Below, piece by piece: positions 1 through 64,000 of a DNA stretch of 64,000 bases (the first letter of the stretch is position 1; each line of letters opens with the position of its first letter). A program made the position numbers and the translations under genes. Source of the DNA: Hygrocybe punicea. Its lineage: Eukaryota > Basidiomycota > Agaricomycetes > Agaricales > Hygrophoraceae. Under the pieces are notes generated by a model. It did not search any database, was not told where the DNA came from, and saw only the letters and a program-made list of their open reading frames with translations. Where the stretch lies: contig OY744466.1 in assembly GCA_963556145.1 (NCBI GenBank), positions 3,968,001-4,032,000 of the forward strand. Reading direction: 5' to 3'.

Positions 1-34
1 CCTCAACTCCACTTTCAGGGCGTCGTCGCTGACG

Positions 35-3023
35 ATGTTGAACCTCGCAAATCGCTCCGTTCACGCCATGCGGTCGCTGAAGCGGCTAGCAGCAGGCATG
101 GCCACCGCCGTCGAACGCATTGGTGACACCAGAGTTCCCATGTCTTTACTCGAGAAAGGTGTCTACATCAACTACCAGCGTATCGAGGATAACCTTGCTA
201 TTGTCCGTGAAAGGTCAGGGCTGAGGTTGTCGATTGTTTAGATCGAAGCTAAGGGCGTTCGCAGGCTGAGACGTCCGCTGACTTTATCTGAAAAGATTCT
301 TTATGGCCACCTTGACGACCCCCACGGCCAGGACATTGAGCGAGGCACAAGCTATCTCAAGCTTCGCCCAGATGTTTGTATCATATCGTATGTCATCCCG
401 TTGTTTCTAATCAGTTGCGCAGCGAGTTGCTTGCCAGGATGCTACTGCCCAGGTTTGTTCCCTTCCCACTTGCCTCATGGTCCACGGTTTCTCATGTAAT
501 GTAGATGGCTCTTCTTCAATTCATGTCGGCAGGGATGGACACTGCGGCTGTACCAACAACGGTGCACTGTGACCATCTTATCGAGGCACAGATTGGTGGT
601 GCAAAGGATTTGGCGCGTGCGATAAGCATCAACAAGGAAGTGTACGACTTTTTGGCAACTGCCACTGCTAAAGTGTGTCACGAATGTCTTGACTGTATCT
701 TTCTACTGGATCCAATGTTTGTGCTCAGTACGGTCTTGGATTTTGGAAACCTGGTTCTGGAATCATTCACCAAATTATCCTCGAAAATTATGCTTTCCCT
801 GGTGGACTCATGATCGGCACTGATTCCCATACTCCTAACGCGGGTGGCCTTGGGATGATTGCTTGCGGTGTCGGCGGTGCTGATGCCGTCGATGTCATGG
901 CCGGTATTCCATGGGAACTAAAGTGCCCCAAGGTTATCGGTGTCAACCTTACTGGCAAAATCGGTGGATGGACTACACCCAAAGGTAAGTGGAGATTACC
1001 ACCGGGAAACATAACACTTGGGGACTTAGAATGATTGCAATGATCGTATTCATAGATGTCATCCTGAAGGTTGCAGGTATTCTCACGGTGAAGGGTGGAA
1101 CCGGAGCCATCGTCGAATATAAGGGTCCTGGGGTTGAGTCGATTTCCTGCACGGGTATGGCTACAATTTGCAACATGGGCGCAGAAATTGGTGCAACTAC
1201 CTCCATGTTCCCGTTTAACAATCGTATGGTCGACTATCTGAATGCAACAAAACGGTCGGAGATCGGTCAATATGCCAAACGGTTTGCACACCACTTGAAG
1301 GCCGACCAAGGCGCTGAGTATGACCAGACTATTGAGATCGTGAGCACCATTCACTGTTGCACATGACAAATCTCACACCTACTGCAGAACTTGTCCGAAC
1401 TCGAGCCTCATGTCAACGGTCCCTTTACACCTGATCTTGCAACACCTATCTCCAAATTTGCATCTGAAGTCAAGAAGAACAACTGGCCCGCCGAACTCAA
1501 AGTTGCTCTCATTGGGTCTTGCACCAACTCTTCGTACGAGGACATGTCACGCTCGGCTTCCATCGCCACTGAGGCTGCATCCCACGGTCTCCACGTGAAG
1601 AGTAAATTCACGATCACACCTGGATCTGAGCAGGTCAGGGCTACTATCGAAAGGGACGGACAAATCGGCGCATTTGAGGATGTTGGCGGGCTCGTCCTTG
1701 CGAATGCTTGTGGACCTTGTATTGGTCAGTGGGATAGGCAAGATGTCAAGAAAGGCGAACCCAACTCCAGTTCGTTATTTTTTTGTTCATCCTGTCTTCG
1801 GTTTCTAACTTGACTTATTCCTTGAAGTCATCACGTCCTATAACCGAAACTTCACTGGCCGTAATGACGCCAACCCTGCTACGCACGCGTTTGTCGCCTC
1901 CCCTGATATCGTTACCGCAATGGCCTTTGCTGGTGATCTCACATTCAACCCCTTGACCGACACGCTAAGAGGATCCGACGGCAAGCCATTCAGATTCTCT
2001 GACCCGTCCGGCAACGAATTACCGCCACGTGGATACGATCCCGGCCAAGATACATTCCAACCTCCCCCTCTTGACCGCGGGAGCGTCTTTGTCGCCATCA
2101 ACCCCGAGAGTGAGCGCCTACAGCTGCTACAACCGTTCAAGCCTTGGGACGGGAAGACTCCAACGAACTTACCGATTCTGATCAAGGTCAAGGGCAAGTG
2201 CAGTGCGTATGCATTTGATTTGAACCTTGTGCAGCATTTCTAATGATTGCTATTCTTCAGCAACTGATCACATCAGTGCTGGTGGACCCTGGCTCAAGTA
2301 CCGTGGCCATCTGCAGAATATCTCGCGTATGTCATCCTCTATTATGTCATACGGCGTGCCTGAAACCCGCTTCGTCGGATAGAGAACTGCTTGATTGGTG
2401 CCATTAATGCAGAGAATGGCGAAGCCAACAAGATCAAGAATCAAATCACGGGCGAGTGGGGTCCAGTCCCTCAAATCGCTGCCGAATACCGTGATAACGG
2501 TATCCAGTGGGTCGTTATTGGCGATCACAATTATGGGGAAGGTTCTTCACGCGAGCATGCAGCACTCGAACCACGCTTCCTCGGTGGCCTTGCTATCATC
2601 GTGAGGTCCTTTGCGCGCATCCATGAGACTAACTTGAAGAAGCAAGGCATGCTGGCGCTAACGTTTGCGGATCCCGAGGACTATGATAAGCTCAAGCCGA
2701 ACGATAAAGTTGATATATTGGGTTTGGAGAGCTTCAGCCCAGGCAAGAATCTGACGTTGGTTGCGAAACATGCAGATGGTAGCCGAGATGTGAGTTTTCT
2801 TCATCTTTGCGTCATTGTCTCTCCTGGAGGGCGGGACCGAAATGTGTGCTTATCTTCTGGGGTTAGGAAATCCCACTCGCGCATTCCTTTAATGAGGGAC
2901 AGATTGAATGGTTCAAAGCGGGCTCTGCACTCAACATGGTATGTTTTCAATATGATTCACACGTTGAAAAAGTTAATTCTTTTTTGTGTGCCGTAGATGG
3001 CGGCCAAGGCGAAGGGAACGTAG
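35..3023 (+). CDS. ACO1: Mitochondrial aconitate hydratase (aconitase), 12 exons
   Basis: Interconverts citrate and isocitrate via cis-aconitate in the TCA cycle, using a 4Fe-4S cluster in the mitochondrial matrix. Exons read by eye: 35-213, 265-373, 423-452, 505-672, 729-984, 1056-1339, 1388-1769, 1828-2202, 2261-2326, 2383-2789, 2867-2938 and 2997-3023. They sum to 2355 nt, giving 784 aa, close to the roughly 780 aa of fungal mitochondrial aconitases. The cluster ligands are visible as GSCTNS (Cys near residue 387) and NACGPC (Cys near 450 and 453); [10 protein letters not shown] of the swivel domain is also present. The basic, Arg-rich N-terminus ([18 protein letters not shown]) fits a mitochondrial presequence. 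Only 34 bases precede this ATG, so a further upstream exon or start cannot be excluded. All 11 introns are 48-77 bp GT-AG introns. No lesion seen. Confidence 0.95.
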
Positions 3024-3260
3024 GTGAATGAATTTGACACTCATGTCATTCCTTTTTGTTTTGTTTCATTCCTTGGTATGTAAAAATAATCGTCCTGTCC
3101 TTGTAGAGGATGGCGAAGCCTCTTTCATTATAACAATGTGGATGTTTTTTATATATCAATTTTGGATCAGATAGAAATTATTTGAGTGAATTATAGCCAG
3201 TTTGGCGGCGAGGAGAATCAAGGGAGGAATCTGAGACGGGTGACAAACTTCTTGATAGAT
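3024..3260. other. 3' flank of the aconitase gene
   Basis: Non-coding, T-rich sequence after the aconitase stop, presumably its 3' UTR and terminator. No other gene seen. Confidence 0.4.
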
Positions 3261-3581
3261 CTAGACGAACTTCTTTGCCTGAAGCGATGGTGTTAGTCGG
3301 CCAAGGGGAAGGGTTGTTCTTACTTCATTTTTGCGGAGGTTCAGAGCTTGGGTGACAGGCATAGGTTCCTCAAGGTTGAGCTGGAGGCGTCTCCAACTAG
3401 GATAACAGTCCGTCCATGAGCTGGTCGTCGCCGTAAGGCTGACTGAGGAATGAAGAGCATGGCGCTGAAGAACTCTGATTTCAGAGAGGGGAGAAGTTTA
3501 AATGTGCGGAAATCGACCTGTCCTGTGAACGAAGAACACGCCCGGTGTGTCGACGTTTGGTGGAAAAATCTGAGTCTGCAT
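3261..3581 (-). CDS. Possible small spliced gene, hypothetical
   Basis: On the minus strand an ATG at 3581 opens a short frame (MQTQIFPPNVDTPG...). It has a plausible intron at about 3472-3517 and a second, very convincing one at 3279-3323 (GTAAGA donor, GACTAAC branch, TTCAG acceptor), ending at a TAG at 3261. If the downstream AG of a tandem acceptor is used, all three exons share one frame of about 77 residues ending in a basic, Lys-rich tail (RKNEAKKFV). If the first AG is used, the frame stops earlier, near 3340. The gene would be divergent from the helicase gene with only about 70 bp between the two starts. I do not recognise the product; the region could also be untranslated or antisense sequence. 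Confidence 0.3.
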
Positions 3582-3654
3582 TATTTCAGTAAGAAAAGAC
3601 GTTCTGGATAAGCCGATGACCGATCACTTTCTTTCCTAGTCACTTGCATTGAGC

Positions 3655-6600
3655 ATGGACTCGGATGACCTGTACAAACTCGAGTTGCTCTCGCTCGTCG
3701 CCAAGATCACTCAAGAAATAGAGAACCATACTGGCCTAAACGAAAAAACACTCGCAGAGTTCGTAATAAACCTCCACGACCAGTCCAACTCCTTTACAGA
3801 ATTCAAACAAAAGCTCAACGATGTCGGCGCCGATTTTCCGGAATCTTTCATTCAGAACATGGACCGCCTCATCCTCAGGATGCATCCAAAGCATAAGAAA
3901 ACAACAAAAATGGCGGTTTCGAACGACCACTCTGGCACTGCTGCTGCATTGAGCGCGCAGGACAACAAGAAACGCATGTTCCCAGGTCTCTCCAAGCCAG
4001 ATCAAGAATGGGGTACTGCCTCAGCCGCCAAAGACCTGATCTTGAAGGAGGTGGACGACCTGATGTCACAGTTCGAGAGTGTTGCGAACAAGCAGAGGGC
4101 TGTGGACAACAACGACGACCGGCCCTCGAAACGGCCGCGAAGTGATGCTCCAAGGTCTGTCTCACACTCAAAACGGTCACAATTGGACGACAGACCTGTG
4201 TTATACAAGATATATGAAGGCAAGGTGGCTGGTACCAAAGACTTTGGAGCGTTCGTTCGCTTGGAAGGCATTGCAGGCCGAGTAGAGGGTACGGTCACGG
4301 TCACCTCACTGCTTTCCCCTTCCATACTCACTTTCTTTCAGGTATGGTTCATGTTTCCAATATCCAACAAGGCGCTCGTGCCAATTCCACTTCTGATCTT
4401 CTCAGCCGTGGTCAGTCCGTAAAGGTAAAGGTAATGAGCATTGCTGGCAACCGAATCAGTCTTTCTATCAAGGACGTAGATCAGGTAACTGGGCGGGACC
4501 TCAGTCCTCACCTCCGAATAAAATCCGAAGCTGAACTGGAAAATGAGCGTCACCTTACCTCACGTGTCTCGTCGGGCGTGAATGCGATCCCTTTGCTTTC
4601 AAAGGATGAACCAGTACGATCGGCGAAGAGAATGTCTTCGCCTGAGCGCTGGGAAATCAAACAACTCATTGCCTCAGGGGCCGTCGATGCTGCAGAGTAC
4701 CCTGATATAAATGAAGACTTCAGCAATCCCACCGCTGTGGCTGAGGTAGAGGAAGATGTGGATATTGAGGTACGAGAGGACGAGCCAGCATTTCTCGCAG
4801 GCCAAACGAAACGCACTCTGCATTTGAGTCCTATCAAAATTATCCAAGCACCCGACGGTTCAATGAACCGAGCGGCTCTAGCTGGTGCCGCTCTCGCCAA
4901 AGAACGCCGCGAGCTTCGACAGCAAGAACAAAATGACGAGGCGGACTCCGAGGCTAGGGATTTCAGCGCACCGTGGTTGGATCCTATGTCCAAGGAATCT
5001 GACAAGATGTTTGCTCAAGACTTGCGGGGAAATCTCAAGGGTCAAAAGGCGCGAGAAGTTCCCAAGTGGAAGGAAGTCACTTTTAATAAGGCGACTACAT
5101 ATGGAGAAATCTCGAAGCTGAGTATCCAGGATCAACGGAAGAGCTTGCCGATATACAAGCTGCGAGAGCCACTCATGCAAGCCATCGCCGATGTACGTGG
5201 GTTGCGTCATTGTTAAATCATAATTTACTTACCCATTCTCAACAGCATCAGGTCCTAGTCGTCATTGGAGATACCGGGTCCGGCAAGACAACTCAGATGG
5301 TGCAGTACCTGGCCGAGTCCGGTTACGCAGATAAAGGTCGCATAGGTTGCACCCAGCCTCGTCGCGTGGCGGCAATGTCCGTTGCAAAACGGGTTGCTGA
5401 AGAAGTGGGCTGTCGGCTGGGTCAGGAAGTCGGATACACCATTCGTTTTGAGGACTGCACCAGCCCCGAAACCAGGATCAAATACATGACGGACGGGATG
5501 CTGCAGAGAGAGTGTCTCATCGACCCGCTCTGCACCTCGTATTCTGTCATCATGTTGGACGAAGCTCATCAGAGAACCATTGCCACGGATGTGTTGTTTG
5601 GTTTGATGAAGAGTGGGCACAAAATTTTCTCCCCCCATTTCATCTGGCTAACCGTTTTCACAGAGGCACTCAAGCGTCGTCCAGATCTCAAGGTCATCGT
5701 TACATCTGCAACTCTCGACGCAGAAAAATTCTCCAAATATTTCTACAGTTGTCCTATCTTCACCATACCCGGTCGGATGTACCCGGTCGAAACCTTGTAC
5801 ACCAAAGATCCCGAAACGGACTACCTTGACGCCTCCCTCATCACCGTCATGCAGATCCACTTGTCTGAGCCTCCCGGGGACATCTTGCTGTTCCTAACAG
5901 GACAGGAAGAAATTGATACCGCTTGCGAGATTCTCTTCGAGCGTATGAAAGCGCTAGGACCGAAAGTTCCCGAACTCATCATCCTCCCCATCTATTCCGC
6001 TCTTCCTTCCGAGGTACAATCACGCGTCTTTGAACCAGCACCTCCAGGCGCGCGGAAAGCGATTATCGCCACGAACGTCGCCGAGACGAGTCTCACCATC
6101 GACGGCATATACTACGTCATTGACCCCGGATTCGCAAAACAGAATGCGTTCGATCCGAAGCTGGGAATGGACTCGCTTATCGTTATGCCAATCTCGCAAG
6201 CCGAAGCACGTCAGCGAGCTGGCCGGGCCGGTCGTACCGGTCCGGGAAAATGTTATCGCCTCTACACCGAAGCCGCCTACCGGAACGAGATGATGCCAAA
6301 CCCCATCCCCGAGATCCAGCGACAAAATCTGTCTCATACGATATTGATGTTGAAAGCTATGGGCATCAATGATTTGCTGGGATTCGACTTCATGGACCCG
6401 CCACCCGCACAGACGATGTTGACAGCGTTGGAGTCGCTGTACGCGCTGTCGGCTCTGGACGAAGAAGGCTTGTTGACACGTCTAGGACGGCAGATGGCTG
6501 ATTTTCCGATGACGCCGCCGCTGGCTAAGATGGTCATCACGTCTGTTCAGCTGGGTTGCTCTGAGGAGATTTTGTCCATTGTTGCCATGTTGTCAGTTCA

Positions 6601-7472
6601 GAGCGTCTTTTATCGTCCACGAGAGAAACAGGGACAGGCGGATTCGAAAAAGGCTAAATTCCATCAACCTGAGGGAGACCACCTGACGTTGCTGACTGTG
6701 TACAATGGGTGGAAAGCAGCCAATTTTTCGAACCCGTGGTGTTACGAGAATTTCATCCAGGCGAGAAGTATGAGAAGAGCGCAGGATGTACGAAAGCAGT
6801 TACTGGGAATTATGGACCGGTGCATACATTCCCGTTCGGACGTTCTTTTGGTACTGATGGACTTTTGGCAGATATAAGCACGATGTCACCTCGGCTGGTC
6901 GTAATTACAACCTCGTCCGGAGAGCAATTTGCTCAGGCTTCTTCCGGAACGCCGCCAAAAAGGACCCCCAGGAAGGATACAAAACACTCATTGAAGGAAC
7001 GCCTGTGTATATCCATCCTTCCTCAGCGTTGTTCAACAAGAACCCTGATTGGTTGATATATCACGAGTTGGTTTTGACCACGCGAGAGTATTGGTATGTT
7101 TTTTTACATCATTCATTACCGAACCCAAAGCTGACAATGGTTTGCAAAATCAGTCACAACGCGACCGCCATTGAACCAAAGTGGCTGGTAGAGGTTGCAC
7201 CCCAGTTTTTCCAAGTTGCGGATGCCAACAAGATTAGCAAGCGGAAAAGGCAGGAGAAGATCGAGCCGTTGTTTAACAAGGTACTCGATGTCCATTATGC
7301 AATTTTTTTAATTTTTTTTTCACCACGACCAATCTTAGTACGAGAAACCAGACGAGTGGCGACTATCGAAAGTCAAAAGAAGTGCACGTTCGGTATGTGA
7401 CTTGATTTTTTCTTCCTATTCCTTCATTACCTGACTTGTTTTGCCACCCTGCAGAGTCAAACATTTGGCTGA
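3655..7472 (+). CDS. PRP22: DEAH-box pre-mRNA splicing helicase Prp22/DHX8, 8 exons
   Basis: ATP-dependent RNA helicase that releases spliced mRNA from the spliceosome. Exons: 3655-4288, 4342-5192, 5246-5612, 5664-6819, 6872-7093, 7154-7280, 7339-7392 and 7455-7472, giving 3429 nt or 1142 aa; yeast Prp22 is about the same length. An S1 RNA-binding domain lies at about residues 186-258 ([22 protein letters not shown]), a Prp22 hallmark. Helicase motif I is [10 protein letters not shown] (503-512), motif II is DEAH (600-603), motif III is SAT, and motif VI is [10 protein letters not shown] (801-810). Winged-helix, ratchet and OB-fold regions follow. The ATG at 3655 is the first in frame; an upstream TTG adds only two codons. 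The last exon is 18 nt. All introns are 51-62 bp. No lesion. Confidence 0.95.
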
Positions 7473-7862
7473 AATTTGCTATCCCTCCATAGTATATATA
7501 CGCATGTTAATATCATTGATCATACCATTCCGTCGTGTGCATAACTGTTGTCTTTGTCTGCGAAGAAATTGTGGAGGGAACGTAACAGGAGGGAGATGAA
7601 TGTGGAGTTGGTAATTATGTACAAACAATTGTCGTGCCGATTGTGGAATTCGAAGTTGACACAACTTCTAGCCCTTGACAAAATGAACAACTTTCTCTCT
7701 ACAATCTTCTTCATAGGAGTTCATTTGATGGCATTACTTGACAATACTATCATCACCCCACACATCGGACAGGCCCAGCTTTCGGCCAGTCACACAATGT
7801 CACAGTGGCATATTTGAACCCCACCTGTCAAAGCGTGACCAATTGCCTTTTGTTCTCCTCAC

Positions 7863-9749
7863 TAGTGTTGCCACGGCTCGGTCCGGAACCGTTAGCCGTT
7901 GGAGCCGGACCGATAATTAGCCGAGCCGAGCCGTTCACTCGGCTAACGGTTAAACCTCGGCTTAGCCACGGCTAGCCATTATTAGCCGTTACCAAATATC
8001 CAAATTAGGAAATTTAGGTTTTCAGCCCGTTTGCTGGCTTCAACTTCACTTAGATAACCCCTCTGCTGCCTCCCATACCTCACGAACATGTACAGCCATT
8101 TCGCAAGGTTTTTAGGTGTTTCTTTTTCGTTTTGCGTATCTCCATGTACATGTACATGTATATGAAAAAAATGAAAAATACCTACTTCGTCGTCTTCCTG
8201 AATAGATCCATATTAAGCTTGTCAAACTTGGCCCGTGTAAGAATTTCCGAAAAGTTATTGCTGTCCTCGAACAACTCGATTCCGATCCTCGTCGACTGCT
8301 GGCTTGACAACATCCGCTTAGCCTTCTCGACCTCGCGCTTGAGCTTGCCCATTGCTCTCAAGTTAGTACCTGTCTTCTTGTACGCCTTAATAAGATGGTC
8401 AATAACGCGGTTGTAAAAGTCCTCGCCTGCGAGATGAGTATCACCAGCAGTAGCTGATACTTCAAAGACTCCGTCGTCGATAGAGAAAAGCGCACATCAA
8501 ATGTCCCTCCACCAAGATCGTAAACGATGATCTGGGACTCGCCGCCTTTCGTTTTTGGGATTGGAGTGGAACGTATTTTTGGCGCTGTCCCCGACGCTGC
8601 GCGTATTCGGGGTCAGTACGAAAACAGATTTGCGGAATCCGAAATGGACTTACAGCCGTTCGTCGTCACTGCAGCTGACCTAAGAGGGAGTTATCCGATG
8701 GCCTTGGTCGTGTAAGGTTCCATGAATGGCTTCGTGCAGCAAATACGCATTTGTGGGAATTGGATGAGGTGAGAGACGGCACCCTCGTCCGTTGATCCCG
8801 AGGAATACGTCGCGCTGGAGCTGGAACCGGTGGCCCCGGATGACACAGAAGTGGTGCGAGTAAGGGGATTGTAGTCACGGACGAGTAAGAGCGGCGGTGG
8901 GGGAACGATAGACGTGCGGCGTGTTGTCTGACCAAGCGGCAGGATTGGCGGTCTAGTAACGGGAGCGGGGGCGACGACGGGATGCGAGGTTGTAGAACGA
9001 CGTTGAGCTGTCGTGATGGTGGCCGTGACTGTGGTTGTGACCGATCAGCGCCGTAGGGCGAACGCAGCAGTCGTAGCGGCAAAGAAGCTGATGGTTGGTG
9101 GTGGTGGTGCCTGAACTTGCGAGCCCGAGTTCGAGGACCCGGTTGCAGGGTGTTGGGTCGCGGCCGTGTTGTCACCGTGCGTAGCTAGACAGATCTTTGT
9201 TAGTAAAAGTAAAGAAAAAAAAACTTACCAGTGCAGCAGAGATGGGTGCACGACACTCCGCGACGTCTGGGACTGGCAGTCGTCGCTGCTGTTGCCGTCG
9301 TTGCCACTGCTACTGTTTGCCGTCGCCGTGGTCATTGGTCGTTGCTGCTGCTGGCCGGGCTGCTGTTGCCTCGAGATCATTTGCGCTGTAGTCAGAAATA
9401 AGTTGGTAGTAATAATAAAAAAAGATTCAAGAAAAGACATAACGTTGCCGCTTCATTGCTCGCCCTCTGCTGGTTGCCGTTAGGGTGCTGTGGCCTTTGT
9501 TTTGGGTCGGCCTGCATTGTCGCGAGCTGGTGTGGCTGTGGCTGTTGGCGTCAGGTATGGTGGTGTCACTCGCATGTTTGTGTGGATATTGGTGGACCTT
9601 GTTGGTTCTCCGCTATTAATTTCCTTTTTTGGACGGCTAGCCGCGGTTTAGCCGTTGCCACAACGGTCCGGTCCGGCTAATAACCCATATATGGGTTAGC
9701 CGTTGTTAGCCGTAGCCGAGCCGAGCTGGACCGAGCCGTGGCAACACTA
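7863..9749. mobile_element. Non-autonomous hAT element, 1887 bp, with captured Hsp70 fragment
   Basis: The terminal inverted repeats TAGTGTTGCCACGGCTCGGT (first 20 bases; at least 22 perfect) lie at 7863 and, reversed, at 9749. An 8-bp target duplication CTCCTCAC sits at 7855-7862 and 9750-9757; 8 bp is the hAT signature. About 130 bp at each end is made of AGCCG-type repeats, the subterminal arrays that hAT transposases bind. No transposase is present. The interior holds a broken Kar2/BiP-like fragment (8181-8550, minus) and Gln/Pro-rich low-complexity sequence with GTTGCTG repeats around 9280-9370. Confidence 0.85.
8181..8550 (-). pseudogene. Captured Kar2/BiP (ER Hsp70) fragment, frameshifted
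   Basis: Read on the minus strand from 8550, the translation runs through [13 protein letters not shown], the phosphate-2 region of Hsp70 ATPase domains. After a one-base frameshift (around 8490) it continues through [31 protein letters not shown] and [18 protein letters not shown], then stops. The IIVYDLGGG and EKAKR.LSSQ wording fits the ER form Kar2/BiP better than cytosolic Ssa. Only about 120 of some 660 residues are present. It lies wholly inside the hAT element, so it is a captured host-gene fragment, not a gene. Confidence 0.8.
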
Positions 9750-10179
9750 CTCCTCACCACAAACTGCATTTTACACCTAGAAACACTTCTAAAATAACAA
9801 TATGATGTATTATATGTCTTGTATCAAGTTTACCGTGGATTGAGTTAAAATTGAGCAAGAAATTCGAAGTGGCTGAAAGCTGGGCCTGTCCGATGTGTGG
9901 GGTGATGATAGTATCATTTGGGGTGTCACAAAGTACTGGTTTACCTTTCGTTTCATCCACAACTCACCACACACTAAATATTTTCTAAATGTAATTACAG
10001 GAGTAGATAGCCCTTAAGACATAGTACAACTTTCCCTCTATAACCATGTCAATCCATGCAGTATTTCATGAGATATAAAATACAGCACTCAAAATTTTTC
10101 TAAGTCAACATTTTTCTAAACTATCAAAAAAATTCAAAAAGTCTCAAGAATTTCAAAAACGGCTGTAAGTACTATAAAA

Positions 10180-10512
10180 TGTAGAGATAGTGGTACCAAT
10201 AATACAAGATGACTCTTCACTCCAAAATGCACAGAACTCTTTCATACTAAGTCTCTCATCACTTTCCGTTATCCCATAACAAACCTGCCTTTACTATATC
10301 TAAAAACTCTCCATCTACTCCACAACCCAACCGGATCCAATTCCCAAATCAATCCGAAAACCAACCCGACCAATCGGATAGGTCCATTCCTCTCTGGTTC
10401 CCACTTACGTGACCTCAGATTCCCCACTTGCCACTCCTTTGATCACTTCTACTAGCTGATCACCCTTCATAGTAGATTCCCATCCAGATCTACAACCACA
10501 CTTGCTGTCACA
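10180..10512. repeat. Degenerate LTR-like fragment
   Basis: The stretch around 10440-10512 (GATCACCCTTC, GTAGATTCCCATCC, CTACAACC...GTCACA) resembles the end of the solo LTR at 20587-21172, and the left edge TGTAGAGATAG resembles its TGTAGAGG start. No target duplication is visible, so the boundaries are uncertain. Confidence 0.35.
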
Positions 10513-11692
10513 CCATTTTTGTAGCTTTCCATCTCTTCTTTCATTTCCGCTCAGTTCCCTTTTTCTCCAGTTCTATGTACTTTGTTTCCTTTTGCTCAAC
10601 ACCGGCTTCACCCACTTTTGTTCTCTACTCCTCGCTCTTGGCCTCTGACCATCCACCATGTTCCGCTAGTCACCATCCGCTGTCCCTGTTCATGTCATCC
10701 ATGACCCACCTCATCCTGCCAAACCCGATTCCCCAACCGCCACGTCAGCCTCATATCACACTTCCAAGTCCTGAGTCCACATAGTATTGACCAAGGATGG
10801 TCTTTATTTAAAGTATCCTGGAGATGTAGAGGGTCAACGTCCCTCTGAGTCCATATTGTCAATATATCACAAATCCAGACAAACCTGATGCCTCCAAACG
10901 ACTTGCATTCCAACCCGACATAACCTGATGTGACATGATGTGATGTGACCCAACGTGACCTGATGTATGCCGCTTTGTCATGGCCGCTTTCAGACCAAAT
11001 CCAGCAGCATCATAAGCCCCGGAGTTCCAATTATAGGAGACGGATCTCATCAGACTCAATTCCTGACTTCGGACTTGCCTTATATATGCATCCCCCCTCA
11101 TCCTTTTGGAGATATGTAGGACATTTTAGATCTTTTTTATGGATATTTGCTTTCCCCTCCATTTTCCTGTCACTGTCGCATTGCAACCCCCCTCTTCAGA
11201 TCCCTTTTCCAACTTTCCTTTGTAGTTTACCATTGGCTGAAATAGACATGACCAAAAGTAGACTACCCACTCATGTACTATAAAAACAGTCCCTGACAAC
11301 TGTACAAAAAAAAGAGATACCCTTAGTCCCCATTTCCTTATAGTCAGAATCATCTTTTAATCCCTTCAAATGCTCGTCTTTGTAGACCCTTAGATTTTTA
11401 TAGTTCACTTTGTCGTCTTTATCATTGTTCCATTATTTGTTCATCGTTTCTGACCTGACCCAACCCGACCTGCCATACCCAACATTGTTGGCATCATTGG
11501 GTTCATTATCGTTTGTCTGTTTTCAGTCCGTTCATTGCTGGGTTTGTTATTATTTGTCCAGTTTGACATGGCAGCTTTATATTTTACTTCCATTTCCACT
11601 TTTGCTATTATCCCTGACACTGATTATCCACTGTCACTTCTATGCTGACACCCCTAGGTTAGGATCATTTGTTCCATAGCCACCCCGATCTC
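10513..11692. other. No gene recognised; C/T-rich transposon debris
   Basis: Pyrimidine-rich, stop-filled sequence without recognisable domains. Short open frames show no conserved motif. Probably decayed LTR-element sequence. Confidence 0.4.
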
Positions 11693-12151
11693 GCCACTAC
11701 ACCGGCAGAGTTGTATGCGAACTCAGACCAAACCCAAAGATTATATGCCCCTGGTGACAAGCTGACATATGCAGAGACAGGTGCAAAGCAAGTGTCTGTT
11801 GTAGGTGGAGATGAGAAATGTGCATTCACCATTATGGTTATGGTAACCAGTGCTGGCACCCTGTTGCTGTTCCAAGCTGTCTACCAAGGAAAGACAGATT
11901 GATCATGTCCAGATTCAAAATTGCCATGTTATGATGAAGCAATTGCTGCTGGCTTTCTACTCGAGTATTCTGGAACCAACACATATTGGTCAAATCAGCA
12001 AACCATGCGAAACTTTGTCAACAAAATTCTTGCACCTTATTTCCAGGAGGTAAAAACCAAATTGGACCTTGCAGAAGATCAGCAATCACTCTGGATGATT
12101 GATGTATGGGCAGTGCATCAGTCAGAAGAATTTCTGGACTGGATGTATTTA

Positions 12152-12954
12152 CAGCCGTTTGCATAATTCTTGGCAGTAAATGCACTTTTTTCAATCAATT
12201 AAGAAATATGGACTTAGTGGAATTTCCAATGCTGAATCTTGTATCTCATGAAATACTGCATGGATTGAGATGGGTATAGAGGGAAAGTTGTACTATTCTT
12301 GAAGGGCTATCTGCTCCTGTAATTATATTTGGAACAATATTTAGTGGATGATGAGTTGTAGATGAAACAAGAGGTAAACCAGTACTTTTTAACACCCAAA
12401 ATGATATTGTCAAATTATGGCATCAAATGAGCTCCTATGAAGAAGATTGCAGGGAGAAAATTGTCCATTTTTTCAAGGGCTAGAAGTACATATACCGTGT
12501 TTTTCTTTATTTTTGTTCTGCGAGTCTATAATTATGTTTGTCTGCATGGGAGTGAAATACCACAAGAATCATAAATATGGACTCACAGAACAAAAATAAA
12601 GAAAAATACGGTATATGTACTTCTAGCCCTTGAAAAAATGGACAATTTTCTCCCTGCAATCTTCTTCATAGGAGCTCATTTGATGCCATAATTTGACAAT
12701 ATCATTTTGGGTGTTAAAAAGTACTGGTTTACCTCTTGTTTCATCTACAACTCATCATCCACTAAATATTGTTCCAAATATAATTACAGGAGCAGATAGC
12801 CCTTCAAGAATAGTACAACTTTCCCTCTATACCCATCTCAATCCATGCAGTATTTCATGAGATACAAGATTCAGCATTGGAAATTCCACTAAGTCCATAT
12901 TTCTTAATTGATTGAAAAAAGTGCATTTACTGCCAAGAATTATGCAAACGGCTG
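12152..12954. mobile_element. Foldback MITE of the CAGCCGTTT family, copy B
   Basis: Two arms of about 370 bp are near-perfect inverted repeats around a short A/T-rich centre (about 12535-12590). Ends are CAGCCGTTTGCATAATTC and its complement, flanked by TA at 12150-12151 and 12955-12956. Removing the element with one TA joins the flanking transposase codons in frame. The termini resemble the ends of the 10.66-kb element at 53087-63742, so the same type of Tc1/IS630 transposase could have moved it. Confidence 0.85.
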
Positions 12955-13284
12955 TAATGCACCCAACAATCCTTATCGACTTTGTGCCTGGCAGTTATAC
13001 TGGTGTGGCGCAACCTTGCAATGTCGGCATTCAATGGCTCTTCAAACATGTCACAAATCAGTGTTTTGTAGAAGATGTCGTGGAAAGTACACTTACTCAG
13101 ATTGATGCTGGCAAAGAAGTCACCTATGATGACAAGCTATCAATACTTTGGAATGCGAGCATGAGGTGGCTTTGGAAAGCATATGAGGCCCTGAATAAGA
13201 AAGAGATCGTTGTAAAGGTCAGTATTCTCCAACAAGAGGGCATCAAAGACTGATGCTGGTTAACAGGCATTTGAGCTATGCATT

Positions 13285-13840
13285 TGTTACGGATTGCTGA
13301 TCTTAGCGGACTCTGGCAACAACAAACCAAATGAGGATTATCAATATAGGAAGCGAGTTACAAAGATAGAAAGGGGAAGGAAGTTCTGGGTGTCTGGTAG
13401 CGGTCGGGGGAAGAGTAGCTAGACTAAACTTAAGGGTACTGACTACAAATATCCCTGCTTATATACTGGTGAACGACTTCAGGGTCGGCTTCTTCGTCAT
13501 GCGTGGTTGTGTGGAGGACAGGCTCCGGGATGAACGGCGTCTTGCTTGGCTTCGTGGTCTATGCGTTTTGGGGTGCCAACGAGGTGGCCAACGGCTGTGT
13601 TGCAGGTCTGGTGTCAGCAGACAGCTGATCCGATGATTGTGTTGCGTGGTATTGTTGAGTGCCTGTATCAGCATGTATGATGTATTGGCGGTGATCGGCT
13701 GATGGGGGTAATCATGGGGATTGGGATACTGTTGTTGATTGTCTTCGATGATGTTCCGGACCCAAGTTATGACATTGTTTTGGGACGCTGAGTCAGAGAC
13801 GGGGTCGGAAGCGGGGGTTAAATTGGGGTAAAAGGTAACA
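13285..13840 (-). repeat. 3' LTR of the chromovirus element
   Basis: TGTTAC...GTAACA, 556 bp, paired with 19826-20381. Confidence 0.95.
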
Positions 13841-14220
13841 ATACCCCCGGAACAAGGGGAATCGTCCCGATTAACCGGAGGGACAACGGAATCAAACACG
13901 GCAGCACAATCGATGAAATCGCAGTAGGGATCGACAGGGTCATCGGTGAACCAGATGGGAACGGTGGGAGGAACAGCAGGAGGGGGAGGCCCAATGGGAC
14001 GCACAGAGTAGAAGGATCGCGGGGTGAAGAAAGGATCAACGCCAAGATGGGCGATAGCCGTCGTGGGATGGATGGAGCCAAAGGAAGAGGGTCGCATGAG
14101 GTCGACAGCGAAGCGAACACTATGGTCACAGAGGCGGCGTTTCGAACGAGGGATGCGAAAACGAGGAGGAAGAAGATGGTAATATGGGGAAGAAGGGAGA
14201 TAAACGGCAGAGGCAGACAT
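13841..14220 (-). other. Open frame after the chromodomain, runs into the 3' LTR
   Basis: After the pol stop near 14302, a second frame with ATG near 14220 (MSASAVYLPSS) stays open through the rest of the internal region and continues into the LTR to a stop at 13459, about 250 residues in all. It is Pro/Ser-rich with no recognised domain. It could be a chance frame in a C-rich region, or an extra 3' gene of the element. Confidence 0.3.
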
Positions 14221-14301
14221 GGGGGAATGAAGGCAAGGAGCGAAGAAAGGAAAGAAAAGAGAACAGTCCTTATATACGAAAGTGAAGATTAGGGTAGGCA
14301 A

Positions 14302-17300
14302 TTAATACACGAGGTGATCGGGGTTAACGGGATGATTGCGGGTAAAGGAAGAAGGGAGAAGAGAGAAACGATGTGGGGTGGAAATATCATGTTCGTGGGA
14401 AATGGCGGCGGAGGGGATCGGTGATGGAAGGCGATAACAATGAACGATTGGGAAGGCGTAAGGACAGAGTTTCTTCCATGAATTGAAGTCAAGATTACCG
14501 AATCTGGTGGTATTGGCGATTTGAGCGGGGGCGATGATGGGGGAAGAGATCTCGATGATGGATGTGATGGCATCAACGGGGGCAGTTTCGTAGAGATATG
14601 CGTGTGTGATGCCGGGAGGGAAAAGGTATTTATGGAATTCGTGGTTTTTGGAGCCGTCAAGGATAAGGGTGGCATTATGTGGATAAATAGCAAGTAAAAT
14701 GGAAGAAGAAGAGAAAGGAGGGATAACGGAAGGGGGAAGAGACAAGAGGGAACGAAGAGACAAAGAAGAAGGAGCACGGGGATGCAATTTATGGAAATCG
14801 TTGACGAGATCCTGGCAATAAGTAGTTTCGGATGCAGGGATCCAGGAATCTTCGTCGCGGGGATAGTCGAGCCAATGAACTAAGTAATATAATTTGTTGC
14901 GGCGTATACGGGAATTGAGGATGTGTTCGATTTCATAATGATCGTCATTGTCGATAATATCGGGGGGGGGTCGAAGATGGTGTTTTTGTTGAATGGGGGA
15001 AGAAGGAGGTTGGAATGGTGATAGGAGAGCGACATTAAATATGGGGAAGATTTCCCAGGTTTTTGGTAATTTTAATTTATATGATGATGAACCGACTTTA
15101 TCGAGGACGATGAACGGACCAAATTTCTGATTGTCGAGTTTTTTGCTGGGACGATCTGTGGTCAAATTCTTGCCATTTAGCCAGACTTTATCACCAGGAG
15201 AAAAGATGATGTTTTTGACATGATTATCATACTTATCCTTCATCGTTTGCTTCGTGACGTCTGCGATTTCGCCAATTTTTTGTTGTATAGCTTTCATTCA
15301 CGTGATGAAGTCATGAACAGCTTCATTCACGATAGGCGTATGCGTATTGAGATCAAGTCCCGTCCACGGGTGCTGTCCTTGCGTCGCGAAGAAAGGAGAA
15401 GTCTTAATCACAGATGATTCACGATTGGCTAATGCAAATTCTGCAAGGGCGAGCCATTCATGCCAGTCATCTTGTCGATAATTCGTGAAGAAACGAAGAA
15501 AGATCTCAAGTTCTTGGTTCATTCGTTCTGTTTGTCCATCAGCACGTGGATGGTATGCTGTTGTGGGTCGTCCTTTGATACCGATTAAAGAATATAATTT
15601 GGTGATGAATCGTGAAATGAAAACAGAACCACGATCGGAAATGACAAAGCGTGGCATGCCAAAACGTTTGAAAACGTGATCGCGGAATAATCACGCCCAT
15701 CCTTCTGATGTCAATGTCGTGTTTGTCGTGATGAAGATTGGATGTTTTGATCGTTTGTCAACGATAACCAGAATGGCGTCAAAACCATGTGATTCTGGCA
15801 ATGGACCAATCATGTCGACAGAAATCGTATGCCAGTTGTATGGTGGTACATCGTGGGGGAAAAGTTGTCCGTATTGTTTCCCACGTCGTGGTTTATTCTG
15901 TTGACATTCGGTGCAACCATTGATATACCGTTCCACATCTTCACGGATAGTCGGCCATGTTGTCGTCCGTGAAATCAATTTGATTGTCTTGTCATGACCG
16001 GGATGGCCTGCGATGGGATTGTCATGGTGTAAGGAAATAATGTTATCGTTCGTGGGGGATGTGTGAAGTATTTGTCGGATCGATTGTTCTGGAGGAATAA
16101 ATAGTGAATCAGGGAGACCAATCATACCTTTGTTGTCCATTTCTCTTGGTTTATGATCAACGCGTCGTGAGAGGAGATCGGCTTTTTTGTTTTGTGAACC
16201 TTTTTGATATAATAAACGGAAATTGTAATCCTGTAAAAATGCAATCCAACGAGCCTGTCGCCGGGTGAGATCTTGTGGTTTTCGGTAATATTCCAGATTA
16301 TGATGATCAGTGAAAACGTCGATTTGTTCCCTCGCACCAAGGAGGAATTGTCGCCATTCTTCGAAACTCCGTATGATTGCAAGTAATTCTTTATCGAAGA
16401 CTTGATAATTTCGTTCCGCTGGTGTCATTGTTGTCGACATATAGGCTACGGGGCAGAAAAGACCATCAGGTTGTTCTTGGGATAAGATTGCACCAATTGC
16501 ATAATCTGATGTCGCATTCAATGGTAAATTTCTTGTCGGGAACGGGTAAGACGAGAATAGGATCGGTCGTTATAATGGTCTTTAAACGATCGAATGTGTT
16601 TTGTTGTTCTTCCGTCCAGTCCCACTTTGCTTTTCCTGTCAATTTGTGTAACGGATTCGCGATTTGTGAAAAGTTTTCAACAAAACGACGATAGAAATTC
16701 AAGAAGCCAATGAAACGTTGTAATTCGGTCTGATTTGTCGGGACAGGCCAGTCAGTGATAGCATTGGTCTTGATTGGGTCCATCTGGACTTGGCCATGTC
16801 CGACGATCAATCCGAGGTAGTCAACTTTTTCTTTATCGAATGTGCATTTCTTTGGTTTCAGGAATAGGTTGTTTTCGCGGAAGATCTTCAGTACTTGCTT
16901 TGTTCGTTTCTGATTTTCTTCAAGGGATTTGGAGAAAATGAGGATGTCATCCATGTAAACCAATAACCATCCTTCACGTATTTCATACCAGAAAACGTGG
17001 TTCATCAATCGTTGAAATGTCGGAGGGGAGTTCTTTAGGCCGAAGAACATAACTGTCGGTTCAAACAAACCTTTCGGCGTTAAGAAAGCAGCTTTATGTT
17101 CGTCGCCTTCTTTGATATGGATGTTGTTGAACCCCCATCGAACGTCGAGTTTCGTGAAATATTTGGCTTCGGCTAATTGGTTGATGATATCGTTGATTAG
17201 TGGTAACGGATATTTGTCATCAACCGTCCATGAATTTAACCACCGATAATCCTGTATTGGTCGTCGTTCAGCTGCATCTTTCTTTGATACGAAGAAAAAA

Positions 17301-18172
17301 GGAGAAGCGTAAGGTGATTTTGATGGTCGTATTCATCCTGTTTTCAGATTTTCGTCAAGGAACTTGTCGAGGTCTTGTTTCTCAACCGGTGACAATGGAT
17401 ACAACTTGCAATCATGATGATCCGGCGCATCTGGTTTCAGGATGATGGCGTGGTCCCATGGTTTTCGTGCTGGTAATTCATCGAAACCAGATGGTTCAAA
17501 GACATCGCGATATTCATGATATGTCTCTGGGACCAATTCTTCAAACGTCTTTTCCTTTTGTTGTTCTTGTGCCTTTATTGCGAGTTCCGTTGACTTTGTC
17601 ATGAACGAACGAAAATGTACCGGGTCCATTGTTTCTTCAATTACTCGATCAAACCAGAGAGGTCGTTCCCAAATGACTGTACTGAATTCGGTCGAACGTA
17701 TTGCTGATGGCTTACCACAACCAGAAAGACATCGTGAAAACTTGACTTCGTTTTCACGCCAATCAATTTCTGGGTTATGCTTTTTGAGCCAATCATATCC
17801 GAGGAAAATGTCCATTTTCGCTAACGTCGTTACCGCAAAATGCAGTAATTCTTGATGGTCACCGAGATGCATCTGCAATTCACAATACTCCGTGATTTGT
17901 CCAGTCTTTGGTTGTGTCCCGTCGCTCATGTAGGAATTGAATGGGTTTACATATGGTTTCATCGGAATGTTATGTGCTTTGATGTATCCGACATCGATGG
18001 CACAAATGGTACAACCACAATCAATCAGGCTGGTCATAGGATATTGTCGTCCATCTTGGGGGACAGAAACAAAACCATGAACCAACAGCGCCATACGAAG
18101 TTCGGAATCTTTTTGCGTTATTGCGCGTACTGATTCCAGTGTTTGTGGTTCTTGTGGTGAATCTTGTGGCAT
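14302..18172 (-). pseudogene. Ty3/gypsy pol: protease, RT, RNase H, integrase, chromodomain
   Basis: Domains in order on the minus strand: retropepsin-like protease with LIDCGCT (usual D-S/T-G replaced by D-C-G) and ILFGYDWL-like FLGYDWL; reverse transcriptase with YMDD; RNase H (DASDY-like start, TDHHNLEY); integrase with HHCC zinc finger (HPGHDKT...CTECQ) and D,D35E core (VDMIGPLP, SDRGSVF, QTERMNQELE); and a chromodomain ending (YYLVHWLDYP.DEDSW) that would target integration to chromatin. Lesions: TGA at 17333-17335, 15691-15693 and 15298-15300, each where CGA (Arg) is expected, and a frameshift near 16510 at the RT/RNase H junction. Confidence 0.92.
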
Positions 18173-18633
18173 GTTTTGTACTAACTATTGTACTGCTTCT
18201 GCGATTGGTCGTCGATTGAGTGATAAGACAAGTCCCGGAGAAATCTTTTCCGTCCATTGTTCGTAGATGTCAAAATCATTCAAGAGGTCGAGAGCATACC
18301 CCATTGTGGTTGAGCGAATGGCAATGATTGTCTCCATTGCGTTGAATTCTGATTCGATTGTTGTATTTCTTTTCTGGGATATTGTTTTCTCTTCTTCGTC
18401 TGCAACATGGGTATCTTGCCACGTGTTGCTTTCCTCTTTCGGCTCTGGTTTCGTTGTTTGTTTTAATTCATTGCGGAGGACTTTGAGTCTGGTGAAAACG
18501 TTGTCAAATTGTTTACATACGCGTACATCATTCTCAAGTTGTGCGATCGTGGCCTCTTGCTGTTCACGTCGCTTCTTTAAAAACCCTCCTGTTTCAACTT
18601 CAACGCCGTCAACTCATCCATCAATGCTGCGAT

Positions 18634-19575
18634 TCAGGCGTCTTTGCCATCATCGTCTTGTTGTTTTGGCGTCTGCGGTATTGTTTGCATTGATCGGATT
18701 TGTTGTCGTCCTTGTTGCTCCGGACAATTACGCGAAACGTGTCCAGGTTGTCGGCATTTGAAACAAATCCCTTTTTTCATGTACTCCAATCGTTGTTCAT
18801 CGGTCAAACGTGTAAACGTTTGTTGTCTTGGCTGGGTTCGTCGATTGTCAACGTCCATCGGTACTGATTCTGATTGGGGACGAGGTATCGTTGTTTGTGT
18901 TTGAGGGGTTGTTGTATTCGGGTTGTAACGTGTTTTCGCTGGTATATTCATAGATCGTATTTGATCCTGACGACGTCGCCACTGTTGATCGAGTTTGATC
19001 ATTTGCTCCCGCCATTCCGCCATAGTGGTCGGGATCGTCATTCCGGTGTAAATTTGGTCGATCAGCGGCTTGTTCATGTGTAACTCGACGAGTTGAATGA
19101 GGTAACTTTCATTCAGTATCTCACTGAGACCAGCAATACGTTGGAGAGTGTCAAATTCGATCCAGAACTCATCCGCTGTCATCTTGCCCTGACGCAAGTC
19201 ATTCAACTTTGTCAATGCGTCTTTCTTCTGATCGGGTTTCTCGAAATGTTGACGGAACTCCGTAATGAAGTCATCCAGGGTTCCGAAGTTGACAGGGGAG
19301 TGCTGCAGGGCGATATCGACGTACTCGTCTGCCCATCGTCTGGCGAGTCCTCCCTGCAGATACAAGAGGATAAAAAGGATTTGTTTTTCCTCTGTGTCGA
19401 ATGCAGCTCTGTTGGCCCGGATGTAAATGAACACCCCGCGGAAGAACGTTTTGAAACCCTCTTTGTTTCCGTTGTATTTAGCTGGCGGAGCAATATGAGA
19501 TTTCGGAGGCGACGGGGCTGCAGGTGCTGTAGTGGTGGTGTCATGGGTTTCATGGGTTTCTCCATTGTCTGACAT
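18634..19575 (-). CDS. Gag of the chromovirus element
   Basis: 313-residue open frame starting MSDNGETHETHD. A retrotransposon Gag region (PPAKYNGNKEGFKTFFRG, ARRWADEYV, FEKPDQKKDALTKLNDLRQG) is followed by a CCHC zinc knuckle, CFKCRQPGHVSRNC. Packages the element's RNA into virus-like particles. The frame is intact. It begins about 250 bp downstream of the 5' LTR, and pol follows in another frame. Confidence 0.92.
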   Translation of the reverse strand: MSDNGETHETHDTTTTAPAAPSPPKSHIAPPAKYNGNKEGFKTFFRGVFIYIRANRAAFDTEEKQILFILLYLQGGLARRWADEYVDIALQHSPVNFGTLDDFITEFRQHFEKPDQKKDALTKLNDLRQGKMTADEFWIEFDTLQRIAGLSEILNESYLIQLVELHMNKPLIDQIYTGMTIPTTMAEWREQMIKLDQQWRRRQDQIRSMNIPAKTRYNPNTTTPQTQTTIPRPQSESVPMDVDNRRTQPRQQTFTRLTDEQRLEYMKKGICFKCRQPGHVSRNCPEQQGRQQIRSMQTIPQTPKQQDDDGKDA

Positions 19576-19825
19576 TCTGGTTTGGGTTCGGGGTTGAGTT
19601 TGATGGTAAGGAGTTGTTGGAGGAGAAAATGATGATGAGGGGAAAGGCGCAGTTTGGACACTGGTTTGTGTTGCGACGTATTGTTCGAAGTTGTCGTCAG
19701 AGGAATCTGACGTTTCGGGTGCGAGATGATATTCTTCGTCTCGGTCGGAATCTGGGGTTCGATATCATCGGGGTTCCAGGTTGTTTTTGGTTTGAAGTCG
19801 AGAGAGTAGAGAAAGTTTAGTCTTA

Positions 19826-20381
19826 TGTTACGGATCGCTGATCTTAGCGGACTCCGGCAACAACAAACCAAACGAGGATTATCAATATAGGAAGTGAGTT
19901 ACAAAGATAGAAAGGGGAAGGAAGTTCTGGGTGTCTGGTAGCGGTCGGGGGAAGAGTAGCTAGACTAAACTTAAGGGTACTGACTACAAATATCCCTGCT
20001 TATATACTGGTGAACGACTTCAGGGTCGGCTTCTTCGTCATGCGTGGTTGTGTGGAGGACAGGCTCCGGGATGAACGGCGTCTTGCTTGGCTTCGTGGTC
20101 TATGCGTTTTGGGGTGCCAACGAGGTGGCCAACGGCTGTGTTGCAGGTCTGGTGTCAGCAGACAGCTGATCCGATGATTGTGTTGCGCGGTATTGTTGAG
20201 TGCCTGTATCAGCATGTATGATGTATTGGCGGTGATCGGCTGATGGGGGTAATCATGGGGATTGGGATACCGTTGTTGATTGTCTTCGATGATGTTCCGG
20301 ACCCAAGTTATGACATTGTTTTGGGACGCTGAGTCAGAGACGGGGTCGGAAGCGGGGGTTAAATCGGGGTAAAAGGTAACA
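19826..20381 (-). repeat. 5' LTR of the chromovirus element
   Basis: 556-bp partner of 13285-13840; in six of the seven differences this copy keeps CG where the other has TG. Confidence 0.95.
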
Positions 20382-20586
20382 GCATTGTCAGGGACTAGAA
20401 TATGTTCCACAAAAAATTGAGATCACATGAGATGCAAAAGAAATTGAGGGAATTACGCTGATATGCACTCACCCGCACTGACCACCAACGAGTCAAACAG
20501 GTTCTAGCTATCCTTCAAAATGAGCCCGACATGTTGCGACTTCGCGATGGCTCGTGACCACTTGTACGACCTCTCAATCGTATCGC

Positions 20587-21172
20587 TGTAGAGGCTCCAG
20601 ATCATGTGGATCCATTTCCTCTTCATATCCCACTCCGTTCCCATCCATTCCCATTCCCGTATCGTCGATTCCGTTCAATTCCGCTCGTTTCCATTGATTC
20701 CGCTCCGGATTCTGTCTCTGGATTCGTTCCTACATGCACTGCAATGTCCCTAATGACCTGGAATCAGTATGTTTTGAGTTATATATCATGTATCTTCATT
20801 TCCCATCTCCTTGTACATACCAATCCATCATTCCTCCACTCCACTACCCCTATCACTTACAGCCTTCGCTTGTAGTACTTAGTTACTACAGCACAGGATC
20901 CCTCTCCATAGTATAAAGTAGCACATTTATACTACAAACAATATAGAAAATACAGGATATCATTCCCCCTCACATCTTATCACCACACTTCAGTCCCACT
21001 TCAGTCCACTCTTCGTCCTTTCCCATACTCTCCCTCTGAGTCCAGAACCCCTGGATTTGGGTTGGATTGACTAGACCTTTCTAAAAAGAAACTAAATTCC
21101 TCTGGTCACTTCTTAGCTGATCACCCTTTCCGTAGATTCCCATTCCGGTCTACAACCGAACTCGCCATCACA
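20587..21172 (-). repeat. Solo LTR of the TGTGAYGG...CTCTACA family
   Basis: Inverted relative to, and clearly homologous with, the LTRs at 24530-25104 and 30252-30840. Begins TGTAGAGG and ends CCATCACA on the plus strand, flanked by a 4-bp duplication TCGC (20583-20586, 21173-21176). No internal region is left, so it is a product of LTR-LTR recombination. Confidence 0.8.
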
Positions 21173-21176
21173 TCGC

Positions 21177-21839
21177 GAACATCTCCAATGAAGTCGTGGA
21201 CCAAGATAGCAAACCTTCAAATTGGATCGAGCCCTGGACTCTCGCATAATCATTCGCCTTTCATACAGCAATGCCCCGTTTCATCTTAGATAGACTAACT
21301 CATTTAGAACACTTATTCCCTTTCTCCCACCAGACTCCTTTGTTCTTCCTTTGTTACAAGACCATCTTCATCCTCCTTTCAGCACCATTTTTGGCTACAT
21401 TTTCATGTGATTCATACATATTCCTCTCTTTTGACCCCTATTAGAGTAAGTTTCTTTCTTTCCACGACTTTTTTACTTCACCTCCGATCTCTGACCATTG
21501 TCATATAAAATAGCTATGTAGATTATGCTTAAGCAAGAGAGAACGCATCATTCTCCCCTTTCCCACTTCATTTTATCACTCTCAAAAATCATTATGACAT
21601 TACTTTCTTCGAGCTCGACCATCACCGACTTAAGTTCACTACCTCGACCCTCTATCATCGTCGCAACTTTAATCACTAAGTTGCACTATCGATCGCAATT
21701 GTTGCGATACTCGTAGAAGCTAATTACCTCACTTACTCGCAATCACACCAGTTGTAGAGTGTTGTTTTTAGTGCACAGCACCTCGACTTGCATATCAACG
21801 CACTAAAAGTGACCCTTTCTGGCTTGAATTAAACACCGT
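21177..21839. other. No gene recognised
   Basis: C/T-rich non-coding sequence between the solo LTR and the probable tail of the DDE pseudogene. Confidence 0.4.
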
Positions 21840-22200
21840 TACTCCCTGTCATACCCAGCCAGCAACCAGCGCTTGTGTTGTTGAAGATTTGTTCCTGGAA
21901 CACGAAGACAAAGAGGCACTGGATGACAGTGATGTTAGCCTCAAAGATGTTGTAGCAGCCACTCACCATGATGAAACACCCACGTGCAACCAGGGCCATT
22001 GCATCTCTATGCATGACAATGGTGGTTTGATGACAGTGGTTGATGCAGAGGACATTGATGCATTACCAAGGGTCATGGAGGGAGTGGGAGAGAAAAAAGC
22101 AGAGGAGGGAAGAGGAAAGCACAAGAAAAGAGCCAGTACGCTGTACAGGTTCTCAGATTTCACATGACACTGGGACAACGAGGCCTCTGATGTCGAGTGA

Positions 22201-23784
22201 TTGCAAAACAGAACGTGTATACTATTATTACTATATTTAGACATATACACCATAAATAGAACTGCCCAAGTCAATTCGCCGATTTGCCTGGTAACATGTG
22301 ACATGTGTGACATTTTGCCGTTTTGGAAACCTCTGTGACATGTGACAGGCGAATTGATTGAATTGGTACAGTATTGTCAGGTGGCTCTATGACATTGGGA
22401 AATAGCAGCATGTGCACTTCAACTTGAAGATTTTGACCTGGTTGTGAAGACACAACATGAGGATTGTAACTTGGAATGGATCTCCAATAGCCATGCAGAT
22501 GAGAAAACCATGGAAAATCATGCTGAACCTTCACTCAACATCCATCTTCAAATCAGTCCCATTTTCAGGCCTGCAATGAGAACATACTCACTTGCAAGAT
22601 TCTGGTGCTCTGGGTGCACCTTTAACTGCTCCCATGTCAAGCCAGAACCAGTGGAGCTGAGGGGCATACATTTCTCACGATATTGCTTTTTGAGACTTTA
22701 TTGATGGCATCAGCGCCAAGGGAAAAGGTGGAAACAGGTTGCACATACATAGTAATTCAATCTGCAACTGATTTTGTGAACTTTGCAGGGTTTGTTTGGT
22801 AGTGCTGCAGATATTCAGGATTTTGGTCATTTCCACAGACATGTTGTGCAATCATTGCATGATACGTGGATTTCTGTGTTTTACCAACATCCTGACAATG
22901 CCCTTCAGCCCTGACATCTTGAGTTGAATCAGAAAAAAGGATGCATTGCTCACAGGGTATTCATCAAGCCAGCCGATGAGCCTTTCAGTCCTGCATGAAT
23001 CATGTGAATCGGACCAGGAAACCTTGAAGGTCTTGACAGCAGCAAGGGGCTTGCTTCAGCTTTTCTTTTGGAGGCATGCAAGGTCATTTGGTGGATGGAG
23101 GTGAACAAGGAGGTGAGTTATCAATTGCCCTTCCACATTTTCCTACCCTGTTTGCCATGTGATCAGTTTTATACTCCAAACTCAAAGGGCATGCCAGGCT
23201 TTTGCCAGCTGTTCAACGTCAACCCTGACCACATGTCCCACCACATGTTTTGAAGGTGCCTAATAATTAAATGTTTATCATAATGGCTTATATTGTATGG
23301 CAAAGCTTCTACAAGACTATTAAAAAATGCTATTTCACAAGACAGATGATATGGCCTATATTGTATGGCCAAGGTTCTACAACTGGTATTTCAGAGGATT
23401 CATTAGGAGTATATGGTAGCCCCTTATATACAGCAATCAAATTTCACAAATCTGAGTACAATGATTATATTGTACTTGAATGCATTTATTTATATGACAT
23501 GGCAAACAGCTGCAAGCTTATCAATTACAGTCAAGTATGACCATTTGGGCTGATGAAATATAAAATGGTCTCAGATTAATTACACAAAGGTTTATGACAG
23601 ATTTTTAGGAAGCCAATCACACACTTAGGACTAATGTTACATTTCTGCCATACTTTGAGGCTAATCAGTGTATGGGTGTGGTATATTAAGTCAGATCAGT
23701 GGGAAAGCTCGTTATCGGAGCCAGATGGCCATTTTGGCTGTGACAGAATCACACCGCTAACTACCAGTTATGTACATCCAGTAT
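22201..23784. other. No gene recognised; A/T-rich, one unidentified minus-strand frame
   Basis: A minus-strand frame at 22271-22534 (FPWFSHLHGYWRSIPSYNPH, SSQPGQ) looks protein-like and may be a transposon remnant, but I do not recognise it. A 10-bp inverted repeat TCAATTCGCC/GGCGAATTGA spans 22271-22358. The rest has no coding signal. Confidence 0.35.
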
Positions 23785-24529
23785 CTAATTGTCGTCATCC
23801 ATTGCTTTGTCGTTGCTGTCGTCTTCATTGTCATCACCCTCTTCCTTGCCATCTGCTTGCTTCTTTGGTCTCTCTGGTAGAGTCTCCGGCTCATAGTCCT
23901 GCTTCCACTTTGGTTTCTGCCAAGCTGGTCATCTTCTTTCAATCTTGGCAAGATTCTTCTCCACTTCCCATTCAATCACTGCTGCCTCGTATTCCATCTT
24001 TTTCTCCTTGTTCCGGTCTCAGATGTTATCACACTCTTTTTTCCACAGTGCCAATGCTGCCACATGATTCGCTCGTTGATGTTTCCTTTGTTCCATGGCC
24101 TCGGTCTCCTCTTGCCATTTACATTCATCTTCTTCACACAAGGCATAAAAATTGTCGCCTGAAAAGAATTTTGCCTTCCCATCACCCATCAACCGCTTTT
24201 TACCTTTCTTCCTCCTCTTCTCCTCTCCTGCCTGTAGTTGTCCCTGTACGTGTGTTGCATAGATATTTGCCAACACCACACCAGCCTGCATGCTGACTAA
24301 TGCCTCTTTCCTTGCAGCGTCCCTTGCCTCCGACTCGACCAAGGCATCATGGAGATCTTTTTCGTGGGCTGTCCGAACTGGTGCAGCAAGCAGATCAGCA
24401 TAGTGTGATGGTTTAGGAGGTGAGATTTGTGTTGGTTTGAATGCAGGTGGTGCCACTGCTGATTTGATTGGAGAGGGTGATGTGAGGAATGCTGCAGATG
24501 TTGATGCAAGTCCATCAACAGCTGACCGC

Positions 24530-25104
24530 TGTGATGGCAAGTTCTGTTGTAGACCCGGAATGGGAATCTACTAGAAGGGGTGATCTGCTAGAAAGAGATC
24601 AGAGGAGTAAAGTCTTTCTAAGGTGTCTAGTCAATCCAACCCAAATCCGGGGTTCCGGATCAGAGGGGAAGTGGAGTACGAAGACTAATATGGGTGATAC
24701 AAATAGTGGACTAAGAAATAGAACTGAAGGGGAGTGATAACCTGTATTTTCTATATGGTTGTAGTATAAGGGTACATCTTTTATACTACTGGGAGTGATC
24801 CTGTGCTGTAGTAACTATGTACTACAAGCGAAGGCTGTAACTGATAGGAGTGGAGTGGAGTGGAGGAATGCTATGTACTAGGAGACGGGAAATGTAGATA
24901 CATGATATATAACTATATACATAGTGATTCCGGGTCGTTAGGGACATTGCAGTGCGTGTAGGAATGAATCCAGAGGTGGAATCTGGAGCGGAAACGACGG
25001 AGAGGACCGGAATTGGGCGGAATCGACGATACATGAATGGGAATGGATGGGGACGATGTGGGATATGAAGAGGATTCGGGTCCAGACAGCCCGGAGCCTC
25101 TACA
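24530..25104 (-). repeat. 3' LTR of the 6.3-kb element
   Basis: 575 bp, TGTGATGG...CTCTACA; homologous to 30252-30840 and to the solo LTR 20587-21172. Confidence 0.85.
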
Positions 25105-26162
25105 TCCGGTCAGGACTCAGATAGAGACCATCCCTGGTCGATCCATACGAAATAACGAAGATACCGGGGTCGTGGAAATAAATGAGTGGAGGCGATGTCG
25201 AAAACGGGTGGAAACGATGGTACAACGTGAACGAGATCAAAGCCGGCGGGTATCGAAGCATCGGGAAGCAGTGGTCCGGAGCTACTGAAAGAGGGTGGGG
25301 CGAAACGGCTGGATAAAGGAACAATGGTCATCTGATGGGGCAACAAATGCAAACAAGAAAACTTTTCAACGTGACTTCAACAATCTCGACAACAACCTCA
25401 ACAAGCCCAACAAACCCAACAAACACCAATACCAACACCAGATGTCGACGGAATACGACAATTTCCTCAACAATCTTGATGCGGAAATGCGGCAAGACTT
25501 CGAGAGCGCTGTAGCCGAGTTACTAGAAGTCGACGCGGCTGGAATCGATATTGTACGCGATGGATTCGAGAACGAGGCACGGCAATGGGTGGTGAGATGA
25601 CGACGGGCCATGGTAAGAGTTCCCGTTCCTGTAAACGGCACGAACTAACGATACCCGGCAGCGGAACTACAGGGGAATATTGATGGAAATCCGGGACAAC
25701 GGAATTGACGTGACAGAACCGAGGGATTTCTCGATGGGCGGAGAGATGGTGGTGGAGGTCGAGGAGTGGTTGTGGAGCTGGGAGGAATACGAACGGGAAC
25801 GGAAAGAGACAGTGCGTCAGGAAGCGTTACGGGTGCAGGAGGAAAAGGAGGAGGAAGCAAGGAAACAACGGGCCGTGGAGGCAGAGCAGATCGAGTGGAA
25901 ATGGGCAGAGGAATCGCGTCAATACGAAGAGGAGATAAATAGGAGGGCAGAGGCGGAGAAGCGGATCGAGGAGGCGGAAAGGGCGAAGGCAGCAGAGGCA
26001 GCAAAAAGGGATGATGCAGCCATGGAAAGGGACCAGGAGGAGACCGCACAAACCAGCAATCACAGAAGTGAGGACAAGGAGGGCACCTGGTCTGACCAAC
26101 AACTACGAAAATACGAGAGGCTTCAAGCACTTAACGTGATCAAAAATAAAAAGGTCAACCGG

Positions 26163-26373
26163 TGATACACTGAGAGAGAGAGTGAGAGTCTCTAAGTGTG
26201 GTGTGTGAGGACTGATCCAAGGGAGGTCTCGAGCTCAGCAGAGATGGGGGAAAAAGGGGAATCTGATCTATTTGTTTGTACTTGTTGTGCTACAATAAGT
26301 ACATAACAAAAACTAACTAATAAAAATAAGCAAAATGTGTGAATCGGACCTCAGACATGCAGCATGCGTATCA
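26163..26373. repeat. Small solo LTR, 211 bp
   Basis: TGATACAC...GCGTATCA with a 4-bp duplication CCGG (26159-26162, 26374-26377). Ends resemble those of the 12.1-kb element's LTR. The accessory-gene codons on both sides join in frame. Confidence 0.75.
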
Positions 26374-26678
26374 CCGGGATAAGAGGGTCAACCGGGACAA
26401 CGAAACCGTTCATGGGGACTACAACAGTGGTGACAATTTCTCAAATGCGAGCGGGAACAAGGACGCGGAACCGAAGGGAAAGATTCTGGGGGTAAGTGAT
26501 ACTCAGGCTTGTTCATCATTTCCGTCTAACAATTCCATAGTATATGCAATCGTACCGAATCCGGCAATGCGATGCGTGTGTGACCACCAACGCTGTTTGT
26601 CATGGACTCAAGGGATACGCGTGTGATCGATGCAAAAGGCTTAAACAACGTTGCGGACTGTCGACGAAGGGACCGGCC

Positions 26679-27906
26679 TAGTGATGCCGAAGTTCGGTTT
26701 GGAACCGGTCCAAACCCGGTTTGAACCGCAAACTGAACCGAAAAACCCGGTTCGGTTCAGCCAAATGCTGAACTGAAACCAATGGTTCGGTTTGCAGTTC
26801 TGTGGTTTTGAGCGGTTTTGAACCGCGTTTGAATTCGGTTCGAACCGCAAACCGATAGATACGGTTCTTCCCGTCATTTTGATCCACTGATCATCCAAAA
26901 CGGTCAAGTATTGAGTGAGTTATGATTAAAACAACATTTACTCACAATATATATATATTTGATTTTAAAAATGGCAATAACATTATAAATAAAATAGATA
27001 AAATTACCAAATTATTTGAGTACATTGCCCACACTAAATGATAATTGGTCCTCTGCTAAGATTAGTTAATTTAACCAATATCTGGTCACTCATTAAACTG
27101 ACTTCAATTTGTAACCAATTATGCAGAAATTCCAAGTTGGTCCAATAGGTGAGTGGATATTGATTATATTAATTAATGTTAACAGAGAACCCATTACCTT
27201 TTGATGAGGGTAATGTACTCAAATAATTTGGTAATCTTACCTATTTTACTTATAATGCTATTTTCATTTTTTAAAATCACAATCTATATATTGGGAGGAC
27301 ATCCATAACGATATAAATATTCTGGGCAATAAACAGGGTGCCAGTCGGGGTTGGAACCGCTTTGCTTATATCAGTTTGGGATCATTGATGGAACCAATGG
27401 ATGACATGCCAGTGATCGGCATAGCCCACTTCAGGAGGTCGGACCTTGAAAATAGTTTTTGTAGTCTATTCAGGGGGTCGACCCCCTCCAATAGATATCA
27501 CATCTCTGTATTATATCTGTACCCCGTTTAGGGTGGGGAGTTCAAATGTTTTTCTGGGGTCTTTGTGGTGTTGGAATCTCATCCCAACATGGGGAAACTA
27601 TATCCAAATAAAAGATATGTTACGGATGTCCTCCCATTGTGAATAAAAGTTATTTTAATCATAACTCACTCAATACTTGACCGTTTTGGATGATTAGGGG
27701 ATTAAAATGAAGCTGACAGGTAGGAGAAGCTTTAAATCAAATCGGTTCGGCGTTTGAACCGGGTTTGAACGCGAACCGAACGCTAAAAAACAGTTCGAAG
27801 TGGTTTCGGTTTCGGTTCGGCATTTTGCTGAACCAAACCGGTGGTTTCGGTTCAGGTTTTTCAAAAAACCGAAAAAACCGAACCGAACCGAACTTCGGCA
27901 TCACTA
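26679..27906. mobile_element. Non-autonomous hAT element with GGTTCGG subterminal repeats
   Basis: Terminal inverted repeat TAGTGATGCCGAAGTTCGG at both ends; 8-bp target duplication GACCGGCC (26671-26678) and GACCAGCC (27907-27914), one CpG-to-CpA difference. AACCGG/GGTTCGG repeats fill about 180 bp at each end. The A/T-rich interior contains further inverted blocks (26878-27050 against 27200-27300 and 27630-27705), so something foldback-like is nested inside. No coding capacity. Confidence 0.8.
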
Positions 27907-28541
27907 GACCAGCCACCGGAACTGGGAAAGTGGAAAGGAAAGGGAAGGCGAAGGCGGGTAGTCCGAAGAGAAAGGTCATCGCGAAGAAGATTCTGAAGCC
28001 AGTGAAGAAGCCCAGGCTACGGGCTGGAGAGGCGTCGACTAGCAAACGGACGTTAACCGATGTCGAACCAGATACGGAATCGGAGCGGGACAATGGGAGG
28101 CCATGGATTGGAGCTGGAATCAACGACCATGTCTGGGCAGTGCGCAAGATGGCGACAGAAACGCAGAGGGAGATATCGACGATCGCGGACGGCCTCTCTG
28201 AATACGTCATGGAGGTCCACACCAAGCTAACCCATTGGACAAAGGAGCTGAACCAACTACGCATGAACCAAGCCCATATCTTCGGCCAACTCGACATGAT
28301 CGACACGAAACTCGATGAAAGGAGAAGGGAGTAAAAGGGGAATGGTTGAAAAGGGAAGGGAAAGCGGAACGTCAAACAATGTATATAAAATAAAAATAGA
28401 GTATATAATAAAACTATAAACGGAAAAGAGGGAAACGGAACGATGAGATAAGATAACCGGAATCTGGGGGTCGAGGAGGAGGACGGGACCGGAATACAAC
28501 GGAAACAAAACAGGTCTGGAATGAGCGGGAAACAAAGGAAA

Positions 28542-30068
28542 CTAGAAATGGAAACGAAAATATAAATAAGTGAGAACCGGGAACGTGAACGGAAAGCGGA
28601 ACGGAGGACGAAAACGCGAAAATGGGTGATGGAAACGGGTCTGTATCCCCACAAGAGTTTCTGAAAGAAGGTCAGAGGCAGAGAACTTCTTGCAAATATT
28701 CGAGTGAGGTGTCGAGGGGGCGGAGGTCCAAAATGCGATGACAAAGTAGAATGAAGACGGAAACGAGGAACAATAAAATTTGAGAACCGGAGTGCCGACA
28801 CCAACACGATCCCATATAACGGGTGTGCCACGTGATGGGTCTAAAAATGACGGGGTGCCCCAAGCGGGTGAAGACAGAATTGACAATGATACGGGAGTGG
28901 AAACAACGAGGGGAACTGGGAACCAAGGGGTCGACATAACGGAATTGGAACTGGAATCAAAATCAAATAAAAGGGCTGGAATGGAGTCCGGAATGGGAAC
29001 AGGTACGGAATACTCAACCAAAGTCGACGGAATCTCAATAGATGGTGGTGGAGGACAATATGGCAGCAATATCGGGGATGGAATGTCTATTTCTGGAGAA
29101 TTTGAGGACAATGGGAGCGGGTCCGGTATGAGTTCGTGGACGGAAAGCAGAGGGGTTGAAAGAGGAGACGATGGGGACAAAATAGGAAATGAAATGGATA
29201 AATCAGTGACCGGCATCGATAAATTGGGAGTGGGATCGGACGGGGAAGACACGGGACTGGACGACAATACCTGTAAACAAATGATGGTCTCGATGGGCAC
29301 CGGAATGGACAGGGACGGAGAACACGATGACGGGGACGGACTGGAATGAACGTGGGGGACAGAATGAATGACAGTGGGCGGGATCGAGGATGGGATCGAT
29401 GACGGGATCTGTTCCGGAGGTGAAATGACTGCGACAGGTATGGGTGCGGGACCGGAATCGGGACTGGAAATGGCAATGGGGGCTGCAGTGACAACGGAAC
29501 AGTAACCAGAAATGAGAAACAACGCGGCATCGTGGAAAATATCAACCGGGTATGGATCGTCGTGGTAATGACTGGGAAGAAGGTAATGAAGTTGTTCTTC
29601 AACACGTTGACGAAGATCTGAGTCAAATCCGTTGGCACAATACTCATTCCGTTGCTTGTCCGATAAACGGCCATTGTCATATAGTACTCCAGATATGCAT
29701 ATGAAGTCCCGGAAATATTGTCCTAAGTCCGTCTTATTCTCTATACCATAAGCCAATTGTCGTTTAATCAATTGTTCGAGATCTGTGATCGTATACCGAA
29801 TACTGTCCATGGCACTGGGATAGAAGGCAAAAACGGCACATTGGAAAGTGATGAAGTCCTTTGCTGAAGCGGCGGGTAGGGTAGACCAAAGTTCGTAATC
29901 GTCGTTATTGAGGTACCGGAGCGTGTAGCGAATTTTCATAGTGTCCGTGAGTCCACAGTCAGAGCTGAGCATGTCAATTTTGTCAAAGAAGTGGGGAAGG
30001 TCGTGTTCATCACCATGAAACGTCAGGGCTGAACGATCACCTTGGAGAGGCATCAATCCATGCATCAT
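28542..30068 (-). CDS. Gag-like protein of the 6.3-kb element
   Basis: 508-residue frame. The first 170 residues (FFDKIDMLSSDCGLTDTMK, YELWSTLPAASAKD, YPSAMDSIRYTITDLEQLI, LGQYFRDF, HYHDDPYPVDIFHDAA) match the capsid-like part of basidiomycete Ty3/gypsy Gag and resemble the Gag of the 12.1-kb element. The remainder is Pro/Ser-rich with no CCHC knuckle, and no pol follows. The frame is intact, so it could still be made. Confidence 0.75.
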   Translation of the reverse strand: MMHGLMPLQGDRSALTFHGDEHDLPHFFDKIDMLSSDCGLTDTMKIRYTLRYLNNDDYELWSTLPAASAKDFITFQCAVFAFYPSAMDSIRYTITDLEQLIKRQLAYGIENKTDLGQYFRDFICISGVLYDNGRLSDKQRNEYCANGFDSDLRQRVEEQLHYLLPSHYHDDPYPVDIFHDAALFLISGYCSVVTAAPIAISSPDSGPAPIPVAVISPPEQIPSSIPSSIPPTVIHSVPHVHSSPSPSSCSPSLSIPVPIETIICLQVLSSSPVSSPSDPTPNLSMPVTDLSISFPILSPSSPLSTPLLSVHELIPDPLPLSSNSPEIDIPSPILLPYCPPPPSIEIPSTLVEYSVPVPIPDSIPALLFDFDSSSNSVMSTPWFPVPLVVSTPVSLSILSSPAWGTPSFLDPSRGTPVIWDRVGVGTPVLKFYCSSFPSSFYFVIAFWTSAPSTPHSNICKKFSASDLLSETLVGIQTRFHHPFSRFRPPFRFPFTFPVLTYLYFRFHF

Positions 30069-30231
30069 GTCGGGGAATTTCCAAATCGGGAAGCGGGTCA
30101 GGTTGGGGAGGTACGAGGAAGGGGTTGAAGTCGTAAGCGGGGCTGAGCGATTAGAGTCGGGAACAAAAGAAAAACGTCATGAAAGTCAAACCCGACGGTG
30201 GGGAGGGTATGAAAAGACAAAAGAACTAAAT

Positions 30232-30249
30232 TCCTCGTGGTGGGCTCCA
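30232..30249 (-). promoter_or_regulatory. Candidate primer binding site of the 6.3-kb element
   Basis: On the minus strand TGGAGCCCACCACGAGG begins two bases inside the 5' LTR edge. It starts TGG, as sites pairing with a tRNA CCA end do, and is shared with the 12.1-kb element. I cannot name the tRNA. Confidence 0.5.
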
Positions 30250-30251
30250 GT

Positions 30252-30840
30252 TGTGACGGCGAGTTCTGCTGTAGACCCGGAATGGGAATCTACTAGAAGG
30301 GGTGATCTGCTAGAAAGAGATCAGAGGAGTAAAGTCTTTCTAAGGTGTCTAGTCAATCCAACCCAAATCCGGGGTTCCGGATCAGAGGGGAAGTGAAGGG
30401 AGTGGAGTACGAAGACTAATATGGGTGATATGAATAGTGGACTAAGAAATAGAACTGAAGGGGAGTGATAACCTGTATTTTCTATATGGTTGTAGTATAA
30501 GGGTACATCTTTTATACTACTGGGAGTGATCCTGTGCTGTAGTAACTATGTACTACAAGCGAAGGCTGTAACTGATAGGAGTGGAGTGGAGTGGAGTGGA
30601 GGAATGCTATGTACTAGGAGATGGGAAACGTAGATACATGATATATAACTATATACGTAGTGATTCTGGGTCGTTAGGGACATTGCAGTGCGTGTAGGAA
30701 TGAATCCAGAGGCGGAATCCGGAGCGGAATCGACGGAGAGGACCAGAATCGGGTGGAATCGACGATACATGAATGGGAATGGACAGGGACGATGTGGGAT
30801 ATGAAGAGGATTCGGGTCCAGATGGCCCAGAGCCTCTACA
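30252..30840 (-). repeat. 5' LTR of the 6.3-kb element
   Basis: 589 bp, TGTGACGG...CTCTACA; partner of 24530-25104. It abuts CCGC and then directly the LTR of the next element. Confidence 0.85.
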
Positions 30841-30844
30841 CCGC

Positions 30845-31681
30845 TGATATGGTTTCCACGTCTATGACCCCGGATAAAGAGATAATAAATGATGCAAAAC
30901 GATGCAAAGGTGCGAACGAGACTTGGGGACACTCCCGACAATAACACGATAGTGCGCGATAATATGCACGATAAAATAAACAAACGCGAAGAGTCGCAAG
31001 ACAATGCGATGTTGCAATGCAGTGATAAACAAGGATCAGAAGGCTTAGCTGGGTGTCCTAGATGACAGCGCGATACGCGGTGATGACGCAACGAGACGGA
31101 GGTTCTGCGCTATGACTTAGGTCACGATAGCGGAGAGTACGCGATGAGGAGAGACGCAGATTCAAGTGGGAATGACTAGATCTTTTAAAACTTAAGACAC
31201 AAACTAGTGGAGAGGGGAGAACTGGGTTCTTCTTCGTATATTTTCTACTACAGGACACTTTTTATATTCTAAAGGGATAGGGGGAAAGGGTGGATGAGTG
31301 AAATAGAAATGCAGCGAAATATCGCATGAAAGCGACGAAACGGGAATGGAATAGCGAAGGATTTGAAATATCAGCGAATATCACATGAAAGTCGGCGAAA
31401 AGAAGAAGATAAACCGGATGAATTACATTTCTGGTATCGGGCTCGGTGTCCGAACGTGTAGGATGTGTTTAACAGTCGTGTGTCAGCGTATTAAGACCGG
31501 GTCGCGCGGTTAAGATACAGCGAAGATGTCGTGGTCACGCGCGCGTCGATCGGCGTAAGTCACGCAAGTCGCGGGCAGCGCGCTAATGTTTCGCATGTAT
31601 GCGGGACTGCGGAAGAGTTGTAGGGAAAATAGAATTGACCATATGAGAGATTCCGTGCCCAAAGGGAGAGACTGCATATCA
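30845..31681 (-). repeat. 3' LTR of the 12.1-kb element
   Basis: 837 bp, same length as its partner at 42153-42989. Confidence 0.9.
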
Positions 31682-31693
31682 TTTTTCCTCCTT
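31682..31693 (-). promoter_or_regulatory. Polypurine tract of the 12.1-kb element
   Basis: AAGGAGGAAAAA on the minus strand lies directly against the 3' LTR, the expected plus-strand primer site for reverse transcription. Confidence 0.7.
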
Positions 31694-32641
31694 ACTGAAA
31701 TCTTGACTGTCCTCAGTCAATCGCATGGGCCATGGGAAAGTCACGTGCGAGTCTGACTTATAAACAGAAGCGACGCGTCGATGTTCGTGAACCTTCGTTT
31801 CGATATCCAACACCACTTCGTATGACGACACACCCGATGGCCGAATTCGTCGCCGCTGCCTTTGAGGCCCTCAAGACGCACACGGACGCGAAACCAGCGG
31901 AGGGCGCTGCCGGAGAAGAGTGGATCGCGTGGGGACAGGATTTCGAAGAACTCCTGGTAAGTCATTGCAACTGTGCTAACCTTTTCACTGACTACCGTTG
32001 ATCAACAGTACAATTATCTCGAGTTCGAACGAACAACCGGGCCGATAGAGAGTAGCGAGGAAGTCGAGGAGATGTGGAGGGACGCCGTTGCAGCGTTGGA
32101 CTTCATCGAGGACGAGCAGGCGTTGCAATGGGGCGGGGAGATTTTGCTCCCGAGGTTGCATGGCAAAGTGAAGAAGGCACGAGAAGACGTGAAGAAGGCA
32201 CACGAGCAAGCCCAGGCGGAACAGAAAGCGCGCGATGCGCAAGAAGCCAAAGAGAAGAAGGCTCGCGAGGCCAAGATCGAGCGGGCCAGGTTGGCGAAGG
32301 AGGTCGCGGACAAAGCTGCGGAGCAAAAGGAACGTGCGAAGAATCTATACGCGCGGTTCCTGCGCAAGGAGATCACACGGGATGAGATGGCGGCATTGAT
32401 GATGGGTTCGAACAAGCGGGACGGGGGCAGCGAGATGGAAGCGAGCTCGCAGGGAGAAGAGGAGATAGGATTTGAAACGGAATACGAAGGGCAGGGGGGG
32501 TCGTTGAAAAAGCGCAAGAGGGTCGGTCCCGGGAAGGACCTTCGCGATGTCCAAGGCAAGGTAAGTAACTAGTCAAACTTTACCATTCGTCTGTACTCAT
32601 GAAAACTTTGTAGTGCAATCGTTGCCGCGCAGCGAGGGCGG

Positions 32642-33435
32642 TGTAAAGGCGAGGTCGGGGTGGCTGCGGAATAATAATCCTAAGCCTGTGGGGTCAGCGT
32701 AGAAGTGACTAGGAATAGTCTAACAAGCTTCAGTAAGATAATAGGATATAAAAGTAAGAAGCCGCCGAGTAAACTACTGAGATCTATGGAGACCGATCGA
32801 AGCCGACGAGGCCGACGATGTCGGGTACGGCGGGTCGGGTGTCGGGTGACGAGTAACGTAGAGATAAAGGCGGTAGAACGACGGGGAGGGCGTCGAGGAA
32901 TCCGACGAGCAATGTGTGCGATGGAATTTACTGAGAGACTTAATTCTCAGAGAGAGGAAATGGGGGAACTGGTTTCTTATTCTGAGACGGCGCTTGGGCA
33001 CCGTTTTTATACTACAAATTTGTGTACCTAGATTCGGACGAGAGTCCTCGGCCGATGAGAGGAGACAAAGGAGAATAAAAATGGGGAAGTAGGAAGAGCG
33101 TTGCGAGGCGACGATGACAGGGAAAATGGGTGGAAGATATAAAAAACCGTAAAAGATGCAATATACTTTACTATATCCCCATAAGGGAGACGCTAGGCGT
33201 GAATAAGGCAAGTCCGATGTCGGGATCCCAGTCCGATGAGATCTATCTTCGATATTTGAAGTTCCGTGAGTTTAGGAGATAGACCGTCCAGGTACGTGAG
33301 CGGCCGTGCTAGTCGGTATGCATCGGGTTGCGTCGGGTTGCGTCGGGTTCGAACGTAGATTGCTAGAGACGTCGGGTTCGAGCGGATTCGCTAGATATCG
33401 ATGTTACGGCCTCAGAGGGTCGAGGACCCTCTACA
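32642..33435. repeat. Solo LTR with GCGG target duplication
   Basis: TGTAAAGG...CTCTACA, 794 bp, flanked by GCGG at 32638-32641 and 33436-33439. It sits inside the zinc-cluster codons, which join in frame without it. Confidence 0.7.
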
Positions 33436-33650
33436 GCGGCCGACGTTGTTTGCGAGTTCGACGAGCAGGACCCGCGGTGCAGGAGGTGCCGCGACGTGAA
33501 GCAAGGATGCTTTTGGAACGGGGTGAACCGGATGGGGCGGAGGAAACGCGGGCGGAGCACGCCGAGGAAGCCAGTTTCCAGCAAAGGTCGTGCGGACAAG
33601 GGAAAGGCGCAGGTGGATAAGGGGAAAGGGAGGGAGAGAAACCAGCCACC

Positions 33651-35324
33651 TGTTACGGATCGCTTCTGCAGCGGGCTCCGGCAACAATCAACTTAACAGG
33701 GGATCGGCTTCCAGAGGGGAGAACAGCAGCTTTCATTGTTGCTTACAGCTAAGACAACACTGCTAAGAAGGGGGGGGTCAAGGTCTAATGTCATTGCGAG
33801 CCGTGGGGGTTACCCAAAACAAGATGAGTCTGCCCCAAGAACCAGACTAAACGTAAAGAAAGGAAAAGAAGAAAAAGTCCGAACCAACAACAAGAACAGT
33901 ATATATAGTGACTGGTCTTGAGGGGAGGTAAATAGAAATACAACCATGAAGCCACAACATGTCCAACTCTACCATGTGTTCACCATGAGGCACACATGAG
34001 GTGCCCTCATGTCGATGTTCTCGTGATCCAACTGGAGGCCCGGGTGTCGTTGAGGATAGAAGAGATCCGGATGACTCGGATGATTTGTCATCTGATCATG
34101 TGACATGCAGAATTGCCAATTCGGGGTCTACACTTGCTGTAACAGGCAAGTGTGCAGTTTGGCCAGTGCGTTGCATGGTCGGGTCGAAGATGGGTATCGT
34201 CCAGTGTGGGGTTGGTGATGAGAGTGTCCTGAGGTAGCGTGGATATAGCGGCAAGGTTGGTATGAAAGAAAATGAAGGAATGTATAGAGGAAAAAACCAA
34301 CTAGGACAATGGGCTAGTTGAGGTCAGACATATGAACAGCATAAGCTGTACCAGATGATGATGTCTGTGTCGATGACGTATCGAGGGGCGGTGTCTTGTC
34401 CTGTCTGTGGAACAATGCAGTCCACCTGACGTCGGTATTCGTCCAAGAAAGGGTATTGTTGTAAGCGAGTGTGGGAGGTATCAAGGTTATGGATGAAAAA
34501 GGATAAATGAATGTGGGTCCAGGTTTCGAGTCATGGCATGAGTGACAAGCTGTGGGAACAAGTCGTCGGGTACTGCATTGAAGCGGTGTCATGCGAACAA
34601 TATATGATAGGGGTTGGTTCACTGTTTGGGAAGTCGTATGGTCTGTGGTCGAAGTCCAAAAGAGTATGCTCTGGCGATGGTCGGATTAGAGAGAACAGTG
34701 AAATGTCTCATGATCGGGGATTGTTCAGAGTTCGCATGCAGGTGAGGAATGTCGTCGGATCGTCAGGGAGGATAATGGTGGGCACAGGGTATGAATATGG
34801 AAACCAAATATCCGGGAATGGCAATTGTCAATTACGTGTTGAGATATTGTCGAGGTGGAAGTCAGAAGTGTCAATGGCGGAAGGGTTTCGGTGCCGATGC
34901 CAAAGATAGATCATAACAAGGTAAAAACCGATGAGGAAGGTGATGGCGATGCTGCCAATGATGATTATGGTAATTAGCTGTGTCGGGAGTACAGCCATTG
35001 TAAATCGGTTTGTCGTGGGATGAAGTCAACAATATGTCAGGGCGAGGGAAAAGACAATAGCAATGATGTCCGTCGGCAAGGAGACTATTCGGGTACAACA
35101 AGGTCACGTGGGATATGTCCATGGTCGGTCTGGATTGTTCTAGAAGCAGGGACAAAAAGAGAACAAGAATAAGAAAATACAAGGATGTCCAAATGAAGAA
35201 ACAATGACGTTGAAAGGAAGACAAAGGACAAAAAGAAATGAAAAAGGAAGGTGTGCAGTGTAGAATCGTCATTGTGGGTATCGGAATGGGCATCGGGGTT
35301 GGAAGCGGAGTTGGAAATGTAACA
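33651..35324. repeat. Solo LTR or short LTR-type element, 1674 bp
   Basis: TGTTACGGATCGC...GTAACA with a 5-bp duplication CCACC (33646-33650, 35325-35329). The first about 45 bases resemble the chromovirus LTR at 19826. Long for a solo LTR; short coding-like frames inside are not recognised. Confidence 0.65.
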
Positions 35325-35578
35325 CCACCCCCCCGAGGTAAGTCGCTAAAACGACAGGGTATCGAACGCGCTGACTGACCATCATAGCCTATATTGGTAC
35401 CCGTCCGCCACGAAGTGTGCGGGTCATGGACGTGGAAGCACGCAAACGCGTGTTACGGGAAGAGATCGCGGTGATCGAAGAACGGGTTGCGGTGTGGGTG
35501 AGAGCGCAGACCGAAATGAGGTGGGAGTTGGCGCAGCTGGAGGACGAGGAGGAGGAGTACAGCGAATATGAGGAGTAA

Positions 35579-35891
35579 ACGGGAGAAGGTGCGAAAATGT
35601 GCGCGTGCCATCTGTGTTATATATGTAAAACCTTTTTAGCTGTTTTCATATATGTATTATAATAATTTGTCTGCTCTCGGATTGTATGCAAGAAGCGAAA
35701 GAAAGCGGAGGAAACAAGTATAAACTTATCTAGGGGAAAGGCTCAGTAGATCATCATCGCCGTAAAACCCCGCAAAGACAAAGTCTTGCGCAACAAAAGT
35801 CTTGCTCTTGTTGCGACTTGAATAATGTGCTAAAATAAAAAAAGAAGGTATAGGCGATGAGTGTAAAAATGAGACAAGCATAAAAATTCAG
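35579..35891. other. Spacer between the accessory gene and pol
   Basis: The two converging genes of the element end here. A/T-rich, no feature seen. Confidence 0.4.
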
Positions 35892-38800
35892 TCAATCGTC
35901 TTCGACATCAGAACCGGGTTCCTGTGCTTCAGGAGGTTGTTCGTCGTCGGAAGTGTTTTCGAGTTCGTTTAGTCGTTGCGTGGGAATATTGAGGAAGCGC
36001 GGCGGGAGTGTGATTGAACGGCGAGCAAAATAGGGGACAACTCGAAATGCTGCGATTGGCCGGTGAAAGACAGACCCATCAAGTTCGCAGAGAATGTAAG
36101 CGCCACCAAAGTTGCGCAAAATAACGATAAGGGGACCAAGATAGCACGGGCGCATTTTCCGGTTTAGCGCTTTCTCTATCTGTGTGTTGCGAATGAGTAC
36201 TAAGTCACTGCTTTTGAAATCGAAGTTGCGAATCGTCTTCGCGTGTTGCTTTTCGAAACGTTGTGCCGCTTTCCGGCGAGCGTCGTAAACTTGCGAGTAT
36301 ATGCGATTAATATCGTCGCTTCGTTTTTGGAGTGCGATCGTGCGTCACGCAATCAGGTCTGTAGAGGATAGGACTGAATCCGGCGGGGGTTAAAGGTATG
36401 TTGCTTCTACGATGTCGAGTGGTAATAGGGGATGAGCGCCAGTCGCTGCGAAGTAAGGTGAGCAGCCCATTCATCGTCGGATAGTCACGATAGTGATACG
36501 TTCAGCCCAAAATACTGAGTACGTCACATTGGCCCATCTAAACTGGTCGCCGTCCGCAGCTTTGAAGAGAGATTGTCGAACGTCGTAGTGCGGTCATTCC
36601 ACGAGACCGTTTGCATGGGAATTGTAGCCGGAGATGTGAATGTGGTTAACGCGGTATTGCTTCGAAAGATAAGTGAGAGATTTGATGAGCGCGGGTCCGT
36701 TGTCTGTAACGATTTCGCGGAGAGAACCCCATCGACAGAGAATATCTTTGAATATCCAATCTCCGATTGCGCGAGCGTTTTCGTTGCGAAGCATTCTGAA
36801 TTCGGGGTACTGAGTAAGCGAGCAGCGTCCTTGGATTATATATTTGTATCCGCTAGATGTCGGTAAGTGCATCGTGTCGATGAATATTTTGGCGAAAAGT
36901 GGGGCGGGCATTGCGACGACAGGGGGAATGAGAACCTGATGGGATTGGCAAAGCTGGCAAAGATGGCATGTGCGAACGAACCAGTGAATATCGGCTTGCA
37001 TGTGTGGCCACCAGAAGCGTTCTGCGATCATAGCGCGAGTTGCGTAAAATCCTTTGTGTCCTACTTTGTCGTGGGCTTGTCGCATCGGTGATCGTGCGAT
37101 ATGACTAACTTGTGCGCGCCATTCTGGTCTTTGCGCCATAGTCTAGTTCCATCGAGGAAAAAGTCTGTACAGTATCGGATGAAGGTCGCGTAGTCGGAAT
37201 TGGCGAGGCCGATCGGGCGATCTAAGTCGCTGAGCCATTTCTTTACTAGGGTTATGCGATCGTCTTCTCTGCGAGCAGCGTCAGTGCACGGTACGTCGTC
37301 GTAGGTAAGCATAGGATTGGATCCTTCCTCCTCACTGAAATGGTGACTGTCCCCAGTCATGAGCGCGGCGAAAGTGGAACAAGATCGCAACGAATGCAGG
37401 GACGGATGAGGAGTATTGATCATATGTGCAAAACCATAGAGGCGGTCGATCCAGTCTTCAGTTTCTTCTACGCTGTCCTTTTCTGGCGGAGAATCCAGAG
37501 GTTGTTGTACACGCCTTGAAAGACCATCCGGGCCGTGGTGCATACCCGGGACGTGGACTATAGTGCAGTGGAAAGTGAGAATCGTGGCGATCCAGCGGTT
37601 AACGCTAGCACTTGGCGCGATGTCTGGGTTGCATAGCATGCCTGTGATGTAGCGCGCGTCTACCTCGATGACGAGATTACCAACGCCGATTAAGTACAGC
37701 CGCAGGTCGCAGAGCACGTGATAAAGACCGAAGATTTCTAGTTTAGGTTGAGAGAAGCGCGACTCGCGATCATTTAGTGTGATAGAACCAAAGCGGTTGT
37801 AGAAACGGCAAGAAGGGTTGTCGGGATCACATTGACAGAGGATGTATCCAACAGCGATGTAGGATGTGTCGACAGCAAGAATGACCGGCGAATTTGAAGT
37901 GTAGTCGATCGGACGAAGCGCAGGTGAATCGAGAACGGCTTGTTTCAGGTCTGCCTGAGCGGCAATCTGGTCGGGACCAAATTCGAAGGGTGTGTCTTTG
38001 CGCGTGAGTTTAACAAGATGATGTGCACGTTGCGCGAAGTTGCGGATAAAGATTCGAAGAATGCCTACTGTACCAAGGAACGAGCGGACGTCGGACAGGT
38101 TGTGGCAAGGGCCCCAGTTACAAATTGTGGCTAGTTTCTCTTCGTCGGGTAAACAGCTGTTTGTTGTGTAGCGATGGCCTACTACTGTGATTTCAGGAGC
38201 GCAGAGGGTAGACTTGAAGGCGGAAAAGGTTCCCCCACAGTATTTCATGCGTTGGACAATGCAATTAAGTGTAGTGAATCGTTCCCAGACGAAGTGGCGA
38301 ATGCCCGGGTTTGCAGCGATAGTTTCGTAAGTGCCGTCATGTAGGAGATAGGACGATTTAGGGCCTTTGACTGGGACATCGTCTATGTAAGGTATCATCC
38401 ACTGCGGGATCTCGGGTTGCAGGATGAAAGTAATGTCGTCATGGAATATCGGGACTGAATTTGTCCATCCCATAGGTAGAGTAACAAGTCACAACGCTCC
38501 GAAAGGAGTTTGGAAGGTGGTATAGTTGCGCGAGGACTCGGCAATAGGTCGCTCGTCGTATCCGACGTATAAATCAAAGCAGGTGCCACAGGATCGGCCA
38601 GCGAACTGTTCGGCCATGTGTTCAGGGATAGGAGGTATGCCAGAATGTGCGATGGTCACTGCATTAAGAGGCTCGAGACTGTGAACGATGCGAAGCATTT
38701 TACCACCTTTCTTCAGAGCCGTAAACCAACACGAGCGATAGGAGGAGTTCGAGGGTTCGTAGACTTTGGCTTCGATTTTACGGTGAATAATATTGCATAC

Positions 38801-40829
38801 TTCCTCATAAATACCAGGAGGAATAGGAATGTTGCGCTGGACCCAGGGAGTGTGCGGTAATATGGGAAACTCGACGGGTGGAAAGAAATCAGTGCAAAAT
38901 CTTCCGTGCTCATTGTCGGTCCACGTTTGCGTATAAAGTCGTGCATTAGTGCGCACTCAGCCGGCCAGAGGAAGTCGCCTTCGTGAACTCTGTCAAATGC
39001 ATCGCGACGTTCCTGCGTGTAGCGGTCTGTGGGGACGAAAGGTGGAGGAGTCGGATCAAGGTCAGGAAGTTCGGCAAGCGGATCGCCAGTGATTTTGCAT
39101 TTTATACGGAATTTGTCGGGGAGTTCAGCGATGACAGGCTTGACCTTGCGAGCAACGGGCTTGTAGACTTTCTTTTGGGCGGCGAAAACACTAGTGAAAT
39201 CATCTGATATTGTAGAAGGAGACGCGGATGAAGCTGAATAGGAAAAGGATGACAAGGGATCTGGCGACGAAGGAGAAACAGAGGTTGAGCATACTGGAGT
39301 AGACGGGGAACCATTAGGAAAATTGCAGGTGGAAAGATAGATGCAGGGAACTGTAGACGAAGACGACGAGTCCACTAAATGGGTATAAGATTCAATGTAC
39401 GTAGCGTTGGTATGTTCGTCGTGCACTATTACTAGTGCGATGTCTCCGTCATCTAGTGCGTTCAGTTCCCCTTGTTGATAAAAACCGAGGACGAGTGTAG
39501 GGGTATGCCGCGCCATCGTGCTTCGCTTCGAGGGTACGTTGGAATTGTCGCCGATCTGTTCGAATTTGGATTGCATATCGTAATCGTCTGGTCTTCGTTG
39601 CGGTAATTCTTGACAACGCTTTCCATAAGTACGTCGAACGGTCGTCCCAGGAGAATATGGTACGCAGGGTCACGGATGACATGCATCTGAAGGAAAAGCG
39701 TGATGTCGCCAATTTTACAAGGAACATTCCGCGCGAGACCCAGGGACTGATCAATCGAACCATTCGCCGACTGCATATTGAGATGAATCGCCGGGTCGTA
39801 GGGAAGGCTAAACTGATGGCAGACGTCTTCCGACATTGCGACAATCTGAGAACCAGGGTCAATGATGCTACCGACTTGTTCTTGTCCGTCGACGAGCAAA
39901 TTAACGGCACGTAGAGCGTGCGATTCTTTTGCGACAGTAAGGATTTCAGGAATTTCGCCTGGCGAGAGACTCATGAGGTAGGTCTCATACGGGTCGGGAA
40001 CAATGATGGGTTGCGGTTCAGCGGAGGCATTTTTGCAAGTGTTCTCACATGACGCAAAAGGAAGTGGGTCATTGGCGAAGATGTTAACTTTTACCGGCGA
40101 TGTGCCAGGAGGTTGGACTCGCTTGGGCGTAATATCATCGCGAAGTTTCGAACGACAGTCTGGAGAAATTGAGAACAATTCCATTGGTGTGAGCGTGACA
40201 CAGGGAGCCACCATAGAGCGCGAGTAAACCTCACTAATAATCTTGGAGTCCTGGATAGGGGCTTGAGTGCGATACGTGGGTTCTTTATCCTTAGATTGTT
40301 TTAATGGTGGACCTGCAAAATTACGTTCGTGTGGCGGGCGGTACGCGGTTTCCGGTGTGGATGCGAAGGGATGGATGGGCGGTTCTGCGGTAGGAGCGGG
40401 TGTCGCAGGCAAAGGGGCTTGTTGCGCGGTTGATTGATCAGGCACAGGCTGAGCGCATGGACGAGGTAAACTGGTGGTAGACGGGACAGGTTTGCGCTGA
40501 CGAGGAATCTCTACGCCGTCAAACTTTACCTTTTTAAGCGCAAAAAGTTCGCGCTCCAGTTCCTCAATGCGCAAATCGTTAGAGCTCATCACCGACGCCA
40601 GGACGTTAGCGTGAACTGCAGGAGATACGCTATACATCATTTGACCGACATTGTTGGTACTGGTTTGTTGCGTCGCAGCTAATTGACCGGGATTGCGACA
40701 ATGCCATTCATTGATGCGCTCCTTCATAGAATTGCCGGGTAATTGGCACGGGCAGAAAGCGCCAGAGGGTAGAACGATTTTCCTGTCAATATTTTCTCGG
40801 ATGCGTCCAGCATTGATATATTCAATCAC
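35892..40829 (-). pseudogene. Pol (protease, RT, RNase H, integrase) of the 12.1-kb element
   Basis: Order on the minus strand: end of the Gag zinc-knuckle region (HVIEYINAGRI, KIVLPSGAFCPCQLPG) near 40829; protease with IIDPGSQIVAMS and ILLGRPFDVL; RT with CFDLYVGYDERP, PFGAL/LPMGWTNSV and YIDDVPVKGP; RNase H (ILAVDTSYIAVGY); integrase with HHCC finger (CHLCQLCQSHQ) and core (FIDTMHLP, IVTDNGPAL, GYNSHANGLVE); and a C-terminal domain YLGPLIVILRNFGGAYIL. Lesions: TGA at 38489-38491 and 36594-36596 where CGA is expected, a frameshift near 37100 between RNase H and integrase, and others between 38700 and 39600. Non-functional now. Confidence 0.88.
37318..37352 (-). promoter_or_regulatory. Internal copy of the polypurine-tract region
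   Basis: CCTTCCTCCTCACTGAAAT and the following GACTG...CAGTC on the plus strand repeat, with about 80% identity, the block at 31682-31722 next to the 3' LTR. A central polypurine tract is one reading; chance similarity or internal recombination is another. Confidence 0.35.
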
Positions 40830-42050
40830 ATGTGGGCAGTTCGGCCTAAAGTGACCGGGTAGGTTGCTGAAGTGGCAATTGCCATTCGCTGCTGTCTCGG
40901 ACTGAGTTGTTCTCGTAGGGGGCGCATGAGCAGTGGTATGGGAGGTATGGGATCATGGCGCAGAGCTTATAGACGCATGTGGATCCATAATTTTATTTAT
41001 CGCTTGGACCACAGTATCGACGATGAGTGTGACGTCGTCCTGTTTGATCGAAGAAGACTCGGAAGAGGTCGCGGACATTGGTTTACCTTCCTTAGGCGCG
41101 TTCGTGGGACCGGTACCATGAAGAACGAACTGCACTGCCGCTTGGATTTCATGTAGCGGATAGGGTCATCGGGAAAGTGATCAGGTAGCTTTAGCTGTAG
41201 TCGCTGCGTGACACACGTCCAGAGAGACTTTTGGAACCCGCAAATGTACGCGCGACTTTGCTCAGCTTCGGAGATGCGATTCTTTTTACAGAGAAATTTC
41301 GTGATAGTGAGGAACGCGCGATGCTAAGCGCCAAGCTCTATGATGTTTGCGATTCCCGACTGATGTTGTTTCTCGACGAGTTTCTCCATATCCGATACGG
41401 ACCATTTCCTCTCGTCTTCCGAACCAGGATAAAGCTTATACACAGCCTTTGTGAACTCTTTGTAAGTCGATGCCGGTTCGTACTCGTCGAGTGATTCCCA
41501 AAGTTCAGCAGTGTCTATGTCGAGATAGCGCAATGCATATCTCTTTTTGTCGACAGCGTCGGCTACTGCGCACGAATCAAATTGGGCCTCGAGCTCGTCA
41601 AAGTATCAGCGATGTTCGTGTGGGTGCTCCGGCGAGAAACTGGGAGCGGTATTATGACCGTGAGCGGGCATTTGCGGTGGAGTCGCCATTGTTTGAGCTG
41701 CGGGTGGTGGCGTGGGTGGACGCGATGAGGTAGACGACGAGGAGGTGCTCGGTAGAATAGGAATAGAAGAATCGAGAGTGGATGTGGATGGTAAGTTAGA
41801 AAGCGGACCGGAAGAGGGGTCGGAAGTGTGTCGAGATAAAGAACCGCTAGCTGGTGTGGGAGATTGTGGATTGTAATCGCGTGGAGAATCGTGAAAATCA
41901 AGAGGTGTGCGAGGTGAATGAGAACAAAGTCAATGTGAGGTATCGTGTTCGGAATCGGAGGAACTTTCGGTGAGTTCGTCGAGATCGCTGTCGAAGTCGG
42001 GGATATTCCGAGAGGTTGTCGCACATTGTTGCGCTTGACGCTGTACTGAG
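40830..42050 (-). pseudogene. Gag of the 12.1-kb element, broken
   Basis: The frame at 41533-41324 (RYLDIDTAELWESL, YKLYPGSEDERKW, MEKLVEKQHQSG) is the capsid-like region. It stops, and the downstream part (VTQRLQLKLPDHFPDDPYPL) is in frame after the stop. The zinc knuckle near 40870 has CHFS for the usual CxxC, so one cysteine is lost. The N-terminus toward 42050 is unclear. Confidence 0.7.
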
Positions 42051-42130
42051 CTACGAGTATGATATCTGTTGGTAGCTATGGTGCTCGAACTAGACGCGTT
42101 AGTCGAAGGAGTGGTTTAGATTTTAAGTCC

Positions 42131-42147
42131 CCTCGCGGTGGGCTCCA
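42131..42147 (-). promoter_or_regulatory. Candidate primer binding site of the 12.1-kb element
   Basis: TGGAGCCCACCGCGAGG on the minus strand, five bases inside the 5' LTR, almost the same as at 30232-30249. The shared primer suggests the two elements are related. Confidence 0.5.
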
Positions 42148-42152
42148 GAAAA

Positions 42153-42989
42153 TGATACGGTTTCCACATCTATGACCCCGGATAAAGGGATAATAAATGA
42201 TGAAAAATGTTGCAAGGGTGCGAACGAGACTTGGGGACACTCCCGACAATAACACGATAGTGCGCGATAATATGCACAATAAAATAAACAAACGCGAAGA
42301 GTCGCAAGACAACGCGATGTTGCAACGCAGTGATAAACAAGGATCGGAAGGCTTAGCTGGGTGTCCTAGATGACAGCGCGATACGCGGTGATGACGCAAC
42401 GAGACGGAGGTTCTGCGCTATGACTTAGGTCACGATAGCGGAGAGTACGCGATGAGGAGAGACGCAGATTCAAGTGGGAATGACTAGATCTTTTAAAACT
42501 TAAGACACAAACTAGTGGAGAGGGGAGAACTGGGTTCTTCTTCGTATATTTTCTACTACAGGACACTTTTTATATTCTAAAGGGATAGGGGGAAAGGGTG
42601 GATGAGTGAAATAGAAATGCAGCGAAATATCGCATGAAAGCGACGAAACGGGAATGGAATAGCGAAGGATTTGAAATATCAGCGAATATCACATGAAAGT
42701 CGGCGAAAAGAAGAAGATAAACCGGATGAATTACATTTCTGGTATCGGGCTCAGTGTCCGAACGTGTAGGACGTGTTTAACAGTCGTGTGTCAGCGTATT
42801 AAGACCGGGTCGCGCGGTTAAGATACAGCGAAGATGTCGCGGTCACGCACGCGTCGATCAGCGTAAGTCACGCAAGTCGCGGGCGGCGCGCTAATGTTTC
42901 GCATGTATGCGGGACTGCAGAAGAGTTGTAGGGAAAGTAGAATTGACCATATGAGAGATTCCGTGCCCAAAGGGAGAGACTGCGTATCA
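42153..42989 (-). repeat. 5' LTR of the 12.1-kb element
   Basis: 837 bp partner of 30845-31681. Confidence 0.9.
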
Positions 42990-43643
42990 CCGCATGAAGA
43001 ATGGTGTCGTCGAAGGTCCAAGTAAGTTGTCTGTTGATGCTGCCAAATCCCTTGACGAAGTAGTATTGCAATAGTCCATATAATCAATTACCATCTCAGA
43101 CATCCATATAATTGGGCTTGACTGCTGGATGGGGATGGTAGTCCGTGTTGAGGTTGTCAAACAGGGTGCCATCATTGCTGGTGTCACCACGTTGGGGTTG
43201 AATGGAACCACACCTGTTTTGCACAACGCGGCTTTGATGTTGTCTGGTGTAAGTGTCTTCTGATGTGCCTCTGCATAAATGGCTAAAAAATGGGTCTTGT
43301 CCACAGTATGACCCCTCTGCTCCCACTCATCCTGTACTTGGCTCCAATTCTGTTTCATAGGCGAAAATATCACCACATTGAGCCCTTGGTACACATGAGT
43401 ACTGTGTGATGGATATCCAATAACTTCAATTTTGTGTGCTCTTGCATACTGCAGGAATCCTCGTGTATGATGTGAATTATGGCCATCAACCAGGAGTAAA
43501 CGATGACGACCATTTGCTTTCGCACATGTTTCTTTGTCAAAATTTTCGATCCATGCTTTGCCAATTTCGCCATTGGTATAGCCTTTCTTTGAATACCCCA
43601 ACCTGATTTTTGAAGTAGGTTCTCCTTCCATGACCAATAATAT

Positions 43644-44280
43644 TAGTGATGGACAGGTTCGGCTCAGTCCGGTTCAGGCCAAAAAAATCCGAACCTTGAA
43701 CTGAACCTAAGGTTCAGTTCAGTCAATATGCTGAACCTTGAACTGAACCATAGGTTCAGGTTCAAACAGGTTCAGTTCAGGTTCACCCTGATCTGAACCC
43801 TGAACCAAACCTGTAAGTGTATCATAGGGCTAGATTACATTTTTATTCAGTATAAAGTCCTTTATTTATGCCTTGTAGTTATATAGCATGAACAAAGGTT
43901 CCTTCAGCAGCATACTTGAGGCTTACCTTGGCATAATCCTCAGATATTATACAACTTATACCAACTTATCCCTGACAAATCCAGGGCTCAAACCCCCTGA
44001 AGGAGAGTGGCAGGATTTAACAGGATGTTGTTAGCTACAACAAGAGAAAAGTGATCATGTTTCTTCTGAAAATCAGGCAAAATTATATCACATTTGTTGA
44101 AGTTTATGTTCAGGTTCAAACTGGTTTGAACCAGATTCACAGAATTTCCCCCCTGTCTGAACCTTGAACTGAACCTCAGGTTCAGTTCAGGCTTCAGCTT
44201 GAACCTGATCCCTATTTCAGGTTTGGTTTGGTTTGGTTCAGGTCTGAACCTTGGTTCAGAACCAAACCTATCCATCACTA
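43644..44280. mobile_element. hAT MITE with GGTTCAG repeats, 637 bp
   Basis: Ends TAGTGATGGACAGGTT and, reversed, TAGTGATGGATAGGTT; exact 8-bp duplication AATAATAT (43636-43643, 44281-44288). GGTTCAG/CTGAACC repeats fill about 150 bp at each end. No coding capacity. It interrupts the DDE transposase pseudogene. Confidence 0.9.
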
Positions 44281-44952
44281 AATAATATGCAATACTCATG
44301 AAGCATTTAGAGGGTTATTTTGCTTCCAGCTCACCTGGAACCCTTCTCCCTTGAAAATGACTGCAGGGGCTGTTGTCATACCATCACCACAGATGGTTAC
44401 AATGACAGTAATGTTCTCTCTATCCCTGCTCCTCTGCTGATGCTGAATCTTTTTGCCTTTAGCCCCAAACACTCGCTCCTTTTGACCAACACCCTTTTGG
44501 AATCCAGATTCATCAGCACCATACCATAGATGAGGTGGTATCACATCATCTCCCCCTTCACCTTCAATAACCTTTTCTAGCATCTCGAAATAGTGTTCCT
44601 TTGTTGAAGGATTCATGGCCCTTGCCCTTGACAAATCCAATGGAGTAGACCAATAGGCTCCAATTCTGTCATGGTGATCAGACACCAAATGTTTCATCCA
44701 TTCTTGACCAACTCCAGTGGCTGGGAATGCATCCCTGTGATGAGCACAAGCAATTTCATCCACATGCTCCTTGATTTTGCGGTGAGTGGGGGGCAAGCCA
44801 CACTGTGCATTTATAATGATGTCCTGGATCACAGCCTCTGTTTCTTCATCATTCAGCCAACTCTGTGCTTCATGAGCATCTCTGTGACTTCGCCCTCCTT
44901 TGACACGTCGATCTAGAGTAGATGATGACAACTTTATTACCTTCTTGGTCAT

Positions 44953-45081
44953 GAGACATCAGCAAAACCCGGTTTGGGCCATAGCATTTGCCCAAATTCC
45001 ATAGTAGGCATAGCAAATTCATAGCAACCATAACAAACCCTTGATTATGTAGCACTTGATAGCACTATGCAGCTCTGTGTG
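44953..45081. other. Short spacer upstream of the DDE pseudogene
   Basis: A/T-rich; no feature seen apart from the target duplication at its right end. Confidence 0.3.
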
Positions 45082-45803
45082 TAGTGTTTCAAGGTCCAGT
45101 CCATAGGACCGGAAAAAAACCAGGACCCAACTGGACTGAACCGAAAAAGACCGGACCACTGGTTGCAGTTGCACCCGATGTGGGAGGCTGCCGGTTGCAG
45201 TTGCCTGATTTGGCCCACCCTTATGCAACCGAGTTGCAACCAGCCGCAACCAGTTACAACTGGACTTTCCGGTTCACCTCATAGATAGGGAAATTGTATA
45301 TTTTTTGGGGGGGGTTGCAATCCTATGTAGATAATAAAACTAAGGGACAAATTATGTATAATTTAACCCTAACCTATGATATGTAAAAAAATCTGCACAA
45401 AAAGATGGTGGGATAGAGTAGTCATGCTCATCGTTGATGATGATGAGTGCATGTGCCTGTAAGTGATGGGCGATGGCAACAGTGATGGGAAAGCCCAAGC
45501 CCATCAGCCCCCTTGTTCCTGACCAGACGAACTGGTTACTAACTACAATGACTCTAAGTGATTTCAGTATTTCTAAATTTTGAGTAGTAAAGACCTGGTG
45601 CAAAACCAGTCTGGACTGGTTGTTAACCAGTTCAGGTTGAAACCGGTTTTAACCAGTTAATAGACCAGAAAAAACCGATGGCAACCAGTTTCCACCAGTC
45701 CAGTCCGGTTTTTTCAGTTTTTGGAGTGTTAGGCAACTGGTCCAGTCCCGGTTAATGTTCAAAAAAGGCAAAAAACCAGACCAGACCGGACTTTAAAACA
45801 CTA
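45082..45803. mobile_element. hAT MITE with AACCAGT/GGACCGG repeats, 722 bp
   Basis: Ends TAGTGTTTCAAGGTCC and, reversed, TAGTGTTTTAAAGTCC; exact 8-bp duplication TCTGTGTG (45074-45081, 45804-45811). Subterminal arrays of ACCAG/ACCGG and GTTGCA motifs; non-coding interior. Confidence 0.88.
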
Positions 45804-45811
45804 TCTGTGTG

Positions 45812-47289
45812 CCCACTACATATTCCTCTACTAGTGGGGTGTGGGCCATTGCTTTGCATGGCAGGTTACTCGTCCCTTTTTAGTAATGAGAGAACAAGTG
45901 GATACAAATCATACAGTATTATGATGCTGCTATGATAATCAATATTTGCAAAGTTATTAATATTTCCTTTATTATTACATACTGATGCCATTCAGATACC
46001 ATTCAGATACCATACTACAATGATATAGCTTTCATAATTGATTATACCCTGTTCCTTCCAATTTGTCATAATGCAATATCAGATCCCAAATTGGCATCTT
46101 TCATATCAAGTTTGCAGTGTTCATGCTGGCATATATACAACTAATTTACTACTCTATCAGTAGTCATAGTTACTCTGTGAAAGTTTTACAGAATACATAG
46201 TAAGTATATCCAGAAACTCTAAGTATCTGAATTATTTGTCGGGTCAAGAATGACCTCCTGTGAGTATGGTAGAAATAAACACATGTACAATGACACCAAC
46301 TGCACTTGTATTGGAACCACTTTGATAAGATCACTGGGTTTGATGATACCAGAATCAACAAGATGACTGGTTCAGCTTGTGCACTAGCAATGCTTCCGAT
46401 TCATGAAGCTGTGAAGTTGGTGACATAATGTTCTTGTGTAACAGTTTGATCAGTGTTGAACACCTGAACCAATTCCAGCACACATGATGAAGATAGGTGT
46501 GACATGCACGAATGGAATTTATGGAACAGACAGTGTCTGTTGCACTGCAATGCTGCATACTGTGTCTGGGACACTGGCCCAATGATTTACTGAAATCCAT
46601 TCAGCCTGTTTTACCAGCACTGATAATGTATTAAGTATGAGGTGCATTGCAAGGATATGTAGCACTTGTACAGACCCATCCAATATACAGGTCATACTAT
46701 TATGTCTACAATGGGATTGCCGACGGTTGAAGGTGGAACATTGTATTATACCTCTTTGACAAGAAATCACTGCTTGCATTGGGAACGATTTCAATGTGCA
46801 TATTATATATGACTCACTGGATGCAAGCCATAGTATTTCAACTCAAAATATCTTGAAGTTATCTGGAAATTAATCCATGTTACTTTAATACAACATTGTG
46901 AGACAAAATTTAAAAACCTTCTAAATAATGTCAGTTTGTTTTAAAGGAAGTTATCATAAAGGTATCTTGAGTGCTATCTTAAAAGAAATACAATTTCATA
47001 GTCTTGAAACATCTTGGTTTTCTTATAATGTTTATCATATCTTTATGATACCTGTCTCAGAAATGTACGAAAAATATGCACTAAATATGTAAATGTTCTC
47101 TGCAAATGACATGTTAAAATAATATGGATTAATTTCCAGGCAATTTCAAGACATTTTTATTAGAAATATTATGGTTCCCAGTGACTGCAACACAGACACA
47201 TCTGATATAATGTGTGTACAATTGTGGGTGGAAGGGGAATGCATCAGAAAAAGGCTGGGATATCTACTGAACACTGACTGAACACTTTC
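45812..47289. other. No gene recognised; A/T-rich
   Basis: A/T-rich sequence with many stops on both strands and no transposon ends that I can pair. Confidence 0.4.
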
Positions 47290-48110
47290 GACCTGTACGA
47301 CGAGTAGTCAATGTGTGCATTAATGATAATTCTAATACACATTGTACATGAAGCTACACAACAGATACATCGAATACGTTGTTCGTACAACTATTTGTGC
47401 AAGGGAAATGCCACAGATGAAGGCTGGGACGTCAACCGAACACCCTACCGAACATACCGAACACTTTGCAAGTAGTCGATGCTTGCATTAATATTAATTC
47501 TAATACACATTGTACTGGTAGCTACACTACAGATACATCGAATACGTTGTTCGTACAACTATTTGTGCAAGGGAAATGCCACAGATGAAGGCTGGGACGT
47601 CAACCGAACACCCTACCGAACATACCGAACACTTTGCAAGTAGTCAATGCTTGCATTAATATTAATTCTAATACACATTGTACTGGTAGCTACACTACAG
47701 ATACATCGAATACGTTGTTCGTACAACTATTTGTGCAAGGGAAATGCCACAGATGAAGGCTGGGACATCAACCGAACACCTTACCGAACATACCGAACAC
47801 TTTGGACCTCTTCGACAAGTAGTCAATGTTTGCATTAATATTAATTCTAATACACATTGTACTGGTAGCTACACTACAGATACATCAAATACGTTGTTCG
47901 TACAACTATTTGTGCAAGGGAAATGCCACAGATGAAGGCTGGGACATCAACCGAACACCTTACCGAACATACCGAACACTTTGGACCTGTTCGACAAGTA
48001 GTCAATGCTTGCATTGATATTAATTCTAGTACACATTGTACATGTAGCTACACTACAGACACATCGAATACATTGTTCATATGACTATTTGTGCAAGGGG
48101 AATGCCCCAC
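47290..48110 (+). repeat. Tandem array, about 179-bp unit, 4-5 copies
   Basis: The anchor AAGTAGTC.ATGCTTGCATT recurs near 47302, 47470, 47638, 47817 and 47996, spacing 168, 168, 179 and 179 bp. The 168-bp units lack an 11-bp GGACCTGTTCG-like piece. Units are more than about 90% alike. Confidence 0.85.
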
Positions 48111-48114
48111 ATGC

Positions 48115-48650
48115 AGGCTGTGGCATCTTTGGTGTGTTTGGTGGATGTGTTTGGTGTAGTATACCTAGTCATACCGGTCGATGGACATCCACCAAACATG
48201 TACACCAAACACACCGGATGTGTTTGGTGTAGTATACCTAGTCATATTGGCTTACCAACATCCACCGAACATGTCAACCGAACACACCGGTTCAACATGT
48301 TCGATGTGTTTGGTGTCGTATATCTGGTCATACCAGTTTACTGACATGCACCGAACATCTTCACCACACACACCAAACATGTTCGATCTGTTCGGTGTAG
48401 TATATCTGGTCATACCAGTTTACTGACCTGCACCGAACATGTCCACCGAACACACCGAACATGTTCGATGTGTTTGGTGCCATATATCTGGTCATACTAG
48501 TTTACTGACATGCACCGAACATGTCCACAGAACACACTGAACATGTTCAATGTGTTCGGTGTCATATATCCGGTCACACCGGTTTACTTACATGCACTGA
48601 ACATGTCCACCAAAACACCGTACAGATGTTTGTGCAAACAACTGCGCCAG
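48115..48650 (+). repeat. Tandem array, 82-bp unit built from ACCGAACA motifs
   Basis: The anchor GGTCATACCAGTTTACTGAC recurs at about 48327, 48409, 48491 and 48573, exactly 82 bp apart, with looser units upstream. Each unit contains GTTCGATGTGTTTGGTG and CACCGAACAT. It shares the CCGAACA motif with the adjacent 179-bp array. Confidence 0.8.
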
Positions 48651-49383
48651 ATTAAAGCTGGGACACCTACCAAACACTCACCGCACACATTTGGACCTGT
48701 GTGACAAGTGTACAATGGACACTGTTTGACCTCATTTCATTATCAACAATTCTATTACACACAGTAGATGTGGCTACATGACAGATACCACTGACATATT
48801 GTTCATTCATACACGGCACATTGCATTATGAATGCATGTGATCATTATCAGAAACTGCAATACCAACATGATATAACACTACCCATTTCCAAATTGGCTG
48901 CTGTGATCCGGCTGCCTTATTGTTCTTGCTGATTGGGACAACAAATTCTCACACTCAACTCCGCCCAGTCACACGGTTTCATAATTATTCCCAGGGCTTC
49001 AAAATTGTTCCCACGGCTTGGCAAATTAGAGTCTGACCCTGAGTTTGAGAATCCACCGTATAGAACGATTCCCTTATAGGGACTCGTAAAACATCAAGCT
49101 GATACTACACAGGTCTCCAAAAACCTAGGTTAAATACATCTCACATTCGAGTTCATGAAATTCTCTAAGTCCTATCTTTGTTCATGTTTGGCATGGTTCA
49201 CTTTTCCTTTGTATTTTGTGATCACATCCTGGCTATACTGGTTCCCCCCGCCACAGCTCTTGCTCACATAGGCCAACACCAAGGGGACAGCCATGGAAAC
49301 AATGGTGAATAACAGGTAAGGGGCCCCCTCTTCTCCAGCACCAGCGACACCCCCAAGTGCCGGACACAGCAGGGGTGTGCAGC
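48651..49383. other. No gene recognised
   Basis: Sequence between the tandem array and the chimeric pseudogene; no coding signal or transposon ends identified. Confidence 0.35.
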
Positions 49384-50400
49384 GGTGGTTGCCTGAACTT
49401 TGTTGACGAGAATGACGAAGTCCTTATCTCTGGTTTTGGTCACTGCGGAAAAGCCAAAGGTGATATTCCAGGTGTGCGCTTCAAAGTAGTCAAGGTGTCA
49501 GGTGTTGGTCTGCTTAAGCATGCCCTTGAAGGCCTCAAGTACGTTAGGTCCATCTGCTGTTCTTGTGCCACACTCATGTCCCCACAGCTACCTGCACAAC
49601 AATGGCTTCATCCACCACGACGTCAAGGCAGCCAACATGCTCATTGATGACAACAGCACCATTCTCCTCGGTGACCTTGGCGTCGCAGCTAACCTCACAG
49701 ATGACAACCATCACCACCCCACAAAATGTGCAGTCAGCTTTGATCCAGTTGTCAAGCTCCCCACCCGCCCGAACTTTGGAAAACGCAAATCCTTTGTTGG
49801 AACGGTCCATGCATCTCTCCCCACCTACTTGTAATACTGATATATTGTAATACATAGCCATGCTGGATGGCTCCTGAACTCATCCAAGGCCACCAGTATG
49901 ATGCCTCCGCCGACATCTGGTCATTTGGCATAACCGCACTCAAACTTACTCATGGCCGCCCCCCAGGATCTTGCGATCCCCCACAAAAAGTCTTTTTAAA
50001 GATGTTCATGTATTGCTCCTCACCACTTTTTTCAGTAACTTGACTGATCCATCCCTCAAGCGTGCAAGATGAGCCACCGAAGCTAGAGCACCATACTGGG
50101 CTGTACAAGTACTCTTGCGCCTTCAAGGAAATCGTGGAGGGCTGCTTGAACAAGGACCCAAGCAAATGGTGTGTGTTCTCTCCGTCCTTGTTACCGTTTT
50201 GACCGAAATTGCCTTGGTCTCCGCTGCAGGTCCAACCGCTGCACAGCTGCTCGCTACATCATTCTTCAAATCTGCCAAGCTCTTTGGAAAGAAAAGAAGG
50301 TATGCCGCAAGCGCCACTGTGTTGGTGATTCTTTTAAAACATTTCATTGATTTTTTGTACTAACAAAATTCTAGCTACGCCCACAAGGCCAACGAGGACG
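49384..50400 (+). pseudogene. Chimera of ribosomal protein S23 fragment and STE20-like (SPAK/OSR1-type) kinase exons
   Basis: 49384-49515 encodes [28 protein letters not shown] and [13 protein letters not shown], the C-terminal half of RPS23 (uS12). It passes without a break into KHALEGLKY and, after an intron, into kinase subdomains VIb-[20 protein letters not shown] (the usual HRD is HHD), GDLGVAA, VKLPTRPNFGKRKSFVGT, and after a second intron [20 protein letters not shown]. Later pieces (KEIVEGCLNKDPSK, GPTAAQLLATSFFKSAK) run to about 50300. Kinase subdomains I-V are absent, and splice phases no longer agree at two junctions. Introns are retained, so this is copied genomic DNA, not a processed transcript. 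Confidence 0.75.
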
Positions 50401-51581
50401 ATGACACCACAATGGGGACAACAACGGGGATGACGAGAACGAGGCAGACAATGATGACTGCATAGGACCAGTGTCCCTGGTGGTCAGGATGTCGAGCCAG
50501 AGAACGATCGTCAGCGAGGGATTGTGCAGGACTGGTATGGGGCAGGATTTGCTGATACCCTATGGCTTGAGATCGAAGGTGCCAAGGAGTGTGAGTGGGT
50601 CATGATTGGATTAGGTGGAAGGTTGTTACTGTTTTGGCGCTCAATATAGTATCTGTTGTCGCTATACAAATCTATACCATTTTGAGTTTTCAACATTGCT
50701 GAATGTGAGAAAGTACCAATGAACCAGCAGTGGTATGGCAGGGATTCTGGTACATTCTGGGCCATCTATAAAGTACTCTATAGAGGCCAGCCAAACTATG
50801 TAGTAATTCATAGGAGTGTGCAAAGCTAGGTAGTGCTATAAATTATAAGACCATGCTATGACTGCTATGGGTGCTATGACATCTATGGAATTGCTATATA
50901 TGGCTTGGTAGCGGAACTGGGTTTTGCTGATGGAAGGCATTCTGCTTCTGCTTGTCTGCAAATTGTCTCTTGAGATCGTGGTTGTGGTGCCTGTTGTTCC
51001 TCCTGATAAATATTGATTGCTCTTTGCATCCATGTCTTGCGAAGTTGTGCTGTGTCCCTTTTTTTTTGCCGTTCAGATCTTGCACGGCCCACCATTGGTA
51101 AAAAATGTCGTGAACAAATTGGGAAATGCATGACGTGACAATCTAAGCGGCCCAGAGGATTGAATAGCCTTAGTTTTGTCGACTGCCCTTTGAAACCTCT
51201 GAAATCTATTGATATATAACTGGTATATTGTCAACATTTGTGTTAGACATCACTTGATGCCACAAGATCTTTATTTCATTGTGATCATTCCAAAATTAAT
51301 TTCATTTCACCCACTTTCTTGTATTCATCAGTGTCTGGTACTAGATCCACTGACCCAGAGTCATTGAGCAACTGGCCACATACAGCTGACATACCATATA
51401 TTAGTTTTACAAAATCTCCGAGACCAAAAGTTGTGGTGTTAGCATGAAAAAGTGATTTAGCCCAAATGGTCATACTTGACTGTATCAACTCCGTCTGGAT
51501 ATGCCGCCTCCAGGATTTCCCAATGAATGTGCAACCGAACAGGCTCATTAATAATGTCAAAAAGCTGTGATCCGCCTACCT
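50401..51581. other. No gene recognised; short GCTATG-type repeats
   Basis: Around 50760-50910 the sequence is full of CTATAG/GCTATG motifs. A minus-strand frame at 51285-51560 has no recognised motif. Confidence 0.35.
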
Positions 51582-52953
51582 CTACACGCAAAGAAGTGCA
51601 AATTCAAGAATTCTGCTCCCTGATCCATCTGTGGACAACACCTTTGTCTGCCCCTTCTCCAGATCGTCCATGATATCATCAAGATACCCTGCTGCTGCTG
51701 ACAAATTTGCAACACGACAACATGTTGCATGGATCTGAAGGTATCGGGGATCTGGGAGATCTGCTAAGCCAAAGGCATGGTTGTGAGACGTAAAGGTGAC
51801 GGTTCTAGGGAGGCCCTTTCTCATATTTTCGTGTTTGGAGCAAATGCAGTAGGTATGAGGCAGCATCTGTAAAGTTGGAGGTCACTATAGGATTCACATG
51901 TTTCGTCCCGACTTATGTCGTCGGCTTCGAGCCACAACGTCAACTTATCGAAGAACGTGTGGAGGCGGTGATCGAGAGTCAAGATGTTACTCAGGTGGTG
52001 GATTTTTGAACCATCCAACTCATCCCTAAATCCATTTTGTCCAAACTGTTCCATCACGGCCCACACACTAGAAGCATACTCTCTCTAGAACACATAAAAA
52101 TGGCATTAGAAATACAACGCAAAGCTCCCAAAAACGCCTCACCTTTGTGTCATTACCAATGTCCACATTAGTGGACTCCAGAAAAATGTGAGCTGCGTTT
52201 GTCACGGCTGTGGGATCCGGGAAATTGGCCAGAAACCTAGTGGCTTGTTGGGCAGAGGCATTAGATTTATCTGATTCCTTGGCAAGTGTTGCAGCTCTTT
52301 TGGCAAGCTCAGAGTCTGAAGGGGCATTGGGCGAATCCACTGCCGCATCATGAGCCTCAGAGGCGGCTAAGGCAGCTGCATTGACTTTGTCCAGAAGTTC
52401 AACCTCAATGCTGGGGTCCAATTTGCCACTGAGCATGCATCGATACCCATCACGTTTGAGTGCCTGTGGGAACACATGTTCAATTGGTACAAACGGTTAA
52501 TGGGCGCATTGGATTCACATGGCTCTTTGCAGTGCGGTGATCCTGCGTTGCTGCTGTCATAACATCACTATTCATATCACGATCGTCATTGAAGGATGGG
52601 CGGGAAGGATGTTCTGACGGCGCTGGTGTGGGGCCCTTGGCAGAGCGAACTGATAGGAGTAGTGTCAGATTGATACACACCAACGTGTTTCACTCACAGG
52701 TGCGGAGGAAGTGGTTAATGTAGAAAGTGCCAAGGTTTACTAGGCTCTGATCGTCGGCGCAACTATTGACCTCAGTGGCCATTTTGGCGTGGCCATCATC
52801 CCAAGGGAGCTCCCGCAACATGTGTCCAAGGACTCGACCGCACATGGCATTGTAGGTTTCATGCTGGTGTGCCGAGGCAAGAACATACGCACGCTGGTAT
52901 GCCAAATACTCTTGGGAGCCAGCTAGAAAGGAATTGGTGGGAAGGGCTCTCAT
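51582..52953 (-). CDS. HNH-endonuclease-domain protein, probably damaged near its C-terminus
   Basis: A member of a large family in mushroom genomes with an HNH nuclease core and unknown role. Exons on the minus strand: 52953-52698, 52649-52519, 52463-52143, then from 52084 to about 51880, and 51866-51582. The start MRALPTNSFLAGSQEYLAY fits the family. HNH core: KRDGYRCMLSG, NAAHIF, KIHHLSNILTLDHRLHTFFD, LWLE. C-terminal region: LPRTVTF, LPDPRYLQIHATCCRVA. The fourth and fifth coding blocks cannot be joined in frame by a normal splice near 51870, so there is either a frameshift or an unusual intron. It lies just outside the left inverted repeat of the 10.66-kb element. Confidence 0.7.
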
Positions 52954-53086
52954 TTTCAAGGATATGTTATGCTTGCGAAGAAGCCGCCATATGGTTGTCA
53001 GACTCACGCTGAAGACACCGAAAAACCGCTATGAACCAGGAATTAAATTTTCAAACATATTATTTGTTTGGGCATATCTCCAATTA

Positions 53087-53757
53087 CAGCCGTTTTCTTA
53101 ATTCTTGACACTTTTTGAATTTTTTAACTGTTTAAGAAAATGATGACTTAGAAAATTTTACCATGTGAAGTTATGTATCTTGTGAAATACTGAATGGATT
53201 TGAATGGTTATATATGCAAAATTTATCTATTTCATAAGGGCTTTTCAGCTGTACCATCATATCCAAGAAATACTAAGTGTGTGCAGAGATATAGATGACA
53301 TAAGATGGAATAGCTAATGAACCTTATGTGGAGTGTAACTTGACGAATACAGCACCAATTTATTGTGTATTGCACGTGACCTTGTATAACGCCACAGTCA
53401 CAACTTCATCCAAGGCCCTACAATCGGATGGCCATATCTCAGCAAGTTTTGCACATATCAACTAGTGGTTTGAAATCCCCATTCCCATACCCATAACCAA
53501 GGTGTTGACCACTTATTTTTGTTCTAATATAGCCGTTTCCAAATTCGAAAATTTGGCAATGGGTATGGAAGTCGGTTGGACCTTGCAGGCCACAGAGGGC
53601 ATCAGCCATTGTCAAACTATGTATGTACACTCCAGTGCTTATTTGCTAGGTGCTAAAGACATTTTTGACAGCTCACATGAGAACATGCATGGAAGTACGG
53701 TTGCACAGATCGGCACACGGCTTTCCCATCTGCAGTACATTTACTAGCATTTACTGT
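53087..53757 (+). repeat. Left terminal inverted repeat of the 10.66-kb element
   Basis: 671 bp; inverted partner at 62857-63742. Confidence 0.9.
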
Positions 53758-53893
53758 GGTTTCAGCTGTCCCCCCCTGGTACTCATCTGTTTTAGATCCA
53801 CAGGGAGCTATCTTGCTTTCATTCTTCTCCCCATCTGCATATTCTTACATGACATGAATTCACCGTCTGGAAATTTACATAGGGTATCAGATA

Positions 53894-55072
53894 TCATACA
53901 TAACCGCAATGGCGGAACCATCCAAATACATCAGCCTCAGTAGTCTGATAAAGAGCTTCAAGCAGTGTACAATATATCTCCGTATTGGACAACTCAGTCA
54001 TTGCCAAACGGGTATATTCACCACGACGACGTAGGCGGTATTTCATTGCTGAGAAGGCTAGTTCGATGGGGTTGTAGTCAGGGGAGTATGGCGGCAAGAA
54101 TTCATAACGCATGCCGCTGAATATATTTTAGTAGAGATCAATCTGGGCAAATGATTGCTTACTGTGACTCAATGAGCTCCAAAATCTCTGGGTGTTTATG
54201 AATACGACAGTTGTCCATAACAATGACTGATTTTGGAGCAGGAAATGGTTCCATTTGGTCCAGCAGACGTCCAATAAAGGTATAGAAAAGTTGTGAGTCA
54301 AAAGCACCTTCCACGATGTCACAATGTATAATTCCATCGTTGAGTGATAATCCAGGTAACACTGAGAATCTGTGATCATAAAAGTTAGAAGAGAAGCTGT
54401 CAGTGAATAGGCAATACTTGCCGTCGTCCACGGCAGAAGAAGGCTTTGCGTGACGCTTTTCTACCACGTATTGCCCATGCGTGTCCACGATAGGTTGTCC
54501 GGCGATCCACAGCACTCTCATCAACGAAAACAAGCTGCTCTGCATCATATGTTCCAATACGTGCAGCAAATTCTGCACGTTTCTCAGCACTTCGCTCCAT
54601 TGCGACACGAGAAAGCTATCAATGATGACCACAGGTTTTGTGAATGAGAATGTCAACTACACACCTTCTTTATGGTATACCCACCTTTTATAAGGGTACG
54701 CCATATTGTCGATGTTGATACCGATACACCACACACATCCTCCAACTCTGTCCGAAGCTCATCCAGATAAAGATCTGGAGTTTGATTCAACGTTGCAAAC
54801 ATGTGCTAGACAATTTGCTTAAGCAGAGTATAGTTGACTGAAGAAACAAGCCCACAAACCTGTATATCATAGTCACATAGTGAACGATGTATTTGAGGCC
54901 TCAATCGTTTTGGTACATTGACATTGCCTGTTTTTCTGAAATGCGCAAGTATCTTCCGGACAGAGCACAATCCTAGATCAGTGTACATGGAAATCTCCTT
55001 GGGCCCCATGGATATACTAAGACGAATGACAATCCAATGGACTTCCTCAGGGATCGGTTTGCCAGCAACCAT
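53894..55072 (-). CDS. Tc1/mariner-IS630-type transposase
   Basis: Catalyses cut-and-paste movement at TA sites. Minus strand from the ATG at 55072 (MVAGKPIPEEVHWIVIRL): helix-turn-helix regions (GPKEISMYTDLGLCSVRKIL; VSVSTSTIWRTLIKGGYT), then the DDE_3 catalytic core LVFVDESAVDRRTTYRGHAW (D1), SVIVMDNCRIHKHPEI (D2) and LPPYSPDYNPIELAFSAMK (third acid). Four introns are inferred, three GT-AG; the one after GRR starts GCAAGT and would be a GC-AG intron. With these the frame runs to the stop at 53894 without lesion. It begins 137 bp inside the left inverted repeat, as expected for the element's own transposase. Confidence 0.85.
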
Positions 55073-55169
55073 GGCGTAGATGGTTGATCCAAGTCAACAA
55101 GTTGAATTGCTTCTTTTGGTAATTTGGACCTTATCTCACAAGGAAGATAATGACATCACTTTCGGATAC

Positions 55170-58100
55170 CTAATACATATAATGATGGCCTATCCAATGA
55201 TTACGATGCTCCACCCAACTCTGCCCTGCATGGTCTGAATGGAGAACAATTGATGCCCTGATGCCTTTGTAGTGGAGATTGAAGTGAGTAATGCGGGCAG
55301 AGGGAAAGAGAGCTATGTCTCCGTTCCTCAAGCGTACCACCAAGCCCAGCTCAAGCAAACAAAGCTCACCACCAGAATGGTCACCTATCACCAAAACAAG
55401 ACAAACACGTCGATCCTTTACATCCCTGTGGCAACGTGTGATGACATTGATGTTCAGAACAAAGCCACTGAATGGATGAACGGGGGATGCTTCCTTCCCT
55501 GGGAGCACATCCACGAACATAGACAGGTCCTCGTACATTTCAAGCAGGTGCTCAATAAGCTGAGAGGAATGTATGAGCACACCAAATGAATGACCTTGAT
55601 TCGACACCGACCTTTCCTTCTACCCACAAAAAAAAATCCTCAAAAGTATTGCAAAGGTTTGTATATTCACGCGCATGTTCCTTGAGTTCCTCAGAGACGC
55701 GTGGCATGAGTTGATAGTAATTGGTCTTTGAGCACCCTTTGCGACGTAGCAGATATGGGTGCACATCATGGGGCGCACCATCTCCCTGTTCCAATGTATT
55801 AGTAACTGTGTGATAACTGTCAGCCATGAACGCACACGCGGTCCATTTCTCATATACACATCAAAGTGAATAGCAGGAAACTTGACGCCACTTGAAGCCT
55901 CAGAACTATCAGTATAAACCAGGGAAGGGCCACTCTCCACAAGCAAAGCATTGCGTATGTTCCGTTCGAGGGACGAGCGCATGTCCTGTGGCATATCTCC
56001 CCAGATGAATGCAGCCAGTGATCCATCAGAGCAATTGAGATGGACGTCTTTGCTGCAACCATGCCGATGTCGGTGGCCAATATAACACAAGGAGAAACAA
56101 AACTCACCCATCAAAAATATTTTCATCCATCAAAACATATCTATTTGGGCCCTTGACACCGCTCTCATCATATAGCTCAGAAATCTATCAAGGTCACATC
56201 AATTCTGCCCCACTCTCAAGTTCATATAACCCTTACCATACGGGCAAAATCATCACTACCCTTGGGAACCTGGGCATTGAGAGCGTACAGTCTTTGCTGA
56301 TCTGTATATGCTTTCCTTGCCTCATATTCTCTTGGGTATGGGACTGTCTTGTTCTGTCTAGCATCCATAACAAATCTAGTGTTAAGAACCATGTAGTTCG
56401 GGGACACGGGGTCAGGAACCAGAAAACCGCACAGCGGAGGGGCCTGTACGACGCTACCCAAGCTGAGCTGATGCTGAACATGGTTCTGAATGTCACTGCC
56501 TGCATCCGAGAATGGTGACAACGGCCGTTCATCCATGTTCAATTGCCTTGAGGACATGTAAGAATGGAGTAGGTTTTGATTCATAATATGGAGTTGTGCA
56601 GGCACCACCAAACGTCCCATTAGAGGCTCCAGACACCGCGCCCAGATTTCACGGTTCTGCATGAGGGACAGAAAAGAGCTGACAAAATATTATTACTATT
56701 ACACCTATTAAACCCTGATCACTTACTTTTTTTGGATGCTGTCGAAGAAATGATCAGACACATCCAAGTCCGAGCAGTCTATGTCTCCCTTCAAATCCAT
56801 ATCATGAAGCAAACTTGGTGAGAACATAGTGGAAAGTCTCAAAGGGATGTGACGTCGTAGGTAGTCTATGAGAGGAATTAGACGTTCACAAACATCCTTC
56901 CCTGCATCCGTTTCTAAAGCGTTTGGTAGGTCAAACTCTATGAGATAAACAGTTGTGCACAGAGGGAGCTACTCACCAGGATCAGGCCAGCGAAGAGTAT
57001 TTGATATGGCGTAAATCTCATCAAACTTCATCTGCGAAATCTCAGCCCTGCAGTTGTTCGCTGCAATAATCATCAGAAAGTATATAGATCCTGTGAGACA
57101 ACCTTAGCATGGACCGTGCATGACAGTAAGAGGAAGCTCACCAGCACCGGCAATGGAAGCAAACTTTGTACCGATTCCTACCCATGTGCGAAAGGTTGAT
57201 AATGACGGGCCACCATCCATCCCCATTAAGTGAAGATTGTAGACATTAGCCACTGACTTATACCTGTTCGTCCTCAAGATGCTACAGGAAGCTGATAAGA
57301 CACAGCGTGTCAACATAAGAAGGACCCACCAGTCTGCTTTTGCTGCTAGCTGCAGCATATTAATCATAGTAATGAATTCCAGCCCAGTGGCCATTTCCAG
57401 GCTGCGTTGGCAACGCCGGACCACGGACTGCAGAGAGTCCGTCACGAAAGCACCATTCTCACCCTCCCATGCCCCACCTGCCACCAAAGCTCGCATTGAC
57501 TGCATCCATTTCTGGGTTGATGCATTCGACAAATTGCTGATAGCACCCTGTGATAAATTGGAGATAGCCTCTGCGGCACGTCCTCCCAAAGTGCTGACAG
57601 GCTTCTCAATGACCTCCCAAGCTTTCTGCTGCTTCTTCCCTTTGTTCTTTTTCTTGTGCTTCGTACCACCACGATTGCATTCCCCAACCCTGTGAACCGC
57701 ATACGCGCCCGCCCCAGCACCACAACCTTCCCGCTCCCCAATACGGTTTGAACGGCGTCGCTCCCTTCGATCCAATTGGTTTTGGGCAGTGTAAGAATGC
57801 GCGTGGTCGGTGTGGATCTGGATGTATGGAGGAAGAACTTAGAAAAAAAGGGAAACGGGGAATGTTGCTCACCGTATTGGCACTGGCATTCTGCAGGGAG
57901 TCCAGCACGATGTGTGAAGGTTCAGGCGTCGAAGGAAAAACTCCAAACGCTGAGGAGACGCCCTGGGTGGGTGAAGGAAGGCTACCACAAAATGGACTCC
58001 CTGGACTGGCAGAATGCGCGTGGTTGGTGTGGATCTGGATCTGGATGTATGGAAGGTTGGACAATGAAGGAAGAACTTAGAAAAAAAGGGAAACGGGGAA

Positions 58101-58780
58101 TGTTGCTCACCGTATTTGCACTGGCATTCTGCAGGGAGTCCAGCGCGATGTGTGAAGGTTCGGGCGTCGAAGGAAAAACTCCAAACGCTGAGGAGATGAC
58201 CTGGGTGGGTGAAGGAAAGCTACCACAAAATGGACTCCCTGGACTGGCAGAATGTGTGCGGTCACCGTCTGCATTCTGTGAGAAGGACTTGAGCCTGATG
58301 TGTGAAGGGAATGGTCGCAAAGGCTGCGTCCACATGGACATGGACTCACTGCACTGGCAGAATGTGTGTGGTCAGCATCCCATGAGAAGGACCGGAGCTG
58401 GACATGTGAAAGTTCAGCCGTGGAAGGCAGTCATGGTCCAGTGGACTCACCAGAGTGGCAGAATGCGTTGGGTCTGTGTCATTCCGAGAGACCGGACTTG
58501 CAGAATGCACATGGTTACCGAAGGCATAGAGCTTTTGGTATATGGCAAATATACCTGGTGGCAGACTGTCGGCAGATTGATGGAGGAACTGGAGCATGTC
58601 CAAGAGCTCCTTCGGTGAAAAGTCCATCAGTACCGGAAGCAGTCCCCTGATGCATCAGCCGCTCCACTGGGCCCGCGAGACCGAAAGTGTTCGACAGAAT
58701 GCTCAAAATACTTATCATACGCCGTCATCCCACATAAAAGGATCTTGGCTGCAAGACCGACAAAGGTAAAAGAGCCAGTA
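55170..58780 (-). CDS. TET/JBP-like 2-oxoglutarate/Fe(II) dioxygenase, multi-exon
   Basis: TET/JBP enzymes oxidise 5-methylcytosine or thymine in DNA. Minus-strand exons whose phases agree: about 57810-57330, 57281-57142, 57060-56977, 56937-56727, 56678-56237, 56184-56108, 56052-55836, 55785-55612 and 55559-55170. The last exon carries the double-stranded beta-helix: PFSGFVLNINVITRCHRDVK with the HxD iron ligands, GDHSGGELCLLELGL, LRNGDIALFPSARITHFNLH with the distal His, and GIRASIVLH with the 2OG-binding Arg. The N-terminal half has a Lys-rich patch and a conserved fungal region (LEFITMINMLQLAAKAD, GGPSLSTFRTWVGIGTKFA). The 5' part (57790-58780) is Ser/Pro-rich with duplicated exons, and the start is uncertain (candidates near 58627 or upstream). 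Another 2OG-dioxygenase subfamily is possible. Confidence 0.7.
57783..58258 (-). repeat. Tandem duplication, 238-bp unit, two copies (exon plus intron)
   Basis: AATGGACTCCCTGGACTGGC recurs at 57991 and 58229, and the whole 238-bp block is nearly identical. Each copy holds an exon encoding SSAFGVFPSTPEPSHI and DSLQNASANT and the intron after it. Older, weaker copies of the HSASPxSP motif continue to about 58500. Confidence 0.75.
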
Positions 58781-58856
58781 GGTAAGAGTGAATGCTAAAC
58801 TTTCTACGTACTGTAAACTTGAACTCACCTATCTCCATGGAAAAGGCAAAGGCACC

Positions 58857-60648
58857 ATGTCAACCCTGGCGACTTTCATCCCCAGTATGATCTTTCCTCT
58901 GCCCTCAGAGCATGAATTCACCAAGGTACCGACTTCAACCTCCACGGCCCCGTACCAGGTCGGCATACCACCCCCCAATCAGGAAGGCCGTCCCGCTTTC
59001 ATCATATGTGATCCATCTTTACCCCATCGCATGCTGGTGTCGCTTCAAGCCTACCTGCAAACTGCACCTGGCAGACAGCTAGCCCCCTCTGCAGTGCTCA
59101 TTCAAGCCGTTGCAGGACTGGAGAGGTCCCTGAGGGGTTATGTCCTAGACCATGAAACATCATCCAACCTCCTTTTCCATCGTGCTTTCAACCCCATCAG
59201 CTGTGCAGTGGAGGAGGTGGACAGTAATCCGTCACAGCCTGTGACTACCACACATAACACACTGTTCAACCAGATTCCCGATGGAACCTATCGCCCACAC
59301 CGAGACGCGGATGCACAGCTTCACGTCGAGTTCAAGAGCTGGACAGCATTTTCACATCATGCGACGAATATATTACAGCTTGGTCGTAACAGTACAGTTC
59401 TGGAGCTGAGCCCTAGTGAGACAGGGCATCGCTCCATAATATTTAAGGTGTGCTGATCTGAACCTACAGGAAATGCTCACCTCACCATTTGTACCCCCAG
59501 ATTGGGATATCTATGCTGTCAGATCTGAAAAAGATACCATATGCTCTGCTCTTTGGAGGCGATCGGTACATGCTCTTCACTCTTTGCCCAATCCCTGGAG
59601 GGCCCCTGCACGGCCTTCTGTGCTCAGATATTCTGCATATCCTGGATGCGACAACGCCATTTATGCCCCTAATCATTTACTGTCTGTTGGGTGTGGGTGC
59701 CAAGGTCTTGGATGTGCCGCAGCATGTCCAAGTTCCTACAATCTCATTGGTAACGTCATTAGGCCGTACACGACACGCAACGAAAACAGCTAACGCAAAC
59801 GTCCATGCAAATGCTGCTAAGCTGGCAACAATATTTCCTGGTGTAACTTTACAGGTGCTTTTCTTTCCATCAATCGCTTCGTCTCAATCAAAGGTCATTT
59901 TAGGCTGAAAATTTAGGGCTAACATTCGATCTCGATCGATGTCAACAGGAGACGTACGTGCTGAGTCTTTGCAATGTCATGTCTTCTTTGCACATGCGTG
60001 GGCCTCCTCCCTCCACCTTCAAGCAGTGGCTGCACAAGGCGACGCGAGTTCTGAAGTCACTTCCTTGGCAATGTCAGCAATGCCGAAAACTTATTCTTAC
60101 AACATATCTGGAGAGGGGATCAGTTGGGAATGTATTCAGAGGGCATTACGCTGATATGCAACAAGAAGACATTGTCGGAAAGGTTGTGGTGGATGGGCCG
60201 TCTCAGGAACTGCTATATCACGAAGCCAGAATATATGCAGATCTCACAGCACTTCAGGGCTCAGCAATACCATCTGTGCATGGTCTCTATGTCAGTGGGC
60301 ATCTTCTTGTGCTGGTCATGCAATATGCAGGAGAGAAATTTAGGTCCTTCTCTGACCTTACATTGCGTCAGCGGTATGTCCCCACCTATACTAGACTATC
60401 ACATCTACTTTACTCTTTTTAGGTCAGATCTTTGGGCTACTCTCCTGTTACTTCATCAGGCAGGAGTTTGCCACCAAGACTTACGTCCTGACAATGTGGT
60501 CTTATCTCCCACAGGCGCCATCCGCGTACTGGACTTCTCACATGCGACTCTCCATAACTGCAGGGGAATAGGTGAATGTTCAGAGCTTCAGGATGCCAGG
60601 CTGATGCTGCAGTTCCCTCCATCTGAACCCCATGATTCATATTATTAA
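58857..60648 (+). CDS. Fungal kinase-like protein, 531 aa, 4 exons
   Basis: Exons 58857-59447, 59501-59854, 59949-60373 and 60423-60648 sum to 532 codons with matching phases. The N-terminal 330 residues match nothing I know. The C-terminal 200 look like a protein-kinase fold: a loop LERGSVGNVFRGHY near the Gly-rich position, IVGKVVVDG with a candidate Lys, LYHEARIYADL, then a catalytic loop CHQDLRPDNVV and DFSHA in place of DFG. Such short, divergent kinases are common in mushroom genomes. Divergent from the dioxygenase gene with a small gap, so the two may share a promoter region. Substrate unknown; activity uncertain because of the DFS motif. Confidence 0.72.
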
Positions 60649-60809
60649 AATGTGCAGTATTTCAGTGACGTTTTGTTTTGTCAAATGGTACAAATAAAAA
60701 TAGGCGAGATACTAAATATGTGTTAGTACACAAGTTTTTCTCTCGCGTCTCACGTAGGCTCCCTCGCATCTCTCTCTAAGCTCTCTCGCATCTCTCTCTC
60801 TTTGCTGAT

Positions 60810-62700
60810 ATGGGACGGAAAGCTGTGAAACAATGTAAGGAGGAAACCAAAGCAAAACGACGGCGCACCACCCAAGGGCCTGCCACTTCTGTGCCAGATG
60901 GACCCACAATGGTGTCCGATGAAGAGACGGAGACGGAGCCTGTGGTAAAGACAACGAACGACAATATGAATGGGGTCAAGGCCATTGCAGAGCTGGGGAA
61001 AAGAGTGAGATTTGTTACCACTACACGCACAACCCAATCACGTTCCTCCATCGCTTCAAAATCTGGAGATACCCTTTCCACACAGGCACATTCCAATGCA
61101 GAAGCATCAAAGCTGCAAAGCCAGGAAAAAACCTCAGTCAACAAAGTCCAGCGTCCTGGGCGTAAGGCGTCAAGTGGAGTCACTGCCTTGCTTCAAAGGT
61201 TAGCCATGGATGATGTTTCCGAGGAATCTGGTGAGGAATCTGGTGAGGAATTTGATGTCAATGAGTATGAGGAAGAGGAAAATTCCCAGGAAAGAGTTGA
61301 TGAGGAGGAAGAGCTCAAGAGGTGGCACGTGACCGATGATAACGATGTCATCAAGTTCAAGCCAAAGCTGAAGACCACAACTAGCAATAAGGTAGCAAAA
61401 GGGAAGATTACAGTGGAATTGAGTGAAAGTGATGATGACGACGATGGTGAGTTGCTTCTCCGCAACAGAAAGGGAATGATCTTACATTATCACATTTAAT
61501 AGAACCATTCAACTTCACCGTTGAAATAAATGATAGATCGAAAGGGTCACGCACTGTGGAAATTCTGTCATCAATGCTGTCTTGGGGCGATTTCCAGCAA
61601 AAACTAGCAGAGGCACTCAACATATATCCGACATCACTACAGGCACAGTATCGATTCAGCTCTGAGAATAAAGACTCACTGCCATGTGATCTCACCTCAC
61701 AGCAACAATTTACCACTATGCTGCTACGTCTTCGTCCTCTGGTAGTCCCAGCAATGCTCACCAATGGTCAGCATTCTGCAAGAAAAATGAAAGCTGTGGC
61801 AGTGCAAATCTTCAACAAAGGTGACGATCCTGTGCAAAATAATATAAAGGTCTGTAGCACTTTTGCTCGCGGCCATAACTAAATTAGTATCAACAGAAAA
61901 ATCCTGGGGCTTCAAAGACGTCGACCGTCGGTGACAAGGAAGTTGTAAAGTCCAATGGGGATTTGTTCCATGAGCAAAAAGTTGCAGCGAGAAGGGCACT
62001 TATTGAAGCGCATTCGTGTGACATTCATAGCCTTCCCGACAAGCCTGTCCTATGTTGGAAAGATTCCCAGAACTCCTGCTACCCCATTACCGAAAGTAAC
62101 CTCAATTTATGGGCCACCAAGATCGTGTGTTTGGTTGTTTTATTCCAGTCAAATGACGCTGACCTTTCACTGAAGGTCAGAGATCCTGGGAACAATACTA
62201 TTGACGTGAAACCTGCGGAACTCAACTTCTACAGCAATGCACCACGTTCCAGGAATCCCGGCCGTCCAATAGCACAGACACAGGCACAGGCACCGCTGCC
62301 CAACCCAGGTTTTCCATATGGCTATTACCCCCCACCATATCCCCCGACATGGCCCGGCTACAGTCAAGGCCCACCATCCACTCTCAATCCAGCACAAACT
62401 GCAGCAGTTGCGCCTATCAAAGTCAACTATCCCATGATAATTCCTTGGTTGAACTATTGCGACCAACATCCTGATCGCTGTGGAGAAGATTTCAGTGCAC
62501 ATGCTGATAAATTCAATAAAGAAGGTTATCGCCGTCTCCACCAGCTTACTGGAGAACGTGTTTCTGTGGAAAAGTTGTCTGATTGGCTTGGAATTGGTAA
62601 AGGTACAGCAGATTTGTTAATACGTTATGCGGAAGAGGACTTGGAGTTGGTGAAGGCTGGAACATTCACAATGACAGTTGAAGAGGACTTGTATGCATAG
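60810..62700 (+). CDS. Unknown 595-aa protein, acidic/basic N-terminus and possible SAM-like C-terminus, 3 exons
   Basis: Exons 60810-61446, 61503-61849 and 61897-62700 give 596 codons in one frame. Residues 1-30 are Lys/Arg-rich (KAKRRR, a likely nuclear signal). Residues about 130-215 are Asp/Glu-rich. The middle (FNFTVEINDRSKGSRTVEIL, WGDFQQKLAEALNI) looks folded. A Pro/Gly/Tyr-rich linker around residues 430-465 (GYYPPPYPPTWPGY) follows. The last 90 residues (LNYCDQHPDRCGEDF, ERVSVEKLSDWLGIGKGTAD, LIRYAEEDLELVK) resemble a small helical SAM-like fold. I do not recognise the family. It is cargo of the 10.66-kb element, ending about 155 bp before the right inverted repeat. Confidence 0.75.
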
Positions 62701-62856
62701 AAACACGGATATTGTGACTTGGAAACCCTTTGTTGAGGAGATATGCTTTGAAACATAGATTTTTTTGTTAGTGGGAAGAACATATGAATTAAATAGTTCT
62801 ATGCGAGTAACAGTACACCCCACTACAATAAAGGTATTAGTGAGAGGGGGACAGCT

Positions 62857-63742
62857 ACAGTAAATGCTAGTAAATGTACTGCAGATGGGAAAGCCGTGTG
62901 CCGATCTGTGCAACCGTACTTCCATGCATGTTCTCATGTGAGCTGTCAAAAATGTCTTTAGCACCTAGCAAATAAGCACTGGAGTGTACATACATAGTTT
63001 GACAATGGCTGATGCCCTCTGTGGCCTGCAAGGTCCAACCGACTTCCATACCCATTGCCAAATTTTCGAATTTGGAAATGGCTATATTAGAACAAAAATA
63101 AGTGGTCAACACCTTGGTTATGGGTATGGGAATGGGGATTTCAAACCACTAGTTGATATGTGCAAAACTTGCTGAGATATGGCCATCCGATTGTAGGGCC
63201 TTGGATGAAGTTGTGACTGTGGCGTTATACAAGGTCACGTGCAATACACAATAAGAGATTGTAAGGGATGAAATGTTCCGTTTTTCAAGGAGAATACACT
63301 CCAATACCGGGATTTTGATAAACTCAGATTTTTACTTGATAATTGTAATATTCTAGTTTTATGGGAATATTGCTAATTTAAATTTCAATAACACAAAATA
63401 TCAAAAATCCCGGTATTGGAGTGTATTCTCCTTGAAAAACGGAACATTTCATCCCTTACAATCTCTTAAATTGGTGCTGTATTCGTCAAGTTACACTTCA
63501 CATAAGGTTCATTAGCTATTCCATCTTATGTCATCTATATCTCTGCACACACTTAGTATTTCTTGGATATGATGGTACAGCTGAAAAGCCCTTATGAAAT
63601 AGATAAATTTTGCCTATATAACCATTCAAATCCATTCAGTATTTCACAAGATACATAACTTCACATGGTAAAATTTTCTAAGTCATCATTTTCTTAGACA
63701 GTTAAAAAATTCAAAAAGTGTCAAGAATTAAGAAAACGGCTG
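62857..63742 (-). repeat. Right terminal inverted repeat, interrupted by a MITE
   Basis: Inverted partner of 53087-53757; the interrupting MITE occupies 63254-63466. Confidence 0.9.
63254..63466. mobile_element. 213-bp MITE with long inverted repeats, TA target
   Basis: Ends AGAGATTGTAAGGGATGAAA and its complement; about 65-bp arms around an A/T-rich centre; TA at 63252-63253 and 63467-63468. The empty site (CACAATAAATTGG) is preserved in the left inverted repeat near 53362. Confidence 0.9.
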
Positions 63743-63744
63743 TA

Positions 63745-64000
63745 ATCATGTGATTGATTTCCGTGCAAGTCAATTACGTGCATGTTTTGTGCGCAACGTT
63801 ACTTAACAATTGTGACAGCAACGAAGACGAAGATGAAACGAACACAACAACAGTGGCAATGTCAACGGCAACGACAATGAAGACGACAACGAAACCCAGA
63901 CGTGGACGAGGATTCGTCGTCGAGGGACGACGGCGAATAAAACGAGAGGAAGGAGCACCCACCTCCCAATCACCAGGTTTGTTCCCAAGGCCCTGTTGAC
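63745..64000. other. Right edge, no supported gene
   Basis: A plus-strand frame from about 63754 (Thr/Asp/Glu-rich, then Arg-rich) is open to the window end, but shows no recognised motif and is cut by the edge. Confidence 0.3.

What the first reader, a model, noticed from the sequence alone, without database searches (positions are those of the whole stretch)
53087..63742. A 10.66-kb Tc1/mariner-type element carrying a TET/JBP-like dioxygenase, a kinase and a third cargo gene
Seen: 671-bp near-identical inverted repeats, TA target sites, an IS630-type DDE transposase just inside the left repeat, and three further multi-exon genes in intact frames. Known: Tc1/mariner elements are normally 1-3 kb with one gene, and fungal TET/JBP genes have been reported in association with KDZ transposons. 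A cargo-bearing Tc1-type element with a DNA-oxidising enzyme would be unusual. Inference: the enzyme may help the element escape cytosine methylation, and the kinase and SAM-like protein may be partners.
Basis: partly seen in the sequence, partly recalled or inferred. Interest (0 to 1): 0.93.

Follow-up and report, generated by a model that had tools for sequence, protein, structure and literature searches.

The report
Tc1-type transposon with borrowed TET–kinase cassette
A 9.9-kb cut-and-paste transposon in a mushroom-type fungus carries a probable DNA-oxidising enzyme and a kinase-like protein that it most likely took over, as a pair, from an unrelated transposon, which suggests that transposons trade ready-made tools that may act against the host's DNA-methylation defence.

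Summary
The element is real, but its borders differ from those reported. The 671-bp repeat is composite: its outer 276 bp belong to a 765-bp palindromic MITE; its inner ~395 bp are the terminal repeats of a 9,889-bp element (53363-63251) inserted in that MITE. Thirteen loci (lower bound) carry the same four genes in one order: DD34E IS630/Tc1 transposase (T), TET/JBP-like dioxygenase (E), kinase-like gene (K), unknown gene (D). Insertion duplicates TA inside TTAA (29 of 29 distinct flanks seen); three sites have empty counterparts.

E and K form a divergent two-gene cassette. The pair sits at 22 other loci with no such transposase nearby; the two checked are Plavaka (CACTA-clade) transposons. 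A rooted tree nests the element's E among Plavaka copies (AU p=0.009), so the cassette most likely moved from Plavaka to Tc1. Related Tc1 elements carry T+D without E-K; one group holds a coatomer-alpha-like gene in that slot.

Copies show a ~19-fold excess of C-to-T change at CpG, consistent with methylation. Kojima 2025 lists 11 TET-bearing DNA transposon lineages, not Tc1/mariner. E's chemistry, K and D are unproven; E lacks the Asp that CcTET needs for 5mC.

The parts
53087..53362 (+). Left part of a 765-bp palindromic MITE (outer part of the reported '671-bp repeat'), ending in the TA target copy 53361-53362
   Evidence: Genome-wide 276-bp pairs ~490 bp apart; joined flanks align to an intact MITE copy
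63252..63742 (+). Right part of the same MITE, starting with the TA copy 63252-63253
53363..63251 (.). The Tc1/IS630-type element proper, 9,889 bp
   Evidence: Tips TTGTGTATTGCACG... preceded by TTA in 29 of 29 distinct flanks; 13 clusters with the four genes in the same order
53363..53757 (+). Left terminal inverted repeat, 395 bp
   Evidence: 1 mismatch to the right TIR
62857..63251 (-). Right terminal inverted repeat
53894..55072 (-). T: IS630/Tc1-type transposase, 325 aa, 5 exons, D150 - D235 - 34 residues - E270
   Evidence: DDE_3 99.2 bits, HTH_33 31.5 bits; exons; DD34E
55170..58627 (-). E: TET/JBP-like dioxygenase. Exons 55173-56935 modelled (498 aa). ATG at 58627 proposed by analogy with L030; exons upstream of 57100 not resolved
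   Evidence: Tet_JBP 24.1 bits, below cut-off 34.9; HxD...H...R invariant in three families; fungal homologues
58628..58856 (.). Proposed 229-bp shared divergent promoter region between E and K
   Evidence: ATG at both ends; partly homologous to Plavaka element L030; function inferred
57826..58262 (.). Tandem ~238-bp direct repeats near the E 5' end
58857..60648 (+). K: kinase-like protein, 546 aa, 4 exons; N-terminal ~370 aa without Pfam match
   Evidence: Pkinase 33.2 bits for the C-terminal piece, 30.6 for the whole, cut-off 31.7; PDB kinases by profile
60810..62700 (+). D: 595 aa as modelled (578 if the in-frame 51-bp stretch at 62125 is an intron); frequent companion of T; no Pfam match

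Best explanation
A recently active cut-and-paste DNA transposon of the IS630/Tc1/mariner group. T excises the element and inserts it into TTAA, duplicating the central TA. T and D are the core of this lineage. In this family and in L031 they are transcribed outward from the middle, and the middle is a slot that different families fill with different genes. Here the slot holds a divergent E-K cassette that was most likely captured from a Plavaka transposon. E probably oxidises methylated bases (most simply 5-methylcytosine at CpG) so that the transposon genes are less well silenced. K probably acts with E, since the two travel together, for example by phosphorylating a silencing factor or tuning E; D probably assists T. 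SHOWN: borders, target site, empty sites, copy number (lower bound), gene order, T+D and E+K as separate recurring units, tree position of E, CpG decay. INFERRED: cut-and-paste activity, E activity and substrate, K target, D role, benefit to the transposon.
For: 13 clusters with T-E-K-D in one order, 2 with T-E-K. 29 of 29 distinct flanks end TTA. Empty sites: MITE copies L029, L045, L046; joined flanks of L014: 40 matches, 39 of them over all 80 bases; joined flanks of L009: 43 matches, 38 over all 72 bases, most with one base more in the genome. E-K without such a T within 9 kb at 22 clusters; of two checked, L030/L032 carries a Plavaka transposase (PF18759, 4.8e-85) and L033 one 76% identical to it. 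Nucleotide homology of the window element to L030 is confined to E, K and the region between. Outgroup-rooted E tree: Tc1-borne copies together 99.9/100; with Plavaka-1 98.9/98; these with Plavaka-2 96.1/94; grouping the four Plavaka copies together is rejected, AU p=0.009. E stems alike in both homes (0.146 Tc1, 0.164 Plavaka-1), so constraint did not visibly relax. Cross-family dN/dS: E 0.17, K 0.22 (L030), T 0.17 (L031). CpG transitions 583/7746 against 186/45937 at other G/C; CpG o/e 0.59 against 0.92. Cytosine methyltransferase: 5 exon-level matches over cut-off. A parallel: rust IS3EU elements carry TET between transposase and a (different, alpha-type) kinase (PMC12730594).
Against: No biochemistry. 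E scores below the Pfam cut-off and lacks the Asp that PMC12730594 reports as essential for CcTET activity on 5mC. Copies decay at CpG along the whole length with no protected stretch, so E does not keep copies unmethylated. Within the family pooled dN/dS is 0.41-0.70, highest for E; changes shared by two or more copies are not clearly more constrained than singletons (T 0.74/0.84, E 0.64/0.56, K 0.52/0.55, D 0.70/0.64). D between families has saturated dS, so no ratio. PMC8889193 (passages) links high 5hmC/5fC to silencing in Laccaria bicolor (in Coprinopsis, low-methylated genes with 5hmC are more active). A related group carries a coatomer-like gene in the same slot, so carriage alone proves no benefit. 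The cross-family dN/dS rests on alignments partly spoiled by intron read-through and was not redone.
Confidence: 0.6

Rival explanations
1. Passenger capture: E and K were picked up by chance, as the coatomer-like gene was in a related group, and do nothing for the Tc1 element.
For: Coatomer-alpha-like gene at 16 loci, 13 of them between a T and a D by my reading; E within-family pooled dN/dS 0.70; of the 9 other copies in which all four genes could be lifted none has all frames open.
Against: E and K stay paired in both kinds of transposon; E stems of similar length in both homes; all four modelled frames open in the window copy.
Confidence: 0.25
2. E is a hypermodification enzyme (thymine, 5gmC-like or 6mA chemistry) rather than a 5mC demethylase, and marks element DNA for another purpose, with K as partner.
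For: At the CcTET Asp337 position E and P0004 have Val; by the marks given in PMC12730594 E is neither AG nor PE type (the PU type could not be compared); weak Tet_JBP score.
Against: CpG decay makes 5mC on the element the likely pressure; Pfam recognised no glycosyltransferase or other modifying enzyme among the four genes, though D and the K N-terminus remain unassigned.
Confidence: 0.2
3. Tc1 was the donor and Plavaka the recipient of the cassette.
For: Only two Plavaka elements were checked for their transposase; the genomic context of the outgroup E proteins is unknown; older Tc1 carriers could be lost.
Against: Tc1-borne E nests among Plavaka-borne E; E-K in one shallow Tc1 clade but in two deep Plavaka clades; T relatives L031 and L035 lack E-K.
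Confidence: 0.12
4. One large 10.66-kb element with 671-bp TIRs, as first reported.
For: The outer ends are TA-flanked and nearly identical.
Against: Outer and inner parts occur apart in the genome; empty MITE copies.
Confidence: 0.01

Closest known systems
TET-bearing fungal DNA transposons (Kojima 2025, PMC12730594)
   Same: TIR elements with a TET/JBP gene; TET genes move between transposon superfamilies; Plavaka among the carriers; rust IS3EU elements have TET between transposase and an alpha-kinase gene in opposite orientation, a similar layout
   Different: 11 lineages listed; 'mariner', 'Tc1', 'IS630' and 'TTAA' occur 0 times in the main text. Agaricomycete TET types there are AG (with the Asp) and PE (HxE); E here is HxD without the Asp. 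Transfers described there are of TET genes; here a TET-kinase pair is shared. K matches Pkinase/APH, and no alpha-kinase family was returned by Pfam
Tc1/mariner (IS630) transposons
   Same: DD34E DDE_3 transposase, HTH domains, TIRs, TA duplication
   Different: 9.9 kb and four multi-exon genes instead of 1-3 kb and one gene (typical size recalled); TTAA target in all flanks seen
Plavaka transposons
   Same: The E-K cassette
   Different: No Plavaka transposase recognised in the window element; TA duplication inside TTAA with TTGTG tips, not the Plavaka termini described in PMC12730594
KDZ (Kyakuja-Dileera-Zisupton) elements with TET/JBP
   Same: Transposon-borne Tet_JBP protein; TETs with the AG marks occur in this genome (4 of 4 checked, of 122 matches)
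   Different: Different transposase and different TET type

Membership tests
Tc1/mariner (IS630) transposon | DDE_3-type transposase with DD34D/E spacing and HTH | tested here: met
   DDE_3 99.2 bits, HTH_33 31.5 bits; DD34E
Tc1/mariner (IS630) transposon | TA target duplication | tested here: met
   TA single in empty sites, double around copies
Tc1/mariner (IS630) transposon | Terminal inverted repeats shared by mobile copies | tested here: met
   395-bp TIRs, 31 tips in the genome, reversed control 0
Tc1/mariner (IS630) transposon | Small (about 1-3 kb), single gene (typical, recalled; not strictly defining) | tested here: not met
   9,889 bp, four genes
TET/JBP dioxygenase | Match to Tet_JBP (PF12851) | tested here: inconclusive
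   24.1 bits, E 2.3e-5; 3 of 3 family members match, but the cut-off is 34.9
TET/JBP dioxygenase | HxD...H...R active-site residues of 2OG-Fe(II) dioxygenases | tested here: met
   Invariant in the three sequences of A3
TET/JBP dioxygenase | Double-stranded beta-helix fold | tested here: inconclusive
   Single-sequence model, mean pLDDT 37, not usable
TET/JBP dioxygenase | Oxidation of methylated bases in DNA | not testable with these tools
   -
AG-type TET (CcTET, Kyakuja) | Gly (or Ser) and Asp at the CcTET Gly331/Asp337 positions (His +5/+11) | tested here: not met
   E has Asp/Val; four other TETs of this genome (L040-L043) have Gly/Asp
PE-type TET | HxE instead of HxD | tested here: not met
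   HRD in E
PU-type TET | Residues that set the rust type apart | not tested
   The marks are in a figure that is not held
Plavaka transposon | Plavaka transposase (PF18759) | tested here: not met
   Pfam scans of the element's pieces and genes returned none; homology to L030 confined to E-K
Protein kinase | Pkinase domain with catalytic Lys, Asp and metal-binding Asp | tested here: inconclusive
   Pkinase 33.2 bits for the C-terminal piece, 30.6 for the whole protein, cut-off 31.7; APH 23.3, cut-off 23.2. H-x-D and D-F-S in the model, N-F-S in L030

The most novel reading that the evidence does not exclude
The TET-kinase pair is a transferable anti-silencing cassette that moves as a unit between unrelated transposon superfamilies of mushroom-forming fungi, and this T+D lineage of Tc1 elements has a standing cargo slot that takes up such genes (E-K here, a coatomer-like gene in a related group). 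Oxidation and phosphorylation would be two arms of one counter-defence, with a TET type outside the AG and PE types described for these fungi.
Probability: 0.35. Interest if true: 0.85.

Novelty: new variant of a known kind. Interest (0 to 1): 0.68.

Why it matters
TET/JBP genes on fungal transposons are known, but how they spread and whether they help the transposon are open. Here the likely donor, the recipient, the shared stretch and the empty state are all in one genome, with natural controls: T+D elements without the cassette, T+D elements with another cargo, Plavaka elements with it. That makes the anti-silencing idea directly testable by comparing methylation, expression and mobility of related elements with and without the cassette.

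Tried and rejected
Single 10.66-kb element: rejected. Smaller element nested inside: the nesting is the other way round (element in MITE). A whole Plavaka nested inside a Tc1: no Plavaka transposase recognised and no homology to L030 outside E-K (L032 was not compared). RIP-like CpA decay: C-to-T before A 92 changes at 1638 positions, before C 52 at 1121, before T 42 at 1219, before G 583 at 684 (positions counted over the whole element, changes without a 1-kb repetitive stretch). CpG-protected promoter: none, decay 12-27% in all 20 bins. Structure models of E exon 6 (mean pLDDT 37) and of D homologue P0002 (37): unusable, no fold search made. PDB sequence searches for E and D: no meaningful hit; for K kinases. 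Protein search with K: one distant kinase hit. First lift spoiled by intron read-through, redone exon by exon; the dN/dS was not redone. Species not identified. Whether the K N-terminus is a nuclease fold (invariant E-F-K) is a recalled resemblance, not tested.
Full report
CHECK OF THE OBSERVATION. The inverted repeats are there, but as two pairs: 398 bp (53360-53757 / 62857-63254) and 280 bp (53083-53362 / 63467-63746), plus a 65-bp hairpin pair on the right only. A search of the genome (92.2 Mb, 42 contigs) with the 671 bases shows why: the inner part lies mostly in pairs that span 9.7-11.3 kb, the outer part in pairs within ~765 bp (40 of 137 candidates scored). The outer part is a palindromic MITE. 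Joining the window flanks with one TA gives a sequence that aligns over 775 columns (94%) to an intact MITE copy, L029, and is identical around the junction; L045 and L046 read the same across it. So a 9,889-bp element (53363-63251) was inserted into the MITE, and the reported coordinates 53087-63742 are the ends of the MITE.

THE ELEMENT. Tips TTGTGTATTGCACGTGACC; TIRs of 395 bp with 1 mismatch. The 30-base tip pattern occurs 31 times with up to 3 mismatches, reversed control 0. All 29 distinct flanks seen end in TTA, and the three empty sites contain TTAA: the MITE, and the joined flanks of L014 and L009, which match as unbroken blocks in two repeat families (39 of 40 and 38 of 43 matches over the full length). 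Target is therefore TTAA with TA duplicated. Of the 20 stretches fetched, eight hold a copy complete at both ends (L009-L012, L014-L017); L013 lacks the first 124 bases; L018 and L019 together hold one more with a 1.3-kb insert; the other nine hold partial, split or broken copies, L028 only 265 bases.

GENES. T: 325 aa, DDE_3, DD34E. E: 498 aa modelled of a longer protein; Tet_JBP by a weak match; 8 homologues, among them Artomyces, Dentipellis, Trametes, Ganoderma, Russula, Athelia and Suillus; 5 of the 6 that I scanned match Tet_JBP, all below the cut-off. K: 546 aa, kinase-like C-terminal part, N-terminal part without a match. D: 595 aa as modelled, no Pfam match, one homologue, in Russula earlei (44%, E 6.8e-86). 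In the window copy all four models are free of stops (the splice sites were chosen on this copy). Of nine other copies in which all four genes could be lifted none has all frames open.

RECURRENCE. Matches of the four proteins and of PF12851 were clustered at 9 kb: 13 clusters with T, E, K and D; 2 with T, E and K; 23 with T and D; 3 with T, D and another TET; 22 with E and K; 1 with E and T; 1 with E and another TET; alone: T 43, E 8, K 8, D 7, other TET 96. L031, a T+D element, has 371-bp TIRs with related tips (TTA|TTGTTATTGTCACGTGAC) and a coatomer-alpha-like gene between T and D. That gene matches strongly at 16 loci (8 as one 245-aa block, 8 in pieces); by my reading 13 lie between a listed T and D, two more beside one of them, one beside neither. 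L035 is a smaller T+D element (4.8 kb fetched) with T and D in tandem.

ORIGIN OF THE CASSETTE. Nucleotide homology between the window element and L030 covers parts of 55172-57764 and 58370-60617, i.e. E, K and the region between, and nothing else. L030 continues into a Plavaka transposase (L032); L033 has the same arrangement. L034, L036, L037 and L038 were fetched without their surroundings, so their transposase was not checked. Identities of E: window-L030 0.73, window-L033 0.68, L030-L033 0.66; of T: 0.74 and 0.71 to L035 and L031. With eight outside proteins as outgroup the Tc1-borne E copies group together (99.9/100), then with Plavaka-1 (98.9/98), then with Plavaka-2 (96.1/94). Forcing the four Plavaka copies together is rejected (AU p=0.009, KH and SH p=0.025). 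The simplest history is transfer from Plavaka to Tc1. The two stems are alike (0.146, 0.164), so E seems to have stayed constrained after the move. The nucleotide identity of E in the two homes (71.6% over 2.6 kb) may be set beside the single case above 70% (about 80%) reported in PMC12730594.

WHY AN OXIDASE. Across 14 copies the transition rate is 7.5% at CpG and 0.4% at other G/C (583/7746, 186/45937; a 1-kb repetitive stretch left out), and CpG o/e is 0.59 against 0.92 in window 1-53000. The genome has cytosine methyltransferase matches (5 exon-level matches). That fits methylation of the element at CpG; no other repeat was measured as a control. Against a simple story: decay runs along the whole element; E lacks the Asp needed by CcTET for 5mC, which four other TETs of the genome have; within-family evidence of constraint is weakest for E (pooled dN/dS 0.70); and oxidised cytosines go with silencing in Laccaria, though not simply in Coprinopsis (PMC8889193, passages).

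WHAT IS KNOWN. PMC12730594 (parts 1, 3, 4, 5 of 7 and two term searches) reports 11 TET-bearing lineages and transfer between them; Tc1, mariner and IS630 do not occur in its main text. It describes one similar layout, TET between transposase and alpha-kinase in rust IS3EU. A 2026 review (PMC13297926, passages) names neither Tc1/mariner nor Plavaka. Searches of the paper library (listings and starts of abstracts) showed no TET-bearing Tc1/mariner element. Iyer 2014, the first report of KDZ and TET/JBP, is not held and is cited from recall and through PMC12730594; supplementary tables were not open to me, so an unlisted case there cannot be excluded.

VERDICT. A real, recently mobile, four-gene Tc1/mariner-type element; on the papers seen a new carrier lineage for TET/JBP genes, and a clear case of a two-gene cassette shared by two transposon superfamilies. 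The anti-silencing role is likely but unproven.

Noticed in passing
L031:3807-4541 and 15 other loci: A coatomer-alpha-like gene (COPA/B second propeller, Pfam 129 bits) rides in the T-D slot of a related Tc1 group; 8 loci match as one block, 8 in pieces, perhaps an intron-poor and an intron-bearing form.
   Followed up: partly
G000:C34:119528-170427 (L025, L026): One copy is split at element position ~1200 by about 40 kb, with a 4-base overlap of the two halves: perhaps a very large nested insertion.
   Followed up: no
G000:C35:3256857 and 3305175 (L020, L021): Two parts of the element that together make nearly one copy, breaking at positions 7175/7187 and in inverted orientation, ~48 kb apart: looks like an inversion.
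   Followed up: no
L029, L045, L046; window 53087-53362 and 63252-63742: The MITE itself also sits in TTA/TAA at the ends printed (tips CAGCCGTTTTCTTAATT or near), so it may be mobilised by a related transposase.
   Followed up: partly
whole genome: 122 Tet_JBP matches, 96 of them over the family's cut-off (counted); four of four checked carry the Gly/Asp marks of CcTET, a fifth too (L044).
   Followed up: partly
L030:1697-1936 (-); P0008: A DUF6532 reading frame beside E in the Plavaka element; in a Russula compacta protein a Tet_JBP-like part and DUF6532 are joined in one gene model.
   Followed up: no
window 3640-6877, 13459-19764, 37061-40952: Surroundings: a reading frame resembling a Prp22-type DEAH helicase and retroelement-like frames with gag/pol features (by eye only).
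   Followed up: no
window 54370-54421: One transposase intron reads best as GC-AG (donor GCAAGT).
   Followed up: no
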